Assembly: GCF_965363235.1 (NCBI RefSeq)
Contig: NC_134844.1
Span: 18,148,646 to 18,212,645 of the forward strand
DNA: 64,000 nucleotides
Direction of reading: 5' to 3'
Source: Mytilus galloprovincialis
Taxonomy: Eukaryota > Mollusca > Bivalvia > Mytilida > Mytilidae
In this document: one piece after another, positions 1 through 64,000 of the stretch
How positions within the stretch are numbered: position 1 is the first letter of the stretch
Layout: each line of letters starts with the position of its first letter
Notes under the pieces: model-generated
What the model saw: the letters and a program-made list of their open reading frames with translations, nothing else
Databases searched by the model: none
What the model was told of the DNA's origin: nothing
Translations under genes and position numbers: made by a program

Positions 1-56
1 CATACCTGAAAAACAGTAGGGACTTTGATAACTTTTGAATGTCGTAACGGTGATCT

Positions 57-336
57 TTAAGCTGGTACCTAACACTACAGGGAGATAACTCTGTAAAAAT
101 AGCTAAGCGTTTTAATTACGTTGTGTTGTTACGGAAATATAAAGCTTCTCAATGATCACAATTTGTGTTGGTCAAACTGCTATATAACCAGTGTATTTTT
201 TCTGTTAAAATGGTTGGTTCAATTTTTTTGAAATTTATATTTTTTTGTCCAAGGGACAAAGTAATACTTTATCAAAATTTTATGAAAACTAATCGAGCTT
301 AATTGATATTAGTGAAGGTGTTGGGTACCATCTTAA
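57..336 (+). mobile_element. MITE copy 1, 19-bp imperfect TIRs
   Basis: The left end TTAAGCTGGTACCTAACAC matches the reverse complement of the right end (TTAAGATGGTACCCAACAC) at 17 of 19 positions. No coding capacity is seen. A second copy of the same roughly 280-bp sequence lies inverted at about 4242-4513, sharing the segment around ACTACAGGGAGATAACTCTG. A non-autonomous DNA transposon is the simplest reading. Confidence 0.7.
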
Positions 337-2269
337 TTGTTTACATCTGTATCCCTGTGGGATATGAATAGTGGTGAGATTGTAAATCATACATCATCTA
401 CTTATTGTTATGTTAATGATTGTTTCATAATTGATTTTGATGAACTAATGCTTTGATCTATATTTATTTAATTCATTATTACATCATCATATAACATCTT
501 CATAATACAAAAACGATTGCAATGAAAATGAATCAACAGATATATGGACCATTACTCCTTTTACAACACTTGATACTGTTGAACTTAACAATAAACCACA
601 GATATCGCGTTAAATGTTGAGCTTGTTTGCCATCAATAAAGATTAAGCAGGTTTAGAAAACAACACAAATTTGATCCTACCTTTACTTGTCATCCTTTTT
701 AGTAATCTAAATTGAATAAAACATAATCGGCATGAATCTGTGCATTGAATATGAGTGTATGTAAATTTCTTGAAAGGAACTCATTGTACCACTCTCTGGG
801 GATACATTTTGTTTTATAAGCTGATGATATTGGTAAAAAAAATGTAATGATTTAATGTCTATATTTATTTGATTTACCATGTATTGTAAACGTTTATTAA
901 AAAATAAAGATTCATATAATTATGCCTTAAGGATGTTTGCTCCTGTGTTACAAAATAACAAGCTTTAAAATGACTGTTATCAATTAATTTTACCGTACTC
1001 CGCCACTAGTTTTCGTTTACGGTCACGCGGAAGGGTAAACAAGTTTTTATCGTGGTTTTCAAGGCACAATCGGGATGACAATTAATCAATATATATGAAG
1101 TTCTATTAAAAGCTTGTCCTTGTCGTGTAACATATGCATGATGACGTCACAGTCGTATGCATTGCCGTTGTAGTTAATGTAACTTCAATGGGTCAAAGGA
1201 AAAAAGAACTGACATCTGATCAGAAAAAGTGTTCTAAAGATGGATCGCACACTTCAAATGACGAGTGACTTTCCTGAAAGTTTCTTTAAATTTTGACTAC
1301 TGTTTTTCTTATTTTACAAGAGGGGACTGGACCGTAACCCTTGGCTAGCGAAGATATCTGCACATGAGGGTTGCAATTATTCTGCAGTTTTTAAAAATTT
1401 GTTTGTCAAGTCATCTTCGAGATTGACAAACAAATTTGGAATGTAAAGTCGTAGCATACTATCAATATGTCTCCCCTTTTCCAAAGGAGTGACAATAATA
1501 ATTTTGTTTTAATGACTGTGAACCGACAGAATAGGTCCAGCCTTGTTTCATAAAAAAAAAAATAAAAGATACAAGTGTCTATGGGAAGGGGCGGGATGAA
1601 AAATTGTACTTTATTAAATAACACTCTGAGAAAACTAATTATCCTCTGAAACTAGCTTTATCAAGATTCTTAATTGACAACATAAGTGCTATATTTGGAT
1701 CGTGGGAAATAACTGTGCTTCTCCTTTTGTTGACCTGTTCCTTCATTAATAAAAAGTTTACTCCATACAAGATCATATAAACATGAAAGAAGAAAAATTT
1801 ATTTTAACTTTACTTTATTTTATGTCGAAGATATGTAAATAATTCGAAATTGTGACTAGTTGAAACGTATCTATCCCATCGTGTTTGAGATAAAGGATAC
1901 AACATATACAGTTAATTTAGTCTCATATAGAGATGATTTTAGCTTCCTAATTGTGAAATATTCTTTTTGATGAATCAATATGTCAGGAGCGTCTACATAT
2001 GAAGTATATATCTCCTTGTTGATACTATATTCAAGTAATTGTTTTTTTATCAACATTTCCTCAATAACAGGTTGTTCCTTACAAGCAAGGTATAAAAAAT
2101 AGAGTTCTAAGTGGCGACGTTGGAGTCTTCGCTTCGTTTATTGTATGCACGCCATCGACTTGGATAACATGTGTATGGAATATCTTGTTCTCAAAAGACG
2201 ACTGATATGTTCCAATTGTCGTAACTGCAATCCAGTCACCTTTTTTTTTCTATAAAACCAGCCTTTCGA
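337..2269. other. Gene-free stretch
   Basis: No recognisable exon or repeat was found. It contains one palindromic TGACGTCA at 1142-1149 and one strong hairpin, listed separately. The short frames here are AT-rich and do not look like protein. Confidence 0.4.
1395..1437. repeat. Perfect 15-bp inverted repeat (hairpin)
   Basis: AAATTTGTTTGTCAA at 1395-1409 is the exact reverse complement of 1423-1437, with a 13-nt loop. It would form a strong stem in RNA or single-stranded DNA. No flanking gene explains it. Confidence 0.75.
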
Positions 2270-2480
2270 ATTATATTTTTATCACCGGGTTTGTACTTCC
2301 GGAAGCAACACGACGGATGTCACATATGGAGCAGGAGATGCTTTCCCTTTTGGAGTACCTGAGATCACTCCAGTTTTGATGGGGTTCGTGTTGCGCAGTA
2401 TGTTGTGTTTTATGTTGTGTAATGCTTAGTGTTATATGTTTGCTTTTTTATCCCTGGCGTTGTCTCTTTAATTTCGACTT
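2270..2480 (+). repeat. Dispersed repeat family R3, partial
   Basis: The segment with GGAAGCAACACGACGGATGT, then GGAGCACCTGAGATCACTCC-like sequence and GGGGTTCGTGTTGCGC matches, in reverse orientation, 18350-18665. The same family recurs at 26245-26400 and, more diverged, at 61980-62145. It is non-coding. Confidence 0.6.
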
Positions 2481-2689
2481 ATGAGTTTAAATATTCCTTC
2501 ATTTTATATTACTGATCTCATTAAGATAAATGTCTGTCAATAAATCATTCATAATGACGATGTTGGGGCCGCCGGATTCGTTTAATCATCTACATTAAGC
2601 GCAGTAATAAATTAGAAGAAACTATTACCTAACAGCTGTAACATGTGTAATACGAAGCCAAATAATCACGAAACGAACACATGCTCGTT

Positions 2690-2820
2690 ACAATGCTCTT
2701 TAACTTCAAAGTTTATTTGACCTTTTTAACTTTTTTGCTTTGAGCGTCAATGATGAGTCTTTTGTAGACGAAACGTGCGTCTGGTGCAAATAAAAAGAAA
2801 TAATCCTGATATATACATGT
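2690..2820 (+). repeat. Dispersed repeat family R1 (core GAGTCTTTTGTAGACGAAACG-like)
   Basis: It contains GAGCGTCAATGATGAGTC followed by TTTTGTAGACGAAACGTGCG. Related copies lie at 7128-7320 and 13352-13610 (minus) and at 16640-16860 and 27640-27850 (plus). Copies differ in length and divergence, as expected for a SINE- or MITE-like family. Confidence 0.65.
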
Positions 2821-3808
2821 ATAATGTTTTTGTTATGCACATACGACCAGTGTTTAATCATAACATTAACGGTATCAATTTGTATTTAACAGACTACCTT
2901 TAAGAACTAAATACTGAATACATTTATGTTTTTTTTATGTTTTGAATACTGCTAAGAACGCTCGACTAATGAAATGGCAGGACATGATTTTCAATTATTG
3001 CATGGATTTCTCGAGAAAAAAAAATGGATTTTTTTCTCACACCTTGTTTGGTGTTTAAACTATAGTGCACTCCTACATTGTTACCTTATATAAGTGAGTA
3101 CAATATATGACATTAATTTTGAAACAAATACATAAAATGGATATACAAATTTTCGATGTGAAAATGAGCATATGATACTATCTTACGAATACTTCATGGA
3201 TGTCATCAAGTAAACAATAAATTCCATAAATTCCCCTATCGATCTTTAGAACAGTAAGAATATTCAAAAATATCGAAAAGCCTTTTCAAAAACACATAGT
3301 GTATTTAATCATACATCAAAAAATTCAAAACACCAAAAATTTCATAGTCTTTATTCAAAGAAATAATTAAAAAAAACCAAAAAAAAAAAACCTAATAAGA
3401 ACGGTATAAAGATTCTAAAATTTCCAAACGTCTTTTTAAAATTTGTTTGAAAGCTTGCATGGATATTAACAATTTGTCTAATTGTGTGATCTAAACATAG
3501 TTAATTGAATACTTTGCATGTAGAATACATTAATTTAAAATCATAAAAGAAGGGCGAATGATACCAGAGGGACAGTCAAATATTTTTAAATTATAAGAAT
3601 TAATAACACCTGTTAAATATTTACATTAAAAAATGTTATGCATTATAGTTTCTATCGGAATACATTTTAATTCAATATTTTAAACGATTTTTCACAATAG
3701 ACTAGAAATACAAGACATGGAATCGTATTTTAAAAAGCGATACTCCTTTTCTTAACAAGTATTTTGCTTATTTGCTTTTTCATTTCGTTTGTGTGTTTAG
3801 TGATCTTT

Positions 3809-4193
3809 AATAGACAACTTTCGAGTTCGATGCATTTCCGTCAAATCTCTGGTTTTAGTGAACGTCATTTGTGCGTTTAGGGGCGTCGTCACTTCCATTC
3901 CAATGTTGAGCGAGTGGTTGGAAAACTATAATTCTATATTGTACGAATTATTCGGCAAATTGAATTCTCAAAATTGACAATCAGCATTGTTGTCATTAGG
4001 AAATTGTCATTGAGTACCTACTGAACAACCATTATTTCTAGTTTATCCTGCACAATGACGATCACTAAGACGCTTGATGAACGTTAATGGTGCAGGGATA
4101 AAGGCGATCCCCTCTATCTGGTATGGCGTCATAAAGGCGCGTATAATTGACGAGTTTTTTCCGGTGACGGATGAACTCGAAAGTGGTCTATTG
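3809..4193. mobile_element. MITE with TIR AATAGAC-ACTTTCGAGTTC
   Basis: The left end AATAGACAACTTTCGAGTTC matches the reverse complement of the right end (AATAGACCACTTTCGAGTTC). The interior of about 345 bp is non-coding. It lies immediately beside the second copy of the 280-bp MITE and downstream of the first BTB gene. Confidence 0.7.
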
Positions 4194-4241
4194 TAGTGTC
4201 AATGGTTAAAAGTATTTGTAAAATCTTTTTTTTTAATATAT

Positions 4242-4513
4242 TAGGTAACACCTTAACTAAAATTAACTTGGCTGTTTAATTTTCATAAAGTTTTGATAAA
4301 ATATATACTTTGACCCTTTGACTAAAATATCAAAACTACAAAAAAACTTGAACCAGACACATTATCGGAAAAAAATGGTTGGATATATAGCAGTTTGACA
4401 AACACTTATTTTGATCATTGAGAAGCTTCATATTTTTTAACAATACAATGTGATTAAAACGTTCAGCTGGTTCTACAGAGTTATCTCCCTGTAGTGTTAT
4501 GTACCACCTTAAA
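4242..4513 (-). mobile_element. MITE copy 2, abutting a BTB gene stop codon
   Basis: This is an inverted, diverged copy of the 57-336 element; it shares ACTACAGGGAGATAACTCTG and the AAGCTTCTCAATGATCA segment. Its outer TIR (TTAAGGTGGTACATAACAC on the minus strand) starts about 2 nt after the stop codon of the BTB gene, so the 3' UTR of that gene must begin within it. Confidence 0.7.
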
Positions 4514-4992
4514 TCACTTTAAGACACAGAATCGGGGACCGGTAGCTTTTCTAATTAATTTGAGTTTATCGCTGGCTTCAACAAACCTTCTGTCACTATT
4601 ACAATAATCACAATTAGGTTTTGAATTTACTTTCATCTCCTGAATGCATTGTTCAATTCGTACTTCCATCTCCTGAACGCGTTGGTCAGTTCGTAATTCC
4701 ATTTCTTTACACATTTTTAGGAATATCTCTGATTTTGTACCACCTGAAACATCACGGAACTTTAGGTTTTTTATAAACGCCTTATGGGAGAATTCTGATG
4801 CCTTTTCAATACATGCTGCTACATATTGTTGCAGATTGTAGAATTCAGCCGTCAAAATTTCATCAGTTAACTTTTTGTCACATTTATATTCCCTTTGTTC
4901 TACACATGCAGCCAATACCTCGTCTATTTTTGATAAAGTTGTATTAGTCTGGTACTCATGCGCCAATGTTAAAATAAGTAGAGCTGTTGATT
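4514..4992 (-). CDS. BTB protein A, exon 2
   Basis: It encodes residues 99-257. It opens with STALLILTLAHEYQ, the last helices of the BTB fold, and continues into an all-helical BACK-like tail. The stop codon TGA (minus strand) is at 4514-4516. The frame continues upstream of the first apparent TTG to the acceptor at 4993-4994. Confidence 0.85.
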
Positions 4993-5550
4993 CTGTAAAA
5001 CGATAAGATGATTATGACTTGGTGGTTTTTTATAAATTAAATATAAGCAAGTCTAATCAAGGGCAAAACCATATTATCTGAGATGTTAAAGAAATATTGA
5101 CAATTAAAGATGTCAATGTCTTAATTTGTCTCCTGGTAAATATGAAATAAAATGTTTCAGTAACTTATCACTTTTTAAAAAAGACCAAGAACAAAATTTA
5201 ATCACAAAATTTTACGAGGAACTTTATTATCAAAAAAAAAATATTAAAGTAATACCTTGTAATTCTAATCCATCAAAACCAGGTAATGTGTGTCTTAGAA
5301 AAAGAGCAAACGTAGTTGGGTCCTTATCTGGAAGTTCAATTTGCTGAGCGTCTTTTTCCTTAAAGTTTGCAGTGAGCATCGTCTGGAAAACTGGTGAAAC
5401 TTCCATTAAATCGTCTTTCTTGACAAAAATCTCTTTATCGCCAATTTTAATGGTTAAATCCTGTTTGTTAAACGGAGAGAGTGTAGTTTTGTGTGGTCTA
5501 ACATCCTCAGTTTCCACTCCTGTTCTCAATTTTTTGGATGTCCCTTCCAT
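4514..5550 (-). CDS. BTB/POZ domain protein A (two exons)
   Basis: Spliced gene. Exon 1 is 5256-5550 and exon 2 is 4514-4992. The 263-bp intron has donor CAAG|GTATTAC and acceptor TTTACAG|AATC, and the split codon gives Glu. The product is 257 residues. Residues about 30-100 show a BTB/POZ pattern: DLTIKIGDKEIFVKKDDL, SPVFQTML, FKEKDAQQIELPDKDPTTF. After the junction come LAHEYQ and a BACK-like helical region (ILTAEFYNLQQYVAACIEKA), then a Glu/Met-rich coiled stretch and a CDYC pair. BTB domains mediate dimerisation and often serve as Cullin-3 adaptors, but no MATH, Kelch or DNA-binding domain is visible, so the role is unknown. The ATG at 5550 was chosen because upstream in-frame codons are hydrophobic and not BTB-like; the frame extends upstream only to a GTG. 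It resembles the invertebrate BTB (bath-like) class. A paralogue lies at 16000-17993. Confidence 0.85.
5256..5550 (-). CDS. BTB protein A, exon 1
   Basis: It encodes residues 1-98 plus the first base of codon 99, covering the N-terminal half of the BTB fold. The exon ends at DGLELQ followed by the GTATTAC donor, the same point as in paralogue B (DGLILQ). This shared phase-1 junction supports common descent. Confidence 0.85.
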
Positions 5551-5607
5551 GAATATGAAAACTTCAAAGCAACCAAGATATCTACCAATAAACACAAAAA
5601 ATAACAC

Positions 5608-6159
5608 ATTCGGTAAGTAATTAATTTATTATAGGGAAGTATGAACATATTTAAGTTAACTTAGTAAAATGTTTCACTCGGTCCGCTTGACCTACATGTC
5701 AACAATATAACGTTAGAAAGCTTACATGTAGACAGTGAGTATTATGGACAACACCTTAATACAATTTATAATATTTATTGAACAAATTGCATCCCAGGTT
5801 CTTTGTTTTACAAAGGTCTATCTGAGCCGGATCATCCCTACCAGATCACCCCAGCTTGAGTGTCTTTGTTTTGAAACATTTTGTCGGGAAAGTCTTATCC
5901 ACAATAAAACTTAGAATTATTTATTGAGAAAGATACACCTTCAAAATTTATAAAGAAAAAATCCATTGTCTATGCTTGGATTAATCTCAAGACTTATAGC
6001 ATATCAACCCACGACAAATACCCCTACAACAGGACGACTGTATACCAACTCTCAGTCCTTTAACAATTAAAGGAAGCAAGATATTTAAAAAAAAATATAA
6101 TCGAAGTTTGGATTAAGAATAAAATTAATAATAAAAATTATAAATACCCAAAAACAAAA
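5608..6159. other. Gene-free stretch upstream of BTB gene A
   Basis: No exon, RNA gene or repeat was recognised. The promoter of the minus-strand BTB gene should lie here, but no clear core element stands out. Confidence 0.35.
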
Positions 6160-6595
6160 AGACTAACCCGCCAACAAGTTATTTGGGGAAATCAGTGGAT
6201 AAATTTTCAGGATAAACATTATTATTCCAAAATTGGATAGGTAGCAACATAATATACATAAATGATATCGTTGATGGATCTGAAAATATAACAGAAAGAT
6301 TTATTAGACAAAAGCTTTATAAAAAGACAAACTGGATTACTGAATTTTTAAAATTAAAAAAAGCTATACCAAAAGAATGGGTTAATATATTAGCTGAAAA
6401 ATGTCCAAGAACAACTAATGTACTAACAGATAATGTTGAGTATATTTATTACAATGATAACTTTAAACAAAATATATATAAATTAGAAACAAGTTAAATT
6501 TACAAAATATTATTAGAACAAGATAAAGAAATATCAATTGGCTATTACAAATGGAAGAGACTACTAAATTTTGAAAACATATAAAAAAAGCTCAA
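6160..6595 (+). pseudogene. L1-like LINE ORF2 C-terminal fragment, part 1
   Basis: Translated pieces match the region downstream of the reverse transcriptase in L1/Tx1-like ORF2 proteins: WGNQWINFQDK, then YINDIVDG, TNWITEFLKLKKAIPKEW and YYKWKRLL. A frameshift falls near 6230 and stop codons are present, so it is dead. The same protein resumes at 8637, so the two parts were once contiguous and are now separated by about 2 kb of inserted DNA. Confidence 0.7.
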
Positions 6596-7127
6596 AACAT
6601 ACTCAATAAAGGCAACAGTAGTATACCGCTGTTCAAACTCATTAATCCATGGACAAAAAACAAAATCGGGAAACGCATTAAATATAAGAGGAGAACAACG
6701 ACACAACACTACAATGTAACACACACAGAAACGGACCAAGCATCAGACAAAATCCCACGAGAATAACAAATATAACATCAAAACCAAATACATGAATTTG
6801 GGATAGACAAGTACCGTGACACGTCTTATCGCAATGTCAATTTACACTCAAAAATAAGAGAAAACAAACGCCGCAACGTTAAATTGTAACACACACAGAA
6901 ACGAACTATAATATAACAATGGCCATATTCCTGACTTGGTACAGAACATTTTTAAAGGAAAAAATGGTGGGTTGAACCTGGTTTTGTGGCATGCCAAACC
7001 TCCCTCTTTTATAGCCACGTGAAATATAACATTACAATGACATCTCAACACCACAGGACTACAATATAAATAAATTGGAGAACACAATTGACAAAGAAAC
7101 ACACGAACAACAGGCAACAAGTTCAAA

Positions 7128-7320
7128 ATTTTAATACGCCAGAAGTGCATTTTGTCCACACAAGATCTACTAGTGACGCCCAGATACAAAAGTTTGAAAG
7201 CCGAAACAAGCACGAAGTCGAACAGCATCGAGGACCAAAAGATAAAAAAAGTTGTGCCAAAAACGGCCAGGGTTTTCTGTTAGTTACCAGAACATCCCTA
7301 TTATTTAGAATAATTTATAC
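7128..7320 (-). repeat. Dispersed repeat family R1, diverged copy
   Basis: It contains AAGATCTACTAGTGACGCCC, AAAGTTGTGCCAAAAACGGC and CATCCCTATTATTTAGAATA, which line up with the R1 copy at 13352-13610. It lies within the Penelope-like insertion. The 93-residue plus-strand frame over it is not protein-like. Confidence 0.5.
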
Positions 7321-7481
7321 TTTTGTAAACAGTAAATTTATAAAATTACTATACAAAAGATGTACATGATGAAACTGAAGTATTAACTAATTACAGTAAA
7401 CAACTGAAATACATTACATAACCAGACATTTGCAAAACAAAATGTAGACACATCCGAATAAGTTTAAACCTCAACGCCAAG

Positions 7482-7572
7482 TGACGTCATATTTGAAATT
7501 GTAAAAAATGACAAAAAAATGACGTCATTTGAATTTGTAAAACAGATCATCAAAAAATGAAAAATGACGTCA
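7482..7572. promoter_or_regulatory. Cluster of three TGACGTCA palindromes
   Basis: Perfect cAMP-response-element palindromes occur at 7482-7489, 7520-7527 and 7565-7572. They sit in degenerate repeats of a roughly 40-bp unit (TGACGTCA followed by TTTGAA-TTTGTAAAA). They may be repeat units of the retroelement rather than a working enhancer. Confidence 0.45.
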
Positions 7573-7885
7573 CATTTAAATGAATAAGATAGACTTATGA
7601 TTGATTTAAGATAATATTTGAACTAAATACTGATATTGCATTTAATAACAATGCACATTAATACTTATTAATAGCAAACTAAGGTAGCAATTAACTATAT
7701 TATAAAGCTATGTCCGGTTTGTTTTGAATCTAACTTGAAACGTAAAATATCGTACTGATTACGTTGAACAAAATCAAATTTAATAAATGAATGCGGTGAT
7801 TAATATTCTTTACCATAACATATAAATATAATAGAAAAGACGTCACCACATTTGACAAAATCCGATCAGAATTATAAATATAACA

Positions 7886-8635
7886 TTAAACATTTAAACT
7901 AAATACATGAATTTGGGATAGACAAGTACCGTAACACATCTTATAGTAATGTGAATTCACACTCAGTAAAACAGTAACAATCGGAAATAAGTCACGTTTG
8001 GTAATTAAAAGATTAGACGACATAATGACAAACCACAATCTACCAGTGGTAAAAATGTCCTTAGCTAGTTTTGTCAAAGAGACATCGTATGGATCCACCA
8101 ATTCGTGATGGTGTCCATAAAATATACGGATTGTCAATTTTAATCTGTCCTCCTCATAACTTTGTTGAAGCAGTTTCTCCGTAAGGAGCACACTCCTGTA
8201 TATGAAGTCCGTATAGTGTGAACAAGCACGAGAATAACGTATCAATTGTGATATGTAAACACCATACGAAGGGGCAGAGGGTATGTTACTGCTGAGAAAT
8301 GGGAAATTGATAATTGGGAAGTTGAATTCGTCCCGTTTATGATAGATTTTCGTGTGAAGTCGTCCGTCTACGTCAATATTGAGGAAAAGATCAAGGTATG
8401 AAGCAGTCCTTCTAGTATCAGTAGTATCCTTAATTTCAAGTTCACTGGGATATATGAGATGTAGGTATTGGCTGAAATATGGGTTATTCAATGATAGAAC
8501 ATCATCAATATATCGGAAAGTAAAATTAAAGAATTTCGCAAGGTGCTTTTTCTTTTTGTCTTTTAGAAGGTTCTGAATGAATTCTGCTTCATACGAGTAC
8601 AAAAACAAACCAGCCAGCAGGGGTGCACAATTCAT
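7886..8635 (-). pseudogene. Reverse transcriptase, Penelope-like type, 5'-truncated
   Basis: The open frame is 249 residues. It starts at NCAPLLAGLFLYSYEAEF, corresponding to the region just before RT motif B/C, and keeps the catalytic FRYIDDVLS box. SYLDLFLNIDVDGRL, INFPFLSSNIPSAPSYGVYI and ISQLIRYSRACSHY follow. RYxDD is unlike the FADD box of most LINEs and fits the Penelope-like or a related class. The 5' half of the RT and any GIY-YIG endonuclease are missing, so it cannot be autonomous. Two shorter relatives are at 25690-26233 and 36430-36775, both also minus strand. The family assignment is from recognition only. Confidence 0.65.
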
Positions 8636-8636
8636 A

Positions 8637-9079
8637 ATTATTTGAAAGAAATTATATTAAAAATGTTCAGATGGAAACTATTACATTTTATTCTCTCAAA
8701 CAAAGTTTCATTAAAACAACGTAATTACTGTAATATAACAAAAGATTATGAACACTTTTTTTTTATTACATGCCACTTTCTTGATAAATTTTGGAAAGAA
8801 ATATTTAATCTGTTAGAAAAAGTTAAACTTTGGAAACACATTTTAACACTAAAACATTTGATTTGGGGTTACAAAATAAGTGATATAGAATAATATGATA
8901 TTATTTTTTTTCTTACAGTAATTATATTTTCAATTCACAAAATACACTATCTGTCAGAGTTTAGAACAAAGAATATAAATGTATTTTCTGTTTTTAAAAT
9001 TGAGCTGAGAAATAGGCTCGTTCTACAAAACAATTTTTTTAACCATGAAAGAAAAAGGAATAATAGGAAAAATATTTAG
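8637..9079 (+). pseudogene. L1-like LINE ORF2 C-terminal fragment, part 2
   Basis: MFRWKLLHFILSNKVSLKQ, then DYEHFFFITCHFLDKFWKEI and LTLKHLIWGYKISD match the zinc-knuckle-like C-terminus of L1/Tx1-like ORF2. One in-frame stop follows SDIE; the frame then continues (HYLSEFRTKNINVFSVFK) to a final TAG near 9079. It continues part 1 at 6160-6595. Confidence 0.75.
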
Positions 9080-10557
9080 GTGTATTTGATTTGTATGAAC
9101 CGATAACATGGTTATTAATGTTATCATTGTGTATTAATCAATTTATTATCTAATTTTGTATTTATTTATGATGCTTGATAGACACCACAACATTTATATA
9201 ATCTGGTACGAGGTATATACATTACAAACAAAACACAGCATAGTTGTTCTTTGATTACCGTAAGACTATCATTCTTTCAAATTATAGCTGTCTTACCTGA
9301 ATAATGATGTAGAAAAAGATAATTACAATCTTTTTCGATATTGATTAAAAATAACCGTTATCCGGAAACACATGAACACTGATAACTAGTTAGAAATCAT
9401 CCCAAACTCGGATTAACTATGAAATTCCGAAAATAACGGCAGATGATATAAATACTTTAATATAATTAGAATAGCATTATTTATCTATTGATGTTATATT
9501 TATAATATTTTTTAAACGACTTACAATATGCAGTTTATCTACCTGAAGAATCCCTGAACTGCTGGTAGTAATAAAACAGGGACCTTCACTGAGATAGATG
9601 TGTTAGTGGATTAATTGTTAACAGCGTGCAAAAAAAAAGATATTTCATAAGTCGTGTTTTTTAATTTAAGCAATAGATTACATACTATATCATCTGACGT
9701 TCTATATTATTCGCAAAGACCATATATTTTGTTTAATTTTTCATTAAATATTCTTATTTGTCAGTATGATTTGAGCACTTGTTTTCTTTTAGAAATATAC
9801 TAACATGTAGGTCAAAGATAAATTGTGACTCGGTTTATCGATTATCACAACATATGCATCGTCTTCAGCTAGATGTTTCGTTTAAATGCTTTCAAGTTTC
9901 ATCTCTTAATGGTAGAATACTACTTCTGAAATAGATCAAGTATGATCGCTCAATTTTACTAAAGTTTATTTAATATACATTGTAGTTAATAATTTCAAAA
10001 AATGTTTAATGGTTCCTTTATTCTTACATTTTTGACACGTTTTAGACGGAATTCTCCCGTGTTTGGAATAAAAATCACACACATATTATTTTTAACATAT
10101 GTCAAATCGACCTCATTCAATGATAGTTTGGTGATGCGGTTGCTATCAAATCGAATAAATCTATCCCATATCTTACCATATCATTCTAACCCCGATACCG
10201 ACTCATAGTCAACCAATATTTTCGTTTAAATAAAGAAGTAAAATAACAAAAATACCAAACTCCATGGAAAATTGTAACCGGAAAGTCACTATTGTTGTAT
10301 GACTTCAGAGTGAAATAAGCACTTTTATCTCGCTTGTTAAATTATCGGTTTTTATTTCACTGGTAAATCAATGTAGTTCATTGTAACCAATGTAATAATT
10401 TTTTATAATCTTAAGCTTTATCTCTTTGAAACAAGCAAATATGTCAAACAATGGCACATCAACAAAGGTTCACGGAAGAGCCTACATAAAACGCTATACA
10501 CTTATACACATCGGACATAGAAATTACCCTAATTGTCCTAATCCGAATCGAAATGAT
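9080..10557. other. Gene-free stretch
   Basis: The first 100 bp or so probably include the LINE 3' UTR. Beyond that no exon, RNA gene or recognisable repeat was found. A 68-residue frame at 10002-10208 has no recognisable features. Confidence 0.35.
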
Positions 10558-10703
10558 TAATGTAAGCTATACTTTATTGTAGATTTAACAAGAGTAGACA
10601 TTATCTTCGTCTTATTTTAGCCCTCACTTTCGCTCGGGCAAATATAATCACGAATATAATGCCTACCATGTTAAAACTTCAATAAAGTATAACTTGCATC
10701 AAT
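10558..10703. mobile_element. Foldback MITE with ~50-bp arms
   Basis: TATACTTTATTGTAGATTTAAC near the left end pairs with TATACTTTATTGAAGTTTTAAC (reverse complement of the right end), and the inner parts also pair (ACATTATCTTCG against GCATTATATTCG). The centre is short and contains CCCTCACTTTCGCTCGGGC. Confidence 0.65.
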
Positions 10704-10770
10704 TATTTCTTAAGTATAGCTGAGGTGTTGAAGGAATATTAGAAGAGAATGAAGATACAGAAAAACGTAA

Positions 10771-10905
10771 AGATTATGAGCTCTTTTCCATATTGGCCCT
10801 GGTATCATCCTGAGACTCCCATATAGGCCTCGAGAATTTAGCCGAGGGGCGATGTGGGTCGAGGGATGATACCAGAGCCAATATGGAAAAGACATGTTAT
10901 AATCT
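10771..10905. mobile_element. Foldback element with AGATTAT ends
   Basis: The ends AGATTAT and ATAATCT are perfect inverted copies. Inside, TCTTTTCCATATTGG and CTGGTATCATCC pair with GGATGATACCAG and CCAATATGGAAAAGA. The 135-bp element is non-coding; the minus frame over it is an artefact. Confidence 0.75.
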
Positions 10906-12617
10906 ATTTATCACATATTTAAGTTTTGCAAAAAAGAGAAAAAAGTTCAATTATAACAATTTAATGAAAAATAACAGGTAACTTTTTTTTTTATCACAAT
11001 AGCAATCAAAAAATCGTACAAACTTGTTACCTTTGATAACTATAAGTTTAATATGTGATTTTGTAAATTGTCACATTTTCTTCACATTTAAAAATAATTT
11101 CAACAACTTTTAATTGAATAAATCATTTGCCTTTTTATAGATGAAACCATTCGGCATGAATAGAGAAAATAACTTCGTATTCTTTTCTGAACTACTCTTG
11201 TAAACAATAAAAATGTCAATACAATATGGCGTTAGGAATCTACTTTAGGCATATAAAACTAAGGAATCAAATGTATGAAGTTGTATTGTGTTAATAAGAC
11301 TTGTATTCATAATCAATAATCAACGTTCTATAAAGAAAGAAAAATGAAAATGGGAAAGAATTAAAGAAATGAAAAAGTAACTGACAGTATTTACATTTGA
11401 TTTGTTATTAACCACTTACTTGATCACTTGGAGACGTATCACAACTAATTAAATATATGTTCATTGGTGCATATAATTAACGATTTTGTAGATAGCACAC
11501 AACCCACTTCCGAATGTATTATTAAATGTCTTATTTGTTTTAAATTTTCTTATAACTTTAGTGGTTGTTTTTAATATGCAAAATTATGTTTTTTGTCATG
11601 CAGACATTGATACACATTAGAAACTAATATTTTTATGCCATATATCTGCAAACATTTATAGTTGCCATGTATTGCTACAAATCATTGGAATTATTGATAA
11701 CGTTACTTGTCATTAACGATCCTTCAGATTGATCCAGACTTCATTTACAAATACGATTTTACTAAACTTATACTTTTCCACGGTAAATAAGTGTGTATTT
11801 TTTAGTAATATAACATGCAATCAGGTTAATTAACTGCTTTTCCGACATTATAATAGTTTGTTTACATGTCTCCCAATCTTATTTTGAATACTATACATGT
11901 TTGAGCAACAAATCGGCATAATTTCCTTGTATTGAACCAAATTCAGTGTTTGATATGGTCGGGTTTTTTTCGAAACCATCCGAATTTCTCAACAATGCTT
12001 TGGGTTATTTTTAAAAGAAAATTTAAATAAGAAAAAAAGCTATTCTTGACTTTAAAAATGAATTTTCTTGTTCATAACTGTAATTCACTACAGAACATAT
12101 CATGTATTCCAAATTAATAACCCAAATATATTACTACGTACTTAAAAATTATACTTTCCAATTATATGCCAATTTTCTGTTTGGAAAACATTTTTCTAGG
12201 ATTAAATATGAATTTATTGGATCTTTTATAAAACGGTCTTTAGAACATAGTAAAGGTACTCGTACTCCTTTAAATTTTATTTCATGCGAATTTTGTTTTT
12301 ACAGTTAATGATATTTTTTTGTGGTGAACCCCTGAGTAGTACGAAACCTTCTGGGCAGCAGAGAAGAACCTCACACACACTTAATCCGCCCAATTTCTAT
12401 TCCCATCGACAATAAAATTTGAATTAAATTTCATACATAATAAACAATGAGATGAATTATTCATCAGCTTAACACACTATATGTATGTACGGCTCAATCC
12501 AATTGACATATGCTTACATTAGATTGTTGTTATCACGAATATAAAGTGTACATGTAATTTATTAGATGTGACAAAACATATTATTTAAAGAATGACTGTA
12601 ATATTTTTCTGTCTATG
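10906..12617. other. Gene-free stretch
   Basis: It is AT-rich and no exon was supported. A 68-residue frame at 12102-12308 is unrecognised. The segment around 12330-12420, ending in AATAAAATTTGAATTAAA, could be the 3' end of a retroelement, but no coding part precedes it. Confidence 0.35.
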
Positions 12618-12621
12618 AAGA

Positions 12622-12705
12622 TAAAAAATAAAAAATGTGGTGCATACTGAATAACCCGCATAGCGGATTATTTTAAAGTGTGCAACCACCACATTTTTTA
12701 TGTTA
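12622..12705. repeat. Imperfect hairpin with nested palindrome
   Basis: ATAAAAAATGTGGT pairs with ACCACATTTTTTAT, and the centre ATAACCCGCATAGCGGATTAT is itself nearly palindromic. It is probably a short MITE. Confidence 0.6.
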
Positions 12706-13351
12706 TTTCGAATAGAAAGAAAAACTATAACAGTTATTTCTTATAATTCAATTTTAAATTCCATTTCCAACCGGAGTAAACCACAAAAAAATCCCGATAA
12801 CGTCACGGCCACATGACTAAATTATGTATATGAGCTGATAAACACAACGACGTCAGCCATTCAGAAGACGTGTTGCATCCAACATTAGATTATATACAAA
12901 TAAACGATATTTGTTTATAACATGTTAGTGTTAGTACATCATTATCAAACTGATGAATGTTTTGGTGTCATGCCTTGAAAAGACTTAATTTTAACAATGT
13001 TTGGTACGTTGACACATAACATTTTAACCTAAAGAAAATGTGTATAATCACGATAATACACTCGAAAAAATAAAATAGCCGGGACTGCTCTCGGAAAAAA
13101 AACCCGTACATATAGCAATGAATTTAGTCTCAAAATGTCGTTTTCACTGCAAATATAGATTCCATGTCTGCCTTTTCGGCGACTTTTGCAGTGGTATGTG
13201 TATAAAAATGGTTTTATCCTTCATTTTTGAGACAGAGAAATGTAAGGCTACATTTAACTTTTTTTTGTTTTAAATTATGTCGGATTGATAATATCTTTTT
13301 GTACTCAAACAGAACCATACCTTGTAGATATCAAAGGTACAAGGCTTATAA
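12706..13351. other. Gene-free stretch
   Basis: No exon or RNA gene was recognised. Confidence 0.3.
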
Positions 13352-13610
13352 TTGAATACACCAGACAAGCGTTTCGTCTACAAAAGACTCATCAGTGACG
13401 CACAGTTAAGAAAATCATTAGTATTTCGAAATTAATAAAAATCACCATATAATTGATATTCATGTCAACACCAAAGTGCTGACTACTTGACTGGTGAAAC
13501 ACTCGCGGATGAAAGGTCCACCAGCAGTTCCCAAAAGTTGTGCCAAATACGGCATACCCATGCCTTGGAGAACATCCTTAGTATTTCGAAAAATTCAAAT
13601 AGAATGCTGA
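13352..13610 (-). repeat. Dispersed repeat family R1, long copy
   Basis: It contains AAGCGTTTCGTCTACAAAAG and ACTCATCAGTGACGC, the reverse of the R1 core. It continues through AAAAGTTGTGCCAAATACGG and CATCCTTAGTATTTCGAAAA. It is non-coding. Confidence 0.65.
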
Positions 13611-15999
13611 AAGCCGTTTGATGACCAATATTTACCTTATTTTGCAATAGTTGCTTTATTAGTAATCATTCCCCATCTTCTTGTATACCATAAACAAAAT
13701 TTTAGAATAAGCGATCATATAGATTTGCCTTTTAGATCTAACCTATCAGGAATTAATATAGGTGTTTCGTGTTTGTTTGTTATGCATAATGCAATACTGT
13801 CGTATTTTATTGCGTATGGGAAACTACAGCATTTATAAGTTTTTGATTTAAATATAAGACAATATAGCATACTATCAATTCAGAAATTATTGTGAAGTTT
13901 TTTATTATGCGAAAAATGCGACAAAGTTGTAAACGTAATAACTTTAACTCGCATTTTGAAATATTTTATATGAACTTAACAGGTTTTTTCCTCAAAATCG
14001 TAAAAATTTAAATCGTATTCAAGTCTTAAAGGATAAAATCGCAATAATAAATGCACGCAATAATTGCAGAGTTTACAGTAGTCAATCTTTTACACATGAG
14101 TATGGCTTAAAATCCAATCGAACATAATGAAAGTGAACGTCACTATTTTAGCTACATGATTGTCTTACTATTTGTATACAACAAGATTATAGTTCTTGCA
14201 AATAAGTTTCATGTTATCCAATTGGCCTATTTTCCATATTACTTTGAATTTTTTTTTTATCTAGTGCATGAAATGTTTTATAGACGTTTGCCCTGTTAAA
14301 TACGTTCCTGTATTATTAGTATGCAAATATATTCTGACGTCAGGATATCTAGAGTTCTCGACCTGTTTAAGAAAGGATCTCTTTTATTATCGAAAAAGCT
14401 TAATTTTCACTTACAACTATGATTTTTGTCTGACACTATAAATCTCGTTTTACAAAAAAGATGACCACTACTCCGTGTTCTACATTAGTGACGGTTTACT
14501 ACAGGTTTTCATTAGTTTTTTCAATAAAATAACAAGAAACTATCGACAAACACATATCTTTGTACATTTCTTTCTAATAAGTATGTTTGTTTAATGTCGC
14601 AAACGTCTACGACATAGCACACACTATTTCGAAATAACATAGACCTCTGCGAAATAACACAAACCTTTGCGAAAATGCTTGAGTGTTTAGCACTTATAAT
14701 GGCTTTATAATGGGCAACATAATATACGTATCTATATATATATATATATATTAAAAAGAATATTAAGTAATTTAAAGTTAAAGCGAAGAAAATTTAAATA
14801 AAAACACAAAAAAAAAAAACTGTTAGCTTGGCCGGAATTAAATATACTTCCAAAGTTTGTGTTCGTTGAGCATTGTGTATGATTGGTTAGATCCTAACAA
14901 GCTACCTTATTCAAATTAATTGATGAAATTGCGATAAATATAGTTATTTACTCTACATTCAAACTACTAGTCAGGCATCTTAAATAGCTATCTTGAGCTC
15001 ACTAGATTGAAATTTAAAATTATAAAAAATTATAAAATAATCTTCATTGTTTAAAAAAAAATTAGGGATTTCTCACAGCAAAAAATCGTTTGGTTATTTT
15101 TATATTCAAAATATTGCATTTCAAAGCTGAAAAAACATTTTGTCTATTTGACTTTTCAAATTTTTTTGCTTGCTGTTCTATTCTTTGCCACTTTCCGTAA
15201 AACAAAATGAAGAAAAATCTTGGCCATTTTATTTAAATTTTAATAAACCATTTAGATTTTTACGATTGCTTGATATTAAAAGTGAATTTGCAAAAATTCC
15301 GAACTCATAGGAAAATTCCAAACAATAAAAGCTTTTATGAAAATTACAAAATTAACAGCTGAAACGTTAACACATGAAACGATTGGAAAAAATTGTCATA
15401 TAGCTACATGGGTACTACAGGCATCACCTTTAGGAAGGGATGGGTTAAACCTGGTTTTATGCTAGTTCATAATTCTCACCCGTGTGCCCGTCGCATAGAC
15501 TTCCATTATATTGACAACAATGTGTGAGTAAGACATGATAGGTACAGCAGTGAACAATGTGTCATAATCTTTATCACTACAAAAACAAATTACTATGATG
15601 GCATATAGACACTCTGAAGACAAAATACACAACCGAAAATTAAAGACAATAACACAAAAAAATGACCGTAGCAAAAAAAAAAAAAAAAAACAACACAAAA
15701 GCCGAATGTATAAATACCGAATCATGCCAAAGTATATATCCACGAATGGACTAAACAGTGAGGTTTAAAAATATGCAAAGACAAATAAAAAAAAACTTTA
15801 CCACGTATTTATGATGATAAAAAAAACTTCAGTACCTTGAATACAAATGTATATGCTTCAAGATTAGGTTATGTCGCAAAGGTTTGCAATATGACACAAA
15901 TGTTTGTATTATTATGCAAATGCAAATGTTCTGCAATATTTTCGCAAAGATTAGTGTATTTTTGCTTGCAAAGGTGAACATAATACACTTCCGTAAAAA
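13611..15999. other. Gene-free stretch with repeats
   Basis: It contains a (TA)n tract at about 14730-14752 and A-rich runs. The segment at about 15430-15745, starting GGTTAAACCTGGTTTTATGC, has a partial relative at 6965-6990. Weak inverted similarity links 14590-14690 and 15865-15980 through CAAACCTTTGCGA. No gene was found. Confidence 0.4.
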
Positions 16000-16433
16000 T
16001 CAAGCTAGATTTAAGTAACTGATCAAGTCATCTTTTTCTTTGATACAATTAAGAATGTTCTTTGCTTTGTATAACTTTTCCCTGCAACGACATTCGTCAC
16101 AACAACAATATATATATCGTTCCGCAATCACCTGCATGCAATCTTCGATCGCTGATTCCATTTCTGCACATCTCATCAAGAAAATTTGTGATTTTGTATC
16201 ACCTGATATATCATTAAACTTTTTATGAGAACATGTGGACGCCTTTTCTATACATGCTGTTAAATATTTGGGTAAACTATAGAGTTCGGCTAACAAAAGT
16301 TCATCAATTAACGTCTTTGCATCAATATCTTTCTTTCCTTTCATACATGTCGCTAATACACCATCTATTTTAAACAAAGGTGTCTCAGCCTGAAACTCAT
16401 ATGCCAATGGTAAAATAAGACGAGCTGTTTTTT
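16000..16433 (-). CDS. BTB protein B, exon 2
   Basis: It encodes residues 90-233, stop TGA at 16000-16002. The frame stays open upstream of the acceptor (to an ATG at 16482), but the 16434 junction restores BTB continuity with the same split Glu codon as in A. Confidence 0.85.
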
Positions 16434-17993
16434 CTGTAATAGAAGCAACATGATGCGTATGATTTAAAGCATTCGTTTTCATTATATTAATATGTTATAA
16501 ATGTCTAAAGATTTAATAAACTGGTATTGCTCTTGTTAAAAAATAGAATGATGTGTTTCTTTCATTATATCTAATTGTTTATTGCTGATTCATAATTACG
16601 TGTGAAACAATATCAACAAATTCAAAGTCATTATTACAAACTAAGGCTTTTCTACCTGAGGAAAAGATTACCTTTGCTGTCTTTTGGCAAAACTTTTAGA
16701 AATTTTTGGTTCTCAATGATCATCAACCTCGTACTCTATTTAGCCTCTTTAAAAAAATTTTGATTCGAGCGTCACCTATGAGTTTTTTGTAGACGAGACG
16801 CACGTCTGGCGAAAATATAAAGTTTTAATCCTGGTATCTATTAGGAGTTTATTTACAACATATTCAAAGTGTAGTATTACTGACATTTCTTTTTTTGCAA
16901 CTCTTAAAATTTTAAACGCTGCAAAATTTGCTTTATCATCAGACATAGTCTTTTCATCAGACACAGTCCTTTCATTAAATCATTTATTTCTTTATAGAAG
17001 GTGTAAGTCGACATAATTATTGAAGGACGGTTCGAGCTGTCTCAGGGTCGACTTGTCTCGCATCTACGCACCCGTCTGGATTGGGGTTGCTGCAAATTTG
17101 CTTTAAATTCGCCATTGTTTGTTTTTGACGAAGGACATTACTGAAATTTATGACGGGTAGAAGTTTTCACTTTTTCTAAAACAAAAATATTGGTTATAGT
17201 TCTGTCTCTTAAATTGTTTTATAGTTCCCCTTTTTATGATTAATATTGCATTCATATTGTGTCATAGATTGATTTATTCGTTTAGTGTATGTTTACTTGT
17301 TATTGTCAATATTGCTTTTGAATTGAGTTAATACATTTCAATTGATATTTTATAGTGAGTGTGTTCTTTGTGTTGTAAGGTTACACTACTGTTAATGAGT
17401 AGGGTGAATGTTGGCGCCTGTTCAAGCGTGTATACCCGCTGCATTTGTTTGCACCTGTCTTTAGCCATGTACCTTTTATTCAGTGGTTGTCGATTGCTTA
17501 TATGGTTCATATGGTTTCTTGTTTTTCTAAAGATGGTTTTACTGTCTGGATTGTTTTACAGTAGTCATTTTGAGGTCCTTTATAGCTTGATGATTGGTGT
17601 AAGCCACGGCTCCGTGTTGAGGGCCGTACCTTGACATTTGATTGCTTACTATGACATACATATGTATCTTGACTTGGATTGAAAGTTACAAACATTTTAC
17701 TAAAATTTCATTTTAAAAGTAATACCTTGCAATATTAATCCATCAAAGCCAGGTAATGTGTGTCTAAGAAAAAGAGCAAATGTCGTTGGATCTTTATTAT
17801 GAAATTCAATCTCCAGAGGGTCATTTTCTTCAAAGGTTAGAATTTTTCTGAAAACCTGCGACACCTCCATTAAATGATCTCTGTTGACATAAAGCTTTTC
17901 TTCGCCTATGTTGATGGTTAAATCTGGCATATTGAAAGGGGACAATGTTTCCTTTGGCGGCCTGATTTCTGCATCCTCCTTTTCAGTCATCAT
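16000..17993 (-). CDS. BTB/POZ domain protein B (two exons), paralogue of A
   Basis: Spliced gene. Exon 1 is 17726-17993 and exon 2 is 16000-16433. The 1,292-bp intron has donor GCAAG|GTATTAC and acceptor ATTACAG|AAAA, and the split codon gives Glu, exactly as in BTB A. The product is 233 residues. The BTB region carries PDLTINIGEEKLYVNRDHL, SQVFRKIL and NKDPTTFALFLRHTLPGFDG, the last stretch nearly identical to A. LPLAYEFQ follows, then a helical BACK-like part (LLAELYSLPKYLTACIEKAS), and the C-terminus has a Cys-rich run (CCCDECRCREK) not seen in A. An in-frame TGA at 18018-18020 lies upstream of the ATG at 17993, which supports this start. The large intron holds copies of repeat families R1 and R4, explaining the size difference from A. 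The function is unknown. Confidence 0.85.
16640..16860 (+). repeat. Dispersed repeat family R1 in the BTB-B intron
   Basis: It starts CTAAGGCTTTTCTACCTGAG and includes GAGCGTCACCTATGAGTTTT and TGTAGACGAGACGCACGTCT. It is alignable over about 200 bp with 27640-27850. Confidence 0.7.
17360..17640 (+). repeat. Dispersed repeat family R4 (relative) in the BTB-B intron
   Basis: ATTCAGTGGTTGTCGATTGC, TTGTTTTACAGTAGTCATTT and TCCTTTATAGCTTGATGATT align loosely with the copies at 43375-43550 and 52150-52450. The plus-strand 91-residue frame here is a repeat translation and not a gene. Confidence 0.55.
17726..17993 (-). CDS. BTB protein B, exon 1
   Basis: It encodes residues 1-89 and one base of codon 90. 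The start is a tandem ATG ATG. The end is DGLILQ followed by the GTATTAC donor, matching exon 1 of the paralogue. Confidence 0.85.
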
Positions 17994-18020
17994 TTCGTTG
18001 TATGGTTCCTCCGTCGATCA

Positions 18021-18349
18021 GAATATCTACAGTAGCAATAATAAATAGTGTCTTACTCATAAATTTGACCTGTGAAATTTTGTGAATAATGCAGATTTTA
18101 CGAATATCATATGTGATAACAATTTAGTATAGCTTTCTGGTGAAAATTAACTAGCGCTAGATATCAACTGCATTAATCTAATTTCAATTTAACTATGAAC
18201 GAGACCTTTTCAAGTTTATTAGTATATCACGTGATACGCCTTGTAACAATAACATGAACATGTTGCTTATTCAGCTCTTAATACTTTTAACCAATTTGCT
18301 TTTACAAAAGCACAAAATATTGGTATCATTAAAGAATTATCTCATGTCT
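18021..18349. other. Gene-free stretch upstream of BTB gene B
   Basis: Probable promoter side of the minus-strand BTB gene. No specific element was recognised. Confidence 0.3.
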
Positions 18350-18665
18350 AAAACAGGGGCGAAAGATACCAGAGGGTCAGTCAAACTCATAAATCGAACA
18401 TAAACTGACAACGCCATGGCTAAAAATGAAAAAGACAAACAGAAAAACAAAAGTACACATTTCACAACATAGAAAACTAAATCAAAAACAACACGAACCC
18501 CACCAAAAACTAGGGGTGATCTCAGGTGCTCCGGAAGGGTAAGCAGATCCTGCTTCACATGTAACACCGTCGTGTTGCTCATGCTACAACAAATCCGGAA
18601 AACAGTCCAACTCGGAAGACAACATCTGCTTAAAAATAAAAACTCCACTTACAATAACATACAGT
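18350..18665 (-). repeat. Dispersed repeat family R3
   Basis: It contains GATACCAGAGGGTCAGTCAA, AACGCCATGGCTAAAAATGA and GGGGTGATCTCAGGTGCTCC. The reverse of this sequence is at 2270-2480 and a partial direct match at 26245-26400. The 103-residue minus frame is a repeat translation. Confidence 0.7.
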
Positions 18666-18689
18666 TTATCCTGTTGTAAACGAAAAAAG

Positions 18690-18935
18690 CGAGACTATCC
18701 CGCAACCGGAGTCGTCCTTCAGCTGCCCCCTAAACAAATATATATACTAGTTCAATGATAATGAACGCCATACTAGTCTCCAAATTGTACACAAGAAACT
18801 AAAATTAAAAATAATATAAGACAATCAAAGGCCAGAGGCTCCTGACTTGGGACAGGCGCAAAAATGCGGCGGGGATAACATGTTTATGAGATCTCAACCT
18901 TCCCCCCATTCCTCTAGCCAATGAAGAAAAATAAA
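18690..18935 (-). repeat. Dispersed repeat family R4
   Basis: CTCCTGACTTGGGACAGGCG and ATGTTTATGAGATCTCAACC are shared with 57685-58030 over more than 200 bp. It is non-coding. Confidence 0.7.
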
Positions 18936-19103
18936 CGCATAATAATACGCACATTAAACTTCAGATCAAGAGAAGTCCGAGTCTGATGTCAGAAGATGTA
19001 ACCAAAGAAAATAAACAAAATGACAATAATACATCAATAACATCAGACTACTAGTAGTTAACTGACATGCCAGCTCCAGACTTCAATTAAATTGATTGAA
19101 AGG

Positions 19104-19553
19104 TTATCTGAGACAACGTGGGGCCAAATGACATACAAATATATAAAGTAAGAAATATTTTATTTGGCAAAAGTACAAAATTGTACGGCCACGGCTTGAC
19201 AAAGAATGGGACTGCCGAGAAACATAATTGGCAAGTCCCTAGTATATATAATTAAACCTTATAGTCCATTCCTTATTCCTTATTTCCACATTATTGTCCA
19301 TTCCTTATTCCTTATTTCCACATTATTGTCCATTCCTTATTCCTTATTTCCACATTATTCTTATTCCTTATTTCCACCTTATTGTTATTCCTTATAATGT
19401 CATTTCCTTATATATCAATATAATATCCTTATTAACATTATTGCTTCCAAAATATATCGGATGCTGGCCCTGGGAAACAGAAGCTCAGCGGATACATAAT
19501 TCCATTATAAGAAGCATAATATATTTGTAGATGTTGTGTCGCTATTTTCGCCA
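19104..19553. repeat. 450-bp direct repeat, left copy (LTR-like, TG...CA)
   Basis: By eye it is identical to 20136-20585 (offset 1,032). After a shared TTATC it starts TGAGACAACGTGGGGCCA and ends GCTATTTTCGCCA, so the LTR-like part 19109-19553 begins TG and ends CA. It contains three 32-bp tandem units built on GTCCATTCCTTATTCC. Short frames within it are not genes. Confidence 0.85.
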
Positions 19554-19556
19554 TTA

Positions 19557-19744
19557 AATGGTCGGAGTCTTTGTCTGAAGCCGTGACGAAGGATTGGGAT
19601 TACAATGGTCGGAGTCTTTGTCTGAAGCCGTGACGAAGGATTGGGATTACAATGGTCGGAGTCTTTGTCTGAAGCCGTGACGACGGATTGGGATTACAAT
19701 GGTCGGAGTCTTTGTCTGAAGCCGTGACGACGGATTGGGATTAC
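19557..19744. repeat. 47-bp tandem repeat, four copies
   Basis: The unit starts AATGGTCGGAGTCTTTGTCT at 19557, 19604, 19651 and 19698. Copies 1-2 carry GACGAAGG and copies 3-4 GACGACGG, which suggests a two-step duplication. It lies directly after the left LTR-like repeat. Confidence 0.9.
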
Positions 19745-19897
19745 AATCGAAATAAGCTACCAGTCATTTCAACCTGAAAAATAGAACAAAAACAGCAGAA
19801 AAACGAACAACATGATATAACATAATATAACATTTAACACATGTATATTAACTACATTTTAGGAGTATGTCTTTTATCTAAGTGGTGGGTGGGTGGG

Positions 19898-20139
19898 TAA
19901 CTTTTGAAACAAACATTAGTTAATTCATACGGAACCCAATTTTTTGCGTCTTCCCTCTGCTGTATCGTACGTGGTAAAGAAAGAATGATGACGTCACAGT
20001 TATCAAGGTTAAAATAATTAACGTGACTCATAATACATAACAAGTTCCACCACGTGTTCAAAGCGGGACAACTCCCAAAACGTAAGCCCACTTTCCTCCG
20101 ATAACCGGATTTATTCTTCATAGGAATAAATCTTATTAT
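19898..20139. repeat. 242-bp segment identical to 25444-25685
   Basis: Every base I compared is identical between the two copies, in the same orientation (offset 5,546). It includes TGACGTCA at 19989-19996. It forms the right part of the core between the two LTR-like repeats. Confidence 0.9.
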
Positions 20140-20585
20140 CTGAGACAACGTGGGGCCAAATGACATACAAATATATAAAGTAAGAAATATTTTATTTGGC
20201 AAAAGTACAAAATTGTACGGCCACGGCTTGACAAAGAATGGGACTGCCGAGAAACATAATTGGCAAGTCCCTAGTATATATAATTAAACCTTATAGTCCA
20301 TTCCTTATTCCTTATTTCCACATTATTGTCCATTCCTTATTCCTTATTTCCACATTATTGTCCATTCCTTATTCCTTATTTCCACATTATTCTTATTCCT
20401 TATTTCCACCTTATTGTTATTCCTTATAATGTCATTTCCTTATATATCAATATAATATCCTTATTAACATTATTGCTTCCAAAATATATCGGATGCTGGC
20501 CCTGGGAAACAGAAGCTCAGCGGATACATAATTCCATTATAAGAAGCATAATATATTTGTAGATGTTGTGTCGCTATTTTCGCCA
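20136..20585. repeat. 450-bp direct repeat, right copy (LTR-like)
   Basis: It is identical by eye to 19104-19553. With the roughly 580-bp non-coding core it gives an LTR-core-LTR layout like a TRIM (a miniature LTR retrotransposon). The outer flanks do not show an obvious target-site duplication. Confidence 0.85.
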
Positions 20586-20587
20586 CA

Positions 20588-20641
20588 TGGTCGAATTCAG
20601 TGGCTATGCCAAGAGTTATTGGACACTGAGTTCGACCACCG
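20588..20641. repeat. Inverted repeat after the right LTR-like copy
   Basis: TGGTCGAATTCAGTG pairs with CACTGAGTTCGACCA with one mismatch. Confidence 0.65.
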
Positions 20642-21017
20642 CCACAAATGCGGTAGCGACACAACCACCCGCCGTGACCGTACTTTTAAATGACCACACA
20701 CATATATTTATATTTAAATTACCCTGTAATGAAATAAGAAAAAAAACAATTGCCCACATGAGATAAAGTAACGCCGTCAGATGTGAATATATCGGGCTTA
20801 TTATATATTTCAGGCTATTTTGTGTAACAACCTCCCAATTGTATATATAGCTAAGCGGCAAAGGTGTACATTCTTGTGGCTGCTTTATTCATGCTTATTG
20901 GTTTTTACCATATCTCCGATTCAAAATGAAACTGAATCCATTATTCCTACATGTATTCAAACTTTTAAAACTTAGAACACATGAACACTGGTACTTGTCA
21001 CCAAAGTCAGAGAATAA

Positions 21018-21250
21018 GGAGGCCCCTCATGGGGGGTCCTAGTAATCACATAATCACCATTTTTTTTTTTTTGCCAATATAATCACATAATCATTAAATA
21101 TTTGCTTATCTTTAGTAATCAAATAATCATAAACTAAAAATACAGTCCTAGGTAATCAAATAATCATGAAATATTTGGCTTAATAATCAAATAATCATTA
21201 AAAAAAAACGGCCAAGTAATCACATAATCAAAAACCCCATGAGGGCCCTC
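21018..21250. mobile_element. Small TIR element packed with AATCA-ATAATCA motifs
   Basis: The ends GAGGCCCCTCATGGGG and CCCCATGAGGGCCCTC are near-perfect inverted copies. Between them six copies of AATCA(A/C)ATAATCA occur, spaced about 30-40 bp, all in the same orientation. It is non-coding. Confidence 0.7.
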
Positions 21251-21589
21251 AATAAGGGGACTTTAACCTTTGGTCTTTGCATTTCATATTTTTTTACAAC
21301 TAAATTAGACAATATTCTAGTTTAGTTTCTGTTATTTCTATACATGTACCATGACAACATTGATCCGTTTTTGAGAATGGGATAACAATAATAGCAAAAT
21401 TTTGCAACGTGATCTTTCTTTACGGATAACAGTTAGCTGTCCTATAAACCCATTTAATTTGTTTCAAGTGACATATAAGCAATAAATATAGTTGCATGCA
21501 ATAAAAATGCCTTAAGTGATTCTAAAAGTGGTGGCCAAATGATATCATAATTATACAATTTACGGAACGCTTCGAAAGCCACTAGACAT

Positions 21590-23920
21590 GTACACTATGT
21601 TTCTGATGTATCTACTTGATACAAATCAAAAATACTAAAAAGGAACAATTTATAGACACTGTGTCCTATCAATGTATCTACTTGATACAAACTAAATTAT
21701 CCTTAAAATACACAATTTACAGACACCGTGTCCTATCAATGTATCTACTTGATACAAACTAAATTATCCTTAAAATACACAATTTACAGACACTGTGTCC
21801 TATCAATGTATCTACTTGATACAAACTAAATTATCCTTAAAATACACAATTTACAGACACTGTGTCCTATCAATGAATCTACTTGATACAAACTAAATTA
21901 TCCTTAAAATACACAATTTACAGACACTGTGTCCTATCAATGTATCTACTTGATACAAACTAAATTATCCTTAAAATACACAATTTACAGACATTGTGTC
22001 TTTTCAATGTATCTACTTGATACAAACTAAATTATCCTTAAAAGACATAATTAACAGACACTGTGTCATATCAATGTATCTACTTGATACAAACTAAATC
22101 ATCCTTAAACGACACAATTTACAGACACTGTGTCTTATCAATGTATCTACTTGATACAAACTAAATTATCCTTAAAAGACACAATTTACAGACACTTTGT
22201 CCTATCAATGTATCTACTTGATACAAACTAAATTATCCTCATAAGACACAATTTACAGACACTGTTTCCTAACAATGTATCTACTTGATACAAACTAAAT
22301 TATCCTTAAAAGACATAATTTACAGACACTGTGTCATATCAATGTATCTACTTGATACAAACTCAATTATCCTTAAACGACACAATTTACAGACACTGTG
22401 TCATATCAATGTATCTACTAGATACAAACTAAATTATCCTTAAAAGACACAATTTACAGACACTTTGTCCTATCAATGTATTTACTTGCTAAAACTAAAT
22501 TATCATTATCAGACACAATTTACAGACACTGTGTCATATCAATGTATCTACTTGATACAAACTAAATTATCCTTAAACGACACAATTTACAGACACTGTG
22601 TCCTATCAATGTATCTACTTGATATCGATACAAACTAAATTATCCTTAAAAGACACAATTTACAGACACTGTGTCATATCAATGTATCTACTTGATACAA
22701 ACTAAAATATCCTTAAAAGACACAATTTACAGACACTGTGTCATATCAATGTATCTACTTGATACAAACTCAATTATCCTTAAAAGACACAATTTACACA
22801 CACTGTATCCAATCAACATATCTACTTGATACAAACTAAATTATTTTTAAAAGACACAATTTACAGACACTGTGTCATATCAATGTATCACTTGATACAA
22901 ACTAAAATATCCTTAAAAGACACAATTTACAGACACTGTGTCCTATCAACATATCTACTTGATACAAACTATATTATCCTTAAAAGACACAATTTACAGA
23001 CACTGTACTTGATACAAACTATATTATCCTTAAAAGATACAATTTACAGACACTGTATCCTATCAACATATCTACTTGATACAAACTAAATTATCCTTAA
23101 AAAACACAATTTACAGACACTGTCCTATCAACATATCTACTTGATACAAACTAAATTATTCTTAAAAGACACAATTTACAGACACTGTCCTATCAATGTA
23201 TCTACTTGATACAAACTAAATTATCCTAAAAAGACACAATTTACAGACACTGTGTCATATCAATGTATCTACTTGATACAAACTAAATTATCCTAAAAAG
23301 ACACAATTTACAGACACTGTGTCCTATCAACATATCTACTTGATACAAACTATATTATCCTTAAAAGACACAATTTAGACACTGTCCTATCAACATATCT
23401 ACTTGATACAAACTATATTATCCTTAAAAGACACAATTTACAGACACTGTGTCCTATCAACATATCTAATTGATACAAACTATATTATCCTTAAAAGACA
23501 CAATTAAACACACTATGTCCTATCAACATATCTACTTGATACAAACTATAGTATCCTTAAAAGACACAATTTACAGACACTGTCCTATCAACATATCTAC
23601 TTGATACAAACTATATTATCCTTAAAAGACACAATTTACAGACACTGTGTCATATCAATGTATCTACTTGATACAACTATATTATCCTTAAAAGACACAA
23701 TTTACAGACACTTTGTCCTATCAATGGATCTAATTGATACAAACTAGATTATCCTAAAAAGACACAATTTAGAGACACTGTGTCCTACCAGAATATCTCC
23801 TTGATACAAACTAAGTTATTCTAAAAAGACATAATTTACAGACACTGTGTCATAACAATGTATCCGCTTGATACAAACTAAATTATCCTAAAATGACACA
23901 ATTTACAGACACTGTGTAAA
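21590..23920. repeat. Minisatellite, 67-bp unit, about 35 copies
   Basis: I counted 35 occurrences of the core TCTACTTGATAC or close variants. The unit is about 67 bp and has two small palindromes: GTATCTACTTGATAC (5-bp arms) and GACACTGTGTC. Left-half copies mostly read CAATGTATC and many right-half copies CAACATATC, so the array has two sequence classes. A few units are shortened (near 22990 and 23375). It ends near TGAAATATTTGCCACTGGAC and a CAATCAATCAATC tail. Confidence 0.95.
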
Positions 23921-23984
23921 TATTCGTCCTGATAGATATGCCTGAAATATTTGCCACTGGACATTAAGCAACCAACAATCAATC

Positions 23985-24305
23985 AATCCTATTAAAATAT
24001 CAACTTAGTACAGAGAAAATTTGTGGTCGAATAAATTATCTGAATTAATGAAATATATTGGAATACCCTTTAACAAGCATTATAATAGTAATTTCAAACA
24101 AACTAGAAGATTTCTACAAAATTAAATTAAATTTGAACTATCTAAGATAAAAGATGGAAACTGTGGTTAACTTTTTATTTATCACTAAATTAAGAATAAG
24201 TGCACACTCATTATCAATAGAAACTGGTAGGTATGCAAGACCAACAATACCCTCTAATGAGAGATTTTGTAAATTTTGCACTGGAAACACGGATACAAAA
24301 AATAT
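23985..24305 (+). pseudogene. LINE ORF2 C-terminal fragment
   Basis: KFELSKIKDG, TKLRISAHSLSIETGRYARP and NERFCKFCTGN match the conserved C-terminal motif of CR1/RTE-like ORF2 proteins (T.xRISAH...IE.GRY, then a CxxC). It is cut off near 24305, where an unrelated minus-strand fragment begins. Confidence 0.6.
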
Positions 24306-24909
24306 TTTAACATGTATGTATTCGGTTAAGTTATGTGCATCTTCTAAATGTACACCAACATAAATACTTATGTAAATAAGGAAAGCATCTATCCATGTGT
24401 TAATATCAGTAATCTTTTTACTTAGTTTAGTTTGGATAATCAGCTGTCCATTTGTATCTACTGTACTTTCTGTGCCTGAATTTGTATTAAAGCAATATAT
24501 ACCTAAATCTACATATTCACCATTAATTATTTTGTTCCGAGTTTTGTGAAACATTTAAACATAGATTATCATTTGCACTAGTTATTGGCAAATATTAGAA
24601 CTTTGTGTTATACCTGTATTCGATTGTTGCCTTTCATTGACTGAGTCAGGAGATGTAACACTAACAGTAGCTGGAGAGTGAATAAGGGCATTGCCATTAA
24701 CAATCTGAACAACTTCATTCCTAAGTTCTGCCAGGAGTCATCATACATGTAGCTAAAACTTGCGTGGAAGTATGCTGTCCAACGACATTGCTAGATCTGT
24801 TTCCCAACGATGTCGGTACGCCCCTCTGCTGTACCCTTTGCCTTTGGCTGCATTTATAAGGACTTTTAGAGGGCCTTTGTGACATACGATCTGCTTTCCC
24901 GATTTCCAT
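24305..24909 (-). pseudogene. Gag-like or ORF1-like retroelement fragment
   Basis: The frame includes KIINGEYVDLGIYCF and DTNGQLIIQTKLSKKITDIN, then WIDAFLIYISIYVGVH, upstream of which lie LLAELRNEVVQIVNGNALIH and a basic stretch. A frameshift separates the parts near 24740. This layout resembles Gag-like proteins of DIRS-type or similar elements in invertebrates, but I cannot name the family firmly. The part of the frame beyond 24305 runs antisense over the LINE fragment. Confidence 0.4.
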
Positions 24910-25443
24910 ATGATGTTTGGTTTTTAAAACTGAAAAATTACTACAATAATATTAGTGAAACGACCGTTGAAAAGTTATAATATCTATACAACTCGTCTAA
25001 ACATCAACCCAACAATGTTAGATCTGTATATTTTATAAACTTCATACATTTATTCATTATTGGTTTCTCTTTAAATTGCTTGCTGTGTAGCAGATGAAAC
25101 ATTTCATATAACGATAGTTTTAAAATCGCAGACGTCCATGCGACACGTGTCTTTAAAACCATGTGCGCAGTTTTTATCTGAAATTACGGGTCTGTTAAAA
25201 TTTCTATTTTTGGAAATATAATTCATGATTTCCACTGAATTAAACCAACAATTAAAAATTTACAATGAAATATTTAGAAACTCTTTACAGAAGAAACAAC
25301 AAAAGATATAAAATCTTTAACACTATTTTATACTGGATCAAAACCATGTGCTTTTCCTATCTTTCAAACTTTCCGAACCTTTTCAGTAAAATAAGATTTT
25401 TCGAAAGACATCCATTTCATATACCAAATCAAAGAAATATTAT

Positions 25444-25685
25444 TAACTTTTGAAACAAACATTAGTTAATTCATACGGAACCCAATTTTTTGCGTCTTCC
25501 CTCTGCTGTATCGTACGTGGTAAAGAAAGAATGATGACGTCACAGTTATCAAGGTTAAAATAATTAACGTGACTCATAATACATAACAAGTTCCACCACG
25601 TGTTCAAAGCGGGACAACTCCCAAAACGTAAGCCCACTTTCCTCCGATAACCGGATTTATTCTTCATAGGAATAAATCTTATTAT
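25444..25685. repeat. 242-bp segment, solitary copy
   Basis: It is identical by eye to 19898-20139. ATTAT occurs at both of its edges, but the same ATTAT ends the other copy, so a target-site duplication is not proven. It lies between unrecognised DNA and a Penelope-like fragment. Confidence 0.9.
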
Positions 25686-25689
25686 GTCT

Positions 25690-26233
25690 TCATAATATGA
25701 ATATCAGGCACAATCCTTCCCGTGAGGGGTTTAGTATCATACCATCATAACATATATGAAAGAACATAACCCGTGTCATGCCAACAACTGGTTTTTAAAT
25801 AAATGTGTTTAGTTCCGATGCATAGACCCTATAAGTGAATCAATATTAACGCCAAAATGTGCAATCTTTCATGACCTGACAACAGTATCGTAACTATATC
25901 CCTTCTTAATAAGTCTACTTAACGGTTTTGTTAGCTTCTGAGGTGAATACTGACATTTTTGTGCTTTATAAAGAATATTTCCAAAAAATATCGGATGTGA
26001 AATACCTGAACGTATAAGAAGTCTACATGTTGAGCTATATTTACGAATGGTGTCCTTATACCGATGATTGTTTTGACTAGTTTGTGATATCGAAAACCCT
26101 GGTGTAATAACTTTTCAGTAACACATAAATTTCTCTCGTTAAAATCTAAAACATTGTTACATACACGAGCGAATCGTACAAGTTGAGATATATATATAAA
26201 CACCGTAAGATGGTGACAAGGGAACGTCACCAT
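25690..26233 (-). pseudogene. Penelope-like RT C-terminal fragment
   Basis: YISQLVRFARVCNNVLDFNE and TEKLLHQGFRYHKLVKT match the region after the RT catalytic box in the element at 7886-8635. Past 25930 the frame changes and continues with GISHPIFFGNIL-like and LIKKGYSYDTVVRS-like sequence. Frameshifts and stops make it a relic. Confidence 0.65.
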
Positions 26234-26244
26234 ATAAAAATGGA

Positions 26245-26400
26245 TAAAAGAGGGACGAGAGATACCAAAGCGACAGTCAAACTCATAAATCTAAAACAAA
26301 CTGACATCGCCATGGCTAAAAATGAAAAAAAAACAAACAAACAAACAACAGCACACATGACACAACATAGAAAACTAAAGAATAAACAACACGAACATGC
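26245..26400 (-). repeat. Dispersed repeat family R3, partial
   Basis: GATACCAAAGCGACAGTCAA and CATCGCCATGGCTAAAAATG match 18350-18480. A (AAAC)n-like stretch is expanded inside. Confidence 0.65.
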
Positions 26401-26481
26401 ATTATACTTATAATTCAACTGCAAGCCGACAAATTTAATTTCAAGTATATGTTAAAGAAATAAATGAAAATAATTTTTAAT

Positions 26482-26634
26482 TAATCGTGAGCATCAGAAG
26501 CGCGTTTCTGGATTCAGTCAACAAGGAATAACATATATAACTTTATGTCCCTTTCAGTTATATATCTTTCCATTAGTTTGAGTAATTTTCAACGTTGGCT
26601 CAATCCAGATATGTGCCTTTGACGCTCACGATTA
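26482..26634. mobile_element. MITE with ~40-bp TIRs (TAATCGTGAGCRTCA)
   Basis: TAATCGTGAGCATCAGAAGC at the left pairs with the reverse of the right end (TAATCGTGAGCGTCAAAGGC). Similarity continues through TCTGGATT and CAAC, so each arm is about 40 bp. Confidence 0.7.
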
Positions 26635-27639
26635 TATTTGTAAGTAGCTTTTTACTATTTTACATATGATCTTTGATGCTATTAAAAGCTAACGTAAAAG
26701 TAACTCAGTAACAAAATGTTATTAACTATTCGACTGCATAACCAAGAAATAAATTTGCTTAATTCTTCAGTCGTTTGATTAAACATGATATTGAAACAGG
26801 TCTCGAAAGTGTTTTTACTGTTTATAAAATGTCAAATTATTCAAAACCTTCATCGCCCAGGTCATAATTGACATATTCCGAGTATGCTTATTGAATAATT
26901 CCCAATTTTTCTTAAATAATATCATTACCTATAATGGTAATTCCGATAAATAAGGTCCTTCTTGTGGTAAGTTCTTGTAGTCGTCCATGTGCAGTGCTTG
27001 ATTCACACTCAGCCAAATGAACAGATCAACAAAACATAGGATGTATATATTCATATAAACGAATTAAATAATAAATATGGTTTGTAGTTTCTCGTGTAAC
27101 TTTACGACATTACCATATTTATAAGCTATTGGTATTCAATTTTTTATCACTAAACAAACCAAAATCCAGTCAAAACATATCCGTCGGTAACCTGATACGT
27201 TTTAAAAACAGTGACGTTCAATTTACCAAGTGAGATAACATTGACTGTTTACGTATCTTAAACTAAATACAAAGTGTATATAGTACATGTAGAAATAATT
27301 CCTAATCTTGTTGTATTTTTGATTTAATGGCATTTCCATATAATATATGCGATCGGGAATCTATGCATTTGATTAATAACAAACTCTTCTATTTATGTTT
27401 TTTGTTGAAATCTATTATCTGATGGAAAGTAAAGGTTACTATAAACCATTTGGTTTACTAACAGTAAAGTTGATATATCCATTATACATGTAATATATAA
27501 TGTAGATAACATTAACTGGTGTAGTTTTAATTCCCCGATGGTATCATTACCAAGCCCAGTAGTCAGCCTTTCTTTTTGTATTCATATGTTCATAATAAAA
27601 AATAAACTGTTAACAAAACTTCAGATTTTTTTAAATACT
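26635..27639. other. Gene-free stretch
   Basis: No exon, RNA gene or repeat was recognised. Confidence 0.3.
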
Positions 27640-27850
27640 AAGGCTTTTCTACCTCAGGAATAGACAGCCTTCGCTGTATTTGGCAAACCTTTAAGAAATA
27701 TTTGGTCCTCAATGCTTTTCAACTTCGTACTTTATTTGGCCTTTTTAACATTTTTTTTATTCGAGCGTCAATGACGAGTCTTTCGTAAACAAAACGCGCA
27801 GCTGGCGTGAATATAGAATTTCAATTTTGTTATCAATGATGAGTTTATTT
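27640..27850 (+). repeat. Dispersed repeat family R1
   Basis: CTAAGGCTTTTCTACCTCAG at the start and GAGCGTCAATGACGAGTCTT near the end align with 16640-16860 over about 200 bp. Confidence 0.7.
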
Positions 27851-28677
27851 ATAAAGCGTTACAAGGTACTCAATTGGAGAATTTTGTCATAACATGTACG
27901 AGTGTTTCATACATTTGCACACACTACTATTGTTTTGTCTTCTGGAATGTTTGTATCTAACTAGTCACGTCCATGGCATATAGTATAGTATGGTTGGTAA
28001 AGGATTAAGCTTTTTTAATTTATTTTTAAAAATCAGTCGTATTCTGAATGTAAGGGAGTTGTTCCTTTCGATCCTCATTTGAGACCTCATGTATTTCGTT
28101 TTTCTTGTAAACAAGGATAATTAATCCTAGTTTTTGTCAATTTTTCTCTTAGCAAGAATTAAAGACAAATGGCCAAGAAAGATCTGTAAAATTTAATTGG
28201 AAGACCACCAATACCCGTTTTTTTTATTTCATTTCAAAGACGGATTTTGGAAATTCCTCTATTGTCAGCTTTTTTTTCAATTTTGTAGTTTATTTTTGTA
28301 TTGTCCATATAAAGTTCAATTATTCTTAATTCTGGCTAAATTGATGTACATGTTACAGTAAATAGGTGAATTAAGGTATTACACGTAATTACTAAACACT
28401 TCAAATATAACTACCTTTTATAACTTTTCGAATTAGTGATTACATGTACTAGTATTTACTGATTGATTTAGTTAGTCCAGGTAATCACGGATTTTTTTTA
28501 GTAATTTTTACATCTATTTACTAACTTGATATTTTTGTTTCAAAGTTTGAGACATAATTTAAGAAACAAAACAAGAAAGTAAAGGACTGGGATTATAGGG
28601 CTTAAAAAATCAAAGGTGTTTTAAGACTGCATGCCCTTTAACTACAATTATAATGGTTTTGAAACTGGAAAAAGTTT
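27851..28677. other. Gene-free stretch
   Basis: No exon or repeat was recognised. Confidence 0.3.
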
Positions 28678-30485
28678 TTATAATTTGCAAAACTTAAGGT
28701 CAAGGGACAGTAAATAGGCTATGTCACAGATTTTGCATATGACTTCTACTGATAAAGGTTGTTGTATGAAAACCATCAACATTTTGATGATTACATTCTG
28801 GCGCATGCTTGACCGTGCATGTTGTAATAAAAGTGTATTTGTTTTTTTCTTTGTTGAGACTCTTGAGATGTTACATTTGTCAGGGTGAAATGACATGAAC
28901 CAGTCTGTTTCCCGTTTTATTGCTGCTTCTATGTCTTCTTGAAGCTTAAGACAATCGTTTTGGCAGGTAATAGGCCAGTAGATAACGCTGTCGTATGCAA
29001 AGAGTCTTATTTGGCTGTGTTTAATGTAGTCAGGTAAGTCATTAATGTAAATAAGAAAGAGTATTGGTCCTAGTACAGTGCTCTGAGGAACGACTGATGT
29101 TACTGGAATGTTTCCAGATATTGTGTTCTCCAGAAGGACTGTTTGAGTTCTGTAAGATACAAATGATTGAATCCAGTTTATTGACTGATCGGCCGTAGTG
29201 TTTTAATTTGAAAAGTAAGCGTTGTGTGTCACTTTGTCGAATGCTTTGGCAAAATCCATGATAACTAAGTTAGTTTGTATATTTTTATCGTTGTTTTGAG
29301 CTAGTTGATGTATAAGAGATATTACTTGAGATTCGCACGATCTATTTGCTCTAAATCCGTGTTGTAGTTCATATAGTATGTTATTTGATTCAAGGTGTTT
29401 CATCATATTGCTAGCTAGTATATGTTCAAGTAATTTACATGAGATACAGGTAAGTGAGATTGGTCTATAATTACCAGGATGATGTTGGTCTCCGTTTTTA
29501 AATACTGGTGTAACTTTTGCATGATTCCAGTCTGTTGGTACTTTGCCTGTCTCAAGAGATTTGTCGAAAATGATTGTAAGTATGTCTGATGTTATTCCGA
29601 TGTTTTCCTTCGGTATTTTGCCAGCGATAGTGTTTGGTCCTGTAGCTTTATTGGTGTTTATGTTTTTTATGAGTTTGTATACAGCTTCCCGACTGATGTT
29701 AATTAGATTCATTTTAGAGTATGTACTAGCTTCTTTCGTTGGTATTTCTTTGTTAGTTTCTGATGTGAAAGCAGATTGAAATTGCTTGTTTAATATGTTT
29801 GCTTTTTCAGAGGGGTTTGTATGGAGGGTGCCATCGCTTCATTAAGATGCAATGCCGTTGTTTTCTTTTCTTTGGCTTTGTATATAGGAGAACAGCTTTT
29901 TAGGCTGTTTGTTGAAGCAATGCTGGTCTGTTTTTTTTATATCGATATAATGACATAAGATGTATGTTTCATTATGATACTTTATTCTGATTGGCTAACT
30001 GCACATCACGTGTTATTCCGTAAGCAATTGCATTGCGCAATAAAACTTTTCATTCATGACAACACGTGGTTACACAATAAAGTGCACAGGTGAATTAATT
30101 TAAACAATAATAAAATTCGTGTTTTCATGATCATTGCTAAAAAAAAATAATTATAAGTATTAAATGCTTCTTTTTGTAACTTCATAGGGTTGTAAAAGCG
30201 TTGACCGTGCGCACATTTTTAGTATGAAGCGCTTCCGCGCTTCATACAAAATGTACTTCGGTCAACGCTTCTACACCCCAATGAAGTAACAAAAAGAAGC
30301 ATTCAATTCTTAAGTAAAAGATCATATTTTCGATGTATGCCCGGTATGTTTTTCTCATCTCTTTTTGAAGTTTGGTCTTTATCTCTTTGCATATATTTTT
30401 GTAATTTGAGTCATGACTTTTATTTGTATAGAGTTTGTTTTTCTTTCTTGTGAGTCTGTTCAGGTCTCTATTAACCCATGGTTAT
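28678..30485 (-). pseudogene. Non-LTR retrotransposon RT, broken and interrupted
   Basis: In minus order, the piece at 30310-30485 carries the linker upstream of the RT (KKNKLYTNKSHDSNYKNICK, RKTYRAYI). An insertion of about 370 bp follows, then QHCFNKQPKKLFSYIQSQRK and DGTLHTNPSEKANILNKQF, then the RT core at 29203-29712: KATGPNTI, TPVFKNGDQHHPGNYRPISL, LQHGFRANRSCESQ, MDFAKAFDKVTH. The core ends in a stop after a frameshift near 29205. Beyond it come SINWIQSFVSYRTQTVLL, VLGPILFLIYINDLPDYI and FAYDSVIY, where the catalytic FADD box has Tyr for the first Asp. MSFHPDKCN and a further frameshift near 28820 follow. No endonuclease domain is present. It is a jockey/CR1-like relic. Confidence 0.8.
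29940..30310. mobile_element. Insertion within the LINE carrying a 141-bp foldback
   Basis: It separates two parts of the LINE coding frame. 30163-30303 is an imperfect palindrome: AATGCTTCTTTTTGTAACTT pairs with the reverse of AAGTAACAAAAAGAAGCATT, and the centre GAAGCGC-TTCC-GCGCTTC is perfect. The ends of the whole insertion were judged only from loss and return of LINE similarity. Confidence 0.7.
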
Positions 30486-30735
30486 TTTGAGGGTATGAAA
30501 TGAATGGTGTAAAATCCTGCATTCTAGGCATTTTTAGAGAGTTTGATAATGTTTTGAATTTGGACACTTTTTATATAAATTTTTCATATTTTAAGACTTT
30601 TACTAACACCAACAACTTTATTTAAATTTATATGTAAGATAATCATCCAAATATCACTGATTTGAGTCTGCTGCCAGAACATAGAACAAACATCGATTCA
30701 GTAGAGTTTGCCAAATTTTTCTATTGCCGGTTCAG

Positions 30736-30939
30736 TCAAATCGTTTCAGAATCATAATTTGGTCTACTGGTATCCTTATCGCGATGAACATGGAGCATGG
30801 CAAGACCGCACAATCTCTCGCCACTCATGCATGCTCTTTTCCAAGTTTTCAGTCGTTTCAGGGCAGTCTGTGTTTCTAAAGGTAGCACATTATCATTAAC
30901 ACAATGATCAATGTCTTCTTCCAATTCCTTCTCCATCAC
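30736..30939 (-). pseudogene. hAT transposase C-terminal fragment
   Basis: LKRLKTWKRACMSGERLCGL followed by AMLHVHRDKD matches the hAT C-terminal dimerisation region, which usually reads ER.FS.L..IKT..R..M...RL..L....IHR. Only this end is present; upstream DNA has no transposase similarity I can see. Confidence 0.65.
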
Positions 30940-30945
30940 TCAATT

Positions 30946-32649
30946 CGGTAGCAGCATCGATAGTAACAGTTTTGTTTGCAAAAGGGAATTAAGCTTTCCT
31001 GTAAGAACCATCATACAGTCGCAGTTTCAAAATATTCAACTCGCTTTTATGCTGACAAAGAGTAGAGAAACTAGGGATAGAATGAGATAAGATACAGGTA
31101 TATGATTCTATCTATAGAGTAAGTATATCTGGTATGGGTACAGGGGAAATTGGACTGGAGTTTTTGACGTTTACATGTAGGTCCGTAATTTCCAATTATT
31201 TCTGGAAATAGTCAGTGTTATTTTAGTTCCAGAATCTATAAATTTAGGGGTTAGGGTCTGGGGTGTCCGATTCCGAAACCCCGAATATAAAGAAACGAAA
31301 TACCGTAGTCCCGAATTAGTAAAGACAAAATCCTGTGTTAAAGGTTCTACCATTCGATCTTCAATAATATCAAATTGGAATATGGGATATTCTTTCAATT
31401 TTTAAGGTTAAAGAAACATGGATAAAAACTAATCCATGGATGTTTCATATTATTTATATTTTATTTATCTGTAAAGAGAAAGATTAAAGTTCGTGAAATG
31501 AATACGCAGACAGGACTGCTCCCTTGCGATGCCCAGTACTTGATTTGTCAAAGTTGGTGAAACGGAGAAATGAATACGCAGACAGGACTGCCCCCTTCCG
31601 AAGACCAGTACTTCATTTGTTAGTCTACTTATCGTTTTTGGATTGCACTAATGAAGTTATATGCAATACTCAGACTCTGTTCACCAAAAAACTAGTTTAC
31701 TAGAATTATTCCTTATTTACCTTCAGTGTCGCTTTTCCTTTTTCTGCAAGAGCCTGTTTTTAAGTAGAGATCCATTATGATTATCGTTACTAGGTTAATG
31801 TAATCGAGAAACATCACCCGTTGAGATGCTGAGTTATATCCAGGAAGAATAGTTTAAAAGGAATGATGACAAGTTATAGAAATCAAGGTTGAGACAGAAC
31901 AACAAACGACTATTATATTTATATATATGTATAAAAAAAAATCAGTGTCGAAATTTTAGTGAGGCAATTGCTCACTTGCCTCAAGGGTAGTTACGGCCTT
32001 GTTTTAAAGGTACAGACTTCATATTAACATACCGTAAATAAGACAATATAGTTGTGTTGGATATTTCTAAATGCGTTAAGAATTGAGTTTATAGTTAATG
32101 ATCTATATTCTTTTAAAATACTTTTCAGAAAGTGAGACGTTGATAATAAAGTTGCATATTATCTTTATAAATAAAAAAAATTAAATATTAACAGGACTAT
32201 ACAACGTTACGTATATATCAATTTACCTATAAATTATAACACAAATTTATATAACGTATGCATGTATAACTATTATACTAGTTATTTCTTATGAAAAGAT
32301 AGTGACCCTATTCATGATCTATTTTATGTTGACAAAAATCTATATACAAATCATTTGTTATATGGTATATCTAAGGGTGTTGTGTCAAACACTGCGACAT
32401 ATTTTTTTTTTAGGTTTATCATATGTATAGATAAAATAGGAATGTCTACAGATATATATACGTGCATAAATCATTTTGATCACTTATTTAATAGAAGGCA
32501 TGTTTTGATAAAAAAAAAATATGTTGAAAAAGAATAAAATACATGTATGGTAAAGCACTGGTTTTTTTTGGAATATTTACTACAGTCAGTTCCTCTATTG
32601 TGATATTCATCTGTAGGCATAATTTTGTCCAGGTGTTTTTGTTTCAGAA
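30946..32649. other. Gene-free stretch with one short tandem duplication
   Basis: About 31494-31621 holds a 72-bp tandem duplication with GAATACGCAGACAGGACTGC in both halves. Otherwise there are AT-rich tracts and no supported gene. Confidence 0.4.
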
Positions 32650-33065
32650 TTCGTAATAAATTCATCAATTGGACCTTTTGGTTCTGTTTTTGCTTTGTTT
32701 TTGTGTTGTCTTTTGATTTTTCTCTTGTAAAGCAGGATCAGTGTCTGTATTGATAACTTTACTGACATCTGTTGATATTTATGTTAATGTTTTTGTAGGC
32801 TGCAATATGAACTGTGAAGGTGGGCTTACACTAGGATCACCATGATCACCAATGTCAGTCTCATCCTCAATTTCACTTTCAGTTGAATCAGATTGGTCAT
32901 TATTCTTAGTTACATCAAAGTCTGATGCTGATTTATTTGGAGGCTAGCAATCTGGCTTATACCCTTATTTTCCACATTGGTGACAAGCCAAATTTTTTTG
33001 ACATTTTTTTTATTTGTGTCCCAATTGCGGAAATGTCTGACAATTAATATATGCATTTATGTATA
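32650..33065 (-). pseudogene. Zinc-knuckle ORF1/Gag remnant
   Basis: The minus frame reads CQKNLACHQCGK, a stop, GYKPDC, another stop, then PPNKSASDFDVTKNNDQSDS and an acidic tail. This is a CCHC knuckle with Tyr in place of His and in-frame stops. A degenerate first knuckle (PQLGHK then KKC) precedes it. It fits the ORF1 of a non-LTR retrotransposon. Confidence 0.5.
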
Positions 33066-33339
33066 TTTGCCCTTTATAATACATTTTGGCATTGTTCTTC
33101 AAAAACAATCAAGCATCTAAGACTAAATTATCAACCAGTACACATCCACCATGATATGGATTAAGTGTAAAGACATCATAAAGAGTCATAGATAAACATG
33201 ACCTTGTGCAATGTCAATATACAGGTATCCATAGATCCATGAATGTGTATATGTAAATAACAATAATATTTAGTTTAATTTTAATTTACTGATAACAAAA
33301 TCAATTTTAATACCAACAAAAACATTTAATTACAGTGTT

Positions 33340-33480
33340 GTTTTTGTTTGTTTTTTGTTTGCTTGTATTTTTTTTTGTTTTTAAACAAAATTTTATTCAA
33401 AACAATTGAATTGGATTGGGCAACAGGCGTAGCCTATGCAAGCCCTCTCCACAAAACAAGGTACAATATATTACATTCAA
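33340..33480 (-). mobile_element. Probable retroelement 3' end
   Basis: On the minus strand GGAGAGGGCTTGCATAGGCT is followed by TTGAATAAAATTTTGTTTAA and an A-rich run, giving an AATAAA signal and poly(A)-like tail. No matching ORF adjoins it. Confidence 0.4.
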
Positions 33481-33577
33481 ACAAAGCAACACATACACAA
33501 ACATAATGACAAAACAGTAATAATAGTTAACTCCAGTCAGCTATTTAAAATCATAAATTAAATAACTCATTTTTAAA

Positions 33578-34945
33578 GATAGATAGATAGATAGATAGTT
33601 TATTAACGTCTCACCATTAATATACACAATACAATATTTACATATATCATAAAACATAAATATATATTAATGCCATTCTTAAAAGAATTATGAGAGACAA
33701 AAAGTAAAATTTCATCAAACAATAAAAGGACTTTATAAAACTATGTACATGCACTTATTAAAATTTCTAAAACAAATTACAAAAATTTAACAGTCTAAAA
33801 CAATTTATCGATATAAAAAACGTCTCCTTCTGTCTAAAATAGATTTGCAGGTTTTGGCACATTTGTAAATAATATTAACGTTTTGGCATCCCAACACAAA
33901 AGACAGTTTCTCACGGTTCGTCAACATGTTAAAGTTCTCATCTACACTGTTTATGTATTCATAAAGTTCATTCCTTAAATCGTCATAAAGTGGACATTCA
34001 ATTAGTACATGTTCCTCAGTTTCAGTTTTAGTTTCACACATAAAGCAAGTCCGTTCATGCATTGGTAAACGTTCGAAGCGCCCGGTTTCGATTCGTATGG
34101 GTGCAACCCCACATCTGAATTGCGAATATGCTCTACGTTGAGCAGGAGATAATAGTGTTTTTAAATAAAGTTCACAACTAATTTCGGTTTTAAATGTTCT
34201 ATATGTCCTTAATTTGTTACTACCACCATCCATACGTCTTGCAGAAACTCTATGTAGATCTTCCGTCCACTTATTTCTAAAATCGGTTAAAAGTTTATCT
34301 TCTATTTTCGCTAACACCGTAGTTTTGTGAATGTTCGTGTCATTATACCAGTCACTAATATTACACGATTCAAACTGCTGATAAAGTCTATAATTTGAAT
34401 TTTTACATGCTTTATAACGCCTAAAACTATGTTCCGCCCAGTTATGAATTCTTTTATTTAGTCGATCAGTGTTCATATACCTTAAACGATTCCATTGATT
34501 TATAACAGTTCGCCACTGCCTTACACAAGGTGGTTTCCAGGCTGAATCTCCATTCACTGCTACATTAGGTGTATACCGTCCGACTCCCATATAAAAACGA
34601 ATTGCCTTATTTTGTATTGAATTTATACATGAAAATGTTCTATCACCCCACACTGCCGCTCCGTAGCTGATTGTACTCCAAACAATCGAGTCATACAATT
34701 TTGTGAAAGAATCAAACGGTAGTCCTCCAAAGGATTTATATTTAGATATCACTAGTCCCAAGGCACGGTTGGCGGATGCTGCTACGTGTTTCGCCATTAT
34801 TTGATAGTCCAAATGCTCCGTTAACACTAAACCTAGGTATGTATATTTTCCCACCACATTTATGTAAAGTTCGCCACATTTAAAACTGTTTATTGTCCTT
34901 GGGGTCGAATTTGGTCGGAAACAAAATGTTTGTTATCATGACTTT
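33578..34945 (-). pseudogene. 5'-truncated LINE: RT C-terminus with CCHC motif and (CTAT)n tail
   Basis: An intact 350-codon frame (33805-34857, upstream in-frame to about 34920) encodes the end of an ORF2 protein. It starts with FRPNSTPRTINSFKCGE and GKYTYLGLVLTEHLDYQIMA, the RT thumb; the middle has STISYGAAVWGD. Near the C-terminus it carries RCGVAPIRIETGRFERLP and C-FMC-ETKTETEEH-VLIEC, a zinc-knuckle typical of CR1/RTE-like ORF2. The catalytic RT core is missing. After the stop the 3' UTR ends in about five CTAT repeats (33578-33598), a simple-repeat tail as in some LINE clades. It is a recent-looking but non-autonomous copy. Confidence 0.8.
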
Positions 34946-35281
34946 TTTTGTACTTATTTTTTTTTAAATTATTGCATCTGAAGAATAACGACAGCGAATA
35001 ATAACCATATTGATACATTAAAGAGTCGTTATAATATAAATAGAATTTAGAATATTAATAATAAGGAAAAAAAATAGATTTAAGAAATTAAAGATATACA
35101 AATTGAATAAATAAATGATATAGAAATAAAGGTGCATTTATTAGTTTTTTTTAGCTTTGTACTGTCGCTTGATTTTTAAATTTTGTTTCAACTTTAATTA
35201 TGTTTTAGCTGGTTCGGGTCTAGCAGCTTAAATATAAAATAAAATACAGACATACAAAGTAAAAGTAAATTTTGTTTTGGA
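34946..35281. other. Gene-free stretch between LINE fragments
   Basis: AT-rich DNA with no exon or repeat recognised. Confidence 0.3.
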
Positions 35282-36425
35282 CTATAAAATACATTTCATT
35301 ATACAAATCTCTCTGAATTTTTTTATGTATTCATGAACAGCCTTAACTATCTGCACATTGTCTGCAATACTCATAGATTGACCACTAAAAAGTATTAACT
35401 TTGAATCAACATCAACTCCATAAGCAGACAGTTTATCAAGAAGGGTGATCCTGTTAAAAGTGTGTGATGGACAATTAAAAAAATAATGTTGATTGTCTTC
35501 ACATTTATATAAACATTTAAGACAGAAAGGTAACCTATCAAAAGATCATGAAACAAGTGAGTATTTAAATTACTTGCATCGTTTCGTAATGGACAATGAA
35601 TAATATTAAATTTTCTCATACCTGAACAAAAATATTTAGGAGGCATCTTTGGTTTATATATTTTATCAAGTACTGATTTGAACTGGTTAATCGACAAAGC
35701 ATTGTTTGCATTAGTATCCAGAGTTTTTCAACAGATGGTGTGAAACTTCTATAATTATATGAAACTGTTCTGCACCTTATAATTTTGAGAGTCTCTCCTA
35801 AGATTGTAATCAATTGGTTTGAGAAGACAAGGTTCTAATAAATCTATCAAGTAACTTGGAGAAAATCCATTTTTTATTTTATAAAATGTAGTAACTTTAT
35901 GCTTCTTCCTTCTGTCTGATAATTTTTCAGACATATTTTAGTGTATGATTTTTTAAGAGAAGTTGTACGTCGGAGACCCATAATTATACGAGCAGCTTCA
36001 ATTTGAACACTTTCTAATAAGTTAGCTTCTTGTAAAGTACAATTATCCAATATAATGTTTGCATATTCTAGAATATGGCAAATAAATGCTGTATAAATTG
36101 TATTACGTATATTTTTATCCAAACTATATTTTACTTGTCTTAATTAATATAATTTAGAACATGCTTTTTTTATAAATTGCATTTATTTGTAATTGCCAAT
36201 TAGCCTTACCCTCAAAGTTGAGACCTAGGTGAGAGGAGGATTGGTATCATTTCTAGAAAATAAAAGTGTTTCTGTTTTGGAAGGATTAAAGGTTACAGCC
36301 CAGTTTTCAGCCAATGTTTTGATCCTCCCAAGATCATCAGTAAAACACATAGAAACAGTATCATAGTAATTATCAATAGTGGCATATTAAGAGATGCCAT
36401 CTGCAAATAATCTAATATGATTACA
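35282..36425 (-). pseudogene. CR1/jockey-like LINE RT C-terminal half, degraded
   Basis: In minus order the motifs are RLFADGIS (catalytic FADD changed to FADG, then a stop), LAENWAVTFNPSKTETLLFS, CHILEYANIILDNCTLQEAN, QIEAARIIMGLRR, NQFKSVLDKIYKPKMPPKYF and LRNDASNLNTHLF. The tail runs through NRITLLDKLSAYGVDVDSKL to a TAG at 35282-35284. At least two frameshifts and several stops separate the pieces. The 5' half of ORF2 is missing; a Penelope-like fragment abuts directly. Confidence 0.75.
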
Positions 36426-36429
36426 GTCT

Positions 36430-36775
36430 TGAATGGTAACCTTTTAGAATAAGTGTATTTAAAGGATCGATAAGTTTACCAAGATCGTTTCTAAATTTTC
36501 GGGCACGGTAAACAACATTTCCGTTAAAATAAGGATGTGCTATCTCGTTTGAAATAAGTTTCAACAAAACTTCAAAACCAAATCTTTATAACTATAAACA
36601 AATTTAGTAAAGGTTTTGAGTAATTTGTGGTAACGAAATACCTGGCTTAATAATTTACTAGTAATACATAGATTACTTTCGTTCAAATAAAAAACATCAC
36701 AACAGACACGGACATAGTGAACCAGTTGTGAATTACAAAAACCATAAGCTGTTGCCAAAGGAACTTCACCATCCG
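36430..36775 (-). pseudogene. Penelope-like RT C-terminal fragment
   Basis: SQLVHYVRVCCDVFYLNESN and LLSQVFRYHKLLKTF match the fragment at 25690-26233, followed downstream by ISNEIAHPYFNGNVVYRAR. It ends where the CR1-like fragment begins. Confidence 0.6.
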
Positions 36776-36869
36776 AATTAGAAAATTAACAATGGGACCG
36801 AAATTACTTCGCCCACCCTTTCAAAAATCCTGGATCCGCCCCTGCGTATTATATTATTGAAGTTTTGTT

Positions 36870-37155
36870 GTTTTGGCGCAAATAAAAGATTTAGATTTTT
36901 TTTCAAAAGTAGCGCATATGCAATGCACCCCCTCTTTGAAGACCTCTAAACAGGTAAAATTCACCTGTATTTGTATGTCTGGTGTATGTATATCACACGT
37001 TCCATCTACGAGCGATATCTTTTTGTGCAAAAAGTAACTCATTTGCGCCACAACTTAATTGCGCCAATACTTCTTTTGCGCCACCTAATTTTCAAAACTA
37101 TATGTATTATTAGCGCCAAAAAAATAATCATCTAATTGCGCCAATTTTTTTATTT
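36870..37155. repeat. Repeat region rich in TTGCGCCA
   Basis: TTTTGGCGCAAATAA at the left is in reverse orientation to several TTGCGCC(A) copies at 37029-37146. It may be a decayed TIR element; no gene. Confidence 0.4.
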
Positions 37156-37159
37156 TTTT

Positions 37160-37917
37160 TTTCCCATATATAACAACTAAATGATTGACTAGATACCATC
37201 AGCAAAAAATTCTTCTGACATTGTACACAGAAATTTTGAATTAGCCTCGCATCGTAATAAAATTATCCCGCTTCCTGGATAGTTACACAATACAAAGTCA
37301 TCATCTTTATTTCCAACAACACCTATACCATCCAATATTCTGTGAAATTCTGCTTGATTTTTATGTTAAGCAGGACGCAGTTTTCTTCTCTCTCAATACA
37401 TTAATTGACGCACATATTTTAAATCTCTCTTTTCTAATTTTTTTCTTCAATTTTGAAGAGTTCTGAATTTATTATTTTTGAAGGTAGCTCTGACAATATA
37501 TTGGTTGCTTATCATTTGCATGCAGGACCTCAACATTTGACGTTCTAATTTCTGGACACTGATAATAATAAAAAAAAAATCTTTTTACAAATAAAAACAT
37601 GGTATTTTTTAGTGCCAAAATCGGCTATGAAATTTTAACAATTATGTGTACAATTCTTGCAAGATTTTAATGAAGTTTAAATTGTACGTTTAATAATCAA
37701 TGCTTTTGATGCGTTTCGAAATCAACACTGAGTAATTAATTTTTAAAAGAGTTCTGCCTTTTAGAACAAATAATTATATTGGTAATGACATTTCATTATC
37801 TGAATCCTTAAATTAAGAGACATATAAATTGTTCTAAATTGTTTTATTTAGTTATTGCCCTTGTATCGTAAATAGATAACATACATGCAATGCATAGAAT
37901 ATTGTGTATAGGCTTTT
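37160..37917. other. Gene-free stretch
   Basis: No exon or repeat was recognised. Confidence 0.3.
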
Positions 37918-38737
37918 CTGACTGTAAAAATTGACTATGAAGGGCAATAACTCCTTAGGGGGTCAATTGACTATTTTGGTCATACTGACTTATTTTTAGT
38001 TCTTACTTTGCTGTACATTATTGCTGTTTACAGTTTATCTCTATCTATAATAATATTCAAGATAATAACAAATAAAACAGCAAAATTTCCTCAAAATTAC
38101 CAATTCAGGGGCAGCAACCTAACAACCGATTATCCGATTCATCTGAAAATTCCAGGGCAGATAGATCGTGACCTGATCAACAATTTTACTTCCAGTCAGA
38201 TTTGCTCTTAATGCTTTGGTTTTTGAGTTATAAGCCAAAAACTGCATTTTACCCCCATGTTCTATTTTTAGCCATGGCGGCCATCTTGGTTTGTTGGCCG
38301 AGTTACCGGACACATTTTTTTTAACTGAATACCCCAATGATGATTATGGCTAAGTTTGGTTAAATTTGGCCCAGTAGTTTCAGAGGAGAAGATTTTTCTA
38401 AAAGATTACTAAGATTTACGAAAAATGGTTAAAAATTGACTATAAAGGGCAATAACTCGTAAAGTGGTCAACTGACCATTTTGGTCATGTTGACTTATTT
38501 GTAGATCTTACTTTGTTGAACATTATTGCTGTTTACAGTTTATCTCTATCTATTACAATAATATTCAAGATAATAACCAAAAACAGCAAAATTTCCTTAA
38601 AATTACCATTTCAGGGGCACAAACCCAACAACCGATTATCCGATTCATCTGAAAATTCTAGGGCAGATAGATCGTGACCTGATAAACAATTTTACTTCCT
38701 GTCCGATTTGCTCTAAATGCTTTGGTTTTTGAGTGAA
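37918..38737 (-). mobile_element. Two tandem partial copies of Helitron-like family R2
   Basis: 37918-38425 and 38430-38737 repeat the same series: AAGGGCAATAACTC, TGACTTATTT, GCTGTTTACAGTTTATCTCT, CCGATTATCCGATTCATCTG. Both match, in reverse, the full copy at 50661-51446. The second copy stops abruptly where the CACGTG array starts. Confidence 0.75.
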
Positions 38738-39055
38738 ATTAACGTGAAATTAACGTAAATTTCACGTGAAAAAAATCACGTGAATTTCACGTTAATCGAG
38801 CTTATACGCGTAATTCACGTGAAATATTTCACGTGAATTTCACGTGAAAAATTTACGTGAATTTCACGTGAAAGCTTAATTCACGTGAATTTCACGTGAA
38901 ATATCTGATTCACGTGAAATTCACGTGAAATAGTTCACGTGAAATTCATATGAATTGAGCTTTCACATGAAATTCATGTGAGATTTTTCACGTGAAATTC
39001 ACGTTAATTGAGCATTCACGTGAAATTCACGTGAATTGAGCTTTCATGTGAATTA
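38738..39055. repeat. Array of TTCACGTGAA palindromes
   Basis: I count 14 perfect CACGTG hexamers and several one-base variants (CATATG, CACATG, CATGTG) in about 320 bp. Most sit in TTCACGTGAA and are spaced 10-20 bp, with GAGCTTTCAC-like spacers recurring. CACGTG is the canonical E-box for bHLH factors of the Myc/USF/Clock type. Whether it is a satellite or a regulatory array cannot be told from sequence. Confidence 0.9.
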
Positions 39056-40146
39056 TTCTATATTATAATTAAACTTTAAAATATCCATATCATTTGACAC
39101 TTCAGCATAATATATTATTCACACATCATGTTCTCTCTTATATTCGCTGTAATGATTCATCTGTAGATCTATAGTATGTGATACTTCTTTAAATAAACTA
39201 GTTTTTTTATGGTTATTACTAATGTATACATTAAAAGTGTATGAAAACCAAACACTCAGTGCACAGACTCAGATTTCTTGGTTTTAAACATTTTATTATG
39301 TTACACCTGTATATAAATATTTGTAATGTATCATTTGACAACCCTAACAATAGTCCAATATTATTGAAAGACATAATTGACTTAATTATGTCAGGTAAAC
39401 AACTGTATTGTTTGTCCATGTGCCAAATCAGACCCTTTTTTTAGTTTTTTTTATATACATATATAGGTCTTTTTTTATGGTACGTATTGTCCTGATTCGA
39501 AATCTTTCCTTCAAGGAATTTTTTTTTAAGAAATCTAATTTTTGCAAACTTACAAAATAACAACAACAATAAATTTAAAATTTTTGAATCAGTGTAATAA
39601 AATATAGAACTATATAAATCTCAAGTACAAAACAAGTTAAAATGCACAATGATTGTTTGTTTAAAAAGTTTTAAAATCTGTATTTCCAGCTTGATCTTGT
39701 CTGGGTCAGCCTGCCTTTTCTCAAATGTTACCTACAAAATAAATAATGTTAAGAACATGTTTCATCCTGTCTGATGTTTTTATTATATGAACACTAAACT
39801 AAATGAAAGCATATAAATAACTGTTAAAAGCTGTATTATGTGAGGTTTATTAGAGAACTTCTATGATTTGTTTGTGAGTGACTTGATCTAGTTGATATAC
39901 CTGTATACCAATAACTCCCTTTAAAAATGTGTTTAATCCTTTTATTTCTTTAAAACACTTTTCCTCTAGCACATGTAAATTGTACATTTTATAACTTAGC
40001 CTGATTTATTAAACAAGATCAACTACTGGCATTCCTCTTGACCAATCATATCAAAGTATTCCCTATTATGCTAATCATATAATAATTATATACTTCTTTT
40101 GGTGCTCTTTCAGTTAGTTGACCTTAGTCTATGTTTATTAAAAAAA
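39056..40146. other. Gene-free stretch
   Basis: No gene was established. A possible minus-strand exon at about 39670-39731 (after TTTTGTAG) is discussed under rejected items. Confidence 0.3.
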
Positions 40147-40935
40147 AATAGAGGCTCTTAAGATCCTGTGTCGCTCACCTTGGTATATGTGCATATTAAA
40201 CAAATTACACAGATGGATTCATATCAGAATTGTGTTTTGGTGATGGTGATGTGTTTGTAAATCTTTATTTACTGATATTCGTGCTACTTACAATTTTCTC
40301 TATCAATAATAAACTTGGCCCTTTTGTTACAGAGGAAAATATTTTGTAAAAATGTACAAAAATTTACCAAATTAATGAAAATTGTTTAAAATTAACTATA
40401 AAGGGCAACAACTCCTTAAAGGGTCATCTGACTATTTTGGTCATGTGACTTATTTGAAGATTTTACTTTGCTTAACAATATTGCTGTTTACAGCTTTTCT
40501 CTATGTATAATAGTATTCAAGATAATAACCAAAAATGGCAAAATTTCTTTAAAAATTACCAATTGGGGACAGAAACCCAACAACCAGTGGTTCACTTCAT
40601 CTGAAAATTTCAGGGCAAATAGATTTTACCTTGATAAACAATTAAACTACTTGTCAGATTTGCTTTTAATGCTTAAATTGGTTTCAAAGTTATAAGCAAA
40701 AATCTACATTGTACCCTTATGTTCTATTTTTAGCCATGACTTACATCTTGGTTGGTTGGCCGGGTAACTGCACACATTTTTTAACTAGATACCCCAATGA
40801 TGATTGTGGCAATGTTTAGTTTAATTTGATCCAGTAGATTTAGAGGAGATTTTTTGTAAAAGTTAACAGACGATGACAAAGACAATGACGACGGACGCAA
40901 AGTGATGAGAAAAGCTTGGGCCAGGTGACCTAAAA
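40147..40935 (-). mobile_element. Near full-length copy of Helitron-like family R2
   Basis: It runs from TAGAGGCTCTTAAGATCCTG, the hairpin end, to GGGCCAGGTGACC. It is colinear with 50661-51446 in the opposite orientation and has no protein-coding capacity. The terminal hairpin is imperfect here. Confidence 0.7.
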
Positions 40936-41032
40936 AAAGGACACTATCCAACATTGAGGACACAAATAGAAGTGCTCAGGGCAAAAATCTCTGTCATTTG
41001 ATATCTAGTTTATTATATCTTGTAAACTTCAC

Positions 41033-41297
41033 AGCTGCTTTTGCATGGGTACTATTTCTGTACTAAAATGTGTAGTACTGGAAATTTACTTTTAATATTT
41101 AGTACTATCTCTTTACCTTTTCATATTTAGTATTATCGCTTTACTTTTCATATTTAGTACTATCTCTTTACTTTAAAATTATTGGAATATTTAGGTATAC
41201 ATTACAATAAAAAATAACAAAACAGTACTGAATATTAAAAGTAGATTTCCAGTACTACAGTTTTTTGTATACATGTAGTACCTATGCAAAAGCAGCT
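41033..41297. mobile_element. Foldback element with AGCTGCTTTTGCAT ends
   Basis: AGCTGCTTTTGCAT at the left pairs with ATGCAAAAGCAGCT at the right. Pairing continues through AGTACTGGAAATTTACTTTT, giving arms of about 85 bp. The centre repeats ATTTAGTACTATCTCTTTAC. Confidence 0.75.
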
Positions 41298-41299
41298 AT

Positions 41300-41447
41300 T
41301 TAGATACCACAATAATGATTGCAGCTAAATTTGGTTCAATATATGACCCAACCAGTGAGATAGGAAGATTTTTTTGACGATGAACAACAACCAACCCCAA
41401 GTGCTATAATAAAGCAAAGCTCACTTGGCCCATGGATCCAGGTGAGG
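41300..41447 (-). mobile_element. 5' part of a Helitron-like R2 copy
   Basis: It ends AGCTCACTTGGCCC and CCAGGTGAGGTAAAAAAGG, the 5' end of R2 in reverse orientation. Confidence 0.6.
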
Positions 41448-41711
41448 TAAAAAAGGACTCTCCTAGCATAAAGCTCTATGTGAAGTCATTCATTTAATAA
41501 ATGTAATATATATGCCTATTCATGTTTAAATGACCATTGCTGATAAATTGTTTCAAAATATGTGCTCATAAATTGTTTCAAAAAATGTGCTCACAGATTG
41601 ACATCAAGAATACTATTAAAGTGTTGCTTCACTACTTTAACTTACTTTACATCAGAAAAATCTACATTTTACATAAGCAAAGCTTAAAATACAATATAAT
41701 AAGTTAACTTC

Positions 41712-41906
41712 TTAATTATCATTAATTAATGCATACTTTCTGTATCTTTCTATTCTCTTTTCTTCTCTCTCAATGATGGTTCTCCACTTTCCCTCAGAGC
41801 TATCATCCAAGATATCTTGGAGATAGCTCTTGAAACTTTTCCAAAAGTCCCCAAGAGGCTCTCCATTCTGCTTGCGCAGTTGTCTCTTATCATGGCAAAA
41901 AGACCT
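41712..41906 (-). CDS. Divergent gene, exon 7 and stop
   Basis: It follows TTTTTCAG and encodes the last 64 residues, starting RSFCHDKRQLRKQNGEPLGD and ending YALINDN before TAA at 41712-41714. A different frame (41750-41962) is open over the same DNA but breaks the junction. Confidence 0.75.
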   Translation of the reverse strand, partial: RSFCHDKRQLRKQNGEPLGDFWKSFKSYLQDILDDSSEGKWRTIIEREEKRIERYRKYALINDN

Positions 41907-44900
41907 CTGAAAAAATATTTAAGCATATACAGTATATTTGAAACCAATGCAAGTTCATGCAAGAGTGAACTTTAAAATTATAAATACTTTCTTTTTATAA
42001 CCTTATAGACACTGATGCTAATCATTTTTTTACAATGTTTAAGTCTGTTTGGGCTATATCCACATTGATATGGAAATATTTGCCACATGTAAATAAAAAA
42101 ATATCATGGTTTAAACTACATGGAGACCTTTATATTTCTTTGTCCTTATAATGAAATTAAACTTGAAGCTGTATTAAAGAGGGCTTAGCCAGTGCTGCAC
42201 ACCTTCATCAACTTGTACATATTCAGCAATTCATTGTCACTCTTACTTACTATTTCACTTCTGTAATCTTATAATTTGAATGTCTGTTTTGGTAATTATT
42301 ATGTTTCAAATGAAGAAGAATATTATATGTTATTCAGGTCTCAGACAGGGTATGTACTGTGACATTCCTGGCTTACAGTTTATATCCCCTGAGCCAGCGT
42401 ACAGTGGATATAGGTACTAACCAAGCAGGTGTGAGCTAATTTTGACCTTACACGATAATGAAAATCTTTGGTTTGTTCACATTATACCAATGTGTACTTC
42501 AATCTAAACATAATTGTTGTTATAAGAAATGGTTTGGTTGTAGGTTGATGATTAAAGATGTCTCATTATTTTCCCAAAAAAAGAATGATTACTAAAAACA
42601 TATGCAAATATTTGTGAAAGTTGACGATCTTATTGTCCGATATGATTCTATATTCATTGCAACTACTTTTCTGATAGAAGGCCACTGTGTGTGTGTAATA
42701 AGAATAGCTGTTAATAATTGCATTGAAATCTCTCATGCATATGTTATATCTCAATATTTTATTCCCAAAAGAAGCGTTGTGTACTGTGCTAATAGCTGAC
42801 AACTTGATTCATTTTGTACAGTGCATAGTTGAAGTTGTTGTACCCCGTACACAAAAACATTATTTCCATGCTCGTTTATTACCCAAAATATTTCAAGGAA
42901 AGAGTAATCACAGATATGTTTATGATTGGTAACTATTACTTTTGCCCTGTATTAGCTTTGTTTCAGATAAAACATGTAAATGTTGTGACAATTGTATCAT
43001 AATTGAAAATGGTGTTGACATTCACAACTATTTGCGAATGTACAAGTTAATTGTTCTTATTTCATATCAAAGGTGTTTTATAAATAGGAAAAAATTGATG
43101 CAAAAATTATTTTGGAGCATGAATTTCAAATGTTGAGAAATATACATTGAATATTGATAAAGCAAAACAAAGATTTTCGTTACTGTGTCAGGTCAAAATC
43201 ACTGATGCGCGCTTGGTTTAGTACCTATATCCGGTGTATTGATGATAAACGGTGATGTTATCATCACTAAAACATGCTTAGATTTATGCAAGAATTTATA
43301 TGCTGATTTTGATAACATTATAGTTAGTTATGCATGACATCCAGGTTGAGAATTTTGACATCAAGGTTAGTTTTCTCGTTTGAATTGTTTTACATTGTCT
43401 TTTCAGGGCCTTTTATAGCTGATTACGCGGTATGGGCTTGCTCATTGTTGAAGGCCGTACGGTTTTCTATAGTTGTTATGTTTGTGTCAATTTGGTCATT
43501 TGTGGATAGTTGTCTCATTGGCAATAATACCACATCTTCTTTTTTATATGGTATAGTATTTTACTGAAATTAAGATAGTCCTTCTTTTAAATAAAAACAG
43601 GCAAAATGATTTTATCACTACTGTTTATAATGAATATGACTTTTTGTTTAAGTGATACATGAAGAGTGAGTTGTATACAACAGACACATGTATTAGTTTA
43701 ATAACTATAAGTTAGAGTACTTAAATGAAAAAACATCAGCAACAAACTGCTCTAGCTTTCATAAAAACTGCAATCTTATTATTGTTATTAATTTTATTTG
43801 GTATCTTGTGAAGAGTTATATAGTCTTGTTAAAAAAGATCATTAAACCACATCTTCTTTTTTATATTAAAAATTGGAGGAAATTCATTTAACTCTTTTCT
43901 ATAATTATTACATGTTTACATTGCTTTGTCCTTGTAATAAAGCAAAGTGTATACATGAAAGCTTCCTAATATGCATGATTATTATCTTACCAGGGCAACT
44001 GCTAAATTGCATGTGTCCTCTGATTCCTCTTTCATGAACTTTCCATAGATGGATTTGGTCAAGCTATTGATGCCTAAAGCACCAACATCCTCATTTTTGA
44101 CGGAGCGACTTAAGATCTAAGAAAGACAAAAATTAAAGTAATATGAAACAAGAGGCTCTCAAGAGTCTGAAATACCAGTTTATGGGCAGATTTTAATCCA
44201 ATGATATGACAATAACATAATAAAATGGATGGTTTTCACAAACACAGTGAAAAATGCAGAATTACGCATTTTCTGTCATTCTTTCCATTAAGAAAACATT
44301 TTGCACTGCAAAAAAATTACAAATTAAATTAAAGAAGGGTTTGATATTTCTACTTTATTGAATCTTGCAAAATACATAGTTGTTTCTTGGAGAGCACATA
44401 TACTTTTCTAATCTGAAATTTATCACAATTTGATTAAAACAAAGGGAAATCAAGAAATTTACAAAATATGCATATTTTGTTGCCATAGTTTCTTGTTTTC
44501 AAGGTAACCCATTCAATGTGTAAGTTTATTCAATTTTCAGAATACCTTGTACTTTGTCTGGCTAGATTATACAAAAGTACAAATATTGACAATATATATA
44601 TATATATGTATGATAACTTAATCAATTACAGTAATATTTGGCCAAAATAAGGGCCTTATGACTTGCAGAATATATCATTATTTAATATTAACATTACAAA
44701 TCTTATTATTCAACTGCATGTTGATGTTTAGAGCGAATTCATCATATGATTGGTAGAAACTATTACCTATGACATTAAACAAAACTTCATATTCCCCTCT
44801 GAATGTCGTGATTGACTTTTGCAATGTTAATTTTTACGGCAGTAAATGTTTAAAAATAGCATTTTGATACGGTTTATTTTAAAAATCATTTCTAATTTAA

Positions 44901-47900
44901 AAAAAATTAAAAAAGAATAAATGAATAAAAAGGTGCGGGAATTTCCAGCTGCATTGAAGACCTGTTGGTGACCATCTGCTGTTGTTTTTTTTCTGTGGTT
45001 GGGTTGTTGTCTCTTTGGCACATTCCCCATTTCCATTCTCAATTTTAAATAGGTACTCGGATTATCAATGTGTAATAATGGTAATTGTTATGTTAAGTTA
45101 TAAAACAGAATGGATTTATAAGAAAACAGTTTCTTAAAATTTATATTCAGAAGTAAAATAAAGTATGGGTCATGGAATAAAACATTCATTTCCCTTAGCT
45201 TAATGAGATATGAAGATTTGTTAACCCTAAAATAGTATTGTTTCCCTCGGGCATTGCCCTAGTGAAATATAATTTTTCTTGGTTGATCAATTTTCATATT
45301 TTGCTCAGGCATTGGAAATAAATGTATAGTAATGTCACAATTGTATATTACCTTATTCTTGGTCTGGGACCTAAAGTCCACCATTTTCCTGGCAGAAAAT
45401 CTAAGTCCATGTCTCAAAACTTCCTGGACATCTGCTTCAGGGGCATATTTCCGTCTCAGTGTTAATAGTTTACTCTACAATATAATTTTCAAACAGATAC
45501 AAGTAGCCAATAAGATATAAATAAGTATGAAAATAAATAGATATAAACAAATTCAACAATAATTTTGAAAATAAATAGATATAAACAAATTCAACAATAA
45601 TTTTGAAAATAGATTGATATAAAAAGGATTTCAATCAACAAATCAAACAAATTTGCTTTGTTCAATAGATCTTAATTGACAATGAAAATGAACATTCCAT
45701 TCTATCATTATCTGTGTAAGGGGAAACAACTCATTGGAATAAGTTTCATTGATCAAGGAAAATTTAATCTGTCTTTCGAGGTCCAAAACCATTGAAATCT
45801 GATTTATTTAAAAAAACAAAACACTGGGGATCAATTTACTTATAAACTCTATTGTAACCAAAAATATTTTTTCACTGTCCATTTCTTTACATTTTTTAAT
45901 TTGTTTGAGGTTGACAAAAAATAGTAGATAGGAATTTGCTCTTCTTAAATATAATCTTTAAAATGTTTAAAAAAATACTCACCTTCAATTCAGTATCAGG
46001 ATCTGCCAGATATGGGTTCCTGGCAAACCTCAACTTTAAATATTCATGTAAGGGTCTCTGAAATAAAGCCAAAATAATTTCAGACTTTTAATTTAATGGT
46101 CAATTGATGCATTGTATCATATCAGTTGTTCATTCCTTGTTCTGTACATAAATCAGACAGCAAGTTTTTTGGTTAATTATTTAGACTGCACAGTGATCGT
46201 TAGTTGTTAAAAAATCATGAGCAAATTATCATACCACATTAATTAGCATTGTGTTTTTAATTCACACATTTGGCAGAGGCAAACTAAAGTTAAAGAATGG
46301 AAACGAATTCAGCAATTTTATGAAATAAAATTGAGAATGTAAATGTTTTAGTTTATAAAGGAAAAAGAGTAAAGGTTTAATTGGTACCATAAAAACGTTT
46401 AATCCCACTGCAAATGTTTGCACTTGTTACTTAAACAAGTAATTTTGCGGCTCTTTACTATTATAGCTTGTTTTATTGGTGAGCCAATACTTTCTGTTAG
46501 GTCGTATAAATTTAGCAATTAATTTATCCATTTTTAAAGGGGCATAACTTATGAACAGCTTAAGGGATGCCACCAAATTTTTGTAATTTTATCTTTGTTT
46601 TGTGGAATAATCATTGTGTATTATTACATTTATCAGCTTTTGAATCTTTCTTTTTATAACCATTGATATCTGAGAAAACCTACATGGCTAAGATGCCCTA
46701 CCTTACATCAAACCTTTATCACATGATCCATTAATTATAGATATAAAGCTTTACCTCAACTGCAGAATTTTCAATAGAGAATGAGGGTACTTTTGTTTTT
46801 CCAGTTTGCAATTGCTTCACTTCTTTCACTGTAATGATAAAGAATTAACTGTATACAAAATATGTAGATTGAGGTTATAAAAATTTCAGAAAAAAATAAA
46901 CATCTTTCATTACAAATTTTACATTTTACCTTGATAAGTTGTTAATTAATCATATGATAAAATAATTATTCAAATTAACCAATGCTCATTGGCCCCAGAT
47001 GACTTTAAAATTCTGATATCACTGAAAAATATACAAATTATTAACCTTAGGTGCACAAATGTCATTTTTTTGGTATTAAAATTGAAATATCTCTTTCAAC
47101 TCATCAGTGACCTATAATTTTTATTATGATTTTCAAATGAGCTATACTGTAAAACTAAATCATTGTAATATTCGAACTATTTCTGCAATAAAGTTCTTCT
47201 TTATTTCAATATAACCTCTTTTTCTCATATGAGTTCAACAGAAAAAAGGTATAATAATGGGCCGTTGCCAATTATTGTAATTGTGCCATTAAAATATTTG
47301 TATTGTATTGTATTGGTATCTTTAAAAAATGTTCCTTTCGAAGGCAGATTTTGAGCGCATGGTCTTTCTATACTATATATTAGTAAAGAAAGTCCCTGTT
47401 GAGTGTAAATGATTACCTCATCAGATAGACAAAAATACAAGTGGACGTGGCTGGGTAATCATACATCCAGACAAAAAATAATTCTGATACTATAATCAAG
47501 ACCTAATTTGTATAGAAAATAAATGCTTACATATTTCTTGTAGCAAAGCTGTGTTTTTTGCACAGCAATCACAATTGGTGGTAGTATTGTTGCATCCTGC
47601 TGCTGTTGGTGCCCTCGGCAATGCCAATGGTGTATCTGTTATATCTTGGTCAAATAAGTCATTTTGTGAATTTTCTTCTTGGCTATCCTAAAACATTTTT
47701 AATATATAAATATCAAAAGCAAAATTTTATAATACATTCTCTATAATTAATATTTACAAAATATTACTTTTAAGCAATTAATAGAAAAATTATTACAAGA
47801 TATGATGTCTGTATGTATTATATAGTTGAGTGTGTAGGACTAGGATGTCACAAATGTAAGTATCAAACAGTCATGAATATCTTATCCCCCCTCCCCCCAT

Positions 47901-48052
47901 TTCCTAAATTAAAACGAAAAAGGTGTCATTCTTTGCTGAATAACAAACTGTTACTAATACAACTATGAAATATAATTTGCTAAATTATAAATTCCAAACA
48001 ATTTCCCAATTTATAAAAAGCTTATTTACAATCTTACCTGATAGTTTGACAT
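41712..48052 (-). CDS. Unfamiliar 254-aa protein, 7 exons, divergent partner of the transposase gene
   Basis: Exons on the minus strand are 48038-48052, 47531-47687, 46755-46828, 45983-46057, 45352-45474, 43991-44116 and 41712-41906. All introns are GT-AG, and the seven pieces give 765 bp with one open frame ending in TAA. The ATG at 48052 has an in-frame TAA 15 nt upstream. Residues 6-36 are acidic and disordered-looking. A Cys cluster (C37, C44, C46, C47) is followed by a short coiled helix (ALLQEILKEVKQLQ). The C-terminal half is rich in Lys/Arg with conserved-looking aromatic positions (FWKSFKSYLQDIL, WRTIIEREEKRIERYRKY). I recognise no family. It starts 153 bp from a Plavaka-like transposase gene in divergent orientation. 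An accessory DNA-binding role, by analogy with the second protein (TNPA) of plant En/Spm elements, is inference only. Confidence 0.75.
42414..43233. mobile_element. 820-bp TIR element in an intron of the divergent gene
   Basis: GGATATAGGTACTAACCAAG at the left pairs with the reverse of the right end (GGATATAGGTACTAAACCAA). Pairing continues through ATTTTGACCT and GAAAATCTTTG, for about 70 bp of diverged TIR. Short frames inside (42602-43136) have no recognisable domain. Confidence 0.65.
43375..43550 (+). repeat. Dispersed repeat family R4 (relative)
   Basis: GGGCCTTTTATAGCTGATTA, GCTCATTGTTGAAGGCCGTA and GATAGTTGTCTCATTGGCAA are shared with 52150-52450. It lies in an intron of the divergent gene. 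Confidence 0.7.
43991..44116 (-). CDS. Divergent gene, exon 6
   Basis: Acceptor TTCTTAG and donor CTG|GTAAGA. It encodes 42 residues including GALGINSLTKSIYGKFMKEE. The next intron (2,084 bp) holds an 820-bp TIR element and a repeat of family R4. Confidence 0.75.
44935..45045 (+). repeat. R4 family fragment
   Basis: GGGAATTTCCAGCTGCATTG and GTTGTCTCTTTGGCACATTC are the reverse of the left part of 57685-58030. Confidence 0.6.
45352..45474 (-). CDS. Divergent gene, exon 5
   Basis: Acceptor ATTGTAG and donor AAG|GTAATA. It encodes 41 residues including LLTLRRKYAPEADVQEVLRH and FSARKMVDFRSQ. Confidence 0.75.
45529..45615. repeat. 38-bp tandem repeat, about 2.3 copies
   Basis: GAAAATAAATAGATATAAAC begins at 45529 and 45567 and, shortened, at 45605. 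It lies in an intron. Confidence 0.85.
45983..46057 (-). CDS. Divergent gene, exon 4
   Basis: Acceptor TTTCAG and donor AAG|GTGAGT, both strong. It encodes 25 residues beginning RPLHEYLKLRFARNPYLADP. Confidence 0.75.
46755..46828 (-). CDS. Divergent gene, exon 3
   Basis: Acceptor ATTACAG and donor GAG|GTAAAG. It encodes KEVKQLQTGKTKVPSFSIEN and SAVE, with the split Leu codon shared with exon 2. Confidence 0.7.
47531..47687 (-). CDS. Divergent gene, exon 2 (Cys cluster)
   Basis: It follows TTTTAG and encodes residues 6-57, from DSQEENSQNDLFDQDITD to NCDCCAKNTALLQEI. The CX6CXCC arrangement is a possible metal site. The donor is ATAT|GTAAGC. Confidence 0.75.
48038..48052 (-). CDS. Divergent gene, exon 1
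   Basis: It encodes only MSNYQ, then donor CAG|GTAAGA. Such a short first coding exon is missed by ORF scans. The phase-0 junction leads into DSQEENSQ. Confidence 0.7.
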
Positions 48053-48205
48053 TGTAGTTATTTGTAGTTATTTTGACAGTTCTGTAGTCTTTTTGACAGC
48101 GTAGTGTTGTCGTCTGCATATGACGTCACGCGCTTCAGTTAAACGTTTTAAACAGGCTCGAATAATGTCAAACATGCAAACATCTAAATGACATTGATTT
48201 CGTGA
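48053..48205. promoter_or_regulatory. Bidirectional promoter with TGACGTCA
   Basis: Only 153 bp separate the divergent start codons at 48052 (minus) and 48206 (plus). The interval contains a perfect CRE palindrome at 48120-48127 followed by CGCG, and near-repeats of TTTTGACAG at 48071-48099. No clear TATA box is seen. Both 5' UTRs must start inside it unless non-coding exons lie beyond. Confidence 0.65.
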
Positions 48206-48673
48206 ATGTCAACAATGTTCTCTCGCTACCGGACATCTAAGTTTACGCAAGAAGAAACCACCTACAAATGTGAAGACTGTACCTACGGAACAGACAAGAA
48301 ATCAAACTTTGCTAGACATTTAACATCTTCTAGACATAGACATCTTGAAACAGATGCTGGCTTATGTACAGCAGCCACAGATCAGCCAGTTTTCCGAGTC
48401 CAGCCCCAGGTCCAGGATGACGAGTTGGCAGATCAACATGAACACGTCCAAGCAGACCAACTTTATGATGATATGTCCGAGGTTGATGAACCAACATTTC
48501 CTGAAGATGTATATGAATCTGATATAGATGAGGAAGATTTCCGTGATGAGTACCACACAGCCACACACCATGCACACGTAGACATGGTAGAATCAGATTC
48601 GGAATGGTTTCCTTTTATGTCTAAACTGCATTTTTTGTTATCAATACTATACAGCTCTAAAACCCACAGAGTG
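48206..48673 (+). CDS. Transposase-like gene exon 1: C2H2 finger and acidic region
   Basis: 156 codons. YKCEDCTYGTDKKSNFARHL then TSSRHRHL gives C-X2-C-X12-H-X5-H. A Gln/His/Asp-rich and strongly acidic stretch follows (YDDMSEVDEPTFPEDVYESD). The donor is GTG|GTGAGT. The frame runs past the donor to 48721 but loses similarity. Confidence 0.85.
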
Positions 48674-51600
48674 GTGAGTATTTATCCTTTTCTGAATTTT
48701 TCCAGCTCTCCATATACTTGATCAATACTGACAATCTCAAAGGCTCTTAATTTGTATATACATGTATGTGTTACAAGGGGGACCCTTGCTGAGAATGCAA
48801 TATCAACTTCTTTTTAAACAAAAATTGTAAATGTATTAGATAAACCATAAGAAAGTTTATAGACAAAATAGGTGCATTTACATTTCCACATATTATGATT
48901 AATTTAAATTGATAGTTATAAAATAACCATACATTGTCTCGCAATATCAATGTTATTTGTACAAGGCTTAGAAACGGGAAGAAAGCAAGGCTGTGCCGAG
49001 CATTTCTACCCGTTTCGAGCCGAGTGCAAATAACATTGATATTTCGAGACAATGTATGGTTATTCTTTATATACTGCAACTCTTAAAACTATTCCAAATG
49101 ATGTATTTTGGGTAAAAAACATCTTTTTTTTTTAAGCGGACGATGTGAAATTTTTAGTGAACCTACATGTACATATGTTTTATTGACTTCATAAATAAAA
49201 CTCTACAGAAACGCATTGTCAAAGTCATAAACAAGGTGATATAGGGTCAGTGACTGTATATCACATATGAATAGATACGGTCAATGCAATTTGACTGCTG
49301 AAATAGCACAGCTGCAGTATATATACATATCTATTGTTGGGTGTCAGTTTATTTACACCAGAAATTTGTTTAATTTAATTGGATACCCTGACTTAAACAT
49401 TGATCATAGAATTATGTTATACACCCTCTCATGCTAATGCTCTCGTGGTATATCTAATACTTAATTTTGCAACCCAAACCTGCAACCTTCAACCTGCATT
49501 TTAGACAATTCCTATATCACTGTCAGCCAATTAGAATATCTTTACATCCAAAATTAAATCATCTGCATTAATTTAAATTCATTATAGAAATTAAAGGGCA
49601 ATTCCTAGGAACGTCTAGATTGGACTAATTATACACTTACTTCCTGTAACCCTCGACTTTTTATGCATGTACTAGTTATATTTACCACCTAGACATACAT
49701 GTATTTTACGAAAACAAATTTATCATTTAAACACTTACAAGACATTTAAAAAAGAAGTCTATTTAAAACAGTATTTACAAAATTATATAAACTGTATGTA
49801 TGTAAATATTTGAATACTTTATTTAATTAAGTTAAACTTTGGGTGTTGTTATTTACTTTAATTGCATGATTTTTCTTTCAGAGTGATGAAGTTATGACAT
49901 TGTTTCTCTTCATTTTGAAAGAATGTGGCACTCAGAATATTCCACCACTAGCAAAAATAAAGAGCTATTTGCAAGAAAAGTTTGAAATGGGAGAAATGAT
50001 TCAAAGGGTAAATTTTAAGACTGTAACTAGAAAATACATGAAGCTTTCTCAGTAACTTCTATAGAATAATATGATGTCAGTATCAAAGATATAGTAAGCT
50101 CTTTTGTTCTCATTTTAAATTGACTGTTTTGTTCTCATTTTAAATTAGCTGTAGTATGCATACATCACCGCTCAGCTTGTATCCATATCTTTTAGTTATA
50201 TAAAATAAATATTCTCAACAATGTACAATTTACATTTATTGTTTAACATAATGATAAAGAAATTTGTGTATTCATTGTAGCATGAGGACGCACAGGGTAA
50301 CATAAGTTGGGCAATAAAACCATCAGCCATGCTTCGACTACACCTAGCAAATCCAGATACTGCTAATAGAATATCAAGGTGAGAAATGGCTATGCTGAAA
50401 ACAGCTAACTTGGTAAATGGAAAATAGTTTAAAACTCAAAATCATTTTTGTATGAAATTTGTATTGGTATACAAAAAAATAATTTAAAATCTGTGATGCA
50501 GCTTTTCAATGTAGGCCTGAGTGTTCATTAAATTTTCAAAATGATAAATCTTGTAATGATCCATTTTATGAAAAAAATTGAGTCATTAAGTCCTCAAAAA
50601 ATTTGTACCATGATTTAACCTGATATTGAATATATGACAGAAAATGGATATTTCAATGCTTTTTACCTCTCCTGGCCGAAAGGCCAAGTGAGCTTTTCCC
50701 ATCACTTGGCGTCCGTCGTCGTCGTTGTCCTGCGTCCGTCGTCGTTAACTTTTACAAAAATCTTCTCCTCTGAAACTACTGGGCCAAATTAAACCAAACT
50801 TGGCCACAATCATCATTGATGTATCTAGTTTAAAGTTTGTGTTTAATTACCCGGCCAACCATCCAAGATGGCCGCCATGGCTAAAAATAGAACATAGGGG
50901 TAAAATGCAGTTTTCGGCTTATAACTCAAAAACCAAAGCATTTAGAGCAAATCTGACATCGGGTAAAATTGTTTATCAGGTCAAGATCTATCTGCACTGA
51001 AATTTTCAGATAAATCAGACAACCCATTGTTGGGTTGCTGCCCCTAAATTGGTAATTTTAAGGAAATTTTACTGTTTTTGGTTATTATCTTGAATATTAT
51101 TATAGATGGAGATAAACTGTTGACAGCAATAATGTTTAGCAAAGTAAGATTTACAAATAAGTCAAATGACCAAAATGGTCAATTGACACCCTAACAAGTT
51201 ATTGTCCTTTACAATCAATTTTTAACAATTTTCATAAAATTTGTAAACTTTTACTAACATTTTCCACTGAAACTACACGGACAAGTTCATTATAGATAAA
51301 GATAATTGTAAGCAGCAAGAATGTTCAGTAAAGTAAGATGTACAACATCACAATCACCTAAACACAATTTTGTAATGAACTGTCTGCTTCCTTTGTTTAA
51401 TTCACATATACCAAGGTGAGCGACACAGGCTCTTTAGAGCCTCTAGTTTATACGACCTCAAAATTTTTGCAGGCATATATTGGTACATGTATGTCATCAG
51501 AAGAAGGATCATTGTTTCTGGATAATAACTTTTGTATAAGTTAATAGAAATGAATAAAATTATAACACAATGTTTATATAACCACAAAAGGAAGTTTGGG

Positions 51601-54600
51601 AATGATTTTGGGGGTTATGGTTCTTAGGTTTTAGAAGGTTGGGATTGTGGTAGTGTAAAGCTGCGCTCTGTGGATTATATTGATAAGGGATGTGTGTATA
51701 CAATTATATACCAACTATCAACAGCTATGGAAGGGGTGCAAAAATGTAGGCCTTATTTTTACAGTAATGTAGTCAACCACACTATATTTTTTTCTATGTA
51801 AGCCATAGGCATGTAGGGTTCTGTATATAGACATAACTTTCATTAAGGCTTCTTCATATCATTATAAAATTATTATTTTACATTTAGATATCCTACGGTT
51901 GAAACCAGTAGTGAAAGTGTTCACCAGGCCTCAGGCAATAAATGGAAATCCATGGAATTTCATTGGGCAATGAACAAAGAAGGACAGCAATTCATCAAAG
52001 GGGCATTTGTATCATTCAGTGTCAGAGGTCAAACTGTTTATGGGAAAATTATGCAATTCCTTGAAAATTTGTTGGTAATTGTTTGTTAAAAACTTTTGAA
52101 TAAGGTGTATAATATTTCTTCCAATTTGTGTAAAAATCTAAGGGATCCTGCTAACAGGTTTAACCCGCCACATTATTTATGTATGTGTCTGTCCCAAGTC
52201 AGGAGCCTGTAATTCAGTGGTTGTCGTTTGTTTATGTGTTACACATTTGTTTTTCGTTTATTAGGCCGTTAGTTTTCTCGTTTGAATTATTTTACATCGT
52301 CTTATTGGGGCCTTTTATAGCTGACTATGCGGTATGGGCTTTGCTCATTGTTGAAGGCTGTATGTTGACTTATAGTTGTTAATGTTTGTGTCATTTTGGT
52401 CTTTTGTGGATAGTTGTCTCATTGGCAATCATACCACATCTTTTTTTTATATAAATATGGGACAACTGTGTAGCACAATATTTTTATTAAGTACTCCAAT
52501 AAGTAAAAAAACAGTTTTATTTTGTATTTTATTAACATTCTTTATAAGATATATTCTCTGAGACCCAGAAAATTCCAAATTCACCTCTGTGATTTATAGG
52601 CGTTACATGTATATATGTACAAAATGTACTAGAACAAAATTTTACCTGAATGTCAAGAATGACAATAGTTTGCTAAACAGTAACAATAATTTTTCAATTC
52701 ATCCAATCTATTATTTTAAATAAAGAAATAACAAATATTGATGTAATTTTATTTCTTTCAGGAGGATAGAATGTATGTCAAAGTTTCAGTTTATTTAGAT
52801 AAAACACACAGAGTGTTAACAGATGAATATGTGGAGAACAAGTAAGTATTGTGTGTTAACGGATGAAATTAAGCATAAATATATAGAAATATCAATGTTA
52901 TTTGTTCAAGGCTTCGAAACAGGTAGAAAACAAGGCTGTTTCGAGCTGAGTAACGATTGTACAAATAACAGATTGATATTTTGAGACAATGTATGGTCAT
53001 TCTTTATATACTGCAACTCTTATAATGATGTAACTGTTATAAATGAAGTATTTAGGGTAAAAACCATCATTTATTAATTTTGAGCAGCAGATGTAAAATT
53101 ACTTAGAACATCAACATAAGAACTAAGGTGATTTCAATTATGAAATTGTTGGTAACATTTTAGTTTTGATGAATCATGAATTTTTGTTTAATACTTGGTA
53201 GATACTGTTTAATAGAAAAGTTTCTCCCAGCTATGTTTGAAAATCATATATTGTTTAAAACAGAATAAAGTTTCTTTGTCCAGCGGTTATTTGAATACTT
53301 TGAATACAATTGTGTTTTCAGACCTTAAAATATGACCAAAAAACTTAATTCAAGAAAATGATACAACTGAGATTGGTTATTTTGTAACATGCCTTATTTC
53401 AAATGTTTTGATTGGTGTAACTGTTTGCTGTTTTGGAATATCAAAGATCTCCTTCCGCCAAGATGATTCGTGTAAAAAAGTAGTTTTAGCAAAAAAAAAG
53501 TTATATTAACATTTTTGAAACCCAGTAAGGTTTTGTATTTTACCTCATTTATATAACATGTCAAGAATATTAACTAGAACTAGAAGTGGAACATGTTAAT
53601 GTTAGTTTCTTATTTTTCACTTGTAGTTGCTTGGTAAAGATGGACAAATATCGTACAGTATCCCTAGATGACTGTCAAACATTTGATGTGTCTAATATTA
53701 GATCATTTAAAGAAATTTTGAATGGGGAATTGAGTTATGTCTCTAATGAGGTATGTATACATATGTTTTTATCTTATCAACTTATGTCTTTAACATGATT
53801 ATGTATAATTCTAATGCAATTTGGATGTAACAATTTTTTTCATTGGAGCTTAAAATACAATACAGTTATCTCCTAAATTGACAGTGGCAACTCTTCAACT
53901 ACAGTACTGTTATTCCTTAATTAGATACTAATAATTTCAATGCTCATACTATTTTTTGGCTGCAAACTTGTTGTAAATGTATATTTGAAGAATATTAATT
54001 TCAAACTTAGTACATCTCCAACCACTCTTCTTTACAGTAATTTGTTGAACGTTGCTTTCATTTTGTTTATTGTTACTAAGTGTAATGTTATTACATCTCT
54101 AAGGACTCTCCATATATATTTATGCCCCACCTTTGACAGTAGAGTGGTACTATGTTTACTGGCCTGTGCTTCCATTTGTTTGTTCGTCTGTCCTTTTAAA
54201 GGTTTTGGTCAATGTAGTTTTTAAAGAAATCCAAACAACTTGAAACTTACTATTCATATATTCCTTATGATATGATCTTTCTAATTTTAATGCCAAATAA
54301 AAGTTTTTCCACAAATTTCACGGTCCACATCACTAGGTAAACTCAATTTGCGACAGTAAAATCTGATGTTTTACGAAGGCCAAGCTTAACAAACAATACA
54401 GTTATCTCCTAAATATCAACAACATATCAGTAATTGACTTATTCATACTTTTAAAAAAACAATCAATCTATAACATCATATTATACATGCTGTATATTTT
54501 ATCCCAATTATTCAGGAAATCGAAGAGATTTTGCAAAGTTCAACTTTATGGAGAGGCTTGCCGGTGGTTTCTGTGCCAATAAACCTTTTCATGGATGACT

Positions 54601-57600
54601 TGTCCGCAAATCAGTCCAGAAGATGGTCACCTTTACATGCTGTACAAGGGCAGATTTCTGGTCTTCCACTTGAACAAAAGAACAAAGGCAAAAGTGTAAT
54701 GTTTCTTGGGCTGTCAGATAAAATGTCCATGTTGGATCTTATGTCACCAATATGTAGTGACATAAAACAATGCAAGCAGTAGGTATTATTTATGCATCCA
54801 TATTTTCAGAAAAAGTTTAGTTTGATTATCTGTTTGCAAACAACCTAAAAAGACACATGTACCATACAAAGGAGTAGGTTCAAATATATATTTGAAATGG
54901 CCTCTTCCATATATATATCATCCAGAGGTGTAAGTCAATGGTTGCATTGGTTTGATATGAAAAAGAATGTTATAATTATTTTATCATCTGACTGTCAGAT
55001 TGCAAGCAACTCTGAAGTATCTTTCCATTTCAACTGTAAGGGACTAAAAAAGGGTTTGAAGATTGACCAATTAATTGGTTTTTTTTTGTCAACTTTTAAT
55101 TAATATTGCAAACTTTATTTGTAACTATAAGTAGTTGTGATATGGTAGAGAAATAATTGTGTATGAAATTAAATATGTTTTTCTGTATATTTCAGTTTTA
55201 TTAAACATTATGTCATGATTTGTCCCACCTTAAAAGTATGTTAGATAAGTAAGGATGAATTTTTGTCAATATATATTTATATATATATATTTTAACTATG
55301 TGAGTTATTCAGGTTTGGAATTGAGACATATGATGCAGCCTTAAAACAAAAGGTGATCATGATAACTGATATATCACTTATTGTAACAGACTACCAGATG
55401 ATGAGTTTGGCATGTAATCACTTGGGTCCATCTGCAAACAAATTTTGTCCAAAGTGTTTTGTAAGTGTGGCTTTTAGAAAGTATTATATTAATAATGATA
55501 TTTTGTACTTTGAAATTAAATCAACTACCTGAATAAAATTCTGGTTGTTTCCCATGGATTCTTTTCAGTTTAGTATATATACATTGATTTTTTACTAAAG
55601 ACTATCAAAATGATATTGTCAAGATTAATGGATAATTGTGATTTTTTTTTTTGTATAAATTTATGGTGACATTTTAATTTGCAATATTTTTTTTGTATCT
55701 ATGGTTAAAACCAATTATAATTCAGGCTGACGATTCAGATCCATTTAAGAAATGGGATATGAGGTCAAAAGAGGCAACATCAAGAACCATGGAGAGAATA
55801 AGGCTGCATGTGGATAGGACGACAATGCAGAGACAAACAGGAGTCAAAGAATATGACAATTGTTTATGGGATTACCTAGATACCCACAAGTAAGTTAACC
55901 CAATTATGGGTTTGAAAATTAATATGAATATAAATCAACAGAATATTTTTTTTACAGCTCTTCTATAAAAGCTTGCAAAGAAAACCTTTGATCAACATGC
56001 TTGCTGCGTTTGCTTTGATGTTTGCAAAAAATAGATAGGCAGAGTTTCAGTCTGTTTTATATAGACTGGGATTTGACAAAACAGTTTATTAATACCACCA
56101 AAATTTCATAAGAATATAACTGGCATTTGGAAAAAGTTTTCCCAAATTAATATTCTTCATTCTTGTGCAGAAAGTCAGTTTGGAAAAAAATATTTATCAA
56201 TTATAAATTTTTGACAATGTCAGTACCTCATATATATTCTTAACAGCTGCAGTTAACATGTAACATCATGAGGTTATAAATTCACCAACAGAGTTCTTAT
56301 GAACCACAAATATACATTTACTAGAAATATAGTGTCAATCTAAGCAAAAAAAGAAAGAAAGCTTCAGATATGTAAACATGTGATTGTCATATCCAATGAA
56401 AACAGTAGCAGGCTTCATCATAGGTTATTTTCACAAATGTATCTAGCCAATATAGAATAATTGCTAACATGGCAGACAATTTTTTCTAATGTCTTTCTAA
56501 TAGAGTAATCAGGTCTACTATTTGTCTATTGAGAGACTTTATAAACAGATGTACATTGGTCAAGAAAAGCCAAAAATGATTGGTCTTTAATTAATCAAAC
56601 AAACTCTAATTCATATTTTATTATGCAAATAACTTTTTCAGGGACACACCAATAGGAATTCTGCACTTCTTATACCTAGGCTTAGCAAAGCAGTTGATAA
56701 AAGTGAGTTTATAGAATGGTAAACAAATGTCAAACTGTCGGTGAAAAACCAATCTAACATTTGTATAATATTCATGCAATAACCCTTTTATTATATAGAA
56801 ATTATAATATTTGGAAATAAAATTGAGCTAAGATTTTGTCGTTGATGATGTCATTAATTTTGAAGATTTATTGCACTAGTGCAATATTAAAAATTATTGC
56901 ACACTAACTTTTGGTTACTTTATGTGGGAAATATCCTTCCCTGATATGAATTTTATTGAGTGACCCGATAAATTCTGGAATTAGGACAATTGCTCACTGT
57001 TTAGCTAATAGTATCATTTAAACAATTGATTAATGTCAATCAACAAATCAAAATTTACCATTCACACAAAATACATGTAATATGTTATTCTTTATAAACA
57101 GTTTTCTTTGGATTCCTTAACGGAGCATCAGAAAAATCTGCTGAAACTGCATCTTGACAGCATTGACCAGTCTAGTTTCAGTTACAGAATCCAAATCAGC
57201 TTTTTCCAATATATTGACAGCCGTCAAGGGAAAGATTACAAGCATTATGTGAGTATTTAAAAAACATAGATTGTTCAAAATCATCCTTGAAGGGTATGAA
57301 ATTGATTAAAATCTGCCACATTTGTGTGCGGTCTGTAACATTCTTTTTAGCATATACTGCAGATGTTTTTGAAAAATAAGAAATGCCCTTTTTTTATATT
57401 TTAGCTTCAAATAGCAGTCCTAAATATGGAATATGCTGGATTGCCAAAGAAGTATTTGTGTGTTTTAGAAAAACTTGCAATGGTATGTCAATAACTCATA
57501 TATATCATAAATACAGCTACCATTAACCAAAACAGTTCATATCTTTTGATTTCTTTTGACAAATGAAAATATATAACATATATCAGTGATAAAAATTTAC

Positions 57601-60600
57601 TTCTTTCAGGTCAATATATCCATGTATCAGTTAAGATATAAGCTATATGTGTAATATATAATTAATTCATGTATTATATAAAATTGAGAATGAAATGGGG
57701 AATGTGTCAAAGAGACAACAACCCGACCATATAAAAAACAACAACAGAAGGTCACCAACAGGTCTTCAATGTAGCAAAAAATTCCCGCACCCGGGGGCAT
57801 CCTTCAGCTGGCCCCTCAACAAATATATACTAGTTCAGTGATAATGAACACCATACTAATTTCCAAATTGTACACAAGAAACTAAAATTAAAAAAAATAC
57901 AAGACTAACAAAGGCCAGAGGCTCCTGACTTGGGACAGGCGCAAATATGCGGCAGGGTTAAACATGTTTATGAGATCTCAACCCTCCCCCTATACCTCTA
58001 GCCAATGTAGAAAAGTAAATGAATAACAATACGGTAATAAATTATTGTAACATGACATCCTTAAAATGCTTTGAGTACACACCCGTGGTAAAATATAAAT
58101 ATATTGTTGGGGCTGTCCAGATTGTACTCACATGTCATTACCTTTTTTATGAATGAATGTTTGTACTATCTGACGTCATAATATAAGCATTTTACATGAA
58201 AATACATGCTTCTGAAACCGAAAATCATCACAATAAGGAAATGTAAATAAACAATGCTTCAATGTGTTTTATAAGCCATTTTTGTAAACATATAAGGCAT
58301 TTAAGTCAAATTTATCATTGAAACTCATCCAAACCTATCTAAATATGTTATTTTTAATAGTTAAAGCATGTCACAAATTCAGTTTGCTGCTTTCTTTTAT
58401 GTCAATTTAAAACTGTGTGTTTATTTATAGGAAAGGCAATAAATGCCTTCACCTATAACGGTTCAATCCAAAAATAAAAACTTATATATCCTATTAGAAT
58501 CAAAATAATTCATGGGTCTTGAATATATCTAGATTTTACCACAGGTTGTCCCTTTATGCCAATATTGCTGTCGCTCAGGGTAAAAATGTTGTCATAAAGG
58601 GCCAACCCATGTGAATCACCATATATTCAAGCCCCCATGAATTATTTCTTAATTAGATTTGTTCAAGACTAGTCACAAATTAAACTATATTTTTTAAGGT
58701 AGATAGAAAACAGTTGATAGCAAAAGGCATATTGCACGGTTGTTTTTCGATTATCTGAAAACTGATATACTTTGTGACGCCATGTAAAAAAATTTGTGAT
58801 ATTATAAACTTAAAACTTGTCTCAGATCAATACATGATATATTGACCCTAACTGTCATCAATTGTAGAGCGACATATGTCAGAGATTAAACAATTCCCCA
58901 TATATCAGATATGTTTCAAATTTGGCTTTGACTGCATTTGAAAAAAATCAATAATTTTGATTTTCAATGTTTAAAGTTATCTTTTTTTACAGATTTCAAA
59001 ACATATGATTAAAAAGGAAAACACAATTAAAATAGTACAGGAATTGGATGAATATCTAAATATATTGAAACAGAATATTCCACAGCTAGGCAGAAAAAGG
59101 AAAACACACTTATGTGTACATCTGGTAAAGTTATAAGTGGTATAATTTTTCAAATAGTTACATATATTTTAAGATGTTTAAAAAGTAATTAATGTTATTA
59201 CTAACAGAAATTCTAACATATGTCATTATTTTTATATGGATTCAGATTGAAACAGTATGTAACACTGTGTTTTCTGTTAATTTAAAAAAGAAGATGTAGT
59301 ATAATTGCTGATAAGACAACTCTATACAGTAGAACAAATGCCATAGAAATTAACAACTATGGCTGTCAACAACGAGCAAAGCCTATTATTTCTTGTTAGC
59401 TATAACAGGATTCTATTGTTCTCTTTTCCTGTTCAACATTTGTATAACCATACATTTTGAGAATAGTGTGCATTTATTATCTTTAATTACTGATTACCAG
59501 TAAAAAGGTGACATCTATAAGTGTGATGACCAAAAATTGTAAAGTAAAATTATGAATTTGAGTTTTAATTGGTGAGCCTGCAAATTTTGTTGCAAAAAGC
59601 TCGACAAAGGGATAGTGATTCGGCAGCGGTGGCTACAGCGGCTGTGTAAGCTATCTTTTTAAAAGCTTTATATTTTAGAAGGTGGAAGACCTGGATGCTT
59701 CATACTTGGTATATAGATGCCTCATGTTAAGAAGTTTCTGTCAGTCACATGTCAAATGTCCTTGACCTCATTTTCATGGTTCAGTGACCACTTGAAAAAA
59801 AGTTCTGATTTTTTGTTATGTTGAAATCACTCTAACTATAAGTAATAGGATAATTATATGTGGTATGTGTGTACCTTGCAAGGTCCTCATGCCCGTCAGA
59901 CAGTTGACCGCGACCTCATTTCATAGATCAGTGAACAAGGTTAAGTTTTGCTGGTCAAGTCCATATATCAGATACTATAAGCAATAGGGCTAGTATATTC
60001 AGTGTATGGAAGGACTGTAAGGTGTACATGTCCAACTGGCAGGTGTCATCTGACCGTGACCTCATTTTCATGGTTCAGTGGTTATAGTTAAGTTTTTGTG
60101 TTTTGGTATCAATATCATAATATCAATGATTAGTAAAGAAGGCAAGGCATTTCAGTGTGTGCACTCTTGTTAAATTATCAATAACAACTATATATATGCA
60201 CTTGATTTTGGACTTATATATATTTTTGCCTCAGACATCACTGATGTGACATAAATTGCAGTAATATGAAAATATTTTATACAGCTTATTATGTAAATTA
60301 AGGAATTAATTTTAAATGAATATTGATTAAAAGAGGGCAATATTTTAAAGACTTGACCATTGCAGGCTGATGATATTGAGAGGCATGGCCATCCACTGCA
60401 ATATGCTGAAGATGGGTTTGAGAAAAATCACAAATCTGTCAGGAGTAGTATTGCCCACCAAAATGGTCATGCAAGATCAAGGGACACAGCCTCACAATTT
60501 GTCAATAATGAGTTGATGGGACATGTTATTTCAGGAGGATTTATGCCAGATTCTCAAAACTGGTAATAAATGTTTTTACACTATTGGTATTTAGCGGAAT

Positions 60601-63047
60601 TTTGTCTACAAATTACAAATGTAAATACGTCTATTGTAATCTGTCCATCTGTGACCATCTGTTAATTAAAGATAAAAAATGTACCTGATTTTTGCAATTA
60701 GTTTAATTGATTACATAGTCCTAACATTTATACTGAAGAAACATTACATATGCAGATTTATAGAAAATTGGGTTTAATACAAAGCTGCTTTTTTTCAAAA
60801 TTGTTGTGTCTTCAATACAGCAAGAAAATCCTGTAACTGGAGGTGGCTCTCAGTTGGCCTAAATGAAAATGTGTACAAGTTCATTGAAAATGGATGTTAT
60901 ATATACTACATGTCATACATATAGACTGTGTTACTGAAACATTTTATAAATGTGAACCAAAAGTTAAGAACATAAAAGATTAAAGATTGAATCTGATTTG
61001 GGATGGGAAGGATACTTTCAATTTGAAAATTTTGTTAACATTGGCGTATTTGAAAAGAATTTTATAAAATCTAATTGGCAATAATTTTCCATGCAATAAT
61101 ACTGTTTTACCAAAAGGATATTATAATGAGAAATATAGATTCTTACACTGTAACAAGTGTATTACGATATTTCTCCACTCGAGACAGTTAAATTTTATTA
61201 TTTAAAGCGCGAGGCTTATAGTGTCAGAATCTGTTTCTCTAATGCTTTTTATCGTTCTTTTTCAAAGATTTTCAGAAAATTGTGCTCTTTATAAGCGACG
61301 TCATCAGGCAATGTCGCCTTTTTTCATGACGTCACAATAGGAAAATTGACGTCATTATCAAATTTCGACTAATCTTTTGCCGAGAACAGATTTTTCACTA
61401 GTGAGGAGAAATATTTTTCTCACACCGGTCAGGAAATGTGAAAATAGCACAAAAATTAGAGAATATATGTTTTACACAAAAAAAATGTTTTTCTTGGTTT
61501 ATTAAATAAGATGATTCCTGCATAATTAGTTAGAGGAAACTGTTAAAAATTTAGAATAATAAACAAAGTTTTAAATTTCTGGCTTTTTAGGAAATGTGCT
61601 GCTGAAAAGATAAAGCTGTTTGGAAAAAATAAGAAAATTCTGAATTTCCTAGGAATGCCTAGCAGCCAATATGAGGAAAATCTGTCTGGGTTGAAGAAAA
61701 TGGTTCGAAAACCAACAGCGGTAAATTTATTTTATATAAATCTGTGTATTGCCTTTGTAAAGATAAACCAAGCGAGTCAGATAAATTCCTTCATTTCTTA
61801 TATGAAAGGATGGTCATATTGATCTTTTTTTTTAAGAATTAATAGAGATCCATTCACTTAAACTTAAGTTGTTGTCAAGAAATCAATGTGTTTTTCTTAT
61901 GATGGTGCAGAAGACAAAGACAACATCATACCATTAATTCCAATTAAAATTTGCAGTTGTGTAAAAATCAAAAGCCAAGTGACAAAGTCAGAAAACAAGA
62001 TAAAAACACAAATATGATCAGCAGAAGAACACAAAATTAGGAAACTAAAGACTGAGCAACACAAACCCCACTAAATACAGAAGTTGATTTCAGGGACTTA
62101 AGAAGTGTACCATAAGCAGAATTTTCTACACATGCAGCACCATCTTTTTTATTATATTGTACAAACCAGGGGTTAGAATCAAAATATAAGATCAAATTTC
62201 AATGAAAAGATTTATATAAACTTGGAATTTACTTGTATTTATATTTCAGTCATTATATTTAGTGCAAATTTTAAAATTCAAATGAGTTGTCATAGATACA
62301 CTTTTTTCTATGTCACTTTTAAAAGTGATAATTCAATAATTATTTTTATACTGCAATCAACTATTTTACTACACAAATGAAGCTATAGGTATAAACGTTA
62401 GCTTTATAAATCAATGACCTCAACTAACATATAAGCCCCGCCTCCTTACGGGAACTGTTGTATTTCATCAACAACCTCACTTCACGACCGTGACAACGTA
62501 AAGTTACAATGGTCAAACTTTTATGAATTTAAACTTTTATGTCTTCAAATTGGTTATTTATATATCATGTTTATCAAATGTTATTAATAAGTTCATTTTC
62601 CCTTTCTAATTTCTTAATATGTCAATTTCTTACCACCTGGACTATGCTCATAGGGAAATACCCCAAAATGGTACCCAATTCCAAACACTTTTTTTAACAA
62701 TTTTTGTAACATATTTTTTTTCATTTTTTCATATTTTTTTTCGATTTCCGTATAAAAACAATATACGTATAGTGTCTTAAAATATGAAATTTATTTGTAT
62801 GACGCTTAGAAACTGGAAAATGTGAAGTTTTACCGATTGTTTAAATATACTTTTACAGAATGGTGATGATTTGATGAATCATTATGAAGTACAGATTCTC
62901 CAAGCAATTATTAATTGTGGTGGACAGCCAGGTTTGCTTGGCAGCAGTAACCTTAAAATAGTGCAATTCAAGTCTTGTGTGACTAAGCAAGGGGACACTG
63001 CCAAAGTGGACAGCTTTGTATTATATCATGTGGATGAAGACGATACA
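48206..63047 (+). CDS. Plavaka/CACTA-type transposase-derived protein with N-terminal C2H2 zinc finger, at least 16 exons (3' end outside window)
   Basis: Exons: 48206-48673, 49882-50007, 50281-50378, 51888-52074, 52762-52841, 53627-53750, 54516-54778, 55313-55460, 55726-55889, 56642-56702, 57102-57248, 57405-57482, 58993-59124, 60366-60562, 61591-61720, 62859-63047. All introns are GT-AG, and the phases join into 864 codons without a stop. An in-frame TGA sits directly before the ATG. The order is: C2H2 finger (C22, C25, H38, H44); acidic linker (about 70-140); helical region; transposase-like core with FMDDLSANQSRRW (388-389 Asp pair), MITD (468) and a CNHLG...FCPKC knuckle (483-497); TPIGILHFLYLGLAKQL (555-571); GRKRKTHLCVHL; and GFEKNH (E711) with GHARSRDTASQF. 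This order matches Plavaka-type (CACTA/EnSpm superfamily) transposases. The frame is intact although introns hold foreign repeats. A domesticated gene is possible; a long active transposon is the alternative. Confidence 0.82.
48922..49064. mobile_element. 143-bp foldback element, copy 1
   Basis: AATAACCATACATTGTCTCG pairs with CGAGACAATGTATGGTTATT. Pairing continues through AATATCAATGTTATTTG and GAAACGGG-AGAAA. It lies in intron 1 of the transposase-like gene. Similarity to copy 2 extends past the arms through CTTTATATACTGCAACTCTT. Confidence 0.8.
49882..50378 (+). CDS. Exons 2-3
   Basis: Exon 2 (49882-50007) encodes SDEVMTLFLFILKECGTQNI and more. Exon 3 (50281-50378) encodes HEDAQGNISWAIKPSAMLRL and more. 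Plavaka-type proteins commonly have a helical segment here, before the catalytic core. The donors are AGG|GTAAAT and AAG|GTGAGA. Confidence 0.75.
50661..51446 (+). mobile_element. Helitron-like element R2, full-length copy in intron 3
   Basis: The 3' end has an AGGCTCT-TT-AGAGCCT hairpin (51427-51442) followed at once by CTAG (51443-51446) and then T, the classic Helitron 3' terminus. The 5' side starts near TCTCCTGGCCGAAAGGCC. It is about 786 bp without coding capacity, so non-autonomous. Partial and near-full copies are at 37918-38737, 40147-40935 and 41300-41447. Confidence 0.75.
51888..53750 (+). CDS. Exons 4-6: pre-catalytic module
   Basis: Exons 51888-52074, 52762-52841 and 53627-53750. 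They encode KWKSMEFHWAMNKEGQQFIK, GAFVSFSVRGQTVYGKIMQF, EDRMYVKVSVYLDKTHRV and DKYRTVSLDDCQTFDVSNIR. The FV.F....G..YGKI.QF pattern suggests a small beta-rich (BAH- or SH3-like) module, but this is a guess. Confidence 0.75.
52150..52450 (+). repeat. Dispersed repeat family R4 in intron 4
   Basis: CCCAAGTCAGGAGCCTGTAA, TTTTATAGCTGACTATGCGG and TAGTTGTCTCATTGGCAATC match 43375-43550 and, in part, the reverse of 57685-58030. The 67- and 61-codon frames over it are repeat translations. Confidence 0.75.
52887..53002. mobile_element. Foldback element, copy 2 (left arm truncated)
   Basis: AAATATCAATGTTATTTG and TTTGAGACAATGTATGG match copy 1 at 48922-49064, but the outer left arm is missing. It lies in intron 5. 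Confidence 0.7.
54115..54380 (+). repeat. Dispersed repeat (TATGCCCCACCTTTGACAG)
   Basis: TTTATGCCCCACCTTTGACA to CTAATTTTAATGCCAAATAA is a sequence I associate with repeats common in bivalve genomes. No second copy is in the window. It lies in intron 6; the overlapping 94-codon frame is not a gene. Confidence 0.4.
54516..55460 (+). CDS. Exons 7-8: putative catalytic core and zinc knuckle
   Basis: Exons 54516-54778 and 55313-55460. VPINLFMDDLSANQSRRW is the region where related transposases read Y.DD.SGN.S..WN. VIMITDISLIVTDYQ carries the second conserved acidic position. CNHLGPSANKFCPKCF is the Cys/His knuckle conserved in CACTA-type transposases. The CA|GTAGGT donor is the weakest of the set, but reading on gives an immediate TAG. 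Confidence 0.82.
55726..57482 (+). CDS. Exons 9-12: central transposase region
   Basis: Exons 55726-55889, 56642-56702, 57102-57248 and 57405-57482. They carry GVKEYDNCLWDYLDTHK, then DTPIGILHFLYLGLAKQLIK (family pattern D.P..ILH...LG..K), DSRQGKDYKHYLQIAVL (family pattern GRDFK...Q...) and GLPKKYLCVLEKLAM. Confidence 0.82.
57685..58030 (-). repeat. Dispersed repeat family R4, long copy in intron 12
   Basis: GGGAATGTGTCAAAGAGACA, CTCCTGACTTGGGACAGGCG and ATGTTTATGAGATCTCAACC align with 18690-18935 and extend it to the left. Confidence 0.75.
58993..60562 (+). CDS. Exons 13-14: C-terminal catalytic region
   Basis: Exons 58993-59124 and 60366-60562. LGRKRKTHLCVHL and ADDIERHGHPLQYAEDGFEK are followed by NHKSVRSSIAHQNGHARSRD and VISGGFMPDSQNW. 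In related transposases this segment reads KPK.H.L.H, then E..FE..N and ..PSRD, then F....I..GG. E711 is therefore the likely third acidic catalytic residue. Confidence 0.82.
59570..60170 (+). repeat. Dispersed repeat with internal GACCTCATTTTCATGGTTCAG copies, intron 13
   Basis: GACCTCATTTTCATGGTTCA occurs twice and a variant once, spaced about 150 bp, so the element consists of internally repeated modules. It is non-coding. Confidence 0.55.
60902..60952. repeat. 51-bp exact direct repeat, copy 1
   Basis: TATACTACATGTCATACATA and the following 31 bp recur exactly at 63482-63532 in the same orientation. It lies in intron 14. Confidence 0.9.
61157..61425. mobile_element. MITE with ATATTTCTCC inverted ends, intron 14
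   Basis: GTGT...GATATTTCTCCACTCG at the left pairs imperfectly with the reverse of the right end (GTGTGAGAAAAATATTTCTC). Several GACGTCA motifs lie inside (61300-61360). Confidence 0.55.
61591..63047 (+). CDS. Exons 15-16: C-terminal region, gene continues
   Basis: Exons 61591-61720 and 62859-63047. They encode EKIKLFGKNKKILNFLGMPS, HYEVQILQAIINCGG and GDTAKVDSFVLYHVDEDDT. The last stretch resembles the G...VGD.V......... end module of these proteins. The frame ends at donor ACA|GTATGT. No following exon was found before 64000, so the stop lies outside the window. Confidence 0.78.
61980..62145 (-). repeat. Family R3, diverged copy, intron 15
   Basis: GAAACTAAAGACTGAGCAAC and ACAAACCCCACTAAATACAG align with 18465-18510. 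It is strongly diverged. Confidence 0.45.
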
Positions 63048-63125
63048 GTATGTTTTTTTTTTTATAACATTTTTGGTTCTTCAAATTAAAATGACTACAT
63101 TATAAGCTTGCATGATAAGTATACT

Positions 63126-63347
63126 TACCGTATAGCGGGTTATTTTCGCGTGTGTAGAATTTCTCAATGTTCATTGAACAAGGTATACGAAATATTTTGG
63201 CGGTTACTATTTTGGCGGATTAAAAACTTGTATTAATACCTTTGTATGTACACTTTTAATTTGGCGGAATTTATTTTGGCGAGTAAGTTCTGTCCGCGAA
63301 AAAAAGCGAAAATTTGCACCCCGCGAAAAATAACCTGCTATACGGTA
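63126..63347. mobile_element. 222-bp MITE with TACCGTATAGCGGGTTATTTT ends
   Basis: TACCGTATAGCGGGTTATTT at the left pairs almost perfectly with AAATAACCTGCTATACGGTA at the right. The arms are about 25 bp and the interior is rich in TTTTGGCGG. It lies just downstream of the last exon seen. Confidence 0.85.
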
Positions 63348-63481
63348 TTATTAAAAAAAAATCAGAAATTCCTATTAAGTCGAAATAATTATATCATGCA
63401 ATGCTCTATGGTCATGTTAACATGGGTATGAATTTTTTCACATTAGAATTGACAAATATAATACATTACCAGAGGCGGATT

Positions 63482-63532
63482 TATACTACATGTCATACAT
63501 ATAGACTGTGTTACTGAAACATTTTATAAATG
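63482..63532. repeat. 51-bp exact direct repeat, copy 2
   Basis: Identical to 60902-60952. It is followed by GGATCCGCCTCTGC-containing repeat DNA and a (CTTA)n microsatellite at about 63642-63665. No exon was found from 63048 to 64000. Confidence 0.9.
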
Positions 63533-64000
63533 GAAAAAAATTTGGTTGCTTATATAGGGAATCACTGAAGCGTGACTGGAGCGGGCCCCCTCTTAGGTCA
63601 GTCAGTGGGCCCCCACTTATGAAAATTCCTGGATCCGCCTCTGCTTACTTACTTACTTACTTACTGCCCTTGAACGCCATTTGCCTACAGGTAGGGCATT
63701 GACGAAGATTTTCCACTTTTGTCTGTCGTTGGCAGTTTTCTGTAGTGTGCCCCCCCCCCAATATAATACCTACCCATGTTAAAATGAGCATAGAGCATGG
63801 CATCATAGAATAATATTGTTCTTAACCTTAACCTTCACCTAAAATGGGACAGCACAACATAAGAATAACTGTAAATATCAGTCGCAGATTGGAACACGGT
63901 TTGGTAGAAGGCCCCAGAACAACACCCTGTAAAATCATTTGATTGTATAACTAATTTAAAAATACACCATATTCTGCAGTAAAATATTTTTTTATTTCAT

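Follow-up and report, generated by a model that had tools for sequence, protein, structure and literature searches.

The window, a 64,000-nt stretch of Mytilus galloprovincialis DNA (NC_134844.1), carries the gene under study, W7, on its forward strand at 48206..63047, with one further exon beyond the window (Table 1). When the window was spliced independently, 16 exons were obtained, the first at 48206-48673 and the last at 62859-63047, and all splice sites are of the GT-AG type; joined, the exons make 2592 nt, or 864 codons with 0 stops, the same numbers as in the first-pass annotation. That gene model holds for exons 1-16 but lacks the 3' end. Exon 17 (64008-64358 on the scale of the window; C7:18212653-18213003), whose first base lies 8 bases beyond the window, adds 116 aa and terminates with TGA. 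The complete gene spans ~16 kb in 17 exons and encodes a protein of 980 aa. The exon chain is more than chance because two paralogues on C8 carry matching exons. The repeats reported within the introns are real. An Rfam scan of 36000-64000 and a tRNA scan of the window detected nothing.

Table 1. Features of the W7 locus (positions on the scale of the window)
Feature	Position	Strand	Evidence
5' flank and first 117 nt of exon 1; fragments occur at two C11 loci (76-97% depending on the piece)	46902..48322	+	genome comparison
Exon 1: N-terminal C2H2 finger (C22, C25, H38, H44; 48269-48337) and acidic linker	48206..48673	+	splicing, paralogue exons; Pfam zf-H2C2_5 E 0.0012, sub-threshold
Intron-1 repeat resembling a MITE; 75-nt inverted arms, 77% complementary; molecular clock	48917..49323		repeat copies in genome
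Exon 2	49882..50007	+	splicing; 27/42 identical in C8a
Exon 3	50281..50378	+	splicing, paralogue exon
Exon 4	51888..52074	+	splicing, paralogue exon
Exon 5	52762..52841	+	splicing; weakly conserved, 11/27 in C8a, C8a exon 3 nt longer
Exon 6	53627..53750	+	splicing, paralogue exon
Exon 7: putative first catalytic Asp (D388 or D389, codons 54594-54599)	54516..54778	+	splicing, paralogues, invariance; role by position, hhalign match starts downstream
Exon 8: putative second catalytic Asp D475 (55389-55391), C(2)C knuckle C494/C497 (55446-55457)	55313..55460	+	splicing, paralogues, invariance, hhalign
Exon 9	55726..55889	+	splicing, paralogue exons
Exon 10	56642..56702	+	splicing, paralogue exon
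Exon 11	57102..57248	+	splicing; 40/49 identical in fragment C11f
Exon 12	57405..57482	+	splicing; identity 26/26 to fragment C11f and 20/26 to C8a
Exon 13: H(3)H motif H687/H691 (59107-59121)	58993..59124	+	splicing, paralogues, invariance, hhalign
Exon 14: putative catalytic Glu E711 (60420-60422)	60366..60562	+	splicing, paralogues, invariance, hhalign
Exon 15	61591..61720	+	splicing; 15/43 in C8a, C8a exon 6 nt shorter
Exon 16; gene runs on into exon 17 just outside the window	62859..63047	+	splicing, genome search

The acidic triad of a DDE enzyme is present in order (D388/389, D475, E711; the first Asp placed by position and conservation only), and both a C(2)C and an H(3)H motif are located between the second D and the E. 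D388/389, D475, C494xxC497, H687xxxH691 and E711 are invariant across three diverged lineages, W7 and the C8 paralogues C8a and C8b. An intronless CACTA ORF on C5 of the same genome matches Pfam PF02992 (Transposase_21) at E 1.2e-11, and hhalign aligned W7 to this ORF at E 6.7e-7, with D475, CxxC, HxxxH and E711 in register. The invariant residues and this alignment support placing the W7 product among the DDE transposases of CACTA/EnSpm type, in agreement with the CACTA part of the first-pass label. The motifs of W7 also fit the wider CMCT group, which comprises CACTA/EnSpm, Mirage, Chapaev, Transib and kin; C(2)C and H(3-4)H between the second D and the E are reported for Plavaka, EnSpm and Transib (PMC12730594, excerpt).

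Direct profile matches are weaker. The 980-aa protein had no match to PF02992 at E<=10, its 16-exon part gave E 0.11, and C8b (E 0.00091) and C8a (E 0.029) both fell under the gathering score; the curated Transposase_21 cut-off of 28.6 bits was not reached, the best score being 18.9 bits for C8b. The narrower label of a Plavaka type is not borne out: the Pfam Plavaka profile PF18759 matched neither W7, C8a nor C8b, and a search of the mussel's own genome with it also gave no match, though no control genome gave a positive signal either. Nor is the second acidic position in MITD, as first proposed; the profile alignment to the CACTA transposase of the same genome puts it at D475 in VTDYQM. PDB sequences gave no match at E<=1, and a pattern scan of viral contigs returned 53 pattern matches and 0 relatives.

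The N-terminal C2H2 finger is probably native to the transposase, and its earlier description as a fusion is misleading. By eye, the C8a N-terminus has the same C-x2-C-x12-H-x5-H pattern as W7 (Pfam lists no C8a finger), and the intronless CACTA protein begins with a C/H-rich stretch.

The paralogues C8a and C8b share the exon layout of W7. Of 15 exons sought in C8a (1-15), a stop-free candidate with splice sites was found for 14, exon 11 lying mostly outside the sequence examined; all six exons sought in C8b (7, 8, 9, 12, 13 and 14) were recovered. Exon length exactly equals that in W7 in 11/14 C8a and 4/6 C8b exons. The exon picker required equal phase and no stop, so phase agreement is no independent result; similarity and exon lengths are. 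Amino acid identity to W7 is 59% for C8a (722 codons; pS 0.81, saturated; pN 0.26) and 48% for C8b (325 codons; pS 0.80, pN 0.34). The dN/dS of 0.10 between W7 and the fragment C11f comes from 75 codons in 2 exons (9 amino-acid changes, 16 synonymous), a sample too small for weight, and the C8a-C12 ratio of 0.2 from 255 codons with few changes. C12 exon 8 and C11e exon 9 were left out of the substitution counts because the picker shortened both; for C11e exon 7 and C169 exon 1 it found no intact candidate.

Intron-containing relatives are dispersed on C7, C8, C10, C11 and C12 (53 matches listed). C8a is 92-97% identical to C12 over blocks of 1.6-2.1 kb, introns included, and 86-93% identical to C11e. 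In C12 a stop interrupts the CPKC motif of exon 8, and in C11e exon 7 is frameshifted. Two copies of the C8b unit lie ~29.7 kb from each other and show no difference in the 3243 bases compared. Among the 53 matches listed, none to exons 2-16 from outside the W7 locus exceeds 82% (exon 8, C8a), and no near-identical full or intact sibling of W7 occurs (52/117 candidates scored).

Transposon ends were sought in flanks 42001-48205 and 64359-74000 and compared with controls (n=20), the criterion being that mobile CACTA/EnSpm elements have TIRs, often 5'-CA..TG-3', with a 2-5 bp TSD. With duplicates of 3-5 bp there were 2 CA pairs, versus at most 1 in 20 controls (0-1, mean 0.3), and 0 TG pairs. 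With duplicates of exactly 2 bp there were 0 CA pairs (controls mean 2.2), 3 TG pairs (at most 1 in 20 controls) and 0 CCC pairs. A few weak pairs exceed the controls, but these flanks contain no convincing TIR. The pair 44160/69791 has 14 nt and a TCT duplicate but ends there (24/60 identical), its right half lying in a dispersed repeat, and 45636/65289 is unconvincing at 31/60 identical. The TG pairs 43446/69625 and 43519/69551 lie inside a dispersed repeat (43366-43550/69521-69706), and other long inverted or direct matches between the flanks also appear to be dispersed repeats. The remaining TIR-like candidate is 47309/73484.

The MITE-like repeat in intron 1 served as a clock, based on 7 extracted copies. 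Over 395 sites it carries 30 substitutions relative to them, of which 26 are private, plus 6 indels; 4/30 substitutions are shared and 6 are of CpG type, and a subfamily difference may explain part of the divergence. When neutral drift with substitutions and indels was simulated, 0/4000 frames were open at the age of the MITE, none at 1/2 or 1/4 of that age, and 1.5% at 1/10. The test is less stringent with substitutions only: 0.4% of frames were then open after half the MITE age, 6.2% after 1/4 and 32% after 1/10 of it. For the frame to have remained intact over such a time by chance would not be easy, so that W7 has probably been kept for the animal's use and is probably no recent parasite. 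This age test and the saturated pS with low pN support the earlier suggestion that the protein is under selection, as a domesticated transposase would be. No sibling copy carrying the MITE was seen with 40/1568 candidates scored, in a search that omitted two known C11 exon-1 pieces and can therefore miss copies.

The intact frame, the conservation of the acidic residues and of C(2)C and H(3)H, the shared exon layout and the survival of the frame past an old MITE insertion together suggest, with a probability of roughly 0.6, that W7 is a complete gene of 17 exons and 980 aa, descended from a CACTA/EnSpm-group (CMCT) DDE transposase, under purifying selection and most likely one of a few domesticated host genes. 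The C2H2 finger would then bind specific DNA, the RNase H-like core with its retained acidic residues may still be able to cut or join DNA, and the host would employ the protein for sequence-directed DNA binding or cutting, the locus itself being presumably no longer mobile as a transposon. RAG1 of vertebrates is a relative of Transib, a member of the same group. By analogy, a CMCT transposase family might have persisted as host genes in the molluscan lineage until synonymous sites saturated, with a working DDE site and finger, cutting DNA at chosen sites on the host's behalf, as RAG1 does; this stronger version is a long shot.

Domesticated transposases as such are already known. If orthology holds, W7 would add an animal example in which the acidic triad is intact and introns are unusually many (17 exons); it would also allow one to ask whether CACTA-type enzymes were recruited to DNA cutting, as RAG1 was. 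Among the open papers listed by keyword searches, which are not proof of absence, no title or abstract opening names a CACTA-derived animal host gene. CACTA/EnSpm transposases (PF02992) share with W7 the DDE core and the C(2)C and H(3)H between the second D and the E, but W7 differs in its 17 exons, the silence of PF02992 on the 980-aa protein at E<=10 and the absence of a convincing TIR in the searched flanks. Plavaka has the same arrangement of C(2)C and H(3-4)H, but the families in the excerpt of PMC12730594 are fungal, with ends TGT..ACA or CATCA..TGATG and 2-3 bp TSDs. SmTRC1 and other animal TRC elements encode a CACTA-group transposase from spliced transcripts; SmTRC1 measures 4.5 kb and has 54-bp TIRs, whereas W7 covers 16 kb. 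Where no TIR can be recognised in a copy, its authors consider mutation, loss or domestication possible (PMC1636069, excerpt). PGBD5, an intron-containing domesticated piggyBac, is a transposase gene likewise kept for long, but it belongs to a different superfamily; the title of PMC3902484 gives its conservation as from cephalochordates to humans.

It is possible, at distinctly less than even odds, that W7 belongs to an old, low-copy, intron-rich family of autonomous CACTA-type transposons, as an intact element acting in trans on unrecognised TIRs, with the fragments as dead copies or deletion derivatives. Mobile elements too keep an unbroken triad, and low pN/pS can arise between active transposon lineages as well. 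Such a family would fit the genomic-DNA copies of differing ages with introns included (C12, C11e, C11f and the two 5' pieces), among them C8a-C12 at 92-97% and C11f with 26/26 and 40/49 residues of exons 12 and 11; the stop in C12 and the frameshift in C11e, as in dying elements; and the weak TIR-like pairs above controls. Maize CACTA transposases with up to eleven exons are also on record, most of those annotated in the same paper having two to six (PMC4158355, excerpt). That paper reports no mobile elements in the plant transposase introns studied, unlike those of W7, which counts against a transposon family. Against it stand also the missing near-identical intact sibling among the 53 matches listed and a frame that outlived the MITE insertion, with no sibling carrying that insertion seen among the 40/1568 candidates scored. 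The many near-identical copies with TIRs that the first-pass annotation named as evidence against a host gene were thus not encountered among the listed matches and in the flanks, but the dispersed intron-containing copies and fragments keep its old large transposon alive as an alternative.

Within the preferred reading of W7 as a host gene, the family could have spread by segmental duplication and act as a DNA-binding regulator only, with no catalysis. The finger pattern and exon layout common to W7 and C8a agree with this, as does the C8b unit duplicated ~29.7 kb apart, but the candidate catalytic and zinc-binding residues, often relaxed once catalysis is lost, are invariant in three lineages; the sub-case is rather unlikely. 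That W7, situated as it is in repeat-rich DNA, is a recently dead transposon copy with a frame open by luck or a mis-joined exon chain is very improbable given the neutral simulation and the matching exons in the paralogues.

The 16-exon chain that the first-pass annotation had claimed for the window gene W7 is reproduced by splicing the window: its 2592 nt, or 864 codons, are free of stops, with GT/AG at all junctions. Exon 17 was found just past the window (stretch L039), where the acceptor TTTTCTAG is followed by 116 codons and then TGA. The complete 17-exon protein is 980 aa long, and we put the probability that it belongs to a domesticated transposase gene family at roughly 60%. In such a family, the C2H2-like finger, a pattern present in both W7 and its paralogue C8a, would dock on DNA; the DDE core, its acidic residues conserved, might cut or join DNA; and the host would retain the protein.

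The 864-aa part gave sub-threshold Pfam matches to zf-H2C2_5 (E 0.0012) and Transposase_21 (E 0.11); with the 980-aa protein the finger match was retained (E 0.0014) and the Transposase_21 match was gone. The paralogues C8b (E 0.00091) and C8a (E 0.029) match Transposase_21, both below the gathering score, and an intronless ORF of 973 aa on contig C5 is a clear Transposase_21 protein (E 1.2e-11). When a W7/C8a/C8b profile was compared with this ORF (hhalign, E 6.7e-7, probability 92%), D475 was paired with an Asp that precedes the C(2)C knuckle (C494/C497), H687/H691 with H(3)H, and E711 with a Glu. The first catalytic Asp would be D388 or D389, judging from position and conservation; the hhalign match begins downstream of it. 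An excerpt of PMC12730594 places C(2)C and H(3-4)H motifs between the second D and the E in EnSpm, Plavaka, Transib and RAG1. Because the W7 motifs between D475 and E711 agree with that definition, assignment to the wider group that includes CACTA/EnSpm stands at this level. The narrower Plavaka label does not: PF18759 matches neither the proteins nor the genome, the genome-wide negative being weak because control genomes gave no match either. The DDE residues and knuckles of W7 are conserved, and the protein shows constraint. A non-catalytic family would be a sub-case of the domesticated gene reading.

A MITE-like repeat in intron 1 served as a clock. Its reference was a consensus of seven copies, the seven other loci extracted among 88 matches, which carry 3-18 substitutions each. 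The window copy differs from it by 30 substitutions (26 private, 6 CpG-type) and 6 indels over 395 sites. Neutral drift of the 2943-nt CDS was simulated in 4000 frames, with even substitution and two thirds of indels frame-shifting. With both kinds of change counted, 0/4000 frames stayed open at the full, half or quarter MITE age, and the open share was 1.5% at one tenth of it and 13.8% at one twentieth. When only substitutions were counted, the same five ages gave 0, 0.4%, 6.2%, 32% and 56%. Since no neutral frame survives to the MITE age, the reading frame has probably been maintained after the insertion, as the proposed selection on the protein implied. Should the window copy come from an older MITE subfamily, the clock may overstate the age. 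An age too long by a factor of four would leave the conclusion in place under both counts, if weakly for substitutions by themselves; with a factor of ten it would hold only when indels are counted.

The genome (1.385 Gb, 331 contigs; ten contigs of 73-116 Mb are in its locus list) was searched with the W7 protein; 52 of 117 candidates were scored, giving at least 53 matches. Those listed outside W7 include C8:1542-1557 kb (C8a), C12:27812-27826 kb, C8:26.495-26.507 Mb with a further copy (C8b), C11:83.265 Mb (C11e), C10:4.29 Mb, more pieces on C11 and the C5 ORF; none is a further complete or near-identical W7. Stop-free exons with splice sites were found for 14 of the 15 sought in C8a, exon 11 lying mostly outside the sequence compared, and for 6/6 in C8b. 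With a picker that demanded the W7 phase, 11/14 and 4/6 of these have exactly the W7 length, and in the rest the length differs from it by a multiple of three. C8a shares 59% identity with W7 over 722 codons (pN 0.26) and C8b 48% over 325 codons (pN 0.34), with pS saturated at about 0.8 in both. The shared layout and these ratios indicate that the exon layout is older than the W7/C8a/C8b splits and that the proteins are under constraint. Broken copies also occur, with a stop within the exon 8 knuckle on C12 and a frameshift in exon 7 of C11e. C8a is 92-97% identical to the C12 copy in blocks of 1.6-2.1 kb, introns included, and 86-93% to C11e; thus genomic copying between chromosomes has occurred. 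The C8b copies at 26.495 and 26.525 Mb, ~29.7 kb apart, do not differ at any of the 3243 compared bases; either the tandem duplication is very recent or it is an artefact of the assembly. The C169 match is a probable allelic contig of C8a. Exon 1 of its C8a-like gene has an insertion of ~300 bp (L044, ~5661-5958 of the reverse complement), at which the matches on its two sides share 8 bases, resembling an 8-bp target-site duplication.

That W7 is instead a slow, intron-rich transposon appears less likely. If the family were mobile, siblings with the same intronic MITE would be expected; none was seen among the best 40 of 1568 candidates scored, a set that can miss copies, as it lacks the two C11 exon-1 pieces known from other searches. 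Termini were sought in the flanks (42001-48205 against 64359-74000) and in 20 control stretches. Pairs of 14 nt with a 3-5 bp duplication numbered 2 for CA (controls mean 0.3, max 1) and 0 for TG; with exactly 2-bp duplicates there were 0 CA (controls mean 2.2), 3 TG (controls mean 0.3, max 1) and 0 CCC. Weak pairs therefore exceed controls in two classes; none is convincing as a TIR, though one may be present. Three of the five pairs (44160/69791, 43446/69625, 43519/69551) lie at least partly inside a dispersed repeat; 45636/65289 is identical at 31/60 positions, and the fifth is 47309/73484. Bearing on the transposon reading, most plant CACTA transposases have between two and six exons, with as many as eleven reported in maize, and mobile elements were not found in their introns (excerpt of PMC4158355). 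Animal CACTA-group TRC elements are known, some with TIRs; for other copies the authors offer mutation, loss or domestication as possibilities (PMC1636069, in part).

Partial copies of W7 are found on C11. Two loci hold pieces of its 5' flank together with 117 nt (39 codons) from the start of exon 1. The pieces are 76-97% identical to W7; the one that contains exon 1 sequence has 88% at one locus and 97% at the other. Both run on into a remnant with a YIDDVLS-like motif (L045 from 4697; L046 below 4862, minus strand), which, going by motifs, we take to be a Penelope-like reverse transcriptase. The fragment C11f (C11:71.32 Mb) is 84-88% identical to W7 around exons 11-12 and introns; its protein is identical in exon 12 and matches at 40/49 in exon 11. 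Exons 5-10 are missing from it, since a piece of intron 4 adjoins intron 10. Because C11f is without ~1 kb of W7 intron 12, this stretch was probably inserted after C11f split off.

Features in and around W7 in the window (C7:18148646-18212645)
Feature	Position	Strand	Remark
BTB/POZ-like gene pieces and reverse-transcriptase remnants	4514-5011, 5230-5625, 16000-16494, 7886-8656, 28678-29838, 33805-34932	-	Upstream of W7; by eye from translations
77-bp stretch	47780-47856		0.35 kb upstream of W7 ATG
W7 exons 1-16	48206-63047	+
MITE-like repeat	48917-49323		W7 intron 1
Stretch of ~1 kb	57679-58669		W7 intron 12; missing from C11f

A search that picked up the 77-bp stretch gave 747 matches, most of those listed being to this stretch, which had no tRNA or Rfam match. 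Satellite-like arrays on many contigs contain units that match it at 100%, and it is missing from the otherwise similar copy at C11:31.057 Mb, as though cleanly inserted with TAA repeated.
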